Assembly: GCF_021223605.1 (NCBI RefSeq)
Contig: NZ_CP075175.1
Location: 3,427,501-3,491,500 of the forward strand
Source: Paenibacillus sp. 481
GTDB taxonomy: Bacteria > Bacillota > Bacilli > Paenibacillales > Paenibacillaceae
Length of the DNA stretch: 64,000 nucleotides
Reading direction: 5' to 3'
The translations under genes were made by a program, and so were the position numbers. The notes beneath the pieces are model-generated. The model did no database searches. It saw nothing but the letters and a program-made list of their open reading frames with translations, and was not told the origin of the DNA. Positions 1-64,000 of this stretch are shown here, piece by piece; the first letter of the stretch is position 1; each line of letters opens with the position of its first letter.

Positions 1-1439
1 GCGGTCTGTCATCTCAAGTTCAGCGGGTACATGCAGATCGGTTAAATGCTGCGTTGCAGCAAATTGAGAAAGCGCGTGAAGCAAACGATGAAATAGTTAT
101 CGTCATCCGCCGCATTCGACAAAGTAATGCTCATGTTAACTACGATCGCGTCAACAATGCTGCAACGCCGACGAATGCGGCATCGACTGCACAGCTGGAA
201 GAAATTTTGCGAAGATTAAACAGTTCCGCTGATGATTTGGTGTTGCCACAAGAGTTTATGCACACATTTAAGCAAGAGTTGCTCAACCATAAGCTGGCCT
301 ATGCCGAGTTGGACAATAATGTAGGCTCTTTTCAATCGATGGTTGGTCACGCTGTTGGCGGTTCGAATGAATCAGGATTGTCATTTAAATTAAAAACGGC
401 TGTGGTCGAATTATGGAAGCAATGGAATGACTACGAACAGAACTATGTTCGATTACCAAATGTCATCACGACTCGCGAAAGAAAATTGGCTAAGTTATTG
501 GAGGAAGACAACGCACGCCGGTTTCATGAAAGTAACGCAAATAAAAAGCTGAACCAAGCGAGCGATATGTTGTTCTTATTAGCTAATTTGGATAGTCGTT
601 TAGCCGCGCATCGCGAAGGGTTTACTAAAGTAAATAAAATGGCTGAATCAATAGCGGTATTCAATTCGTCCCCGCTGCCGGACGGGCAACGAGGATCGGA
701 ACGTAGGAGTGATCCGATTTCTGAAAGCAAACTTGCCATGGATCAAGTTACTTCATTGTTCGGAGCGTTAGCAGATGGATTAGAGGGAATGCGTGATCGA
801 ACGTATCGAAATGAGTATGCCTTTTTATATTTTACGAGTTACGATCCGACAAAGCTGCAATCTATGTTCCAATCGGGCCAGCCAGCAGATGATCTTATTC
901 AATCGCTAAGTATACATAATCAGGAGCTCGAATACATTTTGTACGGCCAAAACGGCCCGATAGGCAACATTTGTGCTGCCTATAGCGAAATATTTTTAGT
1001 TCGGCTTGCTATTCGTACTATGGAGGGGTTGGTTGAATACAGGAGCCTTGTTCATCCGTTAGTTATTTTGGCAGCAGCCGTTGCTCACGGCTTGGAACAA
1101 GCAATTCAAGATATGATCTTGCTCGTCACCCAAAATGAAGTACCTTTATCTGAGTTTATCCCTGCTGTCACACTTAGCTACAGCGATCATTTACGTTTGT
1201 TTATGATGCTGCATGGCAAGCGGGAAGCGATGATGAATCGTATGTTAGGGCTTATTCAATACAACACCGGAGTTGACCCAACAACGAGGGGAACTTATGG
1301 GGAAGTGGATCTTCAAATGAGTGCACCGGTATGGTTTTTGCCTGGTTTAATGAAGTGGTTGGGGCATGCGGGATTATGGGACGGTGAATTCAGTGATGGT
1401 CGATACCGAGTATCGCGGAAATCGGTGTTTTCGTATTAG
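1..1439 (+). CDS. Tad-locus protein of unknown function (5' end outside window)
   Basis: The reading frame is open from base 3 to the TAG at 1437-1439 and has no stop back to the window edge. The TTG at 54 is therefore probably an internal codon and the gene starts upstream. At least 479 residues are visible. I do not recognise the family. The visible part is largely helical, with a charged, coiled-coil-like N-terminal half (residues rich in K, E, R, N and Q), no obvious membrane segment and no catalytic motif. It overlaps the 5' end of a TadE-like pseudopilin gene that is followed by a prepilin peptidase, so it is probably the last cytoplasmic or assembly component of a Tad/Flp-type operon. 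A TadG-like protein whose N-terminal anchor lies outside the window is possible but cannot be tested here. Confidence 0.7.
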   Translation, partial: GLSSQVQRVHADRLNAALQQIEKAREANDEIVIVIRRIRQSNAHVNYDRVNNAATPTNAASTAQLEEILRRLNSSADDLVLPQEFMHTFKQELLNHKLAYAELDNNVGSFQSMVGHAVGGSNESGLSFKLKTAVVELWKQWNDYEQNYVRLPNVITTRERKLAKLLEEDNARRFHESNANKKLNQASDMLFLLANLDSRLAAHREGFTKVNKMAESIAVFNSSPLPDGQRGSERRSDPISESKLAMDQVTSLFGALADGLEGMRDRTYRNEYAFLYFTSYDPTKLQSMFQSGQPADDLIQSLSIHNQELEYILYGQNGPIGNICAAYSEIFLVRLAIRTMEGLVEYRSLVHPLVILAAAVAHGLEQAIQDMILLVTQNEVPLSEFIPAVTLSYSDHLRLFMMLHGKREAMMNRMLGLIQYNTGVDPTTRGTYGEVDLQMSAPVWFLPGLMKWLGHAGLWDGEFSDGRYRVSRKSVFSY

Positions 1440-2415
1440 AGTCCAGTCGTTGCGCTCTAGACGGGGAAGCATCGTTGTAGAGGCTGCTTTATTGCTACCG
1501 ATGGTACTCATTTTGTTTTTATTTTTTGTGTATTTAATTAAGGCGGCTGTTATTGTGACTTCGTTGCAAGCCGCCGCCACAAATGCGGTCAAGCAAGTTG
1601 CCGCTCATATGTACCCCGTTCAGCTGGCTACAGCTAACATCCCGCCGATATTGGATCAAGGCCCATGGGGGCGACTGTTACAGCGTCCACCTGCAATGAT
1701 GATACGTATGGCAGCACGCGAAATGGGTCAGGCCTTGGGAGCGGGACTACCTCCTCCTATTAGTGAATGGGTGCAAGGCGGAACGAAATGGGCCGAGCAA
1801 ACAGCTCAAGCTGCGGGTGAACAAGGGCAAGCACTTGTAGGGGAAGCGACGTTTAAACCGCTACTGTCGCGCTACGGTATTCAAGGGGTACTCCACATGA
1901 GCAAAATACGTGTAACCCACTTAAAATTGCCTGATCTGCAAGAGAAGCTGGAGCCGTTTATCGCACTCGAAGTAGAGTATGACTTGCCTATGAGAGTGCC
2001 TTTGTTGATGAGCAAGTTGACTTTGTCGGTCAGGGCAACGGAGCGGGTGTGGATCGGAGACGGGCCGCCTCCTAACATGGGTGATACGAGTAAATCTAAG
2101 CCAAATGATAAACCAGCACCTCAAATTTCTACGTTGTCGCCTGATCCGCTAAAACCAGGACAACGAGCAACTTTGACTGCGAAAGCGGCTCCTAACGAGA
2201 GGGTGCAACTAGTTGTGTTCTACAAAAGTGGGCAAAGTGAAGCGAAACATATCGGCTGGGCAACGGCTGGGCCAGATGGCACTGTGACGTGGGACTGGCA
2301 TGTGTCTGGAAACACGACAGCAGGCACGTGGCGCTTAGTCGTTCGTACGGAGGATGGGCGCGCTGCTGAACGGATGTTCAATGTGAAAAAAGAATCAAAG
2401 ACGGGCGCATCGTAA
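1396..2415 (+). CDS. TadE-like pseudopilin with C-terminal Ig-like domain
   Basis: From the ATG at 1396 the product is 339 aa. An upstream ATG at 1366 would overlap the previous gene by 74 nt. No start has a convincing SD, so the gene is probably translationally coupled. Residues 22-29 (RRGSIVVE) form a class III prepilin signal: a basic stretch, G24|S25 as the cleavage point and Glu at +5. A hydrophobic helix follows at about 26-48. This is the TadE/TadG plan, and the predicted processing enzyme is the next gene. Residues about 60-230 are a soluble region. Residues about 245-335 are Pro/Thr/Val-rich beta structure resembling a bacterial Ig-like domain (a P-x-L-x-P-G-x-x-x-T-L-T type strand pattern, conserved W). 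That tail is not typical of TadE. Predicted location is the membrane with the tail outside the cell. Confidence 0.75.
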   Translation: MVDTEYRGNRCFRIRVQSLRSRRGSIVVEAALLLPMVLILFLFFVYLIKAAVIVTSLQAAATNAVKQVAAHMYPVQLATANIPPILDQGPWGRLLQRPPAMMIRMAAREMGQALGAGLPPPISEWVQGGTKWAEQTAQAAGEQGQALVGEATFKPLLSRYGIQGVLHMSKIRVTHLKLPDLQEKLEPFIALEVEYDLPMRVPLLMSKLTLSVRATERVWIGDGPPPNMGDTSKSKPNDKPAPQISTLSPDPLKPGQRATLTAKAAPNERVQLVVFYKSGQSEAKHIGWATAGPDGTVTWDWHVSGNTTAGTWRLVVRTEDGRAAERMFNVKKESKTGAS

Positions 2416-2428
2416 GGAGGGGAAAGGT

Positions 2429-2938
2429 ATGAGCTGGGCCGCAGGAGCATGCGGTGTGCTATTAATAGCTGCATTTGTGACCGATGTACGGTCACGAGTT
2501 ATCCCAAATCGGCTTACAATAACGGCTTGTTGTGCAGCATTGCTGTTTCATCTTGTCACCGCCGGATTAGATGGCTTGTTACATAGTGTTGTAGGACTTA
2601 GTTGCGGATTTATTATTTTGTTGTTGCTATTTGTTTGTAGAGCGGTAGGTGCAGGTGATGTCAAGCTGTTCGCTGCAATTGGAGCTTGGATGGGCGCAGC
2701 AGTTACGTGGCATATTTTTATGTACGCCATTATTTATGGCGGTCTTATCGCCGCTTTTATTTTGTTATTTGGCCGTACAGGTCGCTTGCAGCGCCTTATG
2801 CTTACCTTCAAGCAAGCCATTTGGCTGCGTACATGGACACCGCTAAAGGAGGAAGCGCACAATCAGGCTACATTTCCGTTTATGTGGGCCGTACTTCCTG
2901 GAGCCGTGACAGCGGTCTATACAGGAGGAATCGTATAA
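2429..2938 (+). CDS. A24-family prepilin peptidase (CpaA/TadV type)
   Basis: 169-aa polytopic membrane aspartic peptidase with an ATG 13 nt after the TadE-like stop and a strong SD (aaggagggg). The two A24 catalytic aspartates are visible: D in the early VTDVRSRVIPN segment and D in the GAGD motif (GxGD) followed by VKLFAAIGAW. The N-terminal methylase domain of PilD/ComC enzymes is absent, as expected for short CpaA/TadV peptidases that cleave Flp-type prepilins. It should process the TadE-like protein encoded just upstream. The tight spacing with the flanking genes indicates one operon running through to the FHA gene. Confidence 0.85.
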   Translation: MSWAAGACGVLLIAAFVTDVRSRVIPNRLTITACCAALLFHLVTAGLDGLLHSVVGLSCGFIILLLLFVCRAVGAGDVKLFAAIGAWMGAAVTWHIFMYAIIYGGLIAAFILLFGRTGRLQRLMLTFKQAIWLRTWTPLKEEAHNQATFPFMWAVLPGAVTAVYTGGIV

Positions 2939-2962
2939 ATTGCCTTTGGGGAGGGATACGCG

Positions 2963-4747
2963 GTGTATGGCTTTCGGGCTGATTTTTTATACGAGGGCAA
3001 GGCCATTATGGCGCTAACTCGGGACGGTTCGTTTCATGCTGATGATCTGGATAATCATCAAGTTAACATGCTTAAACATAACCGAATACCCCATTTGCTG
3101 CCGATGGACATCAGAATTGTCGATTATGACGTTAGGCTTCTGTATGATATTAGCGGTAAAAAAATGCTGCACCATATGCTTAAGGGAGCTACTTTAACGA
3201 GTGTGCAATTTTATGAATGGATGCTCCAACTTGTACGAATCTTAGAAGATTGCCAAGCTTATTTTTTGCATCCTAATCATATGCTTTTGCATGAGCAGTA
3301 TGTTTTTGTGAGCCAAGAAAGCCCGGGAGCAGAGCTTTATGTAACTTATGTTCCTACAACGGAGGGGCTTCACCCGAGGGCTGGAATGGAAGGTTTACGT
3401 AGGATGGGTACATTAATGTCTTTAAGTGTTAGTCGTTGGGAAGGCAACGGTTTTCAGCGTTTGAATCAACTGTTATGTGATGAAATAAGCTCTTTATCGG
3501 ATGTGCGTTGTTTGTTGCAAACGCTCATTGTGGAGCCTGTTTCAAGCTCGGTGCCGGTAGGGGAAGCGAGCTATTCAAGTTACTCGAGTCATTCAAATCA
3601 TTCGAGTTACAGTTCGAATTCGCCTGAAAATAAGGGGCACCATGTAATCGGAATGAATGTTGTACCCGTACGTGATGAGTTTAAACACGGTTATGCTAAG
3701 AAAGCAGATAGTCATTTTAATGAATTAGCGTTTGGTAGTAAATTCGAAAAAACAGAAAAGTTCGGCAGCTATTATGAAGTTCCAGTACAAGAACCAGTAC
3801 AAGAATCAACACAAGAATCAGTACGAGCACCAGCACCAGTAGCACCGGTAGCATCAAAGCGACTATCAGAATCAGAATCGAAATCAGAATCCAAGCACAG
3901 CCTAAGTCAAAGTCCCGCTATTTGTGCGGCTGTATTGGTGCTAATATGTGCTATTGGCTGGAAATTCGGCTATTTGGATCGACCCTCTTCAACATCTTTA
4001 ATGTTTAGTAGCATTTGGAGTATTCTTGCCGTCTTTGCAGGTTGGGGTTGGATGACAAATGGATGGGAAAAATGGAGAGGGAACGCAACGAACTCAACTG
4101 ATATTAATGTAGCGGAACGACAAGCTCATTATGCTCGGACAAGGGCGTCTTCATCAGATAAATCCTCGGACAAACCACTGGTCAAGGAGTCGGAGTTTCA
4201 AGGCGCTTTCAGTGATATTGAACGGGAGCAAAGGGATGGTGAGCTATATCGGCCATGGCAGTCGGAAGCGACACATTTGGTCGATTCAAACCGATATTAT
4301 GAGTCTTTGCAAAGGCAGACGACCGTATTAGGTAATCATTCTACGGATTCGACAACTGTGCTAGATGAAGCGACGTTTCCAATGCATACACAGTCTTTGA
4401 GCGGGCAGCAGCCTATCGTTCGGCAGCCTTATCTTATAAGGGATTCGGATCAGAGTTTGCCGTCTGAAGCGAATAGTAGGGAAATACCTATCAGGCTTGA
4501 TTGTTCTCCGTTTGTTATAGGCAGGGCAGAGCAAGGTGTGAACTATCGAGACGAGCGATCGGGTGTGTCCAAAATGCACTGCGAATTCGAGCTTACTTCA
4601 GAAGGAGGCTGCTTCGTTCGTGATCTTGGCTCCAAAAACGGAATGGACATTCAGGGAGAGCAACTTATACCGTATAAATCCTATGAATTAAAGCACGGAG
4701 ATAGCTTTAAAATAGCGGGAAACAGCTATCATTATCGTGAGCATTAA
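2963..4747 (+). CDS. Membrane FHA-domain protein with DUF6382-like N-terminus
   Basis: 594 aa from a GTG at 2963, with SD ggggaggg 7 nt upstream. Residues 1 to about 170 match the type of domain usually labelled DUF6382 in Bacillales FHA proteins. Residues about 200-315 are a Ser- and Glu-rich linker with imperfect repeats (SYSSHSNHSS; EPVQE/ESTQE/ESV). Two hydrophobic helices lie at about 319-340 and 349-369. The C-terminal FHA domain (about 498-590) keeps the phosphothreonine-binding hallmarks: G520-R521, the S-x-x-H segment in SGVSKMHCEF, and GSKNG. FHA domains bind phospho-Thr, so a Ser/Thr kinase partner is expected. A kinase/phosphatase pair lies about 10 kb downstream in the T7SS locus. 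It is the last gene of the Tad-like operon. Confidence 0.85.
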   Translation: MYGFRADFLYEGKAIMALTRDGSFHADDLDNHQVNMLKHNRIPHLLPMDIRIVDYDVRLLYDISGKKMLHHMLKGATLTSVQFYEWMLQLVRILEDCQAYFLHPNHMLLHEQYVFVSQESPGAELYVTYVPTTEGLHPRAGMEGLRRMGTLMSLSVSRWEGNGFQRLNQLLCDEISSLSDVRCLLQTLIVEPVSSSVPVGEASYSSYSSHSNHSSYSSNSPENKGHHVIGMNVVPVRDEFKHGYAKKADSHFNELAFGSKFEKTEKFGSYYEVPVQEPVQESTQESVRAPAPVAPVASKRLSESESKSESKHSLSQSPAICAAVLVLICAIGWKFGYLDRPSSTSLMFSSIWSILAVFAGWGWMTNGWEKWRGNATNSTDINVAERQAHYARTRASSSDKSSDKPLVKESEFQGAFSDIEREQRDGELYRPWQSEATHLVDSNRYYESLQRQTTVLGNHSTDSTTVLDEATFPMHTQSLSGQQPIVRQPYLIRDSDQSLPSEANSREIPIRLDCSPFVIGRAEQGVNYRDERSGVSKMHCEFELTSEGGCFVRDLGSKNGMDIQGEQLIPYKSYELKHGDSFKIAGNSYHYREH

Positions 4748-4796
4748 TAACATGTAGTAATCCGGATACTGTATTGAGAAGAATGGCATGCTGTAT

Positions 4797-4855
4797 TTCC
4801 CGACGCGCGTCAGAAGAGGTTATCCATTGTAGTGCCTTGTATAGCGCGTCGGGAA
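4797..4855. terminator. Long inverted repeat between convergent genes
   Basis: Perfect 12-bp arms (TTCCCGACGCGC at 4797-4808 and its complement at 4844-4855) separated by 35 nt. It lies between the stop of the FHA gene and the stop of the oppositely oriented epimerase gene. There is no U-tract on either strand, so intrinsic termination is not assured. A bidirectional RNA-stabilising or terminator hairpin is the simplest reading. Confidence 0.5.
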
Positions 4856-4859
4856 GCGA

Positions 4860-5783
4860 TTACATATTCGTGTTGAGTTCATCTTCTTTCAATGCATGTA
4901 AAGCGCGTTCTACCGTACCATAGTGGAACGTGAATCCATGCTCCAGCATTTTAGCTGGATATACGCGTTGACCGTGCAAGAGCAAAGTCGACATTTCACC
5001 GAATAAGATATGAAATACAAAAGCAGGAACGGGCATCCAATGCGGGCGGTTATACACTTTGGATATCGTTCGGCCAAATGTATCGTTTGTGACGGCTTCG
5101 GGAGCGCTGGCGTTAACGATGCCCTCGATCGTATGATCTTGGACGATAAAGTCAATTAGTGAGATTAAGTCTTGTATATGAATCCATGAAAAAGGTTGTT
5201 CCCCGTTTCCGAGACGGCCACCGACACCTAACTTATAAGGAAGGCGCATACGTGGAAAAGCTCCGCCTTCATTTGCGAGCACAGGTGCTAGGCGAAGAAT
5301 TACACGGCGTGTTGCAGGTACCGCGTGTGCAACTGCTTCCCATTTGTGGACGACGTCCGACAGAAAATCGTCGCCTATCGGTAGGCTCGTTTCGTCAAAC
5401 GTACCTGTAGTAGAAGGGCCGTATACCGAGATGCCTGATGCGCTTATATAAAGAGGCACAGGGCGGTTGATACTGTTGGCCCACTCAGCAAGGCGCTTTG
5501 CAGGTAAAATGCGCGAAGACATAATACGATTTTTGGCGATGTCTGTCCAACGCTGGCTAATGGACTCACCAGCTAAATTGACGACAACGTCAATGTCTGT
5601 GTACTCATCTGTACGGCGCGTCAATTCTGACCAGCGCACAGTAGTTAAGCGCGGATGAGTATCCTCAGCGCTAAGTTTGGAGCCAGATCGGGACACGACA
5701 ATGATGTCATGCCCCTGCTGCAACCATGTTCTGCTTAATGCTTTGCCAACAAGGCCAGTTCCGCCGCAAATCATTATTTTCAA
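4860..5783 (-). CDS. TIGR01777-family SDR epimerase (YfhF/SDR39U1-like)
   Basis: 307 aa read from a TTG at 5781-5783. The SD aaggaggg lies 7 nt upstream of this TTG, so it is preferred over the ATG three codons later. The N-terminus carries the extended-SDR Rossmann motif GGTGLVG (GxxGxxG), followed by the conserved VVNLAGES and the S-x-S-G-x-S-x-Y-G stretch that holds the active-site Tyr. The family is a widespread NAD(P)-binding sugar-nucleotide-epimerase-like group of unknown substrate (YfhF in B. subtilis). It runs opposite to the upstream operon and is followed on the same strand by nothing that suggests a pathway. Confidence 0.85.
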   Translation of the reverse strand: MKIMICGGTGLVGKALSRTWLQQGHDIIVVSRSGSKLSAEDTHPRLTTVRWSELTRRTDEYTDIDVVVNLAGESISQRWTDIAKNRIMSSRILPAKRLAEWANSINRPVPLYISASGISVYGPSTTGTFDETSLPIGDDFLSDVVHKWEAVAHAVPATRRVILRLAPVLANEGGAFPRMRLPYKLGVGGRLGNGEQPFSWIHIQDLISLIDFIVQDHTIEGIVNASAPEAVTNDTFGRTISKVYNRPHWMPVPAFVFHILFGEMSTLLLHGQRVYPAKMLEHGFTFHYGTVERALHALKEDELNTNM

Positions 5784-5859
5784 GTGTAATCCCTCCTTGG
5801 AGGTTTCTCCATGTCATTAATGTTCTGACTGTACATGTGAGCGCATAATTACATGTTAA

Positions 5860-6330
5860 TTATTTGTTTAGCATGTGTTTGTACGGTGAGTAGTCGATGT
5901 TGTTCTTGTTAAGAAATCGGATCAAGCTGCGGTAATCTCGCTTTGGTGTAGCCAAAATATAGCCTTGCAAGCAGTGATCGCGCGTTACTTCGGTTGCGCC
6001 ACTTTCAATGGCTACCTGCCCAATTCTTGCCGCAATCGTATGTTTCGCAATATCGCGGAACGCATTCGGAACAGGCTCAACAAGTACATTAAGAAATGCT
6101 TTTGACTCATCTGTCCACAGTGGCCGACTGCGCTCGACCCAATAATTTTGCCAGTCGAGCTTTGATTTTCCGTCTTGTTTAGGTAATACCTTCAAAAACT
6201 TACGGAACATAAAATAGCCGCCAATAGCCATCGAGCCAATCATGATAAAGGTCCAGAACGCGATTGTGTTCATAAACCAAGTTGCGGGTTGACTCGTTGC
6301 CAAAGGAAATATTGTGATTGATTGAAGCAT
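5860..6330 (-). CDS. YneK-like DUF2621 family membrane protein
   Basis: 156 aa, ATG at 6330 with SD agaggtg. There is one N-terminal hydrophobic segment (about residues 20-42, FWTFIMIGSMAIGGYFMF), then a basic soluble domain of about 110 residues containing the WxxxxRPLWTDE stretch and an IAARIGQVA helix. This pattern fits the Bacillales DUF2621 family (YneK), which has no known function. It is monocistronic and sits between the epimerase gene and the divergent nfo gene. Confidence 0.7.
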   Translation of the reverse strand: MLQSITIFPLATSQPATWFMNTIAFWTFIMIGSMAIGGYFMFRKFLKVLPKQDGKSKLDWQNYWVERSRPLWTDESKAFLNVLVEPVPNAFRDIAKHTIAARIGQVAIESGATEVTRDHCLQGYILATPKRDYRSLIRFLNKNNIDYSPYKHMLNK

Positions 6331-6455
6331 ATGTGTTCACCTCTCTAGCCAGTTGCCTAATTTTACAAGGGATACCTATAAGAATTATACCGCATTCCTA
6401 GATTTATTTCGATAATCCCTGTAAAATAGGAACATCACTTGAAAGGGGTTGTACC

Positions 6456-7577
6456 ATGCTGAAAATCGGTTCACATGTTTCTTTTTCCGATAAAGGTTTG
6501 TTAAACGCAGCGAATGAGGCCGTATCGTATGGCTCTAGTTCGTTTATGATATATACGGGTGCCCCGCAAAATACGCGGCGCAAACCAATTGAATCGCACT
6601 ACATTGAAGAAGGTAAAGCAATGATGGCAAAGCACGGCATCGATGAGATCGTTGTGCATGCGCCATACATTATTAACCTTGCGTCGTACAAGCCAGATAC
6701 ATTTGAGCTGGCTGTGAGCTTTTTACAGGAAGAAATGCGCCGTACGGATTATATTGGTGTTAAAAATATTGTTCTGCATCCAGGTGCATACACGGATAAG
6801 GATGCTGAGTTTGGAATTAACCGGATTGCAGAAGGGCTGAATGAGGTGCTTCGCAATACGAAGGACACATCGGTCAACATCGCCCTCGAGACGATGGCTG
6901 GCAAAGGGACAGAAATTGGACGCAGCTTCGAAGAGCTCGCTTCCATTATTGAAAAAGTAGAACATAACGAGCGCATAACGGTATGTCTCGATACGTGTCA
7001 CATTCATGACGCAGGCTACGATATCGTCAACGACTTGGATGGTGTATTGGAACAATTCGATCGTCTTGTTGGTCTGGATCGGATTGCTGTTGTGCATTTG
7101 AACGACAGTAAAAATCCTGTCGGAGCAAAGAAAGACCGTCATACGCCAGTCGGCTCTGGTTGGATCGGTTTTGATGGTATCCATCGCATCGTACACCACG
7201 AGGGATTGCAAGGCCGTCCGTTTATTTTAGAGACGCCATGGATCGGTAAGGACGCTAAAAAGCAGCGTCCAATGTATGAAGCTGAGCTTGCTCTATTGCG
7301 CGGTAACGTGGAAGAGCGCTTTGGAACTGAATTTTTAGCGGACGTTGAACGTTTAGCTCACTTCTTCAAAGGAGAGGAAATCGACTCTCGTCAGTTCGTG
7401 CTTGATACTTGGAACGTGCTGAAGACGGATGCGAAAGCGAAAAAAGCAGACCCGCGTGAGCCGCTGGAACGCTTATTTGATAAAGTCGAGGAAGCGAAGC
7501 TGTTCTCAAGCTTAACGGAAGAGCAGATCAATCAACGCATCACTGCTTGGCTTTCTGGTAAAGCTCTAACGAAATAA
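6456..7577 (+). CDS. nfo: Endonuclease IV (AP endonuclease) with C-terminal extension
   Basis: 373 aa, ATG at 6456 with SD gaaaggggtt. It is a TIM-barrel apurinic/apyrimidinic endonuclease of the Xylose isomerase/Nfo family, acting in base excision repair. Metal-binding motifs are visible in order: GSHVSF at the start, [32 protein letters not shown] (the Nfo signature Glu), [35 protein letters not shown] and ILETPW. Typical Nfo proteins end near residue 280-300. This one continues for about 80 residues with a charged helical tail (from about residue 292) that contains no catalytic motif I recognise. The 130-nt downstream gap separates it from purU. Confidence 0.93.
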
Positions 7578-7715
7578 TGATATTCAGCGGATGTGTGACC
7601 CTACGCAATACGCACAACGTATCTCAAGTTGTGCAGTTGGTCGCACACCGCTGTTTTATAATTTATTATAGCGCTTCGCGACTAAATGCAGTGCATATAA
7701 CGGAGGAGTATGGCA

Positions 7716-8621
7716 ATGACACATCAGCATACTATGATTCATGCCCGCAAGCAGGCGGACGAAAGCCGACGCAATCGCGGACGCATGCTCATTTCATGTC
7801 CAGATCGTGCAGGCATTGTAAACGCAGTTTCACGTTTTTTGTTCGATCACGGAGCTAACATTGTACAATCGGATCAATATACGATGGACCCAGAGGGTGG
7901 CATGTTCTTCATGCGCATTGAATTTGATGTAGAAGAACTAGAGCAGCATATTACGAAGCTAAACGATGATTTTGAAAGTATTGCGGCTGAGTTCAAAATG
8001 GATTGGCGCATATCCCGTGTAAGTGAGAAAAAGCGCCTCGCTATTTTTGTTTCGAAAGAAGATCACTGCTTGGTTGAGTTGCTGTGGCAATGGCAAGCTG
8101 GGGATCTGGATGCGGATATTGCGATGGTTGTTAGTAATCATCCGGACATGCGCGAATATGTGGAGTCATTCGGTATTCCGTATGTGCACATTCCCGTGAC
8201 GAAGGATACGAAACCAGAGGCAGAGCGCTTGCAGTTGGAGGCGATTGAAGGGAAAGTGGATCTCATTATTTTGGCACGCTACATGCAAATTATTCCGCCA
8301 AAATTTATTGAACATTACCCGAATCGAATTATTAACATCCACCATTCGTTCTTGCCAGCATTTATCGGAGGTAAGCCATACCATCAAGCGTATACGCGTG
8401 GCGTTAAGTTGATTGGGGCTACAGGGCATTACGTAACTGAAGAACTTGATGGCGGTCCGATCATTGAGCAGGATGTGGAGCGTGTTACACACAGAGCTGA
8501 TGTGGATGAATTAAAGCGCATTGGGCGCACGATTGAGCGTGTGGTATTGGCTCGTGCTGTGCATTGGCATATTGAGGACCGGATTTTGGTGCATCAAAAT
8601 AAGACGGTTGTGTTTAACTAA
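7716..8621 (+). CDS. purU: Formyltetrahydrofolate deformylase
   Basis: 301 aa from the ATG at 7716. An ATG six bases upstream (7710) is only 3 nt from the SD GGAGG (7702-7706), whereas 7716 is 9 nt away, so I prefer the latter. The N-terminal ACT domain begins with RMLISCPDRAGIVNAVSRFL. The C-terminal formyl-transferase-like domain contains the catalytic signature HHSFLPAFIGGKPYHQAY and the ATGHYVTEELDGGPIIEQD segment. The enzyme hydrolyses 10-formyl-THF to formate and THF and balances one-carbon pools. It is a single gene followed by a clear terminator. Confidence 0.93.
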   Translation: MTHQHTMIHARKQADESRRNRGRMLISCPDRAGIVNAVSRFLFDHGANIVQSDQYTMDPEGGMFFMRIEFDVEELEQHITKLNDDFESIAAEFKMDWRISRVSEKKRLAIFVSKEDHCLVELLWQWQAGDLDADIAMVVSNHPDMREYVESFGIPYVHIPVTKDTKPEAERLQLEAIEGKVDLIILARYMQIIPPKFIEHYPNRIINIHHSFLPAFIGGKPYHQAYTRGVKLIGATGHYVTEELDGGPIIEQDVERVTHRADVDELKRIGRTIERVVLARAVHWHIEDRILVHQNKTVVFN

Positions 8622-8640
8622 ATCATTTCAACAAGAGCAA

Positions 8641-8681
8641 GGCACTCGTTTCGGTATTTTATCGAATGGAGTGCTTTTTTT
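8641..8681 (+). terminator. Intrinsic terminator of purU
   Basis: Stem GCACTC (8642-8647) with GAGTGC (8669-8674), followed directly by seven T residues. It lies 20 nt after the purU stop. Confidence 0.85.
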
Positions 8682-8735
8682 GCGATAAGAGGATAAATCG
8701 TGATTCTAATTGTTAAATATAGGGGTAAAGTAAGA

Positions 8736-8764
8736 TTGTTAACACGTTCTTCGTATAGTAATAT
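8736..8764 (+). promoter_or_regulatory. Candidate sigma-A promoter of the T7SS operon
   Basis: TTGTTA (8736-8741), a 17-nt spacer and TAATAT (8759-8764), about 77 nt before the essC start. Matched by eye to the sigma-A consensus. It is the best candidate between the purU terminator and essC. Confidence 0.35.
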
Positions 8765-8840
8765 AGTGGGATGAAAAGGGTAAAATAACCATCTCCGCAG
8801 ATTCATAGAACGAAGACATCAAGATTAGGGGGATTCTTGG

Positions 8841-11800
8841 ATGAGTCGCATATCGTATCAACGCTCTCCTCGTGTGGTGCCTCCGATTGCACGCACCGAG
8901 GTCGAAATTTTCAAACCGTCCATGGCGCCACCTGCCCCTGTTTTTAATACGGTTATGATCGTTATTCCATTGTTGATGACGGTGGCAGGGGCGGCAGCCA
9001 TGTTTTATTTTTCACGTAGAATGCAAAATAGTCATTTTCTCGTCTTTCAAATCATTTCATTAGCAACGGTAGCTGTTTCGTATACGCTGCCTTTTTTTAT
9101 GTACATACAACAAAAAAAGCAATTTCGCAACCAAATGACTGAGCGTGAACGCGCTTATAAGCAGCAGCTAGAGCGACATCAGCAGGAGCTCACCGAGCAA
9201 AGTGATGAATTTCGTCAGCGTATGCTGAAGACCCATCCATCTGCACAACAGTGTAGCAACATCGCAGAGCAGCTAGAAAGAGAGCTGTGGGAGCGCGGTC
9301 CAACTGAAGAAGACTTTATGTCTGTTCGAATCGGGCTTGGCGACGTCAAGTTTCCAGTACGAGTAAAGGCGCCGAGAATGGACGGCTATGACCAAGATCC
9401 GCTTCTGGATGAAGCACTACACCTTCAGGCGCAATTTGATGTTGTACCCCATACGCCTGTTCTAGTAGATTTCAAAAAAAGTAGAGTAGTAGGTTTGGTG
9501 GGCGACCGACAACGTGTGAACGGGGTTATTCGTTTTTTATTGATGCAATGTGCCGTCCACCATGCCCCAGATGAGCTTAAGTTAGCGGCTTTCTTTCGGG
9601 CGCATGAAGGGCCGCAGTGGGATTGGTTACGATGGCTTCCGCATACATGGAATGACAATCATTCATGGCGCATGGTGTGCAAGGAGTCCCATTATACGAA
9701 TCAGCAGCTGGAATGGCTGCATGCCGCACTGCAACGGCGAATTATGCAAAAAAAGTCCAGCAGCGACGCGAAGCTAATGTTGCCGCAGTGGTTGGTGCTT
9801 ATCACGGATTTACGCATGTTGGAGGATGAACCGCTGCTATCCTTGCTTTTGAAAGAAGCAAAAGGTTGTGGGGCAAGTACGCTTATTGTGGCTGATCGGA
9901 GAGAGCAATTGCCGAATGATTGTCAAATTATTATTGATGTTCACGCGGAAGACGAGGCACGGTTGATTCATACGGTGATGCAGGAGCTTGATCCGCAACG
10001 ATGGAGTCGTGATGTTGGCGATCCGCGGGCGTCGCTTTCTACTGGTGTAGAAAAAGTGGTGCCTGACAGCATTTCGGTCGAGGAAGCGAATCGGTTTGCA
10101 CGTAGGCTTGCGCCAATCGAGGTAAAGAAGGCAGCCGCAGAAGAGCTGCCAGATGTGCTGACGCTTATGGAACTGTTGCAGCTGCGCAACATGGAGGAAT
10201 GGGATGCGGCATCAAAATGGAATGCAAGCCGCTATCCGCTGACACTTCCAGCTGTTGTGGGAGTGCGTGGCGGCTCGAAACCAGTAGTGCTGAACATTCA
10301 CGATAAAATAGAGCGCAAAGGGCACGGGCCGCACGGTTTGGTAGCAGGAACGACAGGTTCGGGAAAAAGTGAGGCGATACAATCACTGATTGCTTCGCTT
10401 GCGGTCAATTATCACCCACATGATGTTGCCTTTATGCTGATCGACTATAAAGGTGGGGGCATGTCGAACGTATTTTTAGATCTTCCACACGTCATCGCGA
10501 CGGTGACGAATTTGGAGGAAGAAGGACTTATTGAGCGTGCAAAAATTTCGTTGCGTGCGGAGTTGGAACGCAGACAAAAGCTGTTTGTCGCCGCGGGCAA
10601 TGTCCAGCACATCGATGAATATTATGCTTCTTCACATAAAAGCACGTATCCGCTGCCACATTTGGTCATTATTATTGACGAGTTCGCCCAGCTAAAAAAA
10701 GACGAGCCTGAATTTATGAGCGAGCTTGTCAGCATCGCTGCGATTGGCCGTACGCTCGGGGTGCATCTGCTGTTAGCAACGCAGAAACCAAGCGGTGTTG
10801 TGGACGATAAAATATGGAGCAACTCCCGTTATCGCATCTGCTTGCGCGTTCAAGATGAGGCGGATAGTCGGGATATGCTGAAGGTGCCGAATGCGGCGTG
10901 GCTAACAACGCCCGGCAGAGGATACATTCAGGTGGGCAGCAATGAATGGTTTGAGATGGTCCAGTTCGCGTGGAGTGGGGCGCCTTATTATCCAAACGCA
11001 AGTGAGGAGCAGGAGGCGCGAATCCATGTGTCTACGCTTGATTTGAACGGGGAAGCGGAAAGAGTGAAGCTTCCGAATAACCAGACGGATCAAGCGATAC
11101 AGACAACACAGGCGGTACAGAAGCACAAGCAACTGCAAGTCATTATTGATCAGTTATCTCGCTCCGCAGTACGTCATGGCATAGAGCGCTTACCGGGGCC
11201 ATGGCTACCGCCATTGCCACAGCAAATTGCGCTGCAAGCGGTACGCGGTGGGGAGGAGCCGACTTGGCTACAGCCTATTATCGGACTTGTAGACGATATG
11301 GCCCAGCAACAACAGCCTTCACTGCGTATGGATTTATCAACAGGCCATTGGCTTATTTACGGTATGCCAGGAACAGGTAAGACGACGCTTGTGCAGACGT
11401 TTATAACGTCGCTTGCGCTGGATCATAGCCCACAAGATGTGCACGTGTACGTGCTGGACATGGGTAGAATGCTGAGTGATTTTTCATTGCTGCCGCAGGT
11501 TGGCGATGTCATTCAGGAAGATGAAGCGGAGAAGATTGTACGCTTCATCAAAATGATGCAGCAAGAATTGATGCACCGTAAACAATTGTTCGCTGAAATC
11601 GGGGCAAAGACACTTGCTTCGTATCGCGAAGAGACGGGAATATGTTTACCGGCATGGGTCGTTGTAATAGACGGATATGCGACTTTCCGCAGCTCTTATC
11701 CGGAAGAAAATGATCGTTTAGAGCCGCTGCTCCGCGAGGGCGCTAACTTTGGCCTTTACGCTGTTATTACAGCGAATCGGCTATCTGACGTGCAAGAACG

Positions 11801-12902
11801 AATGCGCAGCAATTTTGCTAACGCGATGACATTGATGCTCGCCGATAGCAGCGATTATTATTACGCTGTCGGAAGGCCGTCCAAGCTTCCGTCCCACATG
11901 CCGGAAGGACGAGGCTTCGTTAAAGGTAAAGTACCGCCGCTTATGTTTCAGGCGGCCTTGCCGATCGAGGCTGAACAGGATACGTCACGGGCAAGGCAAT
12001 TACGCAAGTCGTTTGAACTTCTGAACGAACAATGGACAGGAGCACGTCCAGCTAAGATTGCGACCTTGCCAGCTCGGATATCGCTCTCCGATCTCATCGA
12101 TCAGCCGCTAGACGAATCTCCATCTGTGCAATGCGCAACACACAGAGGCGAAGGCGATGTGGTACTTGGCTGGATGGCAGAGGAACTGACCCCCTTCCAT
12201 ATTCGTTTGGAGGACGGGCCATATTTCATGGTTGCTGGAAGAGTGGAGAGCGGTAAGACTACGGCGCTCCTTACTTGGTCGTTATCGTTAGCAGCGCGGA
12301 TGCATCCTGAACAGTTGAAGTTGCACCTCGTTGATTTTAGCCGAATGAACGAAGGGTTGTACGGGTTAAGACATTTGAAGCATGTACGTGGCTGTGCTAC
12401 GGACTTGGCTGCTTTTGAACAAATGTTAGAGCAAATAGAGCAGGAGATGGAACAAGCTATTGCTGCATGGGAAGTGACGGAACAACCAGCAGAGCTGCCT
12501 GTCACCGTACTCGTTATGGACGATTTAGATTTAATCGCGAAGCAGCTTGCGGGTTCTTTTCAGGCCGCGCAACGTCTTGAAACGTTGTTAAAGCGAGGGC
12601 GCGGCAAAAACTTTTACATTATCGCAGCGGCAGGTGCCAATGATTGGATTCAACTGTGGGATTCTTGGGTAAAAGAGATTAAGTCCACCCCTATCGGCAT
12701 TTTGCTAGGGACGACCGATTTGAATGACTTACAGCTATTCCAATTCAAGCTGCCATATGAACAATGCAACAAAGTGTTGGAGCCAGGTGAAGGATTTTAC
12801 GTCAAGCGCAAAGCAGTACGTATGAAAATGGCTGTGCCAGATCCGAATGTGAATCATGTTGTACAGCAGCTAAATACGAAGCAGTTGTCTCCAAGTTTGT
12901 AG
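8841..12902 (+). CDS. essC: Type VII secretion ATPase EssC (YukBA-like), lacking N-terminal FHA domains
   Basis: 1353 aa, ATG after SD agggggat. It is the membrane-bound FtsK/SpoIIIE-type motor of T7SSb that exports WXG100 proteins. Two transmembrane helices lie at about 35-57 and 64-88. Three tandem ATPase domains follow, with Walker A loops at 503-510 (GTTGSGKS), 841-848 (GMPGTGKT) and 1133-1140 (GRVESGKT). The first has a full Walker B (VIIIDE, D613-E614). In the second and third domains the equivalent strands read VVVIDGYA and VLVMDDLD, so the usual DE is changed, consistent with less active ATPases. Staphylococcal EssC starts with about 190 residues of two FHA domains; here only about 34 residues precede the first helix, so the FHA module is missing. 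First gene of a dense operon. Confidence 0.93.
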   Translation: MSRISYQRSPRVVPPIARTEVEIFKPSMAPPAPVFNTVMIVIPLLMTVAGAAAMFYFSRRMQNSHFLVFQIISLATVAVSYTLPFFMYIQQKKQFRNQMTERERAYKQQLERHQQELTEQSDEFRQRMLKTHPSAQQCSNIAEQLERELWERGPTEEDFMSVRIGLGDVKFPVRVKAPRMDGYDQDPLLDEALHLQAQFDVVPHTPVLVDFKKSRVVGLVGDRQRVNGVIRFLLMQCAVHHAPDELKLAAFFRAHEGPQWDWLRWLPHTWNDNHSWRMVCKESHYTNQQLEWLHAALQRRIMQKKSSSDAKLMLPQWLVLITDLRMLEDEPLLSLLLKEAKGCGASTLIVADRREQLPNDCQIIIDVHAEDEARLIHTVMQELDPQRWSRDVGDPRASLSTGVEKVVPDSISVEEANRFARRLAPIEVKKAAAEELPDVLTLMELLQLRNMEEWDAASKWNASRYPLTLPAVVGVRGGSKPVVLNIHDKIERKGHGPHGLVAGTTGSGKSEAIQSLIASLAVNYHPHDVAFMLIDYKGGGMSNVFLDLPHVIATVTNLEEEGLIERAKISLRAELERRQKLFVAAGNVQHIDEYYASSHKSTYPLPHLVIIIDEFAQLKKDEPEFMSELVSIAAIGRTLGVHLLLATQKPSGVVDDKIWSNSRYRICLRVQDEADSRDMLKVPNAAWLTTPGRGYIQVGSNEWFEMVQFAWSGAPYYPNASEEQEARIHVSTLDLNGEAERVKLPNNQTDQAIQTTQAVQKHKQLQVIIDQLSRSAVRHGIERLPGPWLPPLPQQIALQAVRGGEEPTWLQPIIGLVDDMAQQQQPSLRMDLSTGHWLIYGMPGTGKTTLVQTFITSLALDHSPQDVHVYVLDMGRMLSDFSLLPQVGDVIQEDEAEKIVRFIKMMQQELMHRKQLFAEIGAKTLASYREETGICLPAWVVVIDGYATFRSSYPEENDRLEPLLREGANFGLYAVITANRLSDVQERMRSNFANAMTLMLADSSDYYYAVGRPSKLPSHMPEGRGFVKGKVPPLMFQAALPIEAEQDTSRARQLRKSFELLNEQWTGARPAKIATLPARISLSDLIDQPLDESPSVQCATHRGEGDVVLGWMAEELTPFHIRLEDGPYFMVAGRVESGKTTALLTWSLSLAARMHPEQLKLHLVDFSRMNEGLYGLRHLKHVRGCATDLAAFEQMLEQIEQEMEQAIAAWEVTEQPAELPVTVLVMDDLDLIAKQLAGSFQAAQRLETLLKRGRGKNFYIIAAAGANDWIQLWDSWVKEIKSTPIGILLGTTDLNDLQLFQFKLPYEQCNKVLEPGEGFYVKRKAVRMKMAVPDPNVNHVVQQLNTKQLSPSL

Positions 12903-12993
12903 AGGCTGGTCTTATATTCGATTCGTTAAATCCGCCTTGTACAATATATTTCAATCATTCACACATCATTTACGAACTCGAGGAGGTTCCACC

Positions 12994-13269
12994 ATGTCAC
13001 AACGCATTATGATTACACCGGAAGAAATTGATGGAGTAGCAGGTCAATTCAAGCGTGCTAGCTCAGAAAGCCAAAGTTTAATTGGCAATCTAAATACACA
13101 AATTAATGGCTTGCATGGTCGTTGGGAAGGGATGACACAGCAGCGTTTCTTCCAAGAATTCGAGCAAGCGAAAAAGAACATGAACGAGTTCGTTACGTTG
13201 TTGGAAAGCATCAACACGCAACTGACGCAAATTTCGACGCGCTTCCGTCAGGCGGATCATCAAGGATAA
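12994..13269 (+). CDS. WXG100-family T7SS substrate (EsxA/YukE-like)
   Basis: 91 aa from the ATG at 12994, preceded by a near-ideal SD (gaggaggttcc). A longer in-frame start at 12937 lacks an SD. The protein is a short helical hairpin with the WXG turn at residues 44-46 (W-E-G, in GRWEGMTQQ) and heptad-like helices on either side. Its length and its position right after essC are diagnostic of the secreted WXG100 protein. The C-terminus ends F-R-Q-A-D-H-Q-G; F-x-x-x-D resembles the Y-x-x-x-D/E export signal with Phe in place of Tyr. It probably forms homodimers and is both substrate and stimulator of EssC. A hairpin after the gene may allow a higher dose than the downstream genes. Confidence 0.93.
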   Translation: MSQRIMITPEEIDGVAGQFKRASSESQSLIGNLNTQINGLHGRWEGMTQQRFFQEFEQAKKNMNEFVTLLESINTQLTQISTRFRQADHQG

Positions 13270-13302
13270 CATTCGTTATCGTGTGTTCATTAACTATTAG
13301 AG

Positions 13303-13333
13303 GCCAGGTGCATAACGACCTGGCTTCTTCATT
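13303..13333 (+). terminator. Attenuator-like hairpin after the WXG100 gene
   Basis: GCCAGGT (13303-13309) pairs with ACCTGGC (13318-13324) across an 8-nt loop and is followed by TTCTTCATT. The T-tract is interrupted, so this looks like a leaky terminator or mRNA stabiliser between the WXG100 gene and the VWA gene, 30 nt before the latter's start. Confidence 0.5.
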
Positions 13334-13362
13334 GAAGTTGAAGGACAGAAGGAGCTTAACAG

Positions 13363-14118
13363 ATGACTTATCGTATTCAGGCAACGCAAACGACGCCAGC
13401 ACTCATCATTTATTTACTCGATATAAGCGGCTCAATGAATTTAGAATGTCATGGTCAGCGACGATTGGATCTGGTGATGCAAGCGTTGCAGGCTGCTATT
13501 CGCCAAATGGTATTTCGCTCGACGAAAGGAACACGGATGTCGCCTAGGTACCGTGTGGCGATGCTTGCCTATAGCGATGAAGTATATGATCTGCTTGGTG
13601 GAGTAAAGCGAATTGATGAACTGATACATATGGGCGGAATTCCTGCCGTCACCCCAATGAAATTTACGAATACCGCTTTGGCCTTTGAACAGGCCGAAAA
13701 AATATTAAAGACAGAATGGCCGCAACTGCAACAATGTCCGGCCCCACTTATTTGCCATCTAACCGACGGTAGTCATACAGGGGAGGACCCTGAACCTATA
13801 GCAAAACGAATTATGGATATGCAATTGGCGGACGGTAACGTCCTTATTTCTAATATATATATTTCTGAATCTATGACTGTTCGTTCACCAATAGATGTTA
13901 AGAGATGGACAGGTGTACTGCCGACAGAAACGTTTGACGAAGAAACCGCGGACAAGCTGAAGCGGATGTCTTCTGTCATCCCAGAAAGCTATCGCGATAT
14001 GATGCTAGAATCGTCCTATTCGATCGGATCAGGTGCACTCATGTTGTTCCCTGGTAACAGTCCAGAGCTGATTTCGCTAGGGTTTCAAATGTCGGCTGCA
14101 ACGCCAGTTCGAATTTAA
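13363..14118 (+). CDS. VWA-domain protein (TerY-like) of the T7SS locus
   Basis: 251 aa, ATG with SD aaggag 8 nt upstream. The whole protein is one von Willebrand factor A domain with an intact MIDAS: D20-x-S22-x-S24 (LLDISGSMN), the T in KFTNTALAF and the D in HLTDGSHTGED. It has no signal peptide or membrane helix, so it should be cytoplasmic. Stand-alone VWA proteins of this size resemble TerY, which occurs with a PP2C phosphatase and a kinase (TerY-P triad) in Ter-type systems. Both partners are encoded next to it here. Likely role (inference): a metal-dependent scaffold that regulates the kinase/phosphatase pair or the secretion motor. Confidence 0.85.
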   Translation: MTYRIQATQTTPALIIYLLDISGSMNLECHGQRRLDLVMQALQAAIRQMVFRSTKGTRMSPRYRVAMLAYSDEVYDLLGGVKRIDELIHMGGIPAVTPMKFTNTALAFEQAEKILKTEWPQLQQCPAPLICHLTDGSHTGEDPEPIAKRIMDMQLADGNVLISNIYISESMTVRSPIDVKRWTGVLPTETFDEETADKLKRMSSVIPESYRDMMLESSYSIGSGALMLFPGNSPELISLGFQMSAATPVRI

Positions 14119-14138
14119 AATTGGAGGCGTTGTAAAAG

Positions 14139-15014
14139 GTGCAACAACAAACCGATGTATGGCGTTTAAGCGCTTCCGGAGATATTCCAATTACTTTCAC
14201 TCAACAACCATGGCCGCTTCGGTATGCGATGAACCGTGCCGCAGAAAGTCAGCAGTGCAATGAACCAAGTCAAGATTGTTTGCATGTGACGGGTGACAAG
14301 GATGCACTTGCTTTTGCGATTTGCGATGGAGTGAGCTTATCCTTCTGTGGGCAAGTTGCAGCACAATTGCTTGCTGGACGTTTGTCCGATTGGCTGTATC
14401 ACGCGTGCGAAAGTGGTAAAATGGACCAAAGGCAAGTTGTGAATAAGCATGATGAGCATGATCGCTTATTACGGCACGTTGTCAGTTGGCTGGATCAATT
14501 GCGCAGTGAAGGTTTACAGCTCGTGCAAGCGTATGAGCTCCCGTCACAAATGAATCCAATCGTGCGCGATGTACTCGAAGAAAAGCGACGTCACGGCAGT
14601 GAAGCTGCTTTCGTGGCAGGTGTCATTCAGAAGTACCCGGAGAGCGACGAATGCGGTTTGTTTTTATGCTGGCAAGGCGATATCCGCATTCGATTGTGGA
14701 TACAGGACGAGGAATGGATGCTGCGCAAGCGCGAGACGATGTGTACCGAGGAACGTTGGTCGACGAACAAAGGCAGTATCGGAAACATACATACGAGTTA
14801 TTATCGCTGGTCCGTTCAAGAATGGAAGCAGGCGAAGCTAGTTATTTATTCAGATGGTCTAGCGTTGTTAGATTCATTTGAGCAAGTGCCTGATCCTAAC
14901 CAGTTAGCTGCTGCTATGAGCAAGGCGCTAGGGCTGGCGAACAGTGATGACATGACATACTTGGAAATTAGTTTAAGTAGTCTGGCAAATGAAGAGGTGC
15001 AGAGATGTCCTTAA
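14139..15014 (+). CDS. PP2C-type Ser/Thr protein phosphatase of the T7SS locus
   Basis: 291 aa from a GTG at 14139 (SD ggagg, 11 nt). PP2C landmarks: the GDKDALAFAICDGVS segment with metal-ligand D63-G64, the VIYSDGLALL motif in the second half, and the terminal NSDDMTYLEI stretch that supplies the last metal-binding Asp. It should be a soluble Mn2+/Mg2+-dependent phosphatase that reverses Ser/Thr phosphorylation. It lies 21 nt after the VWA gene and overlaps the EsaB-like gene by 10 nt, so the genes are translationally coupled. The natural partner is the membrane kinase two genes downstream. Confidence 0.88.
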   Translation: MQQQTDVWRLSASGDIPITFTQQPWPLRYAMNRAAESQQCNEPSQDCLHVTGDKDALAFAICDGVSLSFCGQVAAQLLAGRLSDWLYHACESGKMDQRQVVNKHDEHDRLLRHVVSWLDQLRSEGLQLVQAYELPSQMNPIVRDVLEEKRRHGSEAAFVAGVIQKYPESDECGLFLCWQGDIRIRLWIQDEEWMLRKRETMCTEERWSTNKGSIGNIHTSYYRWSVQEWKQAKLVIYSDGLALLDSFEQVPDPNQLAAAMSKALGLANSDDMTYLEISLSSLANEEVQRCP

Positions 15015-15337
15015 CGATTGTCACGCTAAAATGGAAGCCCGTTACGACGACGGTGGATGTGCAGCTATCTGCGCATATCTCATTAGAAGATATGTTGCCT
15101 TATATGCTAACTGCTTTAGGTGTCCCTCTATACGAAGAGTATGGTCATGTACGTTATGACTATGAGTCTAGCTGGGATGCAGAACGCTGGGAGCCATTAG
15201 ATGAGCGGCGATCTCTTCGCGATCAGAACGTGTACGACGGGATGTACATTCGCTTGACGAAATACGTGTCCTATTCCAGTTCCTTGTTGGATCAACCTGC
15301 ATGGATTCATGATAGGCTACCCTTATTTGAGTTATAA
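15005..15337 (+). CDS. EsaB/YukD-family ubiquitin-like protein
   Basis: 110 aa, ATG inside the end of the PP2C gene. The N-terminal ~80 residues have a beta-grasp pattern (TIVTLKWKP, VDVQLSAHISLEDMLPYMLTALGV, then short strands ending in VYDGMYIRLTKY). The closing L-x-D-x-x-x-x-D-G-x-x-I/L-R-L segment is typical of EsaB/YukD, the small cytoplasmic ubiquitin-like subunit of T7SSb. A ~25-residue hydrophobic/aromatic tail follows. In classical loci this gene lies between the WXG100 gene and essB/yukC. Here it separates the phosphatase from the kinase. Confidence 0.8.
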   Translation: MSLTIVTLKWKPVTTTVDVQLSAHISLEDMLPYMLTALGVPLYEEYGHVRYDYESSWDAERWEPLDERRSLRDQNVYDGMYIRLTKYVSYSSSLLDQPAWIHDRLPLFEL

Positions 15338-15379
15338 CGCGTATTCAATACTATTTCGTAAGATATGGGAGAAAGTTGT

Positions 15380-17680
15380 ATGCCATTTCAACCAAATGTA
15401 AACGACGAACTTCATATAGGTGAACATAGCTACGTGGTTGAGCCACATCCGTTGTCTGCCGATGTGCCTTATGGGCAAGAGGGTAGGCAAGGGACGGTAT
15501 ATCGGCTTAAATCGACCGAACTAGCGACAGCGTGGGCGCTTAAAGTGTTTCGCCCTAATTTTCGCCATCCTGCACTTGTGTATCAGGCAGAGCAATTGGC
15601 TCCTTATGCCAAGCTGCCTGGCATGCAAGTGTGCAAGCGCCAGATCATGACACCGCAGCATCAATTTTCACTGATCTCGCAACATCCAGAGCTGTTATAT
15701 GCGGTCCTTATGCCGTGGATTGAAGGCCCGACATGGATGGATGTGCTGCTTGATAAGCGGCCATTGTCCCGCGACACAACGTTGCTTATTGGTGAGGCTG
15801 CGGCTATGTCACTGGCTACTTTGGAGCAGCGCGGCATGGCTCATGGAGATTTGTCGGCAGCGAACGTGATTCTTGCTGGCTTAAATGAAGCGAATGAAGT
15901 AGAGCAGCGTGGAAACGAGGGGATCGTTTCCTTTGTTGACGTTGAGCAGATGTGTGCTCCGGGGTTGTACAAGCCGGAAATTATGCCAACAGGGACATCT
16001 GGCTACGCTCGCAAAAGCGGGACGGCATATGCGTGGAACTCGATGATGGATCGTTTTTCAGGTGGTGTTATGCTGGCGGAGATGCTTGCATGGTGTGATG
16101 AAGGAGTACGGAAGGCCGCGTGGGGCGAAAGTTACTTCAATCCTGAGCTAATGACGCTGGATCAGGAACGTACGGATATTTTGCTGCGTGCATTAAGTGT
16201 ACATTACGGGGAAACGACGGCATTTCTATTTCAGCGTGTGTGGGGAAGCACGGACAATACGCAGTGCCCAACCTTCGGGGAATGGGCTGTTGCATTGAAG
16301 TCTAAACTGCTGAGTGCGGAAGAGGATGAGGCAGATAGAGTGGTTTCTGGTGCTGTTACTGATGCTGTTGCTCAGCGTGAGCGGCATCTTGTAGGGCTGG
16401 TCACGATGACAGAGCAGGCAGCTGCCAAGAGTAATGAAGTAGAGCATAATGGTGAGCGTGATGATGCTGAATCTAACAATAAACATAGCGTTATATATAA
16501 AGCTGTGCATGGTGATGACAACCAAACTGGTAACTCCAGTACTGCGGCAGGGGCACAAACTCAGCGACAATCGCAAGCGCAGGCACAGGCACAGGCAGAG
16601 GCGCAGCAAAGAATGGATTTCACTACCGATATTCGAATTGCACAGCAAGATGAAAAAGATGGACGTTGGGAGGCGGCTGTTAAACGCTACGAACAGCTAC
16701 TGCTACGTATTCCGAATGCGTCTACTTCAGACATCGGAGTCGAAATTCAAATTGCTTTGCAAGAAGCAAAGCAAGCCATCGAACAAAGGGAAGCGCAATA
16801 TCAAGCCGAACTAGCCGTTGCGTTAGCGAAGCGCCAGCGGTTACAGCGGGTAGTAGGTCTTGCAGGAGCGATATGTTTGCTGCTTGGCGGCGCGGGCGGC
16901 ATCTTGTATTGGGCACCTTGGAACTCACTTGTTAGCGAACAAGTGGTGGTGACAAATGTTTCAAGCACGTCGTCAGCGGGCCAAGTGAACGGTGCAACGA
17001 ACAACCCAGCGCAAGACCAAGCGCAAGACGAAGCGAAGAGTCAAACGAAGGGCCAAACAAAGAGCGAAACAAAGAGTCAAGTGACAGGGGAAACGGCTTC
17101 GAATAACTCGTCCAAGGACGGAAGCGAGCGTCCGGATGTCTCTCCCCCGCCAATAAAGAAAGAGACTCGTACGAGCAATGATAAACCGATTAATCCAACG
17201 AAGCCGGATGCGCAGAACAAGCCAGCCAACCAATCCGACACCAAAAAATCGGGCGCCCTACCTTCATCTACATCGAACAAGTACGCTTCTAATGACGCGA
17301 AATCTAATCCATTAAAGCGCAATGTAGAGTCGAAGTCGGAGCCTAAAGCGAAATCAAAGCCGGCAAGAGAAGCGGAATCAAAGAACACAACAAACACCAA
17401 GAACACAACAACAGTAAAACAAACGAAACAACCTGAACAAATCAAGCCGGCTAAAAAAGAACCAACCAAACAAGAACCGACCAAACAAGAACCATCGAAA
17501 TCCGATACGCAGCAAACAAAGAAGAACAAAATAAAAGCGTTGGAAGACAGCCTTTTACAGGCCTTTAACGTCGAGGACGACACAGAAAAGGCGATCAAGG
17601 TGGCGAAGCAGCTTAAGCAACTCGATCCGACTAACACTTTAGCCAGTAAAATGTTGAAGGAACTGGTCGGTGGATCGTAG
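15380..17680 (+). CDS. Membrane-anchored protein kinase, candidate EssB counterpart
   Basis: 766 aa from the ATG at 15380, which has SD gggagaaag; the ATG at 15365 has none. Residues about 30-320 are a protein-kinase fold: Gly-rich loop GQEGRQGTVY, VAIK-type K55 (ALKVF), catalytic loop H155-G-D157-LSAANV, and D187-V-E where DFG is expected. Lys, Asp and Asn are kept, so activity is plausible, but the DFG change leaves doubt. Then come a QA-rich linker, a helical TPR-like segment, one membrane helix (about 491-511), a K/T/Q/S-rich tail of about 190 residues with KQEPT repeats, and a short terminal helix pair. Kinase domain inside, one helix, tail outside is the plan of EssB/YukC, whose N-domain is a pseudokinase. 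No separate essB is present. Confidence 0.8.
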   Translation: MPFQPNVNDELHIGEHSYVVEPHPLSADVPYGQEGRQGTVYRLKSTELATAWALKVFRPNFRHPALVYQAEQLAPYAKLPGMQVCKRQIMTPQHQFSLISQHPELLYAVLMPWIEGPTWMDVLLDKRPLSRDTTLLIGEAAAMSLATLEQRGMAHGDLSAANVILAGLNEANEVEQRGNEGIVSFVDVEQMCAPGLYKPEIMPTGTSGYARKSGTAYAWNSMMDRFSGGVMLAEMLAWCDEGVRKAAWGESYFNPELMTLDQERTDILLRALSVHYGETTAFLFQRVWGSTDNTQCPTFGEWAVALKSKLLSAEEDEADRVVSGAVTDAVAQRERHLVGLVTMTEQAAAKSNEVEHNGERDDAESNNKHSVIYKAVHGDDNQTGNSSTAAGAQTQRQSQAQAQAQAEAQQRMDFTTDIRIAQQDEKDGRWEAAVKRYEQLLLRIPNASTSDIGVEIQIALQEAKQAIEQREAQYQAELAVALAKRQRLQRVVGLAGAICLLLGGAGGILYWAPWNSLVSEQVVVTNVSSTSSAGQVNGATNNPAQDQAQDEAKSQTKGQTKSETKSQVTGETASNNSSKDGSERPDVSPPPIKKETRTSNDKPINPTKPDAQNKPANQSDTKKSGALPSSTSNKYASNDAKSNPLKRNVESKSEPKAKSKPAREAESKNTTNTKNTTTVKQTKQPEQIKPAKKEPTKQEPTKQEPSKSDTQQTKKNKIKALEDSLLQAFNVEDDTEKAIKVAKQLKQLDPTNTLASKMLKELVGGS

Positions 17681-17748
17681 TCATCACAGTGAACGTAGCA
17701 TTTTTTAGATAATCATATTCATTGAAAAAGCAAGAGGGGGAGCTTTAG

Positions 17749-18492
17749 ATGAAAAAGTTTATAGCTGGATTTGTGGCAGGAGGGCTACTGTTTGGTACGG
17801 TTGCAGCTTTTGCGCAAGATTTAAAAAATGTCTTGTTCGATATTAGCTCGGTTCAAGTAGATGGTGTTGAAGTGAATATGAAATCGAGTAATAAACCGTT
17901 TACTTTCAACGGCTACGCTTATATTCCAAGCTATATGCTTCCAGATATGGGTTACGTTGCGACACGCTCCCAAGATAAATCGGGTGTCGTATTGCGAAGT
18001 GTCGGACAGGCCTATTATCCGATCAGCGAAGATGCAAAAATTGCGGAAGCAAACGTGATTCCCGTTAAGACCATTTTGAATTCCCACGCATTTGTAAACG
18101 TTCAATATAAGAGCAAGGAACTGCTGGAAGACGATCAAAAAAAACCGTATGAGAACTACATCCACATCTCGCTCGACAATAATCGAGACAGTGCAAGTTA
18201 TTCAGATATCACGATCCATTTAGATGAAAAATTTCGGCGCTTCGGGGCTAAAGCACAATTGCTAAAACAAGCTTCCGATGCAAAGTTAAACGGGGCCGTG
18301 ACCGTATCTGCATATGTTGTGAATGATCGCAATCAAGAGACGCTAGTGAAATCATGGACCCTCGATGATAACCGTTTATCTGAAGATATGACGTTGTCGT
18401 TGCGTTACGCTAAATCGGTTCGCTTTAAAGTGACAACGACACATAAAGGGCAAATCAAATTTGCGCTGTTAAATCCTACGATTGTAAAGTAG
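17749..18492 (+). CDS. Secreted copper-amine-oxidase-type stalk protein
   Basis: 247 aa, ATG with SD agaggggga. A classical signal peptide is visible (MKKFIAGFVAGGLLFGTVAAFA, cleavage near AFA|Q). Next comes a stalk domain like the copper amine oxidase N-terminal domain: VQVDG, FNGYAYIPSYMLPDMGY, then a second beta-rich half of unknown function. Such proteins are abundant on the cell surface of Paenibacillus and are usually non-enzymatic. It lies 68 nt after the kinase gene and ends in a strong terminator, so it may be the last gene of the T7SS transcript, acting outside the cell. A direct T7SS role is inference from position only. Confidence 0.75.
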   Translation: MKKFIAGFVAGGLLFGTVAAFAQDLKNVLFDISSVQVDGVEVNMKSSNKPFTFNGYAYIPSYMLPDMGYVATRSQDKSGVVLRSVGQAYYPISEDAKIAEANVIPVKTILNSHAFVNVQYKSKELLEDDQKKPYENYIHISLDNNRDSASYSDITIHLDEKFRRFGAKAQLLKQASDAKLNGAVTVSAYVVNDRNQETLVKSWTLDDNRLSEDMTLSLRYAKSVRFKVTTTHKGQIKFALLNPTIVK

Positions 18493-18542
18493 AGCGCATA
18501 ATAGCTATCGCTCAAGCCTATTTGTAGCTACTTTGCTTTATC

Positions 18543-18577
18543 AAAGCCTGTTCCCGTTAGAGGGGCAGGCTTTTTTG
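18543..18577 (+). terminator. Intrinsic terminator ending the T7SS operon
   Basis: AAAGCCTGTTCCC pairs with GGGGCAGGCTTT around a GTTAGA loop, followed by six T residues. Confidence 0.85.
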
Positions 18578-18640
18578 TTTTAAATCGATTCATGATAGAA
18601 TTAATATAGATGGAATATTATTCAAGGGTGGCGTTTTTAT

Positions 18641-18865
18641 ATGTTTTATTTTTTATTAAGCATTAGCTTAATTCTTATTGTTTCAGGGGTATTTTTACTC
18701 ATCAAAAATGTAATCATGTGGGGCGGGATTCTCCTTGCAGTGGGCGTAGCTCTGCTTGTCCTCATTCTGATCCTTTACTACGACAGAAGAGATAACAAAT
18801 GGAGCAAATGGGATTGTGTTGACTGCGCCTCTTGCGCATCTATAGGAGTCTGTAGTTGTGATTGA
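18641..18865 (+). CDS. Small membrane protein with Cys-rich tail
   Basis: 74 aa, ATG with SD aagggtgg. Two adjacent hydrophobic helices (about 2-22 and 26-47) precede a charged turn (YYDRRDNKWSKWD) and a tail with five cysteines (CVDCASCASIGVCSCD). I do not recognise a family. The tail could bind metal or be thiol-modified. The last codons overlap the GTG start of the next gene by 8 nt, so the two are translationally coupled and may act together. Confidence 0.65.
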   Translation: MFYFLLSISLILIVSGVFLLIKNVIMWGGILLAVGVALLVLILILYYDRRDNKWSKWDCVDCASCASIGVCSCD

Positions 18866-19199
18866 GCGGCGTTTAATTCCGTGCCATCGACTACGATCTC
18901 GCTCTTTTGTTATTAGGGGCAGGCAATTTCCGATCTGTGCAAGGTGCACAGGGATTTTCGTAGGCTATTTCCTGTTACCTCTTTTTTTGATGTTTCAACC
19001 GAACACGGTTTCTATGTTGAACGTTCTCCTGTTCGTTTTTTTGCTGAGTGTTCCCATGTTAGTCGACGGATTTACGCAAAAATGGAAATGGCGTGAGAGC
19101 AATAATGGGCTTCGTCTGATGACGGGTGTACTGTTTGGTGCAGGACAAGCCACGTTAATCGGTAGTGTGGTCAATGAGATTGTTCGTTATTTCGTATGA
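18858..19199 (+). CDS. DUF2085 family membrane protein
   Basis: 113 aa from a GTG overlapping the previous gene. The N-terminal block (PCHRLRSRSF, then GRQFPICARCTGIFVGY) is the DUF2085 signature with conserved His and Cys residues. Three hydrophobic segments follow. Function is unknown; the CHR and CxxC-like residues suggest metal or redox chemistry at the membrane. It is followed by a terminator 100 nt downstream. Confidence 0.8.
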   Translation: MIERRLIPCHRLRSRSFVIRGRQFPICARCTGIFVGYFLLPLFLMFQPNTVSMLNVLLFVFLLSVPMLVDGFTQKWKWRESNNGLRLMTGVLFGAGQATLIGSVVNEIVRYFV

Positions 19200-19296
19200 C
19201 TGCGATAAGGATACAGCAAGTTGGGGCAACTAGACCTACCTACTGCAAATTAGAGTTTGATAGGAGGTTGTGACAAGAGTGCTATTTCTTTACGAA

Positions 19297-19328
19297 GTCT
19301 GTTCCTGATTGAGGGGCGGGCTTTTTTT
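19297..19328 (+). terminator. Intrinsic terminator after the DUF2085 gene
   Basis: GTCTGTTCCT (19297-19306) pairs through several G-U pairs with AGGGGCGGGC (19312-19321), followed by seven T residues. Confidence 0.75.
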
Positions 19329-19702
19329 GTGCTTACAAGATCGATGTATCTTAGTTTACAAAAACAATCCTTCTATATATAATATAGTAGATTATAATTA
19401 TAAAGTTAAACCATTCAAACTTTGCTTCTCACCTCTGCACCTTGTATTTTGCATCTATGTACCTTTTTACTTTTGCAGCTAACGGGTATGTAATGAAATG
19501 TGACCAGCATTTTCTAATTTAGTGTTAGCCAGCTTCTAGGTACAATCTTCCTAGAGATTTTCAGCACGTTGAAGTAGCATAGTGGTCATAGTAATGGTAC
19601 AATAATGCAAAATGGGGCAACATAAAAAAATGATGAGTATCTTAGAATCTCACGCCATTTTCGCAAAAAAACGATAAGAGTTGGAGAAGGAGGAAGTCAA
19701 TT
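19329..19702 (+). promoter_or_regulatory. Leader region of tkt with extended -10 candidate
   Basis: The 503-nt gap 19200-19702 holds the preceding terminator and then AT-rich sequence with no gene-like ORF and no riboswitch I recognise. TGGTACAAT at 19595-19603 is an extended -10 element about 100 nt before the tkt start; there is no good -35. The rest looks like ordinary upstream DNA. Confidence 0.35.
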
Positions 19703-21724
19703 ATGACTTTAAACCAAGCTAACATTGATCAATTGTCAGTTGCAGCGATTCGTACGCTTGCAATTGATGCAATAGAAAAAGCAAAATCAGGTCACCCAGG
19801 TATGCCAATGGGTGCAGCTCCGATGGGCTACCACCTGTTCGCGAAAGCAATGACTCATAACCCAGTTAACCCTATGTGGATTAACCGCGACCGCTTCGTA
19901 TTGTCTGCAGGTCACGGCTCCATGTTGCTATATAGCATGCTTCACTTGAGCGGCTACGACTTGCCGTTGGAAGAGATTAAGAACTTCCGTCAATGGGGCA
20001 GCAAAACGCCAGGCCACCCAGAGTTCGGTCACACAGCTGGTGTTGACGCAACTACTGGTCCGCTTGGACAAGGCTTTGCTATGTCCGTAGGTATGGCTAT
20101 GGCTGAAGCGCAGCTTGGCGCTACTTACAACCGTGAAGGCTACGATGTTGTTGACCACCACACATATGTTATTTGTGGCGATGGCGACTTGATGGAAGGT
20201 GTATCTAGCGAAGCGGCTTCGCTTGCAGGTCACTTGAAATTGGGCAAGCTTGTTGTGCTTTACGATTCCAACGACATCTCCTTGGATGGCGAATTGAACT
20301 TGTCGTTCAGCGAAAATGTACGTCAACGCTTTGATGCTTATGGCTGGCAAACGCTTGTCGTTGAAAACGGCACAGACTTGGCTGCTATCGCTCAAGCAGT
20401 TGAGCAAGCGAAACAAGAGACGAACAAGCCTACATTGATCGAAGTGAAGACAGTTATCGGCTATGGTAGCCCGAACAAGCAAGGTAAAGGCGGCCACGGC
20501 GGTACTCACGGTTCTCCACTCGGCGCAGAAGAAACAAAGTTGACTAAAGAATATTACAACTGGCCACATGCTGACTTCGAAGTTCCGACTGAAGTGTATT
20601 CCCACTTCGAAGAGAACGTGAAGCAAAAAGGTATCGTAGCTAACGATGCTTGGAACAGCATGTTCGCAGCTTACAAAAATGCTCATCCTGAGTTGGCACA
20701 GCAATTTGAGCTTGCTATCAATGGCCAATTGGCTGACAACTGGGATGCTGATCTTCCTAAATATGCAGCAGGCGACAGCGCTGTATCGACACGCGTAGCT
20801 TCTGGTAACGCGTTGAACGGCTTGGCGAAAAATGTTGCTCACTTGACAGGCGGTTCCGCTGACCTTGAGAGCTCGACAATGACGCATTTGAAAGGCTTGC
20901 CTGTATTCCGTCCAGGTAGCTACGAAGGCCGCAACATCTACTTCGGTGTGCGTGAATTCGCGATGGCTGCTGCGATGAACGGTATGGCTTTGCATGCCGG
21001 CGTTAAAGTATTTGGCGGTACGTTCTTCGTATTTACAGACTACTTGCGTCCAGCAGTGCGTTTGTCCGCATTGATGAAATCACCTGTCGTTTATGTATTG
21101 ACGCACGACAGTATCGCTGTTGGTGAAGATGGTCCAACGCACGAGCCGATCGAGCAGTTGGCTTCACTTCGTATCATCCCTGACTTGACAGTTATCCGTC
21201 CAGCTGACGGTAACGAAACGTCTGCAGCATGGGCATATGCGGTAGAGAACCAAGAGAATCCTGTTGCGCTCGTATTGACGCGTCAGAACTTGCCAATTCT
21301 TGATGCATCCGCAGAGCATGCACGCGAAGGTATCAAGCGTGGTGCATATGTTGTAGCCGACGCAGCTAACGGTCAGCCGCAAGCGCAAATTATTGCGACA
21401 GGCTCTGAAGTACAGCTTGCAGTTCGTGCTCAACAAGCACTTGCTGAAGAAGGCGTACAAGTACGTGTAATCAGCATGCCGAGCTGGGATTTGTTCGACA
21501 AGCAATCCCAAGAGTACAAAGATTCTGTCTTGTTGCCTAACGTTAAGGCACGCTTGGCAGTTGAAATGGCTCATCCGTTCGGATGGGAGCGCTTTGTTGG
21601 CGACCAAGGTAGCGTACTTGGTATCTCTACATTCGGCGCATCCGCTCCTGGCGACCGCGTAATGGCAGAGTACGGCTTCACAGTTGAGAACGTTGTGAGC
21701 CGTGTTAAAGCATTGCTTAAATAA
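19703..21724 (+). CDS. tkt: Transketolase
   Basis: 673 aa, ATG with SD gaaggagga. It is a thiamine-diphosphate enzyme of the non-oxidative pentose phosphate pathway that transfers two-carbon ketol units. Landmarks: [14 protein letters not shown], the ThDP-binding block [19 protein letters not shown] ending in SNDIS, the conserved [20 protein letters not shown], the pyrimidine-domain [13 protein letters not shown] and [16 protein letters not shown]. Length is normal for bacteria. The codon choice is noticeably more uniform than in the neighbours, consistent with high expression. It is transcribed alone, with ppnP following after a hairpin. Confidence 0.96.
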
Positions 21725-21760
21725 GCACTCGTAATCGTGTGCGTTCGTAATTGACGTTAC

Positions 21761-21792
21761 TAGTCCACATCTCAGAATTGAGATGTGGACTA
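21761..21792 (+). terminator. Perfect 14-bp hairpin after tkt
   Basis: TAGTCCACATCTCA and its exact complement around a GAAT loop. No T-tract follows (tacgtatata), so it is more likely an mRNA 3' stabiliser or weak terminator than a strong intrinsic terminator. Confidence 0.55.
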
Positions 21793-21835
21793 TACGTATA
21801 TATGAGCAAGTTAATGTTGAGGGGAGTAGGAGAAC

Positions 21836-22171
21836 ATGTCTAATGTATCGCAACAATCAGTAACGCAATTTGAGCAAGTATCTGTAGTAAAGGCTGCGAA
21901 TGTTTATTTTGACGGTAAAGTAACAAGCCGTACGGTGTTGTTCGCTGACGGAACGAAAAAGACGCTCGGTATTATGTTGCCAGGTGAATACGAATTTGGC
22001 ACAGATGTGAAAGAGTTAATGGAAATTATCGCGGGTTCGTTGGAAGTGAAATTACCTGGCAACGAGGCGTGGATTTCGATTAATGGCACGGGTGAATTTA
22101 TCGTACCGGCCCATGAAAAATTCCAGCTGCGCGTGCATCAAGTTACAGATTACTGCTGCTCCTACCTCTAA
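21836..22171 (+). CDS. ppnP: Pyrimidine/purine nucleoside phosphorylase PpnP (DUF1255)
   Basis: 111 aa, ATG with SD gaggggagtagg. Small cupin-fold enzyme that phosphorolyses several nucleosides to base and pentose-1-phosphate. Family marks: [34 protein letters not shown] and the C-terminal [11 protein letters not shown]...DYCCSYL. Its position next to transketolase fits pentose-phosphate salvage, though the hairpin between them suggests at least partly separate transcripts. It ends in a bidirectional terminator. Confidence 0.9.
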
Positions 22172-22204
22172 GATTACTCATCTGTACTCGTACATGTCAT
22201 ACGA

Positions 22205-22251
22205 AAAAGCCTGTCCGCTCATTCGCTCCTAGCGAACACGGACAGGCTTTT
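22205..22251. terminator. Bidirectional terminator between ppnP and the dehydrogenase
   Basis: AAAAGCCTGTCCG (22205-22217) pairs perfectly with 22239-22251. An inner helix TTCGCT/AGCGAA lies in the loop. A-tract on one side and T-tract on the other serve both convergent genes. Confidence 0.9.
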
Positions 22252-22273
22252 ATTTTAACGCCACAAGTTTCTC

Positions 22274-23173
22274 TTACTTATCTGTCGGCTGCCCAATTGA
22301 ACGACCGATCCACTGCTCGTACATTTTAACAACAGCACATAAATCCTCTTCGCCATAACCAGCCGTTTGCCCCATTTGGAACAAACTTTTAGCTGCATCA
22401 AGCATGGGGGACGGTGACTGCATGTCCTCTGTCAGTCGTGAAGCGAGCTTCAAGTCTTTCAACATGAGCTGGAGCGAAAATTGATTGTCAAAGTTGCCAG
22501 CAATTATTTTTTGCCCTTTTAAATCGGCCGCTCGACTGCCACCAGTTCCGTTTTGCACGACATCCAAAAACGCTGTTGGATTTACGCCTGCTTTTGCAAC
22601 AATGGAGAAGCCCTCTGCCAAAGCCGCGTTATTAATGCCTACAAGCGCGTTATGCGCCAGCTTCGTAATTGAGCCGCTACCCGTAGGGCCCATATGTATA
22701 ATTTTACGTCCCATCGCTTCCAATACATCCATCGCGCCTTCAAGCACGGCTGTGTCGCCACCTACCATAAAGACGAGTGTCCCTTCGATTGCAGCTGGCT
22801 TGCTACCTGTAACAGGAGCATCCAAAAAGCTCGCTCCCTTTGCGCTACAATCTGCTGCCAGTCGTGCGACGAGCGACGGTGAAATTGTACTGCTGTCAAT
22901 AATCGTAGTGCCTGGTCGTGTCGTTTCCAATAAGCCATGGTCACCATAGTAGACTTGCTCAATCGAGTGATCGTTGCTTACCATCGTGAGCACGACATCT
23001 GCATGTGCTGCTGCTTCGGCAGGCGTTGCCGCGACTTGCGCTCCCATTGCGCGTAGCGGTTCTGCTTTTGCGCTTGTCCGATTATAGACGGTAACTGCGA
23101 AGCCTTTGCGCAGTAAGTTTTCCGCCATCGGCGCTCCCATTGTGCCTAATCCGATTACTGCTACCGTTTTCAT
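22274..23173 (-). CDS. NAD(P)-dependent 3-hydroxyisobutyrate-dehydrogenase-family oxidoreductase
   Basis: 299 aa from the ATG at 23173 (SD gaggtgacacac). The frame extends 85 codons further upstream, but that part lacks family similarity and an SD. The N-terminal Rossmann motif is GLGTMGAPMA (GxGxxG). DAPVTGSKPAA is the substrate-side signature of beta-hydroxyacid dehydrogenases, and the catalytic Lys lies in SITKLAHNAL. The closest functional groups are 3-hydroxyisobutyrate, tartronate semialdehyde and glyoxylate/succinate-semialdehyde reductases. The substrate cannot be fixed from sequence alone. Monocistronic and divergent from pgi. Confidence 0.88.
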   Translation of the reverse strand: MKTVAVIGLGTMGAPMAENLLRKGFAVTVYNRTSAKAEPLRAMGAQVAATPAEAAAHADVVLTMVSNDHSIEQVYYGDHGLLETTRPGTTIIDSSTISPSLVARLAADCSAKGASFLDAPVTGSKPAAIEGTLVFMVGGDTAVLEGAMDVLEAMGRKIIHMGPTGSGSITKLAHNALVGINNAALAEGFSIVAKAGVNPTAFLDVVQNGTGGSRAADLKGQKIIAGNFDNQFSLQLMLKDLKLASRLTEDMQSPSPMLDAAKSLFQMGQTAGYGEEDLCAVVKMYEQWIGRSIGQPTDK

Positions 23174-23450
23174 GTGTGTCACCTCGTCATAGTCATAACC
23201 ATATTTTGTCGATATCCATTCTATCATATCAACATACGCCAAGTAAGCAAGATATATATGGTCCGTGAGTGTTACCGTATCATTCCTTAATATAATAATT
23301 TGTGGACCCCTATAAAATTGTTTTATTTTGTAAACCCTTACATTCGGATATGTTCCCTTGTGTTTCTTTTCAAAATCCTTTATCCTGAAATTAGTGATTT
23401 CGCGGGTTAAAGTGGCAAAGTCAACCAATACTCGACGAGGAGGCTGTACA

Positions 23451-24806
23451 ATGACTAAAAAAGTACACTTTGATTATAGTAAGGCGCTGGCATTTGTGGG
23501 CCAGCATGAAGTAGATTATTTTGCAGAGCCGATTCGTGTGGCTCACGAGCAATTACATAGTAAGACAGGAGCAGGATCTGACTACTTGGGTTGGGTTGAC
23601 CTTCCATCCAACTACGATAAAGAGGAATTTGCACGCATTCAAGCAGCAGCAGCCCGCATTCAAGCGAATTCTGAAGTTCTTATCGTAATTGGTATCGGTG
23701 GTTCTTACCTTGGCGCACGCGCAGCGATTGAAATGTTGAGCCATTCGTTCTACAACATGCTGCCGAAGGACAAGCGTAAGACGCCTGAGATTTATTTTGC
23801 AGGTAACAACATCAGTTCTACATATGTCACGCATCTGTTGCAGTTGATCGAAGGCAAGGACTTCTCGATTAATGTGATTTCCAAGTCTGGTACAACGACA
23901 GAGCCAGCGATTGCTTTCCGTATTTTCCGTGAATTGTTGGAGAAAAAATACGGCAAAGAAGAAGCGCAAAACCGTATTTTCGCAACAACCGATACAGCTA
24001 AAGGTGCATTGAAGACGCTTTCTACAGAAGAAGGCTATGAGACTTTCGTCATTCCTGACGATGTCGGTGGCCGTTATTCCGTACTGACAGCAGTTGGTTT
24101 GCTACCCATTGCCGTGGCGGGCATTAATATCGAAGAAATGATGCAAGGTGCGCAAGCGGCAGCGGAGGAGTTCAGCAACCCTAACGTAGCTGAGAACTTG
24201 AGCTATCAATATGCGGCTGTACGCAACGCATTGTATCGCAAAGGCAAGACGACAGAAATTCTCGTCAATTACGAGCCTTCCCTTCACTATGTATCTGAGT
24301 GGTGGAAGCAGTTGTTTGGTGAGAGCGAAGGTAAGGATAACAAAGGTATTTATCCGTCTTCTGTTGACTTCTCGACAGATTTGCACTCCATGGGTCAATT
24401 TATCCAAGAAGGAACGCGCAATCTGTTTGAAACGGTTATTCAAGTGGCAGAAGTGCCACATCAGATTACAATTAATGAAGATCCAGCAGATTTGGATGGC
24501 CTGAATTTCTTAGTAGGCAAGACGATGGACTTCGTGAACAAGAAGGCATTTGAAGGAACGATGCTCGCGCATACGGACGGCAACGTGCCTAACCTTATCG
24601 TGACGATTCCGGATATGACGCCGTATACGTTCGGTTATTTGGTGTACTTCTTTGAAAAAGCTTGCGGCATTAGCGGTTACTTGCTTGGTGTTAACCCATT
24701 TGACCAGCCCGGTGTCGAAGCTTACAAGAGGAACATGTTTGCCTTGCTAGGCAAGCCGGGCTATGAAGAAGAGAAGGCAGCCTTGGAATCAAGACTGACT
24801 CAATAA
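23451..24806 (+). CDS. pgi: Glucose-6-phosphate isomerase
   Basis: 451 aa from the ATG at 23451 with SD gaggagg. An in-frame start 93 nt upstream lacks an SD. It interconverts glucose-6-P and fructose-6-P in glycolysis and gluconeogenesis. Landmarks: [31 protein letters not shown] (sugar-phosphate SIS motif), [42 protein letters not shown] and the C-terminal [10 protein letters not shown]. It is of the normal Firmicute short type. A terminator-like hairpin lies in the gap before yigZ. Confidence 0.96.
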
Positions 24807-24875
24807 TCATTCACAACTAGCTGACTTACATCATAATGGCAATTTAGACATCTTAGACATACGATCAGCAGCAGG

Positions 24876-24908
24876 AAGCAGTTTACCATATTGGTGAACT
24901 GCTTTCTT
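24876..24908 (+). terminator. Terminator hairpin after pgi
   Basis: AAGCAGTTTACC pairs with GGTGAACTGCTT around ATATT, followed by TCTT. The T-tract is short. It lies 22 nt before the next start codon. Confidence 0.6.
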
Positions 24909-24930
24909 AGCAATCTCGGAAGGTGAACTT

Positions 24931-25563
24931 ATGTTAGAACGTTACAAAACCGTACGACAAGCAGGTAATAAAGAAATCGTGATTAAGAAATCGCGCTTTA
25001 TCGGTTACGGCAAGCCTGTCGAAACAGAGGAAGAAGCGATTGCTTTTATAGAAGATTTAAAGAAAAAGCATTGGAATGCAACGCACAATTGTTCCGCTTA
25101 TATGATTGGCGAGCGTGACGAGATTCAGCGCGCATCTGACGATGGTGAGCCTAGTGGAACGGCGGGCAAGCCCATTTTAGAGGTAATCAAAAATCAAGGC
25201 CTCAAAAATGTAGCTATCGTCGTGACACGTTACTTTGGCGGAATTATGCTTGGCGCAGGTGGGCTCGTTCGTGCTTATACGGATGGAGCGGTAGCTGCAA
25301 TCGAAGCAGCACAATCGATTACGAAGGTGCTGCATCAGGAAGTGTTTGTTGAAGTGGATTACACATGGCTAGGAAAGTTAGAGAATGAACTTAGAAATAG
25401 AGAGATGCGGATGGGAGATACGCAATTTACGGATAAAGTAACTCTTACTTGCTTACCGATCCAATCGGAGAGCGATTCGTTTGTTGCGTGGATAACGGAT
25501 TTGACACAAGGTCAGGCCGATATTCGGATGGGAGAAGCTGTCTATTACATTGAGGGAGAATAA
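24931..25563 (+). CDS. YigZ/IMPACT family protein (UPF0029)
   Basis: 210 aa, ATG with SD ggaaggtg. The N-terminal IMPACT/UPF0029 domain has the signature HNCSAYMIG, RASDDGEPSGTAGKPILEVI and TRYFGGIMLGAGGLVRAY. The C-terminal ~70 residues form the ferredoxin-like DUF1949 domain. This is the YvyE/YigZ family; a translation-related role has been proposed by analogy with eukaryotic IMPACT. It is separated from the TetR gene by only 12 nt, so the two are probably co-transcribed. Confidence 0.9.
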   Translation: MLERYKTVRQAGNKEIVIKKSRFIGYGKPVETEEEAIAFIEDLKKKHWNATHNCSAYMIGERDEIQRASDDGEPSGTAGKPILEVIKNQGLKNVAIVVTRYFGGIMLGAGGLVRAYTDGAVAAIEAAQSITKVLHQEVFVEVDYTWLGKLENELRNREMRMGDTQFTDKVTLTCLPIQSESDSFVAWITDLTQGQADIRMGEAVYYIEGE

Positions 25564-25575
25564 GGAGAACAGCCT

Positions 25576-26184
25576 ATGCCAAGAAAAGCAGTAGATCAGG
25601 AATTGTCCCGCGAACGTATTTTGGAGGTTGCCCGCCATTTGTTCGTCACGAAAGGGTATCGTTCGATTTCAATGAGAAGCATTGGCCAGCAGCTTGGGTA
25701 TAGTCATGGATCACTTTATTATCATTTTAAAGATAAAGCTGAGCTGTTCTATGCACTTGTGCAAGAAGATTTTTTTCATCTTGCACGACTGTTTGAACGT
25801 GTAATGGCACAAGTGCCAACCGAAGGAATGACGAAGCTGGAGCAAATTATGCTGGAGTTTACGCGCTTCGGTTTAACGAATCCACATCATTACGAAATCA
25901 TGTTTATGACGCGAGACGAGGAATTGCTTGCCTACGCACGTGCGGAGCAAGCGCGACTGCTTGAAATGTTCTCTGTTATTGTAAGACAAACTATGGCTAT
26001 TAACTTGCAAGGCGAAAATGAAGGACACAATATACCGCGAAGCTTGTTTCTAGCCATGCACGGTTTTATCTCCTTCTACATTCAAGATCAAGTCAGCTTT
26101 GAAGATGTAAAACCTGCGGCAGCGGCACATGTGCGATTTTTGTGCCGCCGTGCGATGGAGGCTGTTCAATCAGCTTCCGCGTAA
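25576..26184 (+). CDS. TetR/AcrR-family transcriptional regulator
   Basis: 202 aa, ATG with SD aaggaga, 12 nt after yigZ. The N-terminal TetR helix-turn-helix spans about residues 10-57 (ILEVARHLFVTKGY, then SIGQQLGYSHGSLYYHFKDKAELF). The C-terminal ligand domain is of the WHG/TetR_C type with an FISFYIQDQVSFE helix near the end. Ligand and targets are unknown. No efflux pump or membrane target lies next to it. It could regulate its own operon or the structured-leader LysM gene downstream. Confidence 0.88.
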   Translation: MPRKAVDQELSRERILEVARHLFVTKGYRSISMRSIGQQLGYSHGSLYYHFKDKAELFYALVQEDFFHLARLFERVMAQVPTEGMTKLEQIMLEFTRFGLTNPHHYEIMFMTRDEELLAYARAEQARLLEMFSVIVRQTMAINLQGENEGHNIPRSLFLAMHGFISFYIQDQVSFEDVKPAAAAHVRFLCRRAMEAVQSASA

Positions 26185-26220
26185 CGCCGAAGAGTCGTAT
26201 GAAAATTAATGACGCAATGC

Positions 26221-26460
26221 CTCACGTTTTGTTTACGTTCACATATAGTGATATTAGCCTAACTTCAAACGCGGTTAAACAATCGGCACACGAGGCAGAG
26301 CATCTCTGCTGAGTTGTTGCTTAATCATACAAGACGTTGGTGTCTGCAACGGGCTGCACTTAGCATTTCCATGCTTTAGTGCTTTCCAGCTTGACAAAAG
26401 TGCCAATGCATCACGATACCCGTTTCAAGCTTATATGGTGAATGATGAACAAAACGTGAG
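26221..26460 (+). ncRNA. Candidate structured leader RNA upstream of the LysM gene
   Basis: A nested set of complementary segments read by eye. P1: CTCACGTTTTGTT (26221-26233) with AACAAAACGTGAG (26448-26460), perfect over 13 bp. P1b: TTCACATATA (26238-26247) with TATATGGTGAA (26432-26442), one bulged G. P2: 26263-26274 with 26419-26429 (one mismatch, one bulge). P3: GGCAC (26285-26289) with GTGCC (26400-26404). Inside are three hairpins: GCAGAG/CTCTGC (26295-26309), GTTGC...AGAC/GTCTGCAAC (26316-26350) and GCACT-AGCAT/ATGCT-AGTGC (26356-26382). The P1 3' strand runs directly into the SD (gaggaggt) of the LysM gene, so folding could control translation. It matches no riboswitch class I know. 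A palindromic MITE-like remnant is the alternative. Confidence 0.5.
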
Positions 26461-26474
26461 GAGGTCAGATATTA

Positions 26475-27428
26475 ATGATTGACTATGTTGTCCAATCTGG
26501 CGAATCGCTTTACGCGATTGCACAGCGTGTTGGGGTACCTTTTCCAATGATTGCTCAAGTAAATGGCATTACAGATGCCAGCTATATTTATGTGGGGCAA
26601 GTGCTGAAAATTCCGGTAGCTGACAATACGCACGCTGCGCCGCCCCTCCATTTTACGCCTATGTATGCAGCTCCGCAGGTTGAGATGCAATCTGCATATG
26701 CATATGCAGCACCATCCTATGTGCCTGTACGATATGGTTCTGTACCGTATACGGCGGGGCAGTATGGTTCGTATGCAAATGAACCAACTTCGTCCTATGT
26801 GTATGCTCAACCTCAATATGGCGGGGTACCGCAAGTATACGGTTATGGGAGCCTATCATCACAACATGTAGGTTGGAATCCACAATTTGCTCCACACGTC
26901 GCTCCTCACGCCGTTCACGAAGCTCATTACCCCGATCATATGCCTGTACATCATGAGCAGTGCCTCGTTCATTCTATGGTAGAGACCGCCCATCATCATG
27001 AATGCTATACGCAATACAATGAATCTCCTTTAGCGGTTACAACTGACGATATTATGGTAAGTCCTTCGTTGCGCCTGATAGAGCCTGTTAGGGAACATGA
27101 AGCAGAACCTAGAGTAGAGGCAGATGTAGATACCGAAGCAGACGCAGAAATAGAAGCGGAACTTAGAGCAGAAATAGAAGTGCAGCCTGAAACATATTAT
27201 ATCGTACAATCAGAATGGGTTGCAGCGCCTTCGTCAGACAATGAATATGTCGCACGGAGCGAGTGTGATATAGAGCCGACAGGTGAAGCTGAACATACTG
27301 GACACAGTCCGTTAACGAGTTCGTATCTGATAAGCGCCGCTACTTATAGCCAACTTGATACGTCTACATTTGACCTTGAGCAAGAAGTGAGAAAGTTGAA
27401 CGAGAGAGGATATTTACCCCACATTTAA
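26475..27428 (+). CDS. LysM-domain protein, SafA-like spore/cell-wall protein
   Basis: 317 aa, ATG with SD gaggaggt. Residues 2-48 are one LysM domain (YVVQSGESLYAIAQRVGVPF, QVNGITDASYIYVGQVLKI) that binds peptidoglycan or chitin-like glycans. There is no signal peptide. Residues about 55-165 are rich in Tyr, Ala, Pro, Gln and His; residues about 205-245 are an acidic repeat (EAD/EAE-type). An N-terminal LysM without a secretion signal, followed by a Tyr/Pro/Gln-rich region, is the plan of SafA, the coat/cortex morphogenetic protein of Bacillus spores, so a forespore-surface role is likely. It is monocistronic with its own terminator, and the leader is unusually structured. Confidence 0.75.
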   Translation: MIDYVVQSGESLYAIAQRVGVPFPMIAQVNGITDASYIYVGQVLKIPVADNTHAAPPLHFTPMYAAPQVEMQSAYAYAAPSYVPVRYGSVPYTAGQYGSYANEPTSSYVYAQPQYGGVPQVYGYGSLSSQHVGWNPQFAPHVAPHAVHEAHYPDHMPVHHEQCLVHSMVETAHHHECYTQYNESPLAVTTDDIMVSPSLRLIEPVREHEAEPRVEADVDTEADAEIEAELRAEIEVQPETYYIVQSEWVAAPSSDNEYVARSECDIEPTGEAEHTGHSPLTSSYLISAATYSQLDTSTFDLEQEVRKLNERGYLPHI

Positions 27429-27435
27429 AAATGAG

Positions 27436-27477
27436 AAGCATTGACGCGCTCAATTCGGTTAGGGTCAATGCTTTTTT
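27436..27477 (+). terminator. Intrinsic terminator of the LysM gene
   Basis: AAGCATTGAC (27436-27445) pairs with GTCAATGCTT (27464-27473), followed by a T-tract. Confidence 0.85.
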
Positions 27478-27583
27478 CATGGCATAAATTATGCACATCT
27501 ACATGTTCATAGCCCCTGCATTTGTAGCATCACCATTTATAATTGTTTCGAATAAGTTGCATAACAATCCTTTAAGATAACTA

Positions 27584-27613
27584 TTGACGTTCCGTTCTAA
27601 CATTTGGTAAAGT
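27584..27613 (+). promoter_or_regulatory. Candidate sigma-A promoter of the sulfate transport operon
   Basis: TTGACG (27584-27589), an 18-nt spacer and TAAAGT (27608-27613). CACCAA (27624-27629) and TTGGTG (27662-27667) downstream form a widely spaced inverted repeat that could be an operator. No S-box or other riboswitch was seen before cysT. Confidence 0.35.
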
Positions 27614-27700
27614 ATTTTCATAACACCAAGTAAACAGCTAGGATTTATTATAATACAAAAATTGGTGATTTTCATATAGACAGAGGATGGGGGGACATTT

Positions 27701-28516
27701 TTGAACTCGGTGCTTCGTCATCGTAGCGCGGTGTGGGGATTGCGCACGACCTTATTACTATACGTATTTTTGCTTATTGTACTTCCCATTGGGGGGATAT
27801 ACGTCCATTCATTCGCAGGCGGCTGGTCGGTATTCGTAGACAGTATAATGGAACCGCTGGCTTGGCAAGCCGTGTGGCTAACGTTTCGGCTTGCGCTGGT
27901 GGCGACGTTGATCAATGTTGTAATAGGTACGATTGCAGCTTGGGTATTGCATCGCTATTCCTTTCCAGGGCGCACGCTGCTTAACAGCATCGTTGATTTG
28001 CCATTTGCATTGCCGACTGCGGTAGGTGGATTAATGATCTTAATGTTGCTTGGCCCACAGAGCACGATCGGTCAAATGGCGGACTCGATGGGATTGCGGA
28101 TTGTATTTGGAGAGCCTGCAATTGTCGTTGGGATGGTGTTTGTTACGTTCCCATTCGTTATTCGGACGGTGCAGCCTTTACTAGAAGAGGCTGAGCAAGC
28201 ACAGGAAGAAGCTGCGTATATGCTTGGCGCGTCTAAGCGACGCACTTTTTTTCAAGTGCTGCTGCCACAAATGCGGCCAGGTATTATAAGTGGGGCGATG
28301 CTCGCTTTTTCACGGGCGATGGCTGAGTTCGGTGCAGTCGTGCTTATAGCCGGCAACATTCCAGGCAAGACGCAGATTGCATCTGTCTATATTTTTGGTG
28401 AAATTGAAAGTGACCAACCGCATTCCGCTGCGGCTGTATCGGTCATGCTTTTGTCGTTATCTTTAGCAGTGCTATGGTATGCGAATTCCCTGCAAGCAAG
28501 GAGGGAGCAACGATGA
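27701..28516 (+). CDS. cysT: Sulfate/thiosulfate ABC transporter permease CysT
   Basis: 271 aa from a TTG at 27701 (G-rich SD ggatgggggg). It is a polytopic inner-membrane permease with the EAA-type loop of binding-protein-dependent permeases (EEAAYMLGASKRRTFFQVLLPQMRPGI) and the CysT/CysU-typical SIVDLPFALPTAVGGL and AEFGAVVLIAGNIPGKTQ segments. It pairs with CysW to form the channel energised by CysA. It overlaps cysW by 4 nt (ATGA). First gene of cysT-cysW-cysA-sbp. Confidence 0.93.
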   Translation: MNSVLRHRSAVWGLRTTLLLYVFLLIVLPIGGIYVHSFAGGWSVFVDSIMEPLAWQAVWLTFRLALVATLINVVIGTIAAWVLHRYSFPGRTLLNSIVDLPFALPTAVGGLMILMLLGPQSTIGQMADSMGLRIVFGEPAIVVGMVFVTFPFVIRTVQPLLEEAEQAQEEAAYMLGASKRRTFFQVLLPQMRPGIISGAMLAFSRAMAEFGAVVLIAGNIPGKTQIASVYIFGEIESDQPHSAAAVSVMLLSLSLAVLWYANSLQARREQR

Positions 28517-29520
28517 GCAGCAACGAGAATCTACCTCCTGTCGCTGGGAAAGCGGTCAATAACCGTACCAGCAACTCTACTAACCATCACAATAACCATC
28601 ATCAAAATGGTACAGACATCCCAGTTAATCATACTATCAATAGTTCGATCGTAAGTTCCAATGTAAATTCTAGCGGGACTGCTGTCCGCTCGCTACGTAC
28701 TGCGGCCAGCAAGTATTCACGTTCAAGCCTAGGACTAATCGTGTTTACGTATGTCGTGTTCTTTGTTCTACTTATTGCTCCGCTTATTCAAATTGTAATC
28801 GGTGCATTGGAACAAGGGAGCACTACATTTATTCAGGCAATTATGCGTCCAGAGGCCCTGCACGCTTTGGCGATGACAGGAGCAGTCGTGCTTGTTGTTA
28901 CACTGCTCAATACGATTTTTGGCGTAATGACTGCTGTTATGATCGTACGTGGGACATGGCTAGGCACAAAGCTGCGACAGCTGTTAAACAGCATCATCGA
29001 TTTGCCGTTTGCGGTATCACCGATTATTGGCGGCTTTATGATCGTCTTGCTACTAGGGCCGCAAACCGCATTAGGATCTTTGTTTGCAAGTGCGGGCATC
29101 AATATTGTATATGCATTTCCGAGTATGGTATTGGCAACCTTGTTCGTGACGTTTCCACTTATGGTTCGTGAAGTTGTGCCTGTCTTGCAAGAAATTGGCA
29201 CACAGCAGGAAGAGGCGGCATCCATGCTTGGGGCTTACAGCTGGACTACATTTTGGCAAGTGACATGGCCCTCGATTCGCTGGGGAGTCATTTATGGCGT
29301 CGTGCTTACGGTAGCCCGCTCGTTAGGCGAATTCGGGGCGGTGCTTGTCGTCTCCGGCAACATTATGAATAAGACGCAAACCGCGACAACCCTTGTGTAC
29401 CAAGATGTCGAAAATTTTAATATCCCGGCGGCTAACAGTTTAGCACTCGTTCTGGCTATATGTTCAATCGCGCTGCTCTTACTTATGGAATGGGCCAAGA
29501 AACGAAAAGGGGTGCACTAA
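28513..29520 (+). CDS. cysW: Sulfate/thiosulfate ABC transporter permease CysW, with His/Asn-rich extension
   Basis: 335 aa from the ATG at 28513 (SD aaggaggg), overlapping the cysT stop. The permease core starts near residue 75 and includes SIIDLPFAVSPIIGGFMIVLL, EEAASMLGAYSWTTFWQVTWP (EAA loop) and RSLGEFGAVLVVSGNIMNKTQ. Before it lies a ~70-residue hydrophilic segment rich in Asn, Ser, Thr and His (e.g. NSTNHHNNHHQNG) that is not part of the family core. It is probably cytoplasmic and disordered; the His cluster could bind metal, but a neutral repeat expansion is at least as likely. Confidence 0.92.
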   Translation: MSSNENLPPVAGKAVNNRTSNSTNHHNNHHQNGTDIPVNHTINSSIVSSNVNSSGTAVRSLRTAASKYSRSSLGLIVFTYVVFFVLLIAPLIQIVIGALEQGSTTFIQAIMRPEALHALAMTGAVVLVVTLLNTIFGVMTAVMIVRGTWLGTKLRQLLNSIIDLPFAVSPIIGGFMIVLLLGPQTALGSLFASAGINIVYAFPSMVLATLFVTFPLMVREVVPVLQEIGTQQEEAASMLGAYSWTTFWQVTWPSIRWGVIYGVVLTVARSLGEFGAVLVVSGNIMNKTQTATTLVYQDVENFNIPAANSLALVLAICSIALLLLMEWAKKRKGVH

Positions 29521-29521
29521 T

Positions 29522-30586
29522 ATGCATATTGAAGTACAAGCGCTAAATAAGTGGTTCGGGTCGTATCACGCTGTTAAAGATGTGCATTTCTCGGTTGAGC
29601 CAGGTCAGCTTATTGGCTTGCTCGGTCCTAGTGGAGGCGGTAAGACGTCTGTACTCCGTATGTTAGCGGGGCTGGAGCACCCAGATTCGGGTGAAATCCG
29701 CTTTCACGGCAAACGAGTAAATGAGGTGCCGCCGCAGGAGCGGGGCATTGGTTTTGTGTTTCAGCATTACGCGTTATTTAAGCATATGACGGTGTTCGAA
29801 AATATTGCATTTGGGCTAAAAATACAAAAATGGCCAAAAGATCGGATTGGGTATCGCGTCTCCGAATTAATGGAATTGACTGGTTTGAGTGGAGTTGAAA
29901 AACGCTATCCGCACCAATTATCAGGCGGGCAGCGCCAGCGTGTTGCCTTTGCTCGTGCCTTGGCGCCCGAGCCGCAGCTGCTGCTCTTGGATGAGCCGTT
30001 TGCCGCGATTGACGCCAAGATTCGTAAAGAGCTGCGCAGTTGGCTGAAAGAGCTCATTGATCGTGTGGGGATTACATCGATATTCGTCACGCATGATCAG
30101 GATGAAGCGATTGAAGTTGCGGATGAAATCATGATTATTAGCCAAGGTCGGGTCGAGCAAAAAGGAACACCGTGGGACATTTATAAATCCCCACAAACAC
30201 CGTTCGTGGCCGAGTTTATCGGGGAGTCTACGATTCTGGCGAATGTTCATCAGCTCAAAGGATACGAAGCAACGGTCGAATGGCCGAGCGTTAAAGCACT
30301 TATTCGCCCAGAGTATATCGAGATCGGCAAGCGTGGTGAGTTGCGTCTGCCTTCTGCGAGCGAGAGTGGGCGTGTGAAGGCACTGCATTTTCGAGGTAGC
30401 GAGTGGATGATAGAAGTTGAAGTGGGTAGCTTAACGCTAAAAACGTATCGTTCGCTTGAAAGCTCTACGTTGCAAGTTGGGGATGAGGTGCAAGTGCTCG
30501 TCCATCGCGTGTATTTGTTTAATGAGAACGATAGCTGGGTGATGGAAAACCACTTAAAAGAGGACCCCATGCCCATTCATATTTAA
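29522..30586 (+). CDS. cysA: Sulfate/thiosulfate ABC transporter ATP-binding protein CysA
   Basis: 354 aa, ATG one base after the cysW stop. Nucleotide-binding domain: Walker A GPSGGGKT, Q-loop FQHYALFKHMTVFENI, signature LSGGQRQRVAFARAL, Walker B LLLLDEPFAAID and switch H in VTHDQDEAIEVADEI. A C-terminal TOBE-type regulatory domain (about 235-340) follows, as in CysA. It hydrolyses ATP to drive sulfate import through CysT/CysW. Confidence 0.93.
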   Translation: MHIEVQALNKWFGSYHAVKDVHFSVEPGQLIGLLGPSGGGKTSVLRMLAGLEHPDSGEIRFHGKRVNEVPPQERGIGFVFQHYALFKHMTVFENIAFGLKIQKWPKDRIGYRVSELMELTGLSGVEKRYPHQLSGGQRQRVAFARALAPEPQLLLLDEPFAAIDAKIRKELRSWLKELIDRVGITSIFVTHDQDEAIEVADEIMIISQGRVEQKGTPWDIYKSPQTPFVAEFIGESTILANVHQLKGYEATVEWPSVKALIRPEYIEIGKRGELRLPSASESGRVKALHFRGSEWMIEVEVGSLTLKTYRSLESSTLQVGDEVQVLVHRVYLFNENDSWVMENHLKEDPMPIHI

Positions 30587-30661
30587 GGACCACAAACACC
30601 GTGGTAAACGACCACTTTAAATTTGAAGTACATGCTTCATAACTTCAGAAGGAGGGCACTC

Positions 30662-31750
30662 ATGAAGCAAGGGTGGAGCAACCGAGCGTTTGGCATCATA
30701 AGCGCAACGTTGTGCATGATTATGCTCGCGCTAAGCGGTTGCAGCAGCACGGCCTCGACTGGAGATCCAGCCAGCCCAGTTGTTGCACAAGCCGAAGCTA
30801 CATCTGGCGAGTCGGTTACACTTGTTATCGGTGCCTATACCGTTGCTAAAGATGCGCTGGAGCGCATTATTCCACAGTTTCAAGCGCACTGGAAGGAGCA
30901 GACGGGGCAAACAGTTCATTTTCAGCAATCGTATGAAGCTTCTGGAACACAAGCGCGCTCGATTGCGGGCGGGATGGAAGCTGATGTAGCCGTATTTGCG
31001 ATGGAAGGGGATGTGGATAAGCTCGTAAAGGCGAATCTCGTTCCACAGACATGGAAGTCAAAAGACGCTTACAACGGTATGGTGACGAGTTCGATTGTTG
31101 TCATCGGCACGCGGAAAGACAATCCGCTCGGCATTAAAGAGTGGGAAGATCTGACGAAACCTGGTGTTGATGTGCTGTACCCTAATCCGCGCACGTCTGG
31201 TGGCGCACAGTGGGACATTAATGCGATCTATGGCGCTGGCTTAAAGCTGGCGGCTGAAAAAGGGGTGGACGGGCCGCAGTATGCGAAGCGTCTGCTTATG
31301 AATATTCATAACAATGTCATCTCGCTGGACAAAAGCGGGCGCGCATCGATGGCTGCATTTGAATATGGCGTGGGTGATGCGATTGTCACCTATGAAAATG
31401 AGCTGCTGTCTCGCATCAGCCAAGGCGTGCCATACGAAATCGTCGTTCCGAAACATACGATTCGGATCGAGAATCCTGCGCTCGTTGTTGATGCTTATGC
31501 GAAGAAGCATGGCACGGAAAAGGTGGCGCAGGCGTTTGTCGATTATTTGCGTAGTGAGCAGGCGCAGCGCCTGTGGATGGAGGCGGGATTCCGCCCCGTT
31601 AATAAGGAGGTAGCTGCTGCGTTGCCGCAAGCGAAGGCAGATCCTGAGGGATTGTTTACGATTGAAGATATGGGCGGCTGGGATGAAGTGCGTAAGACGA
31701 TTTATAGCAAGAAAGGCATTTGGTATCAGGTGCTAGCAGGCATTGAGTAA
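30662..31750 (+). CDS. sbp: Sulfate-binding lipoprotein
   Basis: 362 aa from the ATG at 30662 (SD gaaggaggg). An in-frame ATG 39 nt upstream has no SD. The lipoprotein signal peptide ends in lipobox LSGC. The mature part has the sulfate-binding pattern: VTLVIGAYTVAKDAL, QSYEASGTQARSIAGGMEADV, then NPRTSGGAQWDI and the C-terminal FTIEDMGGWDEVRK. It captures sulfate outside the membrane and delivers it to CysTW. Being last in the operon differs from E. coli, where the binding protein comes first, but is common in Bacillales relatives. Confidence 0.93.
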   Translation: MKQGWSNRAFGIISATLCMIMLALSGCSSTASTGDPASPVVAQAEATSGESVTLVIGAYTVAKDALERIIPQFQAHWKEQTGQTVHFQQSYEASGTQARSIAGGMEADVAVFAMEGDVDKLVKANLVPQTWKSKDAYNGMVTSSIVVIGTRKDNPLGIKEWEDLTKPGVDVLYPNPRTSGGAQWDINAIYGAGLKLAAEKGVDGPQYAKRLLMNIHNNVISLDKSGRASMAAFEYGVGDAIVTYENELLSRISQGVPYEIVVPKHTIRIENPALVVDAYAKKHGTEKVAQAFVDYLRSEQAQRLWMEAGFRPVNKEVAAALPQAKADPEGLFTIEDMGGWDEVRKTIYSKKGIWYQVLAGIE

Positions 31751-31786
31751 TTGAGCGGGGATAAGCAGAATATACGGACATAGCAA

Positions 31787-31836
31787 ACGAGCATGAGGTC
31801 AGGCTTCAATAGCCAAACTCATGCTCGTCTTTGTTT
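31787..31836. terminator. Terminator of the sulfate transport operon
   Basis: ACGAGCATGAG (31787-31797) pairs perfectly with 31818-31828, followed by CTTTGTTT. The facing methyltransferase gene ends just downstream, so it may act in both directions. Confidence 0.75.
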
Positions 31837-31898
31837 AGTTGATTCTGGAATGCCTACACATTTACAGCTGTTTGTTCCATATAACCGTTCAAATAAAA

Positions 31899-32651
31899 TC
31901 AATTTGCAGGTGTCATTTCTTTTTGCGCCGAAATCATTAAAAACATAGGTCTGCGAAGTTCATCCTTCATCTCCGGCACAAGCTTCAGCATTTCATCAGA
32001 AGGTTCAGACTCCTGCACGGTTTGGATGCGAAAGCCCGAACGAATGACGTCGTTCATATACGTCGAAATCGTACGATGATATTTTACGACGTCCGCAGCT
32101 AAAAAGGTTGTCTCGCGGATTCCTTCTACCTGATAGTTATCAACGGGCCAATGCAGTCGATTGCCTTGGTCATCAACAACCCAATCTTGCTCGCTGCGAG
32201 CTGTAAAGATGGGATGCTCCACAGAAAACACAAAAGTGCCTCCAGGCTTTAGGCAGTCATACACTTTTTTGCAAATTGTATCAAACGATTGAATATAGTG
32301 AAACACCAACGAACTAATTACAACATCAAATGGGGAGTCTGGAAAATGGATGTCTTCTATAGGCATTTGTATATATGAAATGGAAGTATCATCGTTGAGT
32401 TCGCGGGCTTTTTGGAGCATTTTTGCAGATATATCTACACCGATCACCGAACTTGCGCCCTGCTCACGAGCATAACGGCAATGCCATCCATAACCGCAGC
32501 CCAAATCGAGTACATGCTTATTTCGCAGCTCGGGAATGAGTGCTTTCAACATATGCCATTCGCCAGCACCTTCGAGTCCTTGGACGGATCGAGGCATTTT
32601 TTCGTATGCAGCAAAGAAATGGGCATCATCATATTTGTTTTGCTTCATCAT
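31899..32651 (-). CDS. Class I SAM-dependent methyltransferase
   Basis: 250 aa, ATG at 32651 with SD aggagt. It has the Rossmann-like methyltransferase fold: motif I VLDLGCGYGWHCRYA, the acidic loop VIGVDIS after strand 2, FDVVISSLVFHYI (motif IV/V), then LKPGGTFVFSVEHPIF. The substrate is unknown, with small molecules more likely than nucleic acid. The active-site neighbourhood resembles UbiE/Methyltransf_11 and _25 proteins. Monocistronic. Confidence 0.87.
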   Translation of the reverse strand: MMKQNKYDDAHFFAAYEKMPRSVQGLEGAGEWHMLKALIPELRNKHVLDLGCGYGWHCRYAREQGASSVIGVDISAKMLQKARELNDDTSISYIQMPIEDIHFPDSPFDVVISSLVFHYIQSFDTICKKVYDCLKPGGTFVFSVEHPIFTARSEQDWVVDDQGNRLHWPVDNYQVEGIRETTFLAADVVKYHRTISTYMNDVIRSGFRIQTVQESEPSDEMLKLVPEMKDELRRPMFLMISAQKEMTPAN

Positions 32652-32791
32652 TCATACAACTCCTAACTATTAAAATACGTCCATCTCTTTGTGTTGATCA
32701 CTTATTCCTATCATATCACAAGGCTTATGCAGCTAAACGGCTTCGATCGTGGAATCTAACACATTACATAGCAAGAAAGGGGGAGGCGAAT

Positions 32792-32863
32792 ATGCTGAAA
32801 AAGGGATTCAATTGTGTTGCTCTTGCTCGTGTATCCATAGAAGTGCTACGATCTAGGTTATAG
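32792..32863 (+). CDS. Possible 23-residue small protein with strong SD
   Basis: ATG at 32792 sits 5 nt after an excellent SD (aaagggggagg). The frame runs 23 codons (MLKKGFNCVALARVS, then IEVLRSRL) to a TAG. The peptide is basic and amphipathic with one Cys and ends 31 nt before the MBL-hydrolase gene, which has its own SD. It may be a small protein, a leader peptide or chance. I know of no family. Confidence 0.35.
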   Translation: MLKKGFNCVALARVSIEVLRSRL

Positions 32864-32894
32864 GCTGATGCGCATATAGGAGGATATTTTCAGC

Positions 32895-33722
32895 ATGAGT
32901 GAAATAGTAGATGTTCATGAATTGGTTCATAACGAATCAATTTCAGATGTGAAAAAATGGGGAGTAACGTTCTGGGGGACGGGAGATTCGATGGGCGTTC
33001 CTCGTGTGTATTGTGCGTGCGAGGTGTGTCAAGAAGCGAGGCAAAGTGGGCTTAACCGTCGCTATCGTTCATCGGTGTTATTAGCACGGGGCGAGGAGCG
33101 GTTGCTCGTTGATTGTGGCCCGGATTGGACATGGCAGATGGAACAGGCGGGTTTATACTGGCTAGATCATATATTAATTACGCATGCGCATCACGATCAT
33201 ATTGCAGGTCTGCCTGCATATGCCGACGCTTGTCGTTGGTTGGAGCGAACAGGGTGTGTGATTGCCCCGGCTGAAGTGAATGATACGATTCGAATCATGT
33301 ATCCGTGGCTGGACAAACATATTCGATTTGTAAATATAGATGGTGATTGGTGTTGGAGCGACTGGAGTATTAAGCCGATTAAAGTGAACCATGGTAAAAA
33401 TGGTTACGCGTATGCGTATCGCTTTGAGCGGGATGGTACGAGTTGGGTGTATGCCTCAGATGCGATCGGGCTTGAAGCGGAGGAATTGGTGTTATTTCGC
33501 AAGGCTGAGCTGCTCATTTTAGGAACGAACTTTTATTATGAGCAAGCGCCGTATCATACTCGGTCGGTGTACGATATGGTGGAGGCGATGCAGCTGATTA
33601 AAGATGTGCAGCCTAAGCGTACTATTTTTACACATATGTCGCATGATATTGATTTGCGGCGTACGTATCCGTTACCAGATCATGTTGCGTTAGCTAAGAC
33701 AGGATTGACTGTCTCTGTATAA
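32895..33722 (+). CDS. PhnP-like metallo-beta-lactamase-fold hydrolase
   Basis: 275 aa, ATG with SD aggaggat. The metal-binding motif THAHHDHIAG (HxHxDH) is intact, followed by later ligands in KVNHGKNGYAYAY, YASDAIG and the C-terminal TIFTHMSHDID. The N-terminus GTGDSMGVPRVYCACEVC carries the Cys cluster seen in PhnP-type phosphodiesterases and related MBL proteins. It is probably a phosphodiesterase acting on a small cyclic or nucleotide-like phosphate; no phosphonate genes lie nearby. Confidence 0.85.
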   Translation: MSEIVDVHELVHNESISDVKKWGVTFWGTGDSMGVPRVYCACEVCQEARQSGLNRRYRSSVLLARGEERLLVDCGPDWTWQMEQAGLYWLDHILITHAHHDHIAGLPAYADACRWLERTGCVIAPAEVNDTIRIMYPWLDKHIRFVNIDGDWCWSDWSIKPIKVNHGKNGYAYAYRFERDGTSWVYASDAIGLEAEELVLFRKAELLILGTNFYYEQAPYHTRSVYDMVEAMQLIKDVQPKRTIFTHMSHDIDLRRTYPLPDHVALAKTGLTVSV

Positions 33723-33756
33723 GGGGCTGGGGCGGATTTCTTGGTAAAATGCAAAA

Positions 33757-33820
33757 AAAAGCCGCCCAGCTAGATAAAGGCTCATGTCTTGAGCTGGTTC
33801 ATCTGATTGGACGGCTTTAC
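33757..33820. terminator. Terminator between the MBL and HAD genes
   Basis: AAAGCCGCCC pairs with GGACGGCTTT across a loop that contains a second small helix (CAGCT/AGCTG). A-rich on the left and T-rich on the right, it can serve both convergent genes. Confidence 0.65.
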
Positions 33821-33862
33821 GGTTTTATATAGCGCTAAGGCTAAGCTGAGAGCGTAGGTTGC

Positions 33863-34675
33863 TTAGTTCGTGTGCGTTTTATTTAAAATGAATTTTTCGA
33901 TAGCGTGACGAACACCCTCATCGTTATTCGATAACGTAATATAATCAGCGATCGCTTTAAGCGAATCTACCGCGTTCTCCATTGCAACGCCAAGGCCAGC
34001 CGTTTCAATCAATTCATGGTCGTTCCACGAATCGCCTATGCCGATCGTTTCCTCTAGCTTGCAGCCGAAATGGTCGGCTAGAAAGCGAAGTGCGTTCCCT
34101 TTCGTACCATCGCGATGGGTCACTTCCAAGAAGTTCGGCTTTGACTTGGTAATATGCACGTCAGGACCGAGCAAGGCACGCAGCTCTGGCGCAATGCGAT
34201 CGAGCGTTTCGGGCTCATCGATCATGAGCATTTTCGTCGATGGTGAAGCGAGCAAACGATCCAAATCAGGCTCGATCGTGTACGGAATATTGTTATTTAA
34301 TGTGCAGTAATCGATTAATTTTTGATTTTCTTCGTGCGCAAATAAGTGATCGTTGATATACAATTGCAAATGAATGTTGTGCTCTTTGCAATATTGTAGC
34401 AGGCGCAGTGCCGCGTCGTGTGGTACTGCACATTCGTACAGCACATGGCCGTCGAGCACATTTTTGATGAGCGAGCCTTGGTACGTAATCAGCGGAACGT
34501 TGAGGCCGGTTTGCAACGCTATTTTGTGGGCGGAAGCATACATGCGTCCAGTTGCTAGTGTAACGGTAACGCCTTGCGCGATCGCTTGTTCGAGCGCATG
34601 TTTCGTGCCTTCGGTTACGATTTTATCGTCCGTAATCAGGGTGTCGTCAATATCAATTGCGATTAGCTTGTACAT
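33863..34675 (-). CDS. Cof-type HAD-IIB sugar-phosphate phosphatase
   Basis: 270 aa, ATG at 34675 with SD aaggagag. HAD motifs: DIDDTLITDD (motif I, nucleophile and acid Asp), TLATGRMYASA (motif II), the Lys in DGTKGNALRFL (motif III) and GIGDSWNDHELIETAGLGVAMENA (motif IV). The C2B cap inserted between motifs II and III is characteristic of the Cof/YwpJ group, which dephosphorylate small sugar phosphates, FMN or similar. The physiological substrate cannot be told. Confidence 0.9.
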   Translation of the reverse strand: MYKLIAIDIDDTLITDDKIVTEGTKHALEQAIAQGVTVTLATGRMYASAHKIALQTGLNVPLITYQGSLIKNVLDGHVLYECAVPHDAALRLLQYCKEHNIHLQLYINDHLFAHEENQKLIDYCTLNNNIPYTIEPDLDRLLASPSTKMLMIDEPETLDRIAPELRALLGPDVHITKSKPNFLEVTHRDGTKGNALRFLADHFGCKLEETIGIGDSWNDHELIETAGLGVAMENAVDSLKAIADYITLSNNDEGVRHAIEKFILNKTHTN

Positions 34676-34917
34676 CGTTTGGTTCTCTCCTTTTTGTAGC
34701 TAGAGCGGAGGCAGTGAGGCTGCTGTGCGCTACTTACACGCGTTACTGATGCGTTGCGGCGGCTAAGCTCACGGTTCCTGCACTCCAGCCTTATCTCTAA
34801 GTTCTTGCTTTGAATGTCATGCTACATACTACATGTTAGGTGCCTTACATTTTGCATTTTACATTTCATATTTACATGGTACATTGTGCATTCCTATTTC
34901 TCGTATGGTGTACACCT

Positions 34918-35970
34918 CTATTGTACCTCATGCTTGCCCCATTTCAATTCCGCCAAAATCATCGCGGCAAAAATAAGGACGCAACCCGCTATGGCCCACG
35001 TGCCAAGTAACTCTCCCGCAAATGTAACACCTGTAATGGCGGCAAATACAGGCTCCGTCGCGTAAATAACAGCGACGCGTGACGCAGAGGTGTAGCGCTG
35101 GCACCACGTTTGTGCCCAGAACGCAAACGCCGTTGATAGGCCGATGGACACCGTCAAGGCAATCCAGACAGGCGGATGGCTTAATGCTTGCCAGAGCTCT
35201 GTTAGAGTCATCAGCGGCTCAAATAAAAGTGAACTGAGTGCAGCGAGTACGCCCACTGTTGCGAGCTGCACGGTAACGAGCGCAACGGTATCGTAAAGCG
35301 GTGCGTATTTCCCCGTTAACGCAATATGGAACGCAAAGCAGAACGCACACAGCAGCACGAACAGATCGCCGCGATTCCAATCCATCGCGCCGCCGTTAAA
35401 CGTGAGCAAATAGAGGCCAATGAGGGCAAACGTTGCTGCCGCCCATGTCATTAATGGCAGCCGCTGGCGTGAGAGCCATACGGTAATGAATGGCACGAGC
35501 ACAACGGACAGACCAGTAATAAATCCGGTATTCGTCGTCGTGGTGTGCAGCAAGCCGATCGTTTGGAAGGCGTATGCGCCAAACAACCACACGCCAAGAA
35601 TAACGCCGTGCTTCACGAGCGGGCGATTTCGCAGCTTGCTCAATCCGTTACCTGCGTGACTTGTGCCACTATGTAGCCCACTAGGCAGTTCGTTAGGCCG
35701 CCCACTATGTAGCCCACTAGGCGGCTCGCTAGGTAGCCTGCTAGGTAGTCCGCTTGGCTGTTCACTAGGCAGGCTACGTTGCGCTCTTCGGCCTGCGATC
35801 AGCAGGACGATCACGAACAATAGCGCCGCACCCAAGAAGCGCACCGCATTGAAGGCAAGTGGCGGCAGCGTATGAATAGCATGCTGCACAATAATAAACG
35901 TTGAGCCCCAAATAAAGGCGACAAATAGCAAGCAAGCATCCGCGATCCAAGAACGTTTCATCGTCGTCAT
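34918..35970 (-). CDS. EamA/DMT-family transporter with repeat insert
   Basis: 350 aa from the ATG at 35970; an ATG three codons later (35961) is also possible, and the SD aagggg lies between their ideal distances. About ten hydrophobic helices form two EamA repeats (first WGSTFIIVQHAIHTLPPLAFNAVRFLGAAL, second from about residue 190), as in drug/metabolite exporters. Between helix 2 and helix 3, at about residues 66-112, lies a tandem-repeat loop of Pro, Ser, Gly and Leu (PSGL/PSEP/HSGR units) that ordinary members lack. Substrate unknown. Confidence 0.87.
   Translation of the reverse strand: MTTMKRSWIADACLLFVAFIWGSTFIIVQHAIHTLPPLAFNAVRFLGAALLFVIVLLIAGRRAQRSLPSEQPSGLPSRLPSEPPSGLHSGRPNELPSGLHSGTSHAGNGLSKLRNRPLVKHGVILGVWLFGAYAFQTIGLLHTTTTNTGFITGLSVVLVPFITVWLSRQRLPLMTWAAATFALIGLYLLTFNGGAMDWNRGDLFVLLCAFCFAFHIALTGKYAPLYDTVALVTVQLATVGVLAALSSLLFEPLMTLTELWQALSHPPVWIALTVSIGLSTAFAFWAQTWCQRYTSASRVAVIYATEPVFAAITGVTFAGELLGTWAIAGCVLIFAAMILAELKWGKHEVQ
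35634..35775 (-). repeat. In-frame minisatellite in the EamA gene
   Basis: Imperfect repeats of 12-15 bp (such as CTAGGCAGTTCG, CTAGGCGGCTCG, CTAGGTAGCCTG on the + strand), and a 20-bp CCACTATGTAGCCCACTAGG segment present twice. They encode the Pro/Ser/Gly-rich loop and preserve the frame. Confidence 0.75.
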
Positions 35971-36034
35971 GTTCCCCTTATCGTAAAGTTTCCTTCATCA
36001 TTTACATAGGGCATTTGCGCAAGCCCACACATTC

Positions 36035-36060
36035 TATCGTAGGATGATATCGCAGGATGA
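36035..36060. repeat. Two 13-bp direct repeats upstream of the RpiR gene
   Basis: TATCGTAGGATGA and TATCGCAGGATGA stand head to tail (12 of 13 identical) in the divergent region between the EamA and RpiR genes. Possible operator half-sites, or a short tandem duplication. Confidence 0.4.
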
Positions 36061-36247
36061 GGTTCACGGCAAGAGAAATTACGTTTATCTGCCGGCTAGC
36101 ATCTATTTTCCACAACAACTTTTAACTGCTTGCAAGCGTCTTTGACGCCTTTCAAGTCACGGATTCTCTGCTTTACAAAGTTTCGGGAAGCGTGCTACAT
36201 TCGGAGTCAGACAAGCAACGAACGATAAAAAGGAAGGGGAATCCCGA

Positions 36248-37099
36248 GTGAAATCGAGTCAAGCGAATGCGTTGCTGCTCATGCGCAGCTTGTATCCGTC
36301 CTTTTCGTATACAGAGAAAAAAATCGCAAAGTATGTGCTAGCCCATCCTGATAAGGTATTGTATGCCACGGTTACAGAGCTGGCGGAAAAGACAGAAACA
36401 GGCGAAACAAGTGTCCTTCGCTTGTGCCGTAATTTAGGGTTTAGCAGCTATCAGCAATTCAAGTTAGCGTTGGCCAAACATCAAGCCAGTGTGAGTCATC
36501 AAGTGGATGATAGGCTAGAGGAGGAACAAGATCGAAACGAGGCCTTAGCTATGCTTGCAGATAAGCTTGCGTCAGATAGTTGCACATGGCTAGAACATAT
36601 TCGTAAGCAGCTTGATATAGGGCAGTTGCAGCGTGCAGTGCATGCGATAAATAGCGCAAATCAGGTGTTATTGATTGGCATGGAGAGTACGGGCTTTCAT
36701 AGCGCAGTCATAAGTGAGGCTCAGGATCAATTGCTAGAACTGGGGATCGACACTATAGCTGTGCAGGAGCTCGGACTGATGACGAAGCGAGCTGCATTTT
36801 TAACGAGCAAAGATGTGCTGTTCATCATTTCTTCAGGGCAGGAACATGATGAAGTGCTAAGCGCGATTCAATTGGCGCGGCAGAAGCAGGCCACGATTAT
36901 CGGGCTCGCTGCTAATAGTGGGTCGGAGGCGGCGGAACGCGTAGATATTCGATTGTTAGTGCAAGCTGATCAAGAAGTCCACCCATCATTTCAGGCAAAA
37001 ATGATGCAGCTGTATGTACTTCAGGTGCTACTATCAGCGATTGCATTAGAGGCCAAGCCAAGTGATCCAGCGCGTAACGAAATACATATACATAACTAG
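36248..37099 (+). CDS. MurR/RpiR-family transcriptional regulator
   Basis: 283 aa from a GTG at 36248 (SD ggaagggg). The N-terminal RpiR helix-turn-helix lies at about 20-75 (YTEKKIAKYVLAHPDKV, VTELAEKTETGETSVLRLCRNLGFSSYQQFK). The C-terminal SIS sugar-phosphate-binding domain is at about 125-265 (VLLIGMESTGFHSAV, DVLFIISSGQEHDEVLSAI). It should sense a phosphosugar and regulate sugar or cell-wall amino-sugar genes. No PTS or sugar kinase gene is adjacent, so the target is uncertain; the divergent EamA gene is one candidate. Confidence 0.9.
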   Translation: MKSSQANALLLMRSLYPSFSYTEKKIAKYVLAHPDKVLYATVTELAEKTETGETSVLRLCRNLGFSSYQQFKLALAKHQASVSHQVDDRLEEEQDRNEALAMLADKLASDSCTWLEHIRKQLDIGQLQRAVHAINSANQVLLIGMESTGFHSAVISEAQDQLLELGIDTIAVQELGLMTKRAAFLTSKDVLFIISSGQEHDEVLSAIQLARQKQATIIGLAANSGSEAAERVDIRLLVQADQEVHPSFQAKMMQLYVLQVLLSAIALEAKPSDPARNEIHIHN

Positions 37100-37100
37100 A

Positions 37101-37146
37101 AAAACGGCCGCTGTCCCTTATTTAAAAGAGACTGCGAGCCGTTTTG
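37101..37146. terminator. Terminator between the RpiR gene and lplA
   Basis: AAAACGGC (37101-37108) pairs with GCCGTTTT (37138-37145), with A and T tracts at the ends suited to both convergent genes. Confidence 0.7.
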
Positions 37147-37161
37147 TGCGATTATTCAACG

Positions 37162-37193
37162 TTACTGTTCAACTACTGTTCAACTACTGTTCA
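37162..37193. repeat. 11-bp tandem repeat after lplA
   Basis: About three copies of CTACTGTTCAA in direct succession, just past the lplA stop. Non-coding; another small example of repeat expansion in this window. Confidence 0.6.
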
Positions 37194-37199
37194 GCGCTA

Positions 37200-38204
37200 C
37201 TATTCAACGAGCATAACAAGATTGACGAAGTCGTCTAACTCAATGTTGCCAAAATAGTGGCGAATGTCCACGTCTGCCAATGCTTCGCGCACAGCTTGTT
37301 CTTCGTGGCGGACGTTGTTCAATTTTTCCTCAATATCGCTAACTTCACCGACGCCGAAGAAATCACCATAAATTTTGATCATCTCAATCCGACCGTCCTT
37401 CAAGTCCATCCGAACATCAATGATGCCTGCTGGGAACTTTTTGGCATGTGCAATGTTCGATTGTGGGGAGCGGCCATAGTTCCAATCCCAATTCTGGTAA
37501 CGCTCTTCGGAGATGCGATGGATCTGCTCCCAATCTTCCTCTGATAGATGGTATTGTGGAACTTGATCCGCTTCCTTATCAAAAATATAGTGCAACAGTG
37601 AATTCCTAAATTGCTCCATCGTCAGCGGCTCACTTAAAAATTCAGAGATGTTCGCCACTCTTGAACGCACCGATTTCGTGCCTTTGGATTCAATTTTGAG
37701 TTGGCGTACTTTCAAAGCGGAAGCGACATGCTCCATTTCCGAATTGAACAGCAACGTGCCGTGACTGAACATGCGGCCGCGCGTTGCAAACTGGGCATTG
37801 CCCGATATTTTACGCTCACCGACTTGAATGTCGTTGCGACCTGTTAAGTCCGCCTCAACGCCGAGCGAGCGTAGCATATCGATAACAGGCTGGGTAAATT
37901 TACGGAAGTTGTGGAACGATTGCCCGTCATCTTTAGTTAAAAAGCTAAAATTCAGATTGCCCAAATCGTGATAAACGGCACCACCACCAGACAAACGGCG
38001 TACGACATGAATATGTTGGTCTTTCACGTAGTCTGCGTTGATTTCTTCAATCGTATTTTGATTTTTACCAATAATAATGGAAGGTTCGTTTATATAAAAT
38101 AACAAATAGCTATCTTCGTCCATCGGCAAATGTTTAAGTACGAATTCCTCAATCGCTAAATTAATGCGCGGATCAGTGATACCGCGGTTATCGATAAACT
38201 TCAT
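37200..38204 (-). CDS. lplA: Lipoate-protein ligase A
   Basis: 334 aa, ATG at 38204 with SD gaggaggcac. The BPL/LplA/LipB catalytic domain contains LLFYINEPSIIIGKNQNT and the diagnostic RRLSGGGAVYHDLGNLNFSF lipoyl-AMP-binding block, plus the GNAQFATRGRMFSHGTLLF segment. The C-terminal accessory domain (about 245-334) is present, so it is full length. It activates free lipoate with ATP and attaches it to E2 or GcvH proteins (LplJ type in Bacillus). Confidence 0.93.
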   Translation of the reverse strand: MKFIDNRGITDPRINLAIEEFVLKHLPMDEDSYLLFYINEPSIIIGKNQNTIEEINADYVKDQHIHVVRRLSGGGAVYHDLGNLNFSFLTKDDGQSFHNFRKFTQPVIDMLRSLGVEADLTGRNDIQVGERKISGNAQFATRGRMFSHGTLLFNSEMEHVASALKVRQLKIESKGTKSVRSRVANISEFLSEPLTMEQFRNSLLHYIFDKEADQVPQYHLSEEDWEQIHRISEERYQNWDWNYGRSPQSNIAHAKKFPAGIIDVRMDLKDGRIEMIKIYGDFFGVGEVSDIEEKLNNVRHEEQAVREALADVDIRHYFGNIELDDFVNLVMLVE

Positions 38205-38400
38205 TGCTAGTGTGCCTCCTCATGTAAAGAGATTGTCCATGTTAGACATTAATCATAAATGGCGAATTAGTCAATCGGTCGATGAATAACCTTTATTAAC
38301 TATAGCGTGGAAGGGGAGAGGAATGCTCTGTTTTTGAGGTGAAAGTCGCTTATATCATTCCCTATCATTCCCTACAACAACCGTAATAATCAATTTCAAT

Positions 38401-38430
38401 TTGTAATTGATAATCGTTATCAAATATAAT
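38401..38430 (+). promoter_or_regulatory. Promoter of the nitroreductase gene
   Basis: TTGTAA (38401-38406), an 18-nt spacer and TATAAT (38425-38430), 38 nt before the start codon. The spacer is occupied by the Fur box, so repressor binding would block RNA polymerase directly. Confidence 0.7.
38408..38422 (+). promoter_or_regulatory. Fur box
   Basis: TGATAATCGTTATCA is a perfect 7-1-7 inverted repeat. It agrees with the Bacillus Fur consensus TGATAATNATTATCA at 13 of its 14 defined positions (G for A right after the centre) and sits between the -35 and -10 of the nitroreductase promoter. Confidence 0.85.
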
Positions 38431-38468
38431 GGATAAGTACGTATTTAAAGAATGGGGGAACGAATTAA

Positions 38469-39029
38469 ATGTCGATCGCGAGTGTTGTCCGAAATCGTCG
38501 GAGCATCCATCATTATAATGATAAACCTGTAGAAAGAGAACTTATTTTGCGTCTGCTTGATGATGCAGTCTGGGCTCCTAATCACGGCATGCGGGAACCG
38601 TGGCGTTTTATATATGCAGATGGTAATGGGAAAAAAAGATTGGTCGATGGCCTTATTGAAATCGTAATGAAAACGTTGAAGTTTAAAGCGATGTCCGATG
38701 AGCAACGGGAAAAATTCAAGACTCATGCACACTCCGTGCCCGCTTACTTAATCGTTGTTATGCCTGAAGATGCGCGTCCGGCGATTTGGGAGGAGGATTT
38801 GGCGGCGGTTAGCAGCCTGATTCAGAACTTCCAACTGCTCGCTTGGGAGGAAGGTATCGGTATGCTGTGGCATACAGGGGACTACATTTACAATAAAGAT
38901 TTTCGTGAACTAGCTGGTGTACAGCCAGGTGAAAAAATTGTCGGCGTGCTCCGTCTCGGTTATTTCGATGAAACTCCAGCAGCGCGTCCGCGTACACCGG
39001 CTAAAGAGTTGTTTACGGTTCTAGAATAG
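38469..39029 (+). CDS. Fur-controlled nitroreductase-family flavoprotein
   Basis: 186 aa, ATG after gggggaacgaatta. The nitroreductase fold is marked by VVRNRRSIHHYNDKPVERELI and the FMN-binding AVWAPNHGMREPWRF at the N-terminus, and GIGMLWHTGDYIYN and VGVLRLGYFDE in the second half. It resembles the single-domain YfhC/YdjA type. These NAD(P)H:FMN enzymes reduce quinones or nitro compounds. The Fur box in the promoter predicts induction on iron starvation, so reduction of a ferric chelate or protection of flavin/redox balance is possible. A large hairpin and a terminator follow. Confidence 0.88.
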   Translation: MSIASVVRNRRSIHHYNDKPVERELILRLLDDAVWAPNHGMREPWRFIYADGNGKKRLVDGLIEIVMKTLKFKAMSDEQREKFKTHAHSVPAYLIVVMPEDARPAIWEEDLAAVSSLIQNFQLLAWEEGIGMLWHTGDYIYNKDFRELAGVQPGEKIVGVLRLGYFDETPAARPRTPAKELFTVLE

Positions 39030-39141
39030 ATAGCGGATTCACAGTCCGTATCAGGCGAGTAACAGCTGTGAGGTTACTACTAGGTACTCGGTACTCGGAT
39101 AGCCCTCACTTATGCACGATATTTTTGTGCCTGCCAAAATG

Positions 39142-39196
39142 GAGCGAGGGATGTCTTGCCGTCATTTTTAATGACGGTTAAGACACCCCTCTGCTC
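39142..39196 (+). other. Long RNA hairpin after the nitroreductase gene
   Basis: Core helix CCGTCATT (39159-39166) with AATGACGG (39170-39177), extended by GTCTT (39153-39157) with AAGAC (39180-39184) and an outer GAGC/GCTC pair (39142-39145, 39193-39196). It lies just before the intrinsic terminator and may protect the mRNA 3' end or release a short RNA. Confidence 0.5.
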
Positions 39197-39205
39197 GTCA
39201 ATCTG

Positions 39206-39234
39206 ACCAGCTCTCTAAGGAGCTGGTTTTTTTA
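39206..39234 (+). terminator. Intrinsic terminator after the nitroreductase gene
   Basis: ACCAGCTC (39206-39213) pairs perfectly with GAGCTGGT (39220-39227) and is followed by a seven-T tract. Confidence 0.9.
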
Positions 39235-39295
39235 TTTTGTGTGGCGGAACAAACACGAATGTGAATTCCTTATCGCCTCGTATTAGAAAGCGTTT

Positions 39296-39772
39296 TCAAA
39301 ATTGATCCTGAAAATCATCAGTGGATTGTTTTTTCCGATCACGAAAATAGAACAGTAGCTCCATCCCATGCTTAATCATCCATGCTGCTAGTAACACGCT
39401 AACTAATAAGTGCGCCCCAACTAGCGGAGATAAATACAGATCGTTGCGGCCGGACAAGTTAATTAAGTATGCTGCGCAGCAAGCAACAGCTAGTACGAGA
39501 AACAGAAGCGCCTTTTGATTGGCGCGATATGAAACTTGGCGTGCGAACTGCTTATCTGGCAGCTCATCTTTGGACATAAATTTAATAAACATCGCAATGG
39601 CTTGAAAAACAATGGCAATGCCGAACACGTTGCGTGCAAGTGCTGTCATCTCTGCGCTGTACAGTCCGATGTCCCCTTTTAGATGTAAGTGGAACAATAC
39701 TGATGCGTAATAAACTGTAACGACGATGGCGGCTCCTAGTGATGCCCAGGACATCTTATGGTGGACCGACAT
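39296..39772 (-). CDS. Four-helix membrane protein of unknown function
   Basis: 158 aa, ATG at 39772 with SD aaggaggcac. Four hydrophobic segments lie at about 9-29, 44-66, 87-107 and 116-140, with a polar, basic C-terminus (FRDRKKQSTDDF). No family motif recognised. Codon use and SD look normal, so the gene is likely real. It has no close partner in either direction. Confidence 0.7.
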   Translation of the reverse strand: MSVHHKMSWASLGAAIVVTVYYASVLFHLHLKGDIGLYSAEMTALARNVFGIAIVFQAIAMFIKFMSKDELPDKQFARQVSYRANQKALLFLVLAVACCAAYLINLSGRNDLYLSPLVGAHLLVSVLLAAWMIKHGMELLFYFRDRKKQSTDDFQDQF

Positions 39773-40062
39773 AGTAGTGCCTCCTTCTAGTTAAAGTACA
39801 AGGTGCAGACAATGAAGTCATTTCCGCATAGGTTTATTATACAACATTTAACAGATGTGTCATAGTGTGCGCTTTAAAATTGTGTAACATTTTTGTGCGT
39901 GATTTATTCGTTTGACGGGTGCAGCATTGTTGCGCATAATTTAGCTTTAGACTTGACGTAAGTGATCGGAAAATAAGTGTGCAATACGATTAAGACCGGG
40001 TACAAATGAGAAGAACGGTTCTTGGGGTTAGTTGTAGGTTAAGAGGGAGGATAACGAGAGTA

Positions 40063-40776
40063 ATGCAGCCTTTTCGTAAGGGTTCTACGATGTATGCGTC
40101 CACTTGTTTGCCAGGGGTGAGCCTAACTTGGCGCGAGGAGCATGTCGTCGTGACGTTACCGGAGCTAGTGCCGGTATGGAGTAATGCGGTATATCATGGC
40201 GGTTCGTGGCTTACGGAGCGTATCGTTAATCATATGGTGACAACTGAATTCGATTGTTCTGATCCTGTTCAACATATGAGAAATAAATGTGAGCAGTGGG
40301 AGTACCATCCTGTCACTTCTGTTGGTTTAATAACAGCTGCCAAGCTGTCTCATACTTCGCTGAAGGAAAAAGAGGGAGATGCTTTTTCGGTACTGTGCTG
40401 TACAACAGCAGGGACGTTGAATGCAGCTCGCGCCGGAATTCCGCGACAAGTGCATTCAGACTATAAGCCGGGGACGATTAACACGGTCATTATTGTAGAT
40501 GGTGATATCGGCCAAGCAGCGGTATGGAATCTGGTCATGACTGCAACCGAAGCGAAGTGCGCAGCTCTGGCTGACACACAATTGATTGACGGGGAGACAG
40601 GGAAGGTCGCGACGGGAACGACAACGGACGCCATCGTGATTGCGGTTATAAACAGTGGTCGTTACAGAGCGGAACACCTTTACGCGGGAACTGCGACGAC
40701 GATAGGCAATACAATCGGGTGTCTCGTGTATGACACGGTGTCTGAAGCAGTTCGAACCCAGCATGAGGTTGACTAA
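40063..40776 (+). CDS. cbiZ: Adenosylcobinamide amidohydrolase CbiZ
   Basis: 237 aa from the ATG at 40063, which has a G-rich SD (gagggagg, 12 nt). ATGs at 40006 and 40090 are alternatives. The family signature is visible: the LSHTSLKEKEGDAFSVLCCTTAGTLNAARAG block (CbiZ core), GTINTVIIVDGD, and EAKCAALADTQLIDGETGKVATGTTTDAIVIA. CbiZ removes the aminopropanol tail of adenosylcobinamide to give adenosylcobyric acid for cobalamin salvage and remodelling. No other cobalamin gene and no cobalamin riboswitch are visible nearby. Confidence 0.88.
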   Translation: MQPFRKGSTMYASTCLPGVSLTWREEHVVVTLPELVPVWSNAVYHGGSWLTERIVNHMVTTEFDCSDPVQHMRNKCEQWEYHPVTSVGLITAAKLSHTSLKEKEGDAFSVLCCTTAGTLNAARAGIPRQVHSDYKPGTINTVIIVDGDIGQAAVWNLVMTATEAKCAALADTQLIDGETGKVATGTTTDAIVIAVINSGRYRAEHLYAGTATTIGNTIGCLVYDTVSEAVRTQHEVD

Positions 40777-40809
40777 GGTTGGTCCTTTCTTTTCTTATAT
40801 GATCTTTAG

Positions 40810-40848
40810 AGCACAGCCCTAAGAACGAAGCGTGGGACTGTGCTTTTT
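40810..40848 (+). terminator. Terminator of cbiZ
   Basis: AGCACAG (40810-40816) pairs with CTGTGCT (40838-40844), followed by T residues. It insulates the NRPS operon. The rest of the gap up to 41020 is AT-rich with no clear promoter match. Confidence 0.8.
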
Positions 40849-41020
40849 AGTGTGCCCTCTAAATAATTAACATTAGATTACTAAATAAATATATTATTTA
40901 CAATAATATCTAACTGCTGTAATATGGTAATAAAGTCGAAATGTCGCTTGTTGCTGCATATTGTTGATTGTTGTTACGTGTTGAATATTCGAGAAAAATA
41001 AGTTTTTAGGAGGATACTGT

Positions 41021-44000
41021 ATGACCTATCACCCTAAGCACTTTCCGTTAAGCCATGCGCAAAAGCGTATCTGGTACACGGAAAAATTTTATTCTCAGAC
41101 CCCGACATCTAACTTGGGTGGGGTTATAAAGTTCAATGGCAGTGAGGATATCGAACGGTTTGGACAAGCTATTCAATGGTATATTCGACACCATGAAACG
41201 ATGCGTTTGCGAATTGGATTGCAAGATGATGAACCTTTCCAATATGCCGTTCCGGACGAACCTGACGAGGTTCCACTTGTCCATTTTTGTTCAAGTGAAG
41301 GGGAGGAGAGCGTTCAAGCATGGATTCAGCAGCAGTTCAGTACCCCATTTACATTGTACGATCGGCCGTTGTACGATTTTGCATTACTCCTTTTGGACGG
41401 TCGCCTGCAATATTTTTACATTAAATTACACCATATCATGTACGACGGCATTGCATCCGTCCTTATCGCGAATGAAATCTTAGACATTTATATTCGAAAA
41501 ATGAGTGCGTTGGAGCTTACTACTAGCAGTCATTCCTATCTCGAATATACACAGACAGAGCAGGAATACCTACAGTCTAACCGCTTTAAAAAAGACCAAG
41601 CATATTGGCGTAATGAGTTTTTGACGCTGCCTACCTTTACGGGATGGTCTTCTCAACCTCTATACCGCATTCCTACTCAAGCAGAACGAGAATCGTTTAT
41701 TATTTCCCGTGAACTGCATGAGCGCCTCCTCCAATTTTGTAAAGATCACCATGTAAGTATTTTTAGTTTAGTATTCTCAATCCTTTATATTTACTTGTAC
41801 CGAACGACGAATCAGCAAGATATATCCATCGGCACTTTTTTTGCCAATCGAACGAACTCGATAGAGAAAAATATGCTCGGCATGTTTGTAAGCACGGTTC
41901 CATGCCGCATTGAGATTGATCCCGACATGGATGCTCTATCTTTTATTCGCTTAGTAAGTAAAAAAATAGCGAACGTGGTTCGATATCAAAAATATCCTTA
42001 CGACTTGATCTTACACGACCTGAGAGAAGTGCATTCCCACGCTACGGGCTTGTTCGGCATCGGCATCGAGTATCAGCCTATGGTAACGTCCCGACATGAT
42101 CAGCTCGATTTTAAGTATGAGATGTGTACATCTGGGCATGAAATCAATGAAATAACACTGCATATTAAAGATTACATAAACGAAGGGGAATTGCACTTCG
42201 TGTTTGATTACCGGACGGCTTTATTCCATAAATCAGACATCATGGCTATGTTTGCCCATATGGAAGTGCTGCTTGAGGACTTGCTAGAGCAGCCCGATAA
42301 GCAGCTGGCAGAGCTCGATATTTGTACCGTTAGGGAAAGGGCACAGCTCCTGTACGAGTATAACGAGACTCAGGCAAGCAGTCCGTTGGATCAGACCATC
42401 GCGGAGCTGTTCGAGCAGCAGGTGGACAAGTTTCCCTCGCACCCCGCGGCAAGCTGTGGGAACAAGTCCCTTACTTATGAGCAGCTGAATCAGCGATCCA
42501 ACCAGTTGGCGCGTGTGCTTGTAGCAAAGGGAGTTGGGCCAGATCAGCTTGTGGGCATTATGCTGGAGCATTCGCTAGATTTGCTCGTAGGCATATTGGC
42601 CGTACTAAAAGCGGGTGGCGCTTATGTGCCGATTGATCGGAGCTATCCGCAGGAGCGTATTCGATATTTGTTACAGGACAGCAAGGCGAGTCTGTTACTT
42701 GTTAAGCAAGGCGCGCAGCCAGCAGACTATACGGGCGAGCTTGTCGATATAGCGGATGCTGCGATCTATGAAGGCGATGCATCGAATTTGCTGCGCAGAA
42801 GCGAGCCGCATCATTTGGCGTATGTCATGTATACGTCTGGCTCAACGGGACAGCCGAAAGGCACGATGGTCGAGCAACGGGGCGTCATTAACTACATTCA
42901 TTGGGCGAAGCAGATGTATATACAGAACCAGACGGAAGCGTTTGCGCTATATTCTTCCTTGTCGTTTGATTTGACCGTCACCTCGATTTTTGCGCCGCTA
43001 CTTAACGGGAATGAAGTCATTGTTTATGTTGATGACGGCTCTGAATTTATGTTGCATACGATCTTGCGTGACAATAGGGCAAGCGTGCTGAAGCTGACTC
43101 CTGCTCACTTATCGTTAATTCAGGAAAATAATTATGAAGGCTCCCGTGTTAAGCGTCTTATTGTTGGTGGCGAGGATTTAAAAGCAGGTCTGGCGCAGCG
43201 TGTGTATCAAAGCTTTGGCCAAAGGATTGATATTTTCAACGAATACGGCCCTACCGAAACGGTTGTGGGTTGTATGATATACAAGTTCAACCCCGAGGTT
43301 GATCAGGAAGGTTCTGTGCCGATAGGACGCCCAATCGACAATACGCAAATTTATGTATTGAGCGAGCGTTTACAGCCAGTACCATTCGGTATTGCGGGCG
43401 AGCTGTTTATTTCCGGTGCTGGGGTAGCAAGAGGTTATTTGGACCGCTCTGAATTATCAGCTGAGCGATTTATTCGTAATCCGTTTGTACCCGAGCAACG
43501 GATGTACCGGACAAGGGATTTAGCCCGATTGTTGCCGTCAGGCGAGCTTGAATATTTAGGTCGGATCGACCACCAGGTAAAAATACGTGGTCACCGTATT
43601 GAGCTTGGGGAAATCGAGGCAGTGCTACAACTGCATCCTAGCGTACAGGACGTTGCAGTTGCTGATTGTGTAGCAGAGCAAGGGGACCCGTATTTGTGTG
43701 CGTACATCGTCACCGCTGAGGATGAGGATATTCCGCTGGGAGAAATAAAGGAGTATGCGGCACAGCGGCTTCCAAGATATATGGTTCCTTCACATTTTAT
43801 CACTTTAAAGCAGCTTCCTCTTACCCCGAACGGCAAAGTAGATCGAAACCATTTACCTGTACCTGGTGAAAGTGGGATACGTATGTCTGTATACGAAGCC
43901 CCGCGGACTGAAATGGAAATGTATGTGGCAAAATTGTGGCAGCGGGTGCTGAATGTAGAGCGGGTTGGGATCACGGATCATTTTTTTGATCTGGGAGGAC

Positions 44001-47000
44001 ACTCCTTGAAGGCGATGCAAGTTGTCTCCCTTTTACAAAAAGAATGTGGCATAGACCTTGCACTGCGCACGGTGTTTGAGTTGCCTACGATTCAGGAGCT
44101 TGCTGGGTATGTACAGCATCTGACCTTGAACGGTAACAGCACAGCTACCTACACTCCTATTCCGCCTATCGAACCTAGACCTTACTATAAGCTGTCTTCT
44201 GCCCAGAAGCGGCTGTTTATATTGCAGCAAATGGATACAGCGCTGACAACGTACAATATGCCTGGGATGCTGGACATAGCTGGTGAGCTGGATCAGGTAA
44301 GGTTGCACGAGTCCTTACGGGTACTTTTGCGCAGACATGAGTCTTTGCGGACTTCCTTTACGATGGTGAACGGAGAGCCTGTACAAGTTATCCACCCTGA
44401 AGCGGACATAAGTTGGAATGTTACAAAAGTAGACAACGAAGAGCAGCTTCAAGACGTGATGAATGCGTTTATTCGACCATTTGATCTGGAGCGGGCGCCG
44501 CTTATTCATGCTCAGCTTGTGAAGTTGGCGGAGGAACGCCATATCCTGCTGCTGGACTTTCATCATATCGTCTTTGATGGGATTTCAGCACTCCTTGTTG
44601 CACAGGAGTTGGTCAAGCTTTACAAGGGCGAGTCCTTGTTAGAGCTTCGAACTCAATATAAAGATTTTGCGGAGTGGCAAAATAGTTGGCTTGCGAGTGA
44701 GACGATGCGAGAGCAGGAGGCTTACTGGCTTCGTGTGTTTAGCGAGCAGGTTGCGGTGCTGGAGCTGCCGACGGATTTTGTTCGACCTGCTGTGCAGAGC
44801 TTTGTCGGAGATCGGCTGTCGTTCAACTTGGACGGGGAGCTGACTGAACAGGTGCGTCAGCTTGCAGCACAGACTGGAAGCACCTTGTATATGGTGTTGA
44901 TGGCTGCCTATCATGTGCTGCTTCATAAATATACGAGTCAGACGGATATTGTTGTCGGCTCACCGATTGCTGGCCGCTCCCATGCTGACGTTGCCGGAGT
45001 CGTCGGGATGTTCGTCAATACGTTGGCGATAAGAAGTCGTCCTGAGGGGGATACGTGTTTTGCTGATTTTTTGGCACAGATCAAACAGCAAGCGCTACAG
45101 GCGTTTAAGCATCAGGACTATCCGTTTGAAATGTTGGTGGAGAAGCTGAAGCTAACACGCGATGTAGGTCGCAATCCGCTGTTTGATACGATGCTGGCGC
45201 TGCATAACTTCGGCGATGCGCAAACAGAGCTCGAGCCTGCTAATTGGCGTATATCGCCGCTTCATTACCCGATAGCTAAATTCGATTTAACTTTAACGAT
45301 AACAGAGCATGCCGTTGGCTTGGAATGCTGTCTGGAATACTGCACAGCACTGTTTACGCGAGCTACGATGGAACGGATGAGCGGTCATTTTCGCCAAATT
45401 GTAAGCGAAATGGTAGCGGAACCGACGAAGCGTCTAGCTGAGATAAATATGCTGACCGAACAGGAGGAGACTCAGCTCCTTGTGGAGTGGAATGAGACGT
45501 GGAGTGAGTATCCACGCGAGGTTACGGTGACGGAGCTGTTCGAGCAGCAGGTAGCTGCAAGACCGGAGCGTACCGCGCTCGTGTACGAGCAGGAAACGTT
45601 GAGCTATAGGGAGCTGGACAGGCGGGTGAGCCGACTGGCGCGGGTGCTCGCGCGTCGTGGCGTGGAGTCGGGAGCTTTAGTGGGGCTGATGGCTGAGCGT
45701 TCTGTGGAGATCGTAGTTAGCATGCTCGCGATCTTGAAGCTGGGTGCGGCTTATGTGCCGATTGATCCGGAGTATCCGGTGGAGCGGATTCGGTATATGT
45801 TGCAAGATAGCGGGACAGGCCTGCTCGTTACGCAGCGGCATTTAGCGGAAAAGGCGGAGCAGACGGGGTTTGCGGGAGAGCTGTTTATGGTTGGGGCGGC
45901 TGAGCTGGGTGATGTGGGTGAGGATGTTGCTGGTTCAGACGCTGAAGCTGGTACGGCTAATACGGTCAGTGACGCGAGTGTGGGTAGCACCGCCGTAGAC
46001 GTTAGTACGGCTAACGTTGCAAGTTCAGTCCATTCTGCAAGTCTATTCAATCCCGTCGAGGCGGGGAAGAGCGGGGAGCAGCTGGCGTACGTGATGTACA
46101 CCTCGGGTACGACGGGAGAGCCCAAAGGGGTGCTGATTACGCACCGCGGCATCGTCAAGTTGGCGAAGGAAGGCGACGTGATTGACGTCACGCCGCAGGA
46201 CGTCATGCTGTCGTTGTCGTCGTTTGCGTTTGACGGCTCGACGTTTGATGTGTACAGCGCCCTGCTGAATGGCGCAGCATTAGTGATCGCCTCGAAGCCG
46301 ACGATGCTGGACGTGTCCAGGCTGACTCGTGTGATGGAGGAGCAGGGTGTAACGGTATTTTTGGCCACGACGGCGTTGTTTAACGTATTGGTAGATGCTC
46401 GAATCGAGGCGTTGCGTGGGGTGAGGAAGCTCTTTTTTGGCGGGGAAAAGGCTTCGTTAGAGCATGTGAGACGGGCACTGGAACAGCTGGGCACCGGAAA
46501 ATTAGTGAATGCGTACGGCCCAACGGAGAACACGGTTATTGCAACGTGTCAGCGGGTGGATAGGATCGCAGAGGATGCAAGTGTGATTCCGATTGGTCGG
46601 CCTATTCGCAATACGACCGCGTACGTGTTAAGTCCGCATGGACAATTGCAGCCGATTGGTGTGGCGGGCGAGCTATGCGTGGGCGGAGAAGGACTTGCAC
46701 TGAGGTATTGGCAGCGGCCGGAGCTGACGGCGGAGCGGTTTGTGGCGCACCCGTTTGAGGAGGGGGCGAAGCTGTACCGCACCGGAGATTTGGTGCGCTG
46801 GCTGCCGGACGGCACGCTGGAATATGTGGGCCGCCTTGATAATCAAGTGAAGCTGCGCGGTCAGCGGATCGAGCTAGGGGAAATCGAAGCGGTGCTGAAG
46901 CGGCATCCCGATGTGCAGGATGCGGTGGTGCTCGTATGGAACCGAGCGGGTCAGCTGCCCGATCTTTCGTTAGGTCATGCGGAGGATCGCGAGGAAGGAC

Positions 47001-50000
47001 GTGCAGAGGGTCGCGCAGAAGGCCCTGTGGAAGGTCGCATGGAAGAACGCACGGAAGGTCGTGCGGAGAGTCTTACGGAAGGTCGTACGGAGGGACACGA
47101 GGAAGGTCGCACAGAAGGTCACACGGAAGGCCCTGCGAAAGGACACGAGGAAGGTCGTACAGAAGGTCACACGGAAGCCCCTACGGAAGGTCAGAGCGGG
47201 TTGTTTCCTAGCGAGAGTGAAGCAGAGGCTGGTGTAGGTGGAAGCGGCGATGCGTATTTATGTGCCTATGTGGTAACGCGTCCTAACGATCCGTCTCGGG
47301 GCGAAGAGTTGGTAGCGCTGCGAGCTTTTGCACGGAGTAAGCTTCCGTCGTATATGGTACCAGCGTTCTTTGTGAATCTTGAGCAGTTGCCACTTACCGC
47401 GAACGGCAAGGTAGATCGGCGCGCCTTGGCGGAGCCGAATCTGGAGCAAGCCGAAGCGATCATGGGCGCATCAACGTACACCGCACCAGCTACCGAGCTA
47501 GAAGTCGCACTCACCGAGCTATGGCAGCAGGTACTTGGAATCGAGCGTATCGGGGTGTTGGACAACTTTTTTGAACGAGGAGGCCACTCCTTAAAAGCGA
47601 TGCTGCTTATTGCACAGTGCGAGAAGGCGCTTGGCATCGAAGTGCCGCTTCGGCTCCTATTTGAGCGGCCGACGATACGGGAGTTGGCGGAGCAACTGGT
47701 GCTTATGCAAGCAAAGGAGCACGCCGAAGCGTTGGAACCATTTGATACGCCTGATTCATCTGATCCAACTGATCCAGCTGATTCATCAAGGCAGAGGTCT
47801 GCGGAGAGAAAGCTCACGGAAATCGCGGCTCTCGCAAAGCAGCCGTACTATTCGGTATCGTCCGCGCAGAAACGGATATACGTCTTGCAGCAGTTGGATG
47901 TATCATCGACCAGTTACAATGTGCCAGGTGCGTTTATGTTGAAAGGAAAGTTTGATCTTGAGCGGTTAGAGCAAGCTTTTGAACATCTCGTTGCAAGGCA
48001 TGAATCGTTCCGTACTTCATTTGCGCTTGTTGATGGCGAGCCTATGCAGTTTGTGGATGATGAGGCTAGTATTGCTATCCCGTTTAATGAAGCTAATGAG
48101 GATGAAATGCGGGATATTATTCAAACGTTTATCCGTCCATTTGATCTCGCGTGTGCGCCGCTTATGCGGGCTCAATTGGTTAAGCTGGAAGCGGAGCGAT
48201 TTTTACTCTTATTGGATATTCATCATTTAGTGTTCGATGGAACCTCAACGAGTATCGTGCTAAAAGAGCTTGTCCAACTGTATGAGGATGAGACGGAGCT
48301 ATTGCCGGCTCTACGTATTCAGTACAAGGATTACTCGGCTTGGCAGCAGCGGCTGCTGCTATATAGCGAACAATTGGAGAGACAGGAAGCCTACTGGCTA
48401 GAGGTGTTTGCAGGGGAAATCCCGATACTAGAGCTGCCAACCGATTACCCAAGATCGGCTGCCAAACACGATACAGGCGATTACGTCACGCTTTCACTCC
48501 ATCATGCGCAGGCCAATGCCTTAAAGCAATTGGCTTTTGAAACGGGCAGTACATTATATATGGTGTTGTTATCGGCCTACAATGTTCTTCTGTATAAATA
48601 CACGAATCAGACAGAAATTGTGGTAGGTTCACCGGTTGCAGGTCGCTCGCATGCGGATGTTGCTGGAGTTATCGGGATGTTTGTGAATACTTTGGCGCTG
48701 CGCAGCTATTTGGCAGATGATAAGGTATTTAAGGATTTGTTGGGTGAGGTGAAACAGCAGGCTTTACAGGCTTATACACATCAAGACTACCCATTTGAAA
48801 AACTTGTTGAAAAGTTAAATCTTTCACGAGACCTTAGCCGAAATCCACTATTTGATACGATGTTTGCTATGCAGAATTTCGGTGGTATGGGCCTTGAAGG
48901 AAGCTCGCTGGATTGGAGTCCGTATGAGCTTGAGCAGCGTACGGCTAATTTTGATATTTCGGTGTTCGTTAAAGAGGAGCAGGATGAAATCCGCTGTGAA
49001 TTTGTATATAACTGCTCTTTATTTAAAAAAGAGACGATGCAGCGGTTCGCTGGTCATTTTGGTCAAATTGTAGCCACGATTGCAGCCGATCCGACGAAGC
49101 GTCTAGCCGAGATAAATATGCTGACCGAACAGGAGGAGACTCAGCTCCTTGTAGCGTGGAATGAGACGTGGAGCGAGTATCCGCGCGAGGTTACGGTGAC
49201 GGAGCTATTTGAGCAGCAGGTGGCTGCACGGCCGGATCGTACCGCGCTCGTGTACGAGCGGGAAATGTTGAGCTACGGGGAATTGGACAAGCGGGTGAGC
49301 CAACTGGCACGAGGGCTTGCGCGTCGTGGCGTGGAGTCGGGAGCCTTAGTGGGGCTGATGGCTGAGCGTTCTGTGGAGATCGTGGTTAGCATGCTTGCGA
49401 TCTTGAAGCTGGGTGCGGCTTATGTGCCGATTGATCCGGAGTATCCGGTGGAGCGGATTCGGTATATGTTACGAGATAGCGGGACAAGTCTGCTCGTTAC
49501 GCAGTGGCATTTAGCGGAAAAGGCGGAGCAGACGGGGTTTGCGGGAGAGTTGTTTATGGTTGGTGCGGCTGGGCTAGGTGATGTGGGTGAGGATGTTGCT
49601 GGTTCAGATGCTGACGCTGATGCTGGTACGGCTAATGTTGCAAGTTCAGTCCATTCTGCAAGTCTATTCAATCCCGTCGAGGCGGGGAAGAGCGGGGAGC
49701 AACTGGCGTACGTCATGTACACCTCGGGTACGACAGGAGAGCCCAAAGGGGTGCTGATTACGCACCGCGGAATCGTCAAGTTGGCGAAGGAAGGCGACGT
49801 GATTGACGTCACGCCGCAGGACGTCATGCTATCGTTGTCGTCGTTTGCGTTTGACGGCTCGACGTTTGATGTGTACAGCGCCCTGCTGAATGGCGCAGCA
49901 CTAGTGATCGCCTCGAAGCCGACGATGCTGGACGTGTCCAGGCTGACTCGTGTGATGGAGGAGCAAGGTGTAACGGTGTTTTTGGCCACGACGGCGTTGT

Positions 50001-53000
50001 TTAACGTATTGGTGGATGCTCGAATCGAGGCGTTGCGCGGGGTGAGGAAGCTCTTTTTTGGCGGGGAAAAGGCTTCGTTAGAGCATGTGAGACGGGCGCT
50101 GGAACAGCTGGGCACCGGAAAATTGGTGAATGCGTACGGCCCAACGGAGAACACGGTTATTGCAACGTGTCAGCGGGTAGATAGGATCGCAGAGGATGCA
50201 AGTGTGATTCCGATTGGTCGGCCTATTCGCAATACGACCGCGTACGTGTTAAGTCCGCACGGGCAATTGCAGCCGATTGGTGTGGCAGGCGAGCTATGCG
50301 TGGGCGGAGAGGGACTTGCACTGGGGTATTGGCAGCGGCCGGAGCTAACGGCGGAGCGGTTTGTGGCGCACCCGTTTGAGGCGGGTGAGAAGTTGTACCG
50401 CACCGGAGACTTGGTGCGCTGGCTGCCGGACGGCACGCTGGAATATGTGGGCCGCCTCGATAATCAAGTGAAGCTGCGCGGCCAGCGGATCGAGCTAGGG
50501 GAAATCGAAGCGGTGCTGAAGCAGCATCCCGATGTGCAGGATGCGGTGGTGCTCGTATGGAACCGAGCGGGTCAACTGTCCGATCCTTCGTTAGGTCATG
50601 CGGAGGATCGCGAGGAAGGACGTGCAGAGGGTCGCGCGGAAGGCCCTGCGGAAGGTCGTATGGAAGGACGCACGGAAGATCGTGCGGATGGGCGTGTGGA
50701 GAGTCATACGGAAGGTCGCACGGAAGGTCGTACGGATGGGCGTATGGAAGGTCGTACGGAAGGTCGTACGGAGGGACACGAGGAAGGTCGCACAGAAGGT
50801 CACACGGAAGGCCCTGCGGAAGGTCAGGGAGGGTTGCTTCCTAGCGAGGGCGAATCCGAAGTAGGTGCAGGTAGAAGCGGAGATGCGTATTTATGTGCCT
50901 ATGTGGTAACGCGTCCTAACGATCTGACTCAGGACGAAGAGTTGGCAGCGCTGCGAGCTTTTGCACGGAGTAAGCTTCCGTCGTATATGGTACCAGCGTT
51001 CTTTGTGAATCTTGAGCAGTTGCCACTTACCGCGAACGGGAAGGTAGATCGGCGTGCCTTGGCGGAGCCGGATATGGAGCAAGTCGGAGCAATCATGGGC
51101 GTATCTACGTACACGTACACTGCACCAGCTACCGAACTGGAAGTCGCACTCGCCGAGCTATGGCAACAGGTGCTTGGAATCGAGCGTGTCGGGGTGTTGG
51201 ACAACTTTTTTGAACGAGGAGGCCATTCCTTAAAAGCGATGCTGCTTATTACGCAGTGCGAAAAGGTGCATGGCATCGAAGTGCCGCTTCGGCTCCTATT
51301 TGAGCGGCCGACGATACGGGAGTTGGCGGAGCAACTGGTGCTTATGCAAGCAAAGGAGCACGCCGAAGCGTTGGAGCTATTTGATACGCCTGATTCATCT
51401 GATCCAGCTGTTTCATCAAGGCAGAGGTCTGCGGAGAGAAAGCTCGCGGATATCGTCACTCTCGCCAAGCAGCCGTACTATTCGGTATCGTCTGAGCAGA
51501 AACGGATATTCGTCTTGCAACAGTTGGATGTATCATCAACCAGCTACAATGTGCCTGGTGTGTATCGATTGGAAGGGCAGTTGGACAAGCATCGATTGCA
51601 ACGGGTGCTTCAGCAGCTTGTGGATCGTCATGAGTCATTCCGAACCTCGTATACGATCGTGAATGAAGAGCCTGTGCAGGTCATTCATGATGAGGTGTTG
51701 CTAGACATCACGTATACCGAGATTGGGCAATTTGAAGGTCAAGAACGACATCATTCGGAATCAGACCATGCTGTACAAACAGACAGACAAATTGAAGAGC
51801 ATATTCAAGCTCATATAGAATCTTTTATTCGCCCGTTCTCGCTTGAACAGGCACCGCTGATGCGGGTAGAAGTGCTCAAGCTTGCTACAGATGAGCATCT
51901 GCTCCTGTTGGATATACACCATATCGCAGCAGATGGGCTCTCATTCAGCATTATTTGGCAAGAGCTTGTTCAGTTGTATGAGTTCGATCAGCTCGACGCG
52001 GCGAACCCCAGCGCTTGCGAAATAGCGCAAGCAGGCGAGCAAATAGATACGTGCAGAGCGGATATAAGTGTAGTGAATAATAATGAAGCGCACAAGGGCA
52101 ATACGACCAACACGACCAACGCGATCAGTATGGCCAAGCGCAAAGCACTGCCCGAGCTGCGCATCCAGTACAAGGAGTATGCCGCATGGCAGCAGCAATG
52201 GCTGCAAAGCGAGTCGATGCAGCGGCAGGAAGCATACTGGCTCCATGCCTTCCAAGGAGAAGGCGACATTCCAACCTTGGAGCTACCAACCGACTACCCG
52301 CGCCCAGCAATACGCAGGCCGGAAGGGGATTCACTCCTGTTCACGCTAACTCGTGAACAGACGCAGGGCTTGCAGCAGCTAGCTCGCGACACAGGCAGCA
52401 CGCTGTATATGGTGCTGATGGCCGCCTACAACGTGCTGCTGCACAAATACACGAACCAGACGGACATCGTCGTCGGTTCACCGATCGCGGGGCGCTCGCA
52501 AGCCGACCTTGCCGATGTGGTCGGCATGTTCGTGAACACACTCGCCTTGCGCAGCCGCCCCGAAGGCAGCAAATCGTTCCTAGACCTGCTGAACGAAGTT
52601 AAGCAGCAGACACTGCAAGCATTTGCACATCAAGATTATCCTTTTGAGCTGCTCGTTGAGAAGCTTGAGCTGACACGTGATATGAGCCGCAATCCGTTGT
52701 TCGACACGATGTTTACGCTGCAAAATTTTGTCGGCCTCCATCATAATAAAGGGCCTCTCATTTGGAGTGAATTTCCGTTCTCGTATAAGCAGGCCAAATT
52801 TGACATCACCCTCGTCATTACAGATAACATCGATCAATTGTCTGGTTATTTGGAATATAGTACGGCTCTGTTTACACGTGAATCGATGGCACAATTTGTC
52901 TCCCATTTTCAAAAAATCATTGCATCCATCACGGCGGCACCGAGCCAGCGAATAGCGGACATCTTGATTTTGTCGGAAAAAGAAACCGAGCTGCTGCTTG

Positions 53001-56000
53001 TGCAGTGGAATAATACCGCGGTGCCATACCATGCTGACCAGACTATTCATGGGCTGTTTGAACAACAGGTAGCAAGAACACCGGATCGACTAGCGGTAGC
53101 TTTTAACAATGAACAGATGTCGTACCGCCAGTTCAATGACAAGGCAAACCAACTGGCGCGTAAGCTTCGGGCACAAGGGGTTGGTCCCGAACAGTTGGTG
53201 GCGTTGATGCTTGAGCGATCCATGGAAATGATGATAGCGATCATGGCTATTTTGAAAGCCGGAGGGGCTTATGTCCCGATTGATCCGAGCTACCCACAGG
53301 AACGAATCGCTTACTTATTAGCAGACAGCCAAACGCAGCTACTCCTTACAACAGGCAACAAGCTGTCTATTCCGTTTACTGGAACGGTCATAAATATGGA
53401 AGACGAAGCGCTGTGCAGTGGAGACTGCTCGAATCTGGATTGTGAGACAGAACCGCATCATTTGGCATACGTCATTTACACGTCAGGTTCAACGGGGCAG
53501 CCCAAAGGCGTTATGATCGAGCATCATTCTGTCATCAACCGCTTGGAGTGGATGCAGAAGCGGTATCCGTTGCAAGAACGCGACGTTATTTTGCAAAAAA
53601 CACCGATCAGCTTCGATGTATCAGTGTGGGAGCTGTTCTGGTGGGGAATGGTTGGTGCATCTGTCGTGCTGTTAGCGCCGGGAGATGAGAAGGAGCCAAG
53701 CGCCATTGTGAGCGCAGTGGAGCAACACAACGTCACCGTCATGCATTTTGTTCCGTCAATGCTGCAATGGTTTCTGGAATATGCAGCGCAAGCAAACAAT
53801 TCCCCTGCGCGACTGCGCTCGTTGCAGTACGTGTTTACGAGCGGAGAAGCTTTGCAAGTGATGCATGCGCATCGCTGTAAGCAATGGCTTCCGCATGTGG
53901 CATTGGTGAACTTATACGGCCCGACCGAAGCAACGGTCGACGTATCGTATCACGAATGCACAGGAGATGCGGAACTCGTGCGTATGCCAATCGGCAAGCC
54001 CATTGACAACACGTGCATGTACATTGTTGATGCGGAGCATAACCTCCAGCCGATAGGCGTTCAAGGTGAGCTATGTATTGCAGGTGTTGGCCTTGCCCGT
54101 GGGTATTGGAACAAGCCAGAGCTTACCGCACAAAAGTTTGTACCTAATCCATTTAACCGATTTGCACGAGACGATGTCGACAATTCGCTTACGAACATGT
54201 ACAAAACGGGCGACTTGGCACGTTGGCTGCCCAACGGGGAGATTGAGTACCTAGGAAGACTCGATCATCAAGTGAAAATTCGTGGGTATCGGATTGAGCT
54301 GGGTGAAATCGAAGCAGTCCTGCAAAAGCATCCAGCTGTACAAGAGGCCGTCGTGCTCGTGCGGACGAACGCGCAAGGGGATAAGCAATTATACGCGTAC
54401 GTTGTGGTGCAAGCTAGCGAATCGCTGGTAGACATCAAGCAGCATGTAGCCCAACTGCTCCCCTCTTACATGGTGCCTCCCTTTTTTATTGCGCTGGATC
54501 GCTTACCACTTACTCCAAACGGCAAAGTGGATCGGCGTGCCCTGCCTGAATGGGACTCAGCTGTTGAGCGTGAGCAGGAGTATGTGCCGCCAACTACCGA
54601 ATTGGAAATACGCTTGTCCGAAATGTGGCAGCACGTGCTACGTGTACCGCGTGTCGGTTTGACCGATAATTTTTTCGAGCTGGGTGGAGATTCCATAAAA
54701 GCAATTCAGTTGTCCGCACGCTTGCAGTCATTTGAACTGGAATTTGACGTGAAGCAGTTGCTGCAACAGCCTACGATTCGCGATATGACAAGCTATGTTC
54801 GCTCTGTCAAAGTCGAAATCGAACAAGGCACTGTTACGGGAAATGTACCTTTGACGCCGATTCAGCGCTGGTTTTTTCAACACCATGTTACAGATATACA
54901 TCACTTTAATCATGCTGTCATGCTGCATCGGGCAAGCGGCTTTGACGAAAAGGCTCTCGTGCAGGTGTTGACCAAAATAATGGAGCATCACGATGCGCTC
55001 CGGCTCGTGTTTACGAAAGCGGCTGATGGGGAATGGTTGCAGTTTAATCAAGACTTACCGTCAACTCGTTTCGAGTTGCACAAGACAACATTCCATGCTG
55101 AATTAGCGGTCGAGGACGTAATCGCTCGCCTATCAGCAGAAGCAGATCGCTTGCAGCGAGAAATCCATTTTTCCACAAATACATTGCTCAACGTGCATCT
55201 ATTTGAAACCGAACATGGTGGCTATTTATTGTTCATTTTGCACCATCTGATCATTGACGGTGTTTCATGGCGCATTTTGCTTGAGGATTTAGCAGTAGGG
55301 TATGAACAAGCTCTTTACAACGACCCAATTCAACTACCTCCTAAGACGCATTCTTATTTGGAGTGGGCCAAGGGCTTGCAGCAGTACGCAAATGGGGTCG
55401 AAATGAACAAGGAACGGGATTACTGGATACAGCTTGAGGCACAGCATGTTCCGACTTTACCGACAGACTACCCTATGACAGATGCTCGCACGAAAGACTA
55501 TGCTTCGATTTCCGTTGCTTTATCCCGTGAAGAGACAGACCAGTTGTTGAGTCGCGCGCATTTTGTATACAGCACCGAAATGAACGATCTGTTGCTGACG
55601 GCGTTAGGTCTAGCATACAAGGATTGGGCTGGTGTGGAAAAAGTGCGCGTGTTTATGGAAGGGCACGGTCGGGAATCCATTATTCCGCTTAACATAACAC
55701 GCACGGTCGGTTGGTTTACGAGTCAGTTTCCGGTCATTGTTGAGGTGCCAGAGTTGGAGCAAGCGATGAGCGCTGATGATCTCATTGGACACCATCTTAA
55801 ATCGGTCAAGGAAATGCTAAGAGGTGTACCTCATCGTGGTATTGGCTACGGCATGATGACATATTTGCGTGGTCAGGGCGATCACGATGTGTCGCGATCC
55901 TTTACACAGAGGGAAATTCTTTTTAACTATTTAGGGCAATTCGATGATGAACAGCAGCATAGCACGTTTAAGCGTGCCGACTTGGACTTGGGAGCGATGA

Positions 56001-56275
56001 TTAGCCCCGAGCTTGAACGGAATTTTGCGCTGGAGATTAACGGAATTGTGATGGACGGGATATTTCGATTGGAAATGACGTACTGCAAAAAGGGTTTTGC
56101 AGCAGCATCGATCCAACAATTTGCGGCCAGCTTCCAGCATCAATTAACAGCCATTATTCGTCATTGTGTTCATAAACGAGACAAGGAATTAACGCCTTCG
56201 GACGTGGGGAATCGTGATTTGACGCAAGCGGAGCTTGATGAGATTACGTTGTGGTTTGATGACATCGAAATTTAA
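41021..56275 (+). CDS. Four-module NRPS: C-A(Asn)-T-C-A-T-C-A-T-C-A(Ser)-T-E
   Basis: 5084 aa, ATG with SD aggagg. C domains keep HHxxxDG at residues 137, 1181, 2401 and 3633; the first opens the protein and resembles lipo-initiation (starter) C domains. A domains show YTSGS/TTG at 604, 1693, 2900 and 4153. Thiolation Ser residues are 995, 2190, 3403 (GGHSL) and 4558 (GGDSI). The C-terminal epimerase has HHLIIDG at 4741, EGHGRE and [11 protein letters not shown]. Pocket residues (GrsA positions 235-331) read DLTKIGEVG for A1 (Asn), DGFLFGAVI for A2 and A3 (unassigned) and DVWHFSLVD for A4 (Ser, then epimerised). A2 and A3 contain low-complexity inserts between A2-A3 and A8-A9 core motifs. The end of the protein has an acidic helix typical of donor docking (COM) regions for the next synthetase. 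Confidence 0.95.
45422..47931 (+). repeat. NRPS duplicated block, copy 1 (A2-T2 to start of C3)
   Basis: Near-identical at DNA level to 49091-51556 and to 57733-60135. It spans the C-domain end linker, A domain, T domain and the first ~25 codons of the next C domain. Differences cluster in the low-complexity inserts. Confidence 0.85.
46975..47205 (+). repeat. 12-bp tandem repeats inside A2 (between A8 and A9)
   Basis: Imperfect GAAGGTCGYACG-type units encode runs of E-G-R/H/P-x tetrapeptides, about 75 residues. The frame is kept. Core motif A8 ([11 protein letters not shown]) ends before the repeat; A9 (LPSYMVP) and A10 (NGKVDR) follow. Confidence 0.9.
50596..50830 (+). repeat. 12-bp tandem repeats inside A3 (between A8 and A9)
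   Basis: Same unit as in A2 but with a different order and count of E-G-R, D-G-R, E-S-H and E-G-P units, about 77 residues. Confidence 0.9.
51985..52140 (+). repeat. Low-complexity insert in C4 after HHIAADG
   Basis: About 50 extra residues between [11 protein letters not shown] and [11 protein letters not shown], ending in Asn/Thr repeats encoded by ACCAACACG-like 9-bp units. Other C domains here (C2, C3) join these two conserved segments with only a few residues. Confidence 0.75.
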
Positions 56276-56299
56276 TATTGGGATGGACGAGGTGCTGTT

Positions 56300-59200
56300 A
56301 TGGCGGGAAGAGCAATCGTGCAAAAGGTTTACCACTTGTCTCCAATGCAGGAGGGAATGTTGTTTCATTCCCTCCTGCACAACGAATCGTCGCCTTATTA
56401 TGAGGTCATGTCTTTTCGCGTCATAGGCGAGTTGAACGTCGATCTGCTCCAACAGGCTTTTGATCAGTTGATTGCACGGCATGACATCTTTCGGACTAAC
56501 TTTATGGCTGCCAAATCCAAAAGACCGCAGCAGGTTGTATTGGAAACTCGGAAGCTGCGCCTTCACGTTGAAGATCTCACACACCTTGACGAGACTAGCC
56601 GAGCGGCTTGTATCGCCCAATATAAAGCGCAAGATAAAGCGCGAAGTTTTGATTTAGCGAAGCAAATGTTAATGAGGGCTGCTATTTTTAGGCTCGATGC
56701 TGAAAAATTTCAGGTCGTGTGGAGCTACCACCATATTTTAATGGATGGCTGGTGTCTCGGGATTGTGTTTCGCGAGCTGTTCGAAATGTATGCGGCTTTA
56801 CATAAGGGAACAGGCATCCAGTTGGAGCGGCCAACTCCTTATGCGGAATTTATTCAGTGGCTTGAAAAGCAGGACAAGCAAGCTGCGCAGCAATATTGGC
56901 AGACGTACTTGGAGGGGTATCATCAAACGGCATCGTTTCCTAAGCGTAGGCAAGAACATGGGGCGCATGAACAGCATGAACAGCATGATCAGCGTGACTA
57001 TCAGAATTCGGATGGAAGAAATGAAAAAAGTGCAAAAAGTGCAAAGGCATTTTTGCACGCTGAGGCTGCTTTTTGGCTGGATCGAGATTTGACCTCGCAG
57101 CTGGTTGAGCTTGCAGTTCAGCAGCAAGTGACCTTAAGTACGGTGTTTCATGCGGTGTGGGCGATATTGTTGCAGCGTTACAATCATTGCCGAGATGTCG
57201 TATTTGGGAGCGTTGTTTCAGGGCGCCCTCCTAGTATTGCGGGTATTGAAAAAATGGTCGGTCTCTTCATTAATACGATTCCAGTACGCATAACGAGTGA
57301 TGAGCTTACATTTGATCAGCTGCTGTTGTCGTGCAAACAGTCCGCTCTAGATTCCGAGGCGCACAGCTATTATCCGCTTTACGATATTCAGGCACATTCG
57401 TCATTAAAGCAAGCGCTGTTTGATCATATCGTTGTATTTGAAAATTATCCGCTTAGTGATGAAGCGAGCTCGCTGTTGAGCTCGTATGAGCTAGGATTTG
57501 TCGTAGATAAGCTGGATACAGTCGAGCAAACGAACTATTCGTTGACGGTAGCGGTGCTACCCGGCGAAAAACTGGGCATCAAAATGATCTATGATGCTCA
57601 CCAGTATGAAGCGCACACGATTCAACAAATTGTAGAACATCTTCAGGAAGTGATAAGCAAGGTGGTGAGTAATCCGGTCATCGCTGTTCACGAACTTGAA
57701 ATCGTAACCGAGCAAGAACGGGCCAAGCTCCTTGTAGAGTGGAATCAGACGCGGAGTGAGTATCCACGCGAGGTCACGGTGACGGAGCTGTTCGAGCAGC
57801 AGGTAGCTGCACGGCCGGAGCGTACCGCGCTCGTGTACGAGCAGGAAACGTTGAGCTACGGGGAGCTGGACAAGCGGGTGAGCCAACTGGCGCGGGTGCT
57901 TGCGCGTCGTGGCGTGGAGTCGGGAGCCTTAGTGGGGCTGATGGCTGAGCGTTCTGTGGAAATCGTAGTTAGCATGCTCGCGATCTTGAAGTTGGGTGCG
58001 GCTTATGTGCCGATTGATCCGGAGTATCCAGTGGAGCGGATTCGGTATATGTTGCAAGATAGCGGGACAAGTCTGCTCGTTACGCAGCGGCATTTAGCGG
58101 AAAAGGCGGAGCAGACCGGGTTTGCGGGAGAATTGTTTATGGTTGAGGCGGCTGGGCTAGGTGATGTGGGTGAGGATATTGCTGGTTCAGACGCTGAAGC
58201 TGGTACGGCTAATACGGTCAGTGACGCGAGTGTGGGTAGCACCGCCGTAGACGTTAGTACGGCTAACGTTGCAAGTTCAGTCCATTCTGCAAGTCTATTC
58301 AATCCCGTCGAAGCGGGGAAGAGCGGGGAGCAGCTGGCGTACGTGATGTACACCTCGGGTACGACGGGAGAGCCAAAAGGGGTGCTGATTACGCATCGCG
58401 GCATCGTCAAGTTGGCGAAGGAAGGCGACGTGATTGACGTCACGCCGCAGGACGTCATGCTATCGTTGTCGTCGTTTGCGTTTGACGGCTCGACATTTGA
58501 TGTGTACAGCGCCCTGCTGAATGGGGCAACACTAGTGATCGCCTCGAAGCCGACGATGCTGGACGTGTCTGGGCTGACTCGTGTGATGGAGGAGCAGGGT
58601 GTAACGGTATTTTTGGCCACGACAGCGTTGTTTAACGTATTGGTGGATGCTCGAATCGAGGCGTTGTGCGGGGTGAGGAAGCTCTTTTTTGGCGGGGAAA
58701 AGGCTTCGTTAGAGCATGTGAGACGGGCGCTGGAACAGCTGGGCACCGGAAAATTAGTGAATGCGTACGGCCCAACGGAGAATACGGTAATTGCAACGTG
58801 TCAGCGGGTAGATAGGATCGCAGAGGATGCAAGTGTGATTCCGATTGGTCGGCCTATTCGCAATACGACTGCCTACGTGTTAAGTCCGTATGGACAATTG
58901 CAGCCGATTGGTGTGGCGGGCGAGCTGTGCGTGGGCGGAGAGGGACTTGCACTGGGGTATTGGCAGCGGCCGGAGCTGACGGCCGAGCGGTTTATGGCGC
59001 ACCCGTTTGAGGTGGGTGAGAAGTTGTACCGCACCGGAGATTTGGTGCGCTGGCTGCCGGACGGCACGCTGGAATATGTGGGCCGCCTTGATAATCAAGT
59101 GAAGCTGCGCGGTCAGCGGATCGAGCTAGGGGAAATCGAAGCGGTGCTGAAGCAGCATCCCGATGTGCAGGATGCGGTGGTGCTCGTATGGAACCGAGCG

Positions 59201-62200
59201 GGTCAGCTGCCCGATCCTTCGTTAGGTCATGCGGAGGATCGCGAGGAAGGTTGTGCAGAGGGATGCGAGGAAGGACGTACAGAGGGTCGCGCAGAAGGCC
59301 CTGTGGAAGGTCGTATGAAAGGACGCACGGAAGATCGTGCGGATGGGCGTATGGAAGGTAGCACGGAGGGGTGTGCGGAGAGTCATACGGAAGCCCCTGC
59401 GGAAGGTCAGGGAGGGTTGCTTCCTAGCGAGGGCGAATCCGAAGTAGGTGCAGGTAGAAGCGGAGATGCGTATTTATGTGCCTATGTGGTAACGCGTCCT
59501 AACGATTCGTCTCAAGGTGAAGTGTTGGCAGTGCTGCGAGCTTTTGCGCGGAGTAAGCTTCCGTCGTATATGGTACCAGCGTTCTTTGTGAATCTTGAAC
59601 AGCTGCCACTCACCGCGAACGGCAAGGTAGATCGGCGTGCCTTGGCGGAGCCGGATCTAGAGCAAGCCGGAGCGATCATGGGTATTTCCATGTACGCCGT
59701 ACCAGCTACCGAGCTAGAAGTCGCACTCGCCGAGCTATGGCAGCAGGTGCTTGGAATCGAGCGTGTCGGGGTGTGGGACAACTTTTTTGAACGAGGAGGC
59801 CACTCCTTAAAAGCGATGCTGCTTATTGCGCAGTGCGAAAAGGTGCTTGGCGTCGAAGTGCCGCTTCGGCTCCTATTTGAGCGGCCGACGATACGGGAGT
59901 TGGCGGAGCAACTGGTGCTTATGCAAACAAAGGAGCACGCCGAAGTGTTGGAACCATTTGATACGCCTGATTCATCTGATCCAGCTGATTCATCAAGGCA
60001 GAGGTCTGCGGAGAGAAAGCTCACGGAAATCGAGTCTCTCGCAAAGCAGCCGTACTATTCGGTATCGTCTGCGCAGAAACGGATATTCGTCTTGCAGCAG
60101 TTGGATGTATCAACGACCAGCTACAATGTGCCTGGTGTGTATCGGTTGGAAGGGCAGTTGGATACGCATCGATTGCAGCGGGCGCTTCAGAAGCTTGTGG
60201 ATCGTCACGAGTCATTCCGAACCTCGTATACGATCGTTAATGAGGAGCCTGTGCAGGTCATTCATGATGAAGTGTTGCTAGACATCATGTATACCGAGAT
60301 CGGGCAATTTGAAGGTCAAGAACGACATCATTCGCAACCAAACCATGCTATACAAACAGACAGACAAACGGACAGACAAATTGAAGATCATATTCAAGCT
60401 CATATAGAATCTTTTATTCGCCCGTTCTCGCTTGAACAGGCACCGCTGATGCGGGTAGAAGTGCTCAAGCTTGCTACAAATGAGCATCTGCTCCTGTTGG
60501 ATATACACCATATCGCAGCAGACGGGCTCTCATTCAGCATTATTTGGCAAGAGCTTGTTCAGTTGTATACGTTCGATCAACTCGACGCATTCTGGCCTGA
60601 CGAAGCTGGCCCCGATGCAGCTCGGTTCGACTCATCCCAGCCTGATGATGTTCGTCTCGACGCGGCGAACCCCAGCGCTTGCGAAATAGCGCAAGCAGGC
60701 GAGCAAATAGATACGTGCAGAGCGGAAATAAGTGTAGTGAACAATGATGAAGCACACAAGGGTGATGCGCACAATGATGAAGCGCACAAGGGTGATGCGA
60801 CCAACACGACCAACACGACCAACGTGACCAACGTGACCAACGCGACCAACGCGACCAGTATGGCCAAGCGCAAAGCACTGCCCGAGCTGCGCATCCAGTA
60901 CAAAGAGTATGCTGCATGGCAGCAGCAATGGTTGCAAAGCGAGTCGATGCAGCGGCAGGAAGCATACTGGCTCCATGTCTTCCAAGAAGAAGGTGACATA
61001 CCAACCTTGGAGCTACCAACCGACTACCCGCGCCCGGCGATACGCAGGTCGGAAGGGGATTCACTCCTGTTCACGCTAACCCGTGAACAGACGCAGGGCT
61101 TGCAGCAGCTAGCTCGCGACACAGGCAGCACGCTCTATATGCTGCTCCTGGCCGCCTACAACGTGCTGCTGCACAAATACACGAACCAGACGGATATCGT
61201 CGTCGGTTCACCGATAGCGGGGCGCTCGCAAGCAGACCTCGCCGATGTGGTCGGCATGTTCGTGAACACGCTCGCCCTGCGCAGTCGCCCCGAAGGCAGC
61301 AAATCGTTCATTGACCTGCTGAACGAAGTTAAGCAGCAGACACTGCAAGCATTTGCGCATCAAGATTATCCTTTTGAGCTGCTCGTCGAAAAGCTTGAGC
61401 TGACACGTGATATGAGCCGCAACCCGCTGTTCGACACGATGTTTACGCTGCAAAGCTTTGGCGATGCCAATATGAACATGGGGGATATAACGTGGAGTAA
61501 CTATCCTGTACAAGCAAGGAGCGTCAAGTTTGATCTCGTGCTGACAATCGTGGCTACAGAGGAGCGGTTGGAATGCAACTTCGAATATAGCACGTCATTG
61601 TTTGCCAAAGAGTCGATGGAGCGCTTTGTTCGTCATTTTTCTCAAATTGTACAGGGTATCACGGCCGCTCCGCACAAACTAATCCAAGACATCGCTGTAT
61701 GTTCACTGTCCGAGCAAAGGCAGCTACTCGTCGATTGGAATAAAACATGGTCTTCGTATCCACGCGAACAAAGCCTGCATGCTTTGTTCGAACAGCAAGT
61801 TGTGCGAACACCAAATCAAACAGCAATCATCTTTGAACATGTACAGCTCACATATTCCGAGCTAAATAATCAAGCAAATAAACTTGCCCACGCGCTACGC
61901 AGTAAAGGTATTCATTCACGAAATACGGTAGGACTATTGCTGGAGCGCTCGCATCTCGTTGTGGTCAGTATTTTGGCGATATTGAAGACGGGCGGAGCTT
62001 ATGTACCTATTGATCCTGAATATCCGGCGGAAAGGATGGGCTACATTTTACACGATTGTCAAGCTGACTTGCTCTTAACCGAACAGCATTTGCACGATAA
62101 AGCAGCACAATCGGGATATAATGGAGCGGCTCTGTACGTGGATGGTATGGATTGGCAGGAAAAGGCGAGGCCTAACGCTACTCTGTCAGGGGATAGCCGT

Positions 62201-64000
62201 GATAAAAGTAAACTGATAGAAAGTGATGAGCTGGCGTATATCATTTACACCTCAGGCACGACCGGCAAGCCGAAAGGGACGTTAACGACCCATCGTAACA
62301 TTTCGCGTGTTGTGATGAATACGAATTATATTCAAGTAACCGAGAAGGATGTCGTGCTGGGGCTTTCCTCGTTTGCGTTTGATGGTTCTACCTTTGACAT
62401 CTTTGGAGCGCTGCTAAATGGTGCTACTTTAGTTATCGCATCTAAGCAAGATGTGCTTGATATTTCTAAATTAGTCTCCATTATCGAACGACAGCACGTA
62501 ACGGTGCTTTTTATTACGACAGCTTTGTTTAATCTAATCGTCGATTTGCGACTGAGTAGCCTGCGCGGGCTGCGCAAAATTTTGTTTGGCGGTGAGCGTG
62601 TATCCGTCCATCATGTCGAAAAAGCGTATCAAGCACTAGGAGCCGGCAAGCTAATCCATGTGTACGGTCCTACGGAAAGCACGGTGTTTACGACCTATTT
62701 TCCGATAGATGACTGGAAGCAATGGTCCACGATTCCGATCGGCAGGCCGTTAAGCAATACGACGGTTTATATATTGGGTAGTCACAATCAGCTACAGCCG
62801 CTAGGCGTTGCAGGTGAGCTATGTATCGGTGGGGAGGGGGTGGCGCAAGGATATTTGCATCGACCTGAACTGACGCGCGAAAAATTTACGGCACACCCTT
62901 TTCAAAAAGGGAAAACCATTTATCGCACAGGAGATATGGCTCGCTGGCTGCCAAATGGGACTATTGAGTATATCGGCAGAATAGATGATCAAGTCAAAAT
63001 TCGTGGGCATCGAATTGAGCTGGGTGAGATCGAAACGGTATTGCGTAGCCATCCGGTTATAAGGGATGCGTTTGTGACGGAATGGACTGATCAACAAGGA
63101 GATAAGCATATATGTGCTTATGTTGTAAGCAGGAAAGACGGGCTAGATAGGGTAGGCGAGAAAGACAAGAAAGACAAGGAAGACAACGACGGCGAGGGTG
63201 GCAAGGGTGACGTGGACAGCATGGGTGATATGAACGATATAGGCGACATGGATAACATGAACGACATGGCACAAATTAAGGCGTATCTTAGTCAGCAGTT
63301 GCCTAGCTACATGATTCCTACGTTTTTAATTCCGGTGTCTGTCCTTCCGCTTACACTGAATGGAAAGGTGAACCTAGGTAAGCTCCCGCAACCTAGCGGG
63401 GAATGGCTAAGGGAGCTAGGACAAGCATGCTATGCTATGCCTGTTACCGAAAGTGAACTGTATTTGCTTGAACTGTGGCAGGACATTTTAGGAGTTGAGT
63501 CGATCCGTACCGATGATAACTTTTTCGTTATTGGCGGAAATTCACTCAAGGCCTTGGCACTTGCTGCAAAAATAAGTGATCAATTCAAGATAGAGCTGCC
63601 GACGACGGCCCTATTTGAACATAGCACGATTAAGTCTTTGGCGACGTATTTGGATCACGCTGGTGGTCATTCTGGTGAAGTACAGTCTGTTTTCAAATTG
63701 AATCAGCAGGCGGAAAGAGCTGTTTTTTGTTTCCCACCTGTTATCGGAAATGGCTTTATTTTTTACGAGCTAGCACAAGGTTTGCACGCACATACTTTGT
63801 ACGGCTTCGAGTTTCTTGCAAATGATCTTCGGCTTGAGCAATATCTCGCTCACATCCTAAACATTCAACCTGACGGGCCATATGTACTGCTTGGGTATTC
63901 GGCAGGTGGTAATCTTGCTTTTGAAGTTGCGCAGAAGCTGGAAGAGCTAGGGCATGAGGTATCGGATATCATTATAATGGATGCCGCTGCGAAGTCAGAT
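56300..64000 (+). CDS. Two-module terminating NRPS: C-A-T-C-A(Ile)-T-TE (3' end outside window)
   Basis: ATG at 56300 (SD gaggtg), 25 nt after the first NRPS. 2567 codons are open to the window edge. C5 (HHILMDG at 144) starts with YHLSPMQEGMLFH, the form found after an epimerase (D-to-L type), and the short N-terminus can dock with the first synthetase. A5 (YTSGTTG at 684) has pocket DGFLFGAVI, identical to A2/A3; T5 Ser is 1169. C6 has HHIAADG at 1403. A6 (YTSGTTG at 1983) has pocket DGFFLGVVF, an Ile-type code; T6 reads GGNSL (Ser 2415). The last visible part is a type I thioesterase with nucleophile GYSAGG (Ser 2534). A6 carries a Lys/Asp/Gly/Met/Asn-rich insert at the A8-A9 position. It is the chain-terminating enzyme of the assembly line. 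Confidence 0.95.
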   Translation, partial: MAGRAIVQKVYHLSPMQEGMLFHSLLHNESSPYYEVMSFRVIGELNVDLLQQAFDQLIARHDIFRTNFMAAKSKRPQQVVLETRKLRLHVEDLTHLDETSRAACIAQYKAQDKARSFDLAKQMLMRAAIFRLDAEKFQVVWSYHHILMDGWCLGIVFRELFEMYAALHKGTGIQLERPTPYAEFIQWLEKQDKQAAQQYWQTYLEGYHQTASFPKRRQEHGAHEQHEQHDQRDYQNSDGRNEKSAKSAKAFLHAEAAFWLDRDLTSQLVELAVQQQVTLSTVFHAVWAILLQRYNHCRDVVFGSVVSGRPPSIAGIEKMVGLFINTIPVRITSDELTFDQLLLSCKQSALDSEAHSYYPLYDIQAHSSLKQALFDHIVVFENYPLSDEASSLLSSYELGFVVDKLDTVEQTNYSLTVAVLPGEKLGIKMIYDAHQYEAHTIQQIVEHLQEVISKVVSNPVIAVHELEIVTEQERAKLLVEWNQTRSEYPREVTVTELFEQQVAARPERTALVYEQETLSYGELDKRVSQLARVLARRGVESGALVGLMAERSVEIVVSMLAILKLGAAYVPIDPEYPVERIRYMLQDSGTSLLVTQRHLAEKAEQTGFAGELFMVEAAGLGDVGEDIAGSDAEAGTANTVSDASVGSTAVDVSTANVASSVHSASLFNPVEAGKSGEQLAYVMYTSGTTGEPKGVLITHRGIVKLAKEGDVIDVTPQDVMLSLSSFAFDGSTFDVYSALLNGATLVIASKPTMLDVSGLTRVMEEQGVTVFLATTALFNVLVDARIEALCGVRKLFFGGEKASLEHVRRALEQLGTGKLVNAYGPTENTVIATCQRVDRIAEDASVIPIGRPIRNTTAYVLSPYGQLQPIGVAGELCVGGEGLALGYWQRPELTAERFMAHPFEVGEKLYRTGDLVRWLPDGTLEYVGRLDNQVKLRGQRIELGEIEAVLKQHPDVQDAVVLVWNRAGQLPDPSLGHAEDREEGCAEGCEEGRTEGRAEGPVEGRMKGRTEDRADGRMEGSTEGCAESHTEAPAEGQGGLLPSEGESEVGAGRSGDAYLCAYVVTRPNDSSQGEVLAVLRAFARSKLPSYMVPAFFVNLEQLPLTANGKVDRRALAEPDLEQAGAIMGISMYAVPATELEVALAELWQQVLGIERVGVWDNFFERGGHSLKAMLLIAQCEKVLGVEVPLRLLFERPTIRELAEQLVLMQTKEHAEVLEPFDTPDSSDPADSSRQRSAERKLTEIESLAKQPYYSVSSAQKRIFVLQQLDVSTTSYNVPGVYRLEGQLDTHRLQRALQKLVDRHESFRTSYTIVNEEPVQVIHDEVLLDIMYTEIGQFEGQERHHSQPNHAIQTDRQTDRQIEDHIQAHIESFIRPFSLEQAPLMRVEVLKLATNEHLLLLDIHHIAADGLSFSIIWQELVQLYTFDQLDAFWPDEAGPDAARFDSSQPDDVRLDAANPSACEIAQAGEQIDTCRAEISVVNNDEAHKGDAHNDEAHKGDATNTTNTTNVTNVTNATNATSMAKRKALPELRIQYKEYAAWQQQWLQSESMQRQEAYWLHVFQEEGDIPTLELPTDYPRPAIRRSEGDSLLFTLTREQTQGLQQLARDTGSTLYMLLLAAYNVLLHKYTNQTDIVVGSPIAGRSQADLADVVGMFVNTLALRSRPEGSKSFIDLLNEVKQQTLQAFAHQDYPFELLVEKLELTRDMSRNPLFDTMFTLQSFGDANMNMGDITWSNYPVQARSVKFDLVLTIVATEERLECNFEYSTSLFAKESMERFVRHFSQIVQGITAAPHKLIQDIAVCSLSEQRQLLVDWNKTWSSYPREQSLHALFEQQVVRTPNQTAIIFEHVQLTYSELNNQANKLAHALRSKGIHSRNTVGLLLERSHLVVVSILAILKTGGAYVPIDPEYPAERMGYILHDCQADLLLTEQHLHDKAAQSGYNGAALYVDGMDWQEKARPNATLSGDSRDKSKLIESDELAYIIYTSGTTGKPKGTLTTHRNISRVVMNTNYIQVTEKDVVLGLSSFAFDGSTFDIFGALLNGATLVIASKQDVLDISKLVSIIERQHVTVLFITTALFNLIVDLRLSSLRGLRKILFGGERVSVHHVEKAYQALGAGKLIHVYGPTESTVFTTYFPIDDWKQWSTIPIGRPLSNTTVYILGSHNQLQPLGVAGELCIGGEGVAQGYLHRPELTREKFTAHPFQKGKTIYRTGDMARWLPNGTIEYIGRIDDQVKIRGHRIELGEIETVLRSHPVIRDAFVTEWTDQQGDKHICAYVVSRKDGLDRVGEKDKKDKEDNDGEGGKGDVDSMGDMNDIGDMDNMNDMAQIKAYLSQQLPSYMIPTFLIPVSVLPLTLNGKVNLGKLPQPSGEWLRELGQACYAMPVTESELYLLELWQDILGVESIRTDDNFFVIGGNSLKALALAAKISDQFKIELPTTALFEHSTIKSLATYLDHAGGHSGEVQSVFKLNQQAERAVFCFPPVIGNGFIFYELAQGLHAHTLYGFEFLANDLRLEQYLAHILNIQPDGPYVLLGYSAGGNLAFEVAQKLEELGHEVSDIIIMDAAAKSD
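59226..59415 (+). repeat. 12-bp tandem repeats inside A5 (between A8 and A9)
   Basis: Shorter version (about 62 residues) of the E-G-R/x repeat, with Cys-containing variants (E-G-C) not present in A2 or A3. Confidence 0.88.
60580..60862 (+). repeat. Expanded tandem-repeat insert in C6
   Basis: Same site as the C4 insert but longer. It includes duplicated GATGAAGCGCACAAGGGTGA units (60767-60800) and six or more ACCAACRYG 9-bp units (60801-60855) encoding Thr-Asn-x repeats. A separate 12-bp duplication (ACAGACAAAC-type) lies near 60352-60380. Confidence 0.82.
63130..63275 (+). repeat. Lys/Asp and Gly-Asp-Met-Asn-rich insert in A6 (between A8 and A9)
   Basis: Follows ICAYVVSRKD and precedes AYLSQQLPSYM. 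Units such as GGCGACATGGAT and GATATGAACGAT recur. This is the same structural position as the E-G-R repeats, but the sequence is unrelated. Confidence 0.75.

What the first reader, a model, noticed from the sequence alone, without database searches (positions are those of the whole stretch)
8841..17680. Reduced T7SS locus with a built-in kinase/phosphatase/VWA/ubiquitin-like module
The operon order is EssC, WXG100, VWA, PP2C, EsaB/YukD-like, membrane kinase. Classical T7SSb loci (B. subtilis yuk/yue, staphylococcal ess) carry EsaA, EssA and EssB; none is seen here. VWA plus PP2C plus kinase is the composition of the TerY-P triad of Ter-type systems, and kinase-phosphatase-FHA control is known for type VI secretion (PpkA/PppA/Fha). 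The inference is that this T7SS variant is switched by reversible Ser/Thr phosphorylation, with the VWA and ubiquitin-like proteins as adaptors. The gene content is directly visible; the control circuit is a hypothesis.
Basis: partly seen in the sequence, partly recalled or inferred. Interest (0 to 1): 0.78.

Follow-up and report, generated by a model that had tools for sequence, protein, structure and literature searches.

The report
Bacterial secretion machine with kinase module
A Paenibacillus-type bacterium carries a known kind of protein-export machine (type VII secretion, subtype c) with its own kinase, phosphatase and adaptor genes; what looks new is that its likely cargo and chaperone genes sit elsewhere in the genome as separate modules.

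Summary
Window 8841-17680 encodes an FHA-less EssC, a WXG100, a vWA with intact MIDAS, a PPM phosphatase, a YukD-like protein and a membrane kinase whose catalytic residues are conserved in 35-36 of 36 homologues. EssB and EsaA were not found in the genome. The system was published in 2024 as T7SSc (Garrett et al., PMC11217815), including the idea of phospho-control, so the headline is not new. 'Reduced' is partly wrong. The seventh T7SSc component, EspG-like TscG, is not at the locus, but two TscG-type genes lie elsewhere in the genome, each beside a WXG-fronted gene. One, about 73 kb away, belongs to a three-part module (WXG/glycine-zipper protein, EspG-like protein, DUF5381 protein). In Paenibacillus phyllosphaerae this module sits inside the T7SSc locus; in 18 of 20 other fetched places it is complete and stands alone. 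34 of 35 genomes with this chaperone family carry the vWA gene. A seventh operon gene (17749-18492, predicted secreted) follows the kinase gene in 6 of 8 strong relatives. The locus lies between purU and tkt, which adjoin without TscC, TscD or this gene in 17 of 17 genus-mates fetched. The phosphorylation circuit remains a hypothesis; this ATPase has no FHA reader.

The parts
8739..8767 (+). promoter-like site (10 of 12 consensus positions) upstream of tscC; consensus match only
   Evidence: 13 such sites found in the region against 16.5 expected by shuffling, so not significant by itself
8841..12902 (+). TscC: EssC/EccC-type FtsK-family ATPase, 1353 aa, no FHA domains
   Evidence: TIGR03928 1182 bits; PDB YukB and EccC matches; the only full-length EssC match in the genome
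12994..13269 (+). TscA: WXG100 protein, 91 aa (ORF opens at TTG 12937; ATG 12994 has an AGGAGG-type ribosome site)
   Evidence: PF06013 76.3 bits, TIGR03930 86.8 bits
13363..14118 (+). TscE: vWA-domain protein, 251 aa, MIDAS intact; TerY-like
   Evidence: PF13519; MIDAS D, S, S and D each 38 of 38; PADLOC TerY 67 bits
14139..15014 (+). TscF: PPM/PP2C-type phosphatase, 291 aa
   Evidence: PF13672 23.8 bits, cut-off 24; four Asp conserved in 30 of 30
15005..15337 (+). TscB: YukD/EsaB ubiquitin-like protein, 110 aa, overlaps TscF by 10 bases
   Evidence: PF08817 30.3 bits
15365..17680 (+). TscD: membrane protein kinase, 771 aa; kinase domain about 1-330, helical linker, hydrophobic stretch about 496-514, then a low-complexity part that was not modelled
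17749..18492 (+). w9: predicted secreted protein, 247 aa: N-terminal signal-like segment, then an NPCBM/CBM-like beta-sandwich; in relatives found directly after the TscD gene
   Evidence: NPCBM E 0.0057, under cut-off; 6 of 8 strong relatives, window included, lie directly after TscD; model and fold search
18543..18573 (+). intrinsic-terminator-like hairpin (12 pairs) with T-run just after w9: probable end of the transcription unit
   Evidence: 21 such sites in the region on both strands, 11.1 expected; this one has the second-longest stem
7710..8621 (+). purU: left border of the insertion, conserved in the genus
19703..21724 (+). tkt (transketolase, named by eye): right border; lies 0.3-6.2 kb after purU with no TscC, TscD or w9 match in 17 of 17 genus-mates fetched

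Best explanation
This is a T7SSc-type type VII secretion machine, gained between purU and tkt in this lineage. Shown: the gene set, conserved active-site residues, no EssB/EsaA found, the site without the locus in genus-mates, and chaperone/WXG genes elsewhere in the genome. Inferred: TscC is the export motor and TscB binds it; TscD takes the place of the EssB pseudokinase as membrane hub but is an active kinase; TscE (vWA) is a metal-dependent adaptor that links kinase and machine; TscF reverses the phosphorylation; w9 sits outside, near the outer part of TscD. Inferred too: the machine is generic, while cargo comes as separate modules, each with a WXG-fronted protein, its own EspG-like chaperone (TscG or TscG2) and, in one type, DUF5381 proteins that look like immunity proteins (1-4 copies). 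Absence of TscG from the locus therefore does not mean a reduced machine: TscG travels with cargo.
For: Gene content and motifs. Match to the published T7SSc component list except TscG. One full-length EssC in the genome. TscG at 334 kb of the same genome with a WXG-fronted gene and a TscA-like WXG100. EspG-like + WXG-fronted + DUF5381 module about 73 kb downstream, in the same gene order as inside the P. phyllosphaerae locus. That chaperone family is in 35 of 388 genomes, 34 of which have TscE (hypergeometric 4e-14 overall, 1.5e-5 outside the genus in which nearly every genome has TscE; both computed with 394 genomes and with that genus's size read from handle numbers). Of the 18 genomes with both on one contig, 17 have 78 kb or more between them; in the other 16 they are on different contigs. 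18 of 20 fetched places carry all three module parts, none with a TscC/D/E/F match in the 7.5-9 kb looked at. Site without the locus in 17 of 17 genus-mates. 9 of 38 vWA homologues are 536-574 aa with kinase motifs in front of the vWA.
Against: No secretion, binding or phosphorylation was measured. TscG2 resembles canonical TscG only weakly (hhalign E 0.0036 but probability 9); its link to EspG rests on a sub-cut-off Pfam match of one member (E 3.5e-4), while the window genome's own member has no Pfam match, and on gene order. The window-genome and P. phyllosphaerae module proteins share only 24-28% identity; single-pair BLASTP is E 1e-5 (chaperone), 2e-6 (cargo, mainly the glycine zipper) and 0.049 (DUF5381). 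Modules and T7SSc are both concentrated in one genus, so much of the co-occurrence is shared ancestry. One genome (G135) has the module without TscE. The window ATPase has no FHA reader, and the phosphatase is absent from a sister arrangement. A 2026 paper reports that the modelled arrangement of a TscD differs from that of EssB-like TraF, unlike other TsxD kinases (passage of PMC13037476), which weakens the EssB comparison.
Confidence: 0.68

Rival explanations
1. The operon is a T7SS in the ordinary sense and TscD works only as a scaffold like EssB; kinase, phosphatase and vWA are a bystander TerY-P-like stress-signalling set that happens to be co-transcribed.
For: TscE scores as TerY; TerY-P triads travel with other systems (passages of PMC11090510); TscD has a topology like EssB by the authors' account.
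Against: TscC, TscD and TscE occur together in 76 of 80 loci and across several gene orders, the phosphatase in 75 of 80; TscD has no CxxC zinc-ribbon motif and is predicted membrane-bound; the kinase residues are conserved, which a mere scaffold would not need.
Confidence: 0.15
2. The locus is a decaying, cargo-less remnant: TscG and substrate genes were lost and the machine is no longer used.
For: No TscG and no substrate gene seen at the locus; patchy distribution in the genus: a full-length EssC match in 12 of 19 genomes, 2 of them of another type; long branch of the window's TscC (0.77).
Against: All seven ORFs are open and catalytic residues kept; chaperone and WXG genes exist elsewhere in the genome.
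Confidence: 0.1
3. Phospho-control works through the DUF6382-FHA protein encoded 4 kb upstream (2963-4747), giving a kinase-FHA circuit like that of T7SSe/f/j or of type VI secretion.
For: DUF6382 (E 1.2e-22) and FHA (E 1.2e-12) in one protein; this pair is a named component (TsxJ) of T7SSe, f and j; GR, S..H and NG residues of the phosphothreonine site can be read in the sequence printed (motif recalled).
Against: The gene closes a Tad-pilus cluster, and a relative of it lies upstream of purU in 17 of 17 genus-mates looked at, including those without TscE; two genes on the other strand and two on the same strand lie between it and tscC.
Confidence: 0.12

Closest known systems
T7SSc (Garrett, Higginson and Palmer 2024, PMC11217815; abstract, sections 7-9 and 14-16 and search passages read)
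   Same: FHA-less TscC, single TscA, TscB, kinase TscD, vWA TscE, PPM TscF; found in Paenibacillus; kinase active site conserved; no EssB or EsaA found
   Different: Gene order C-A-E-F-B-D instead of the commonest B-C-G-...-A-D-E-F; TscG not at the locus but elsewhere in the genome; extra predicted secreted gene w9 after TscD; TscC branches with a minority arrangement
T7SSb (B. subtilis yuk/yue, staphylococcal ess)
   Same: EssC, EsxA-like WXG100 and EsaB/YukD; membrane protein with kinase fold
   Different: No EssB, no EsaA, no FHA on EssC; kinase residues intact
TerY-P triad (definition read in passages of PMC11090510)
   Same: TerY-like vWA, PP2C-like phosphatase and a Ser/Thr-type kinase in one operon
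   Different: Kinase is predicted membrane-bound and has no zinc ribbon; attached to a secretion machine
Loci seen here with a kinase-vWA fusion (L084, L086 and similar)
   Same: vWA homologue, mostly with phosphatase and TscD, WXG pair, YukD-like protein (L084)
   Different: Their ATPase carries an FHA (Pfam in L084; S..H and NG motifs in 4 of 5 long TscC); the window ATPase has none

Membership tests
T7SSc | EssC-type ATPase without N-terminal FHA | tested here: met
   (no FHA match shown; match to YukB chain begins at chain residue 225)
T7SSc | single TscA (WXG100) and TscB (YukD-like) in the cluster | tested here: met
T7SSc | TscD kinase with conserved active site and transmembrane helix | tested here: met
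   (hydropathy)
T7SSc | TscE vWA and TscF PPM phosphatase | tested here: met
   the best TscE relative is 66% identical, the other listed strong ones mostly 56-62%
T7SSc | TscG (EspG-like) as seventh core component in the cluster | tested here: not met
   no TscG profile match at the locus; canonical TscG at 334 kb of the same genome and an EspG-like gene about 73 kb downstream. Hence filed as a variant of T7SSc, not as a textbook member
T7SSc | TscC clusters nearer to T7SSa EccC than to T7SSb EssC | not tested
   the tree holds no EccC or T7SSb EssC; TIGR03928 (EssCb) scores higher than TIGR03924/25
T7SSb | EssB pseudokinase | tested here: not met
   TIGR03926: 0 matches in own genome, B. subtilis control positive
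T7SSb | EsaA | tested here: not met
   only a sub-cut-off match, which is a YhgE/Pip protein
T7SSb | EssA | not tested
   no search made with its model
TerY-P triad | TerY-like vWA | tested here: met
   PADLOC TerY E 3.9e-19
TerY-P triad | PP2C-like phosphatase | tested here: inconclusive
   PADLOC PP2C E 0.0069; PF13672 0.2 bits under cut-off
TerY-P triad | kinase with C-terminal zinc ribbon | tested here: not met
   no CxxC in the whole 771-aa kinase

The most novel reading that the evidence does not exclude
T7SSc is a general export machine served by scattered, self-contained cargo modules. Each module brings a WXG-fronted membrane-active toxin, an EspG-like chaperone of its own and, in one large family, DUF5381 immunity proteins in 1-4 copies. 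TscG is thus a cargo adaptor and not a core component, and one TscC can be fed by several chaperone families coded up to megabases away.
Probability: 0.5. Interest if true: 0.58.

Novelty: new variant of a known kind. Interest (0 to 1): 0.42.

Why it matters
By its authors' account T7SSc has the most RefSeq sequences after T7SSa and T7SSb, yet the one paper that uses its name in the library searched is comparative. If cargo modules with their own EspG-like chaperones feed one machine, candidate T7SSc substrates can be found away from the locus, where a neighbourhood survey would not look. The kinase/phosphatase/vWA set with an FHA-less ATPase, beside relatives with a kinase-vWA fusion and an FHA-bearing ATPase, gives a natural pair for testing whether type VII secretion is switched by phosphorylation.

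Tried and rejected
Viral contigs: a scan with TscE found no relative. No tRNA and no Rfam family at gathering score in the window, so no tRNA-type integration site was seen. Remnant idea: I asked whether the orphan TscG-X-TscA near 333 kb marks the site of the genus's usual T7SSc locus; in tblastn of genus-mate loci the matches there were TscG, the WXG genes, frames lying over them and one 23-residue match of E 6e-4, no flanking gene, so this is not supported. EsaA candidate: rejected as a YhgE/Pip protein. FHA reader upstream: kept as a rival only, since it belongs to a Tad site found in the 17 genus-mates looked at (the Tad neighbour genes were matched in 16; the fragment of the 17th ends there). 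Two-row alignments A3-A5 of the satellite module are weak; the case rests on gene order and the wider search. The w9 model is of middling quality (mean pLDDT 70) and its PDB matches are generic beta-sandwiches with TM-score up to about 0.5. w9 has 8 further weak relatives (E 2e-17 to 8e-11); the two of these that I fetched have no T7SS gene nearby. 13 of the 156 TscE-positive genomes match only at E 7e-5 to 1e-7 and may be other TerY-like vWAs; none of them is among the 34 with the satellite chaperone. In one search only the best 80 of 141 loci were kept; for the structure alignment A8 I used 27 of the 76 kinase rows listed plus the window. Of the places found I fetched 20, from 19 genomes. 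One of the 20 has only the chaperone (L246) and one has chaperone and DUF5381 but only a 70-aa WXG frame (L247); in L248 the map dropped the chaperone, which one search shows to be there. My first kinase-motif pattern for the fusions found no HxD because it was too narrow; one search replaces it.
Full report
What is there. They encode an EssC-type ATPase without the N-terminal FHA part, a WXG100 protein, a vWA protein, a PPM-type phosphatase, a YukD-like protein and a membrane protein with a kinase domain. A seventh gene, 17749-18492, follows after 68 bases, and a 12-pair terminator-like hairpin stands right after it at 18543-18573. A promoter-like site lies before the first gene, but promoter-like sites are no more frequent here than in shuffles.

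Are the enzymes intact? In 36 TscD homologues the HxD histidine and aspartate, the catalytic-loop asparagine and the D and E of a D-x-E motif (in place of DFG) are present in 36, and the Lys in 35 (the remaining row has a gap). In 30 phosphatase homologues the four Asp looked at are conserved, with 'DD' where 'DN' is usual, and in 38 vWA homologues the MIDAS D, S, S and D are conserved (the motifs themselves are recalled). Short rows were left out before counting (kinases under 400 aa; phosphatases and vWA under 200 aa). The AlphaFold model of TscD 1-538 (mean pLDDT 79.6; residues 11-170 at about 85-97, parts of 171-270 at 49-85) matches solved protein kinases with target-normalised TM-scores of 0.47-0.69 in the 50 best shown; EssB is not among them.

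What it is called. The set is T7SSc of Garrett, Higginson and Palmer 2024 (PMC11217815; abstract, sections 7-9 and 14-16 and passages read). They list TscA-TscG, note the missing FHA domains, the active kinase, the PPM phosphatase and the vWA, and discuss regulation by phosphorylation. Of the papers searched for the word T7SSc this is the only one.

Relatives. TscE finds matches in 156 of 394 genomes of the family; 143 are strong and 13 weak. Of 141 related loci in named genomes the best 80 were kept: Paenibacillus almost throughout, also Cohnella, Brevibacillus laterosporus, Priestia koreensis and one record titled Neobacillus mesonae. Of these 80, 78 hold TscC, 78 TscD, 75 TscF, 70 TscB and 72 canonical TscG; 76 hold C, D and E, and 71 also F (flanks are cut at 10 kb and some contigs end, so these are lower bounds). 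The commonest order is B-C-G-WXG-WXG-D-E-F (37 of 80). A sister arrangement, C-A-E-B-D-G plus a 1600-aa WXG protein, lacks the phosphatase (5 of 80 have C, D, E but no F). Among the loci mapped the window order C-A-E-F-B-D-w9 is shared only with P. phyllosphaerae, which has four more genes between A and E. In the TscC tree the window groups with P. phyllosphaerae and the phosphatase-less arrangement (SH-aLRT 99), away from the usual arrangement found in 9 other members of its own genus; the window branch is long, so its place is uncertain.

Acquisition. Window purU and tkt are 11.1 kb apart. In 17 of 17 genus-mates fetched (of 18; the most fragmented, G010, has no full purU match and was left out) the two genes lie 0.3-6.2 kb apart with no TscC, TscD or w9 match on the fragment (the other T7SSc genes were not queried there). 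The 9 genus-mates with the usual T7SSc carry it elsewhere. The simplest reading is that the locus was gained at this site in the window's lineage.

Where is TscG? Not at the locus. In the genus, TscG is found in 10 of 19 genomes; in 9 it lies next to TscC and in the window's genome alone it lies by itself, at 334 kb, with a WXG-fronted gene and a TscA-like gene. A second place, at 3,518.9-3,521.6 kb, about 73 kb beyond the end of the locus and outside the window, holds a 385-aa WXG-fronted protein with a weak glycine-zipper match, a 340-aa protein without Pfam match and a DUF5381 protein. The same three, in the same order, are inside the P. phyllosphaerae locus, where the middle one matches EspG (PF14011, E 3.5e-4, under cut-off) and the third DUF5381 (E 1.7e-23). 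Identities are only 24-28%, so gene order carries much of the weight.

Satellite modules. A profile of the two middle proteins (here TscG2) finds matches in 35 of 388 family genomes, 34 of which have TscE. Of 20 places fetched, 18 show all three parts: a WXG-fronted protein of 295-373 aa, TscG2, and relatives of the DUF5381 pair (by a profile built from those two proteins) in 1 copy in 13, 2 in 3, 3 in 1 and 4 in 1; the order of the last two varies; 2 places are incomplete; none has a TscC, D, E or F match in the 7.5-9 kb looked at. Of 18 genomes with both on one contig, 17 have 78 kb or more between TscE and TscG2 (distances not corrected for circularity); the other 16 have them on different contigs. 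The co-occurrence is strong, but most cases are in one genus where nearly every genome has TscE; outside that genus 8 of 8 carry TscE. Variable copy number of a putative membrane protein next to a putative toxin is a pattern of immunity genes (recalled from other T7SS toxins). DUF5381 is named in no paper of the library; its Pfam model also finds a match in B. subtilis.

The extra gene w9. Its profile has 8 strong hits (E below 1e-50) and 8 weak ones in 388 genomes. Of the strong ones six (the window included) lie directly after a TscD gene, in two different locus types, and two stand alone in genomes where one search lists no TscE; two weak ones fetched also stand alone. The protein starts with a signal-like segment and ends in a beta-sandwich like carbohydrate-binding modules (moderate model). 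The likeliest place is outside the membrane beside the outer part of TscD; this is inference.

How it most likely works. Shown: parts, order, conserved catalytic residues, no EssB/EsaA found, separate chaperone/WXG genes. Inferred: TscC exports WXG-bearing cargo handed over by EspG-like chaperones; TscD anchors and phosphorylates part of the machine; TscE joins them; TscF reverses it. Support for a vWA-kinase partnership comes from 9 vWA homologues (of 38) that are 536-574 aa long; the one scanned by Pfam is a Ser/Thr kinase fused in front of the vWA (Pkinase E 4.7e-48), and LIDFG is present in 9 of 9 and RDLKP[SA]N in 8 of 9. In that group the ATPase of L084 has an FHA by Pfam, and S..H and NG motifs are present in 4 of the 5 TscC above 1380 aa, the fifth starting inside the domain. 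In the window the ATPase has no such reader, so if phosphorylation matters here it should act without an FHA on TscC, or through another reader. Of three FHA genes found in the genome the only one in the window (2963-4747) belongs to a Tad-pilus site that is there with or without T7SSc. A 2026 paper places TscD of P. azoreducens apart from the EssB-like arrangement of other TsxD kinases (passage only, PMC13037476).

Verdict. Ordinary in its headline (T7SSc is known and common in Paenibacillus), with three additions that I have not found in the sections read or by the searches (listings): detachable chaperone/cargo modules, the w9 gene, and the kinase-vWA fusion loci with FHA-bearing ATPase. 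Supplementary files of the 2024 paper could not be read, so they may show some of this.

Noticed in passing
window 54-4747: End of a Tad-pilus cluster (DUF5702, weak TadE-like match, prepilin peptidase) closed by a DUF6382-FHA protein, the architecture of TsxJ of T7SSe/f/j; a relative of the FHA protein lies upstream of purU in 17 of 17 genus-mates looked at.
   Followed up: partly
L084 9045-10688, L086 8988-10661 and similar loci (L078, L085, L087-L089, L091, L095): vWA homologues of 536-574 aa with a kinase domain in front of the vWA, mostly in loci with membrane TscD, phosphatase and WXG genes, and in L084 an FHA-bearing TscC; possibly a T7SS type of its own.
   Followed up: partly
L107 7390-10068 (outside the window, about 73 kb downstream of the locus): WXG/glycine-zipper protein, EspG-like protein and DUF5381 protein; beyond them, by eye only, CRISPR-repeat-like and type III Cas-like genes.
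   Followed up: partly
L106 10131-12005 (G000 near 333-335 kb): Orphan canonical TscG with a WXG-fronted 200-aa gene and a TscA-like WXG100, no machine gene nearby.
   Followed up: partly
L039 15534-16329 (P. alvei group genome): The TscF gene reads as two ORFs (139 and 135 aa), a frameshift or sequencing error.
   Followed up: no
L040, L041 (two genus-mates without TscE): A different EssC (36% identical to the window's) with WXG genes, after a row of genes that by size and order might be a Tad cluster; perhaps T7SSg/h.
   Followed up: no
L086 7961-8936: Two DUF5085 genes beside the kinase-vWA fusion gene; function unknown, conserved position not examined.
   Followed up: no
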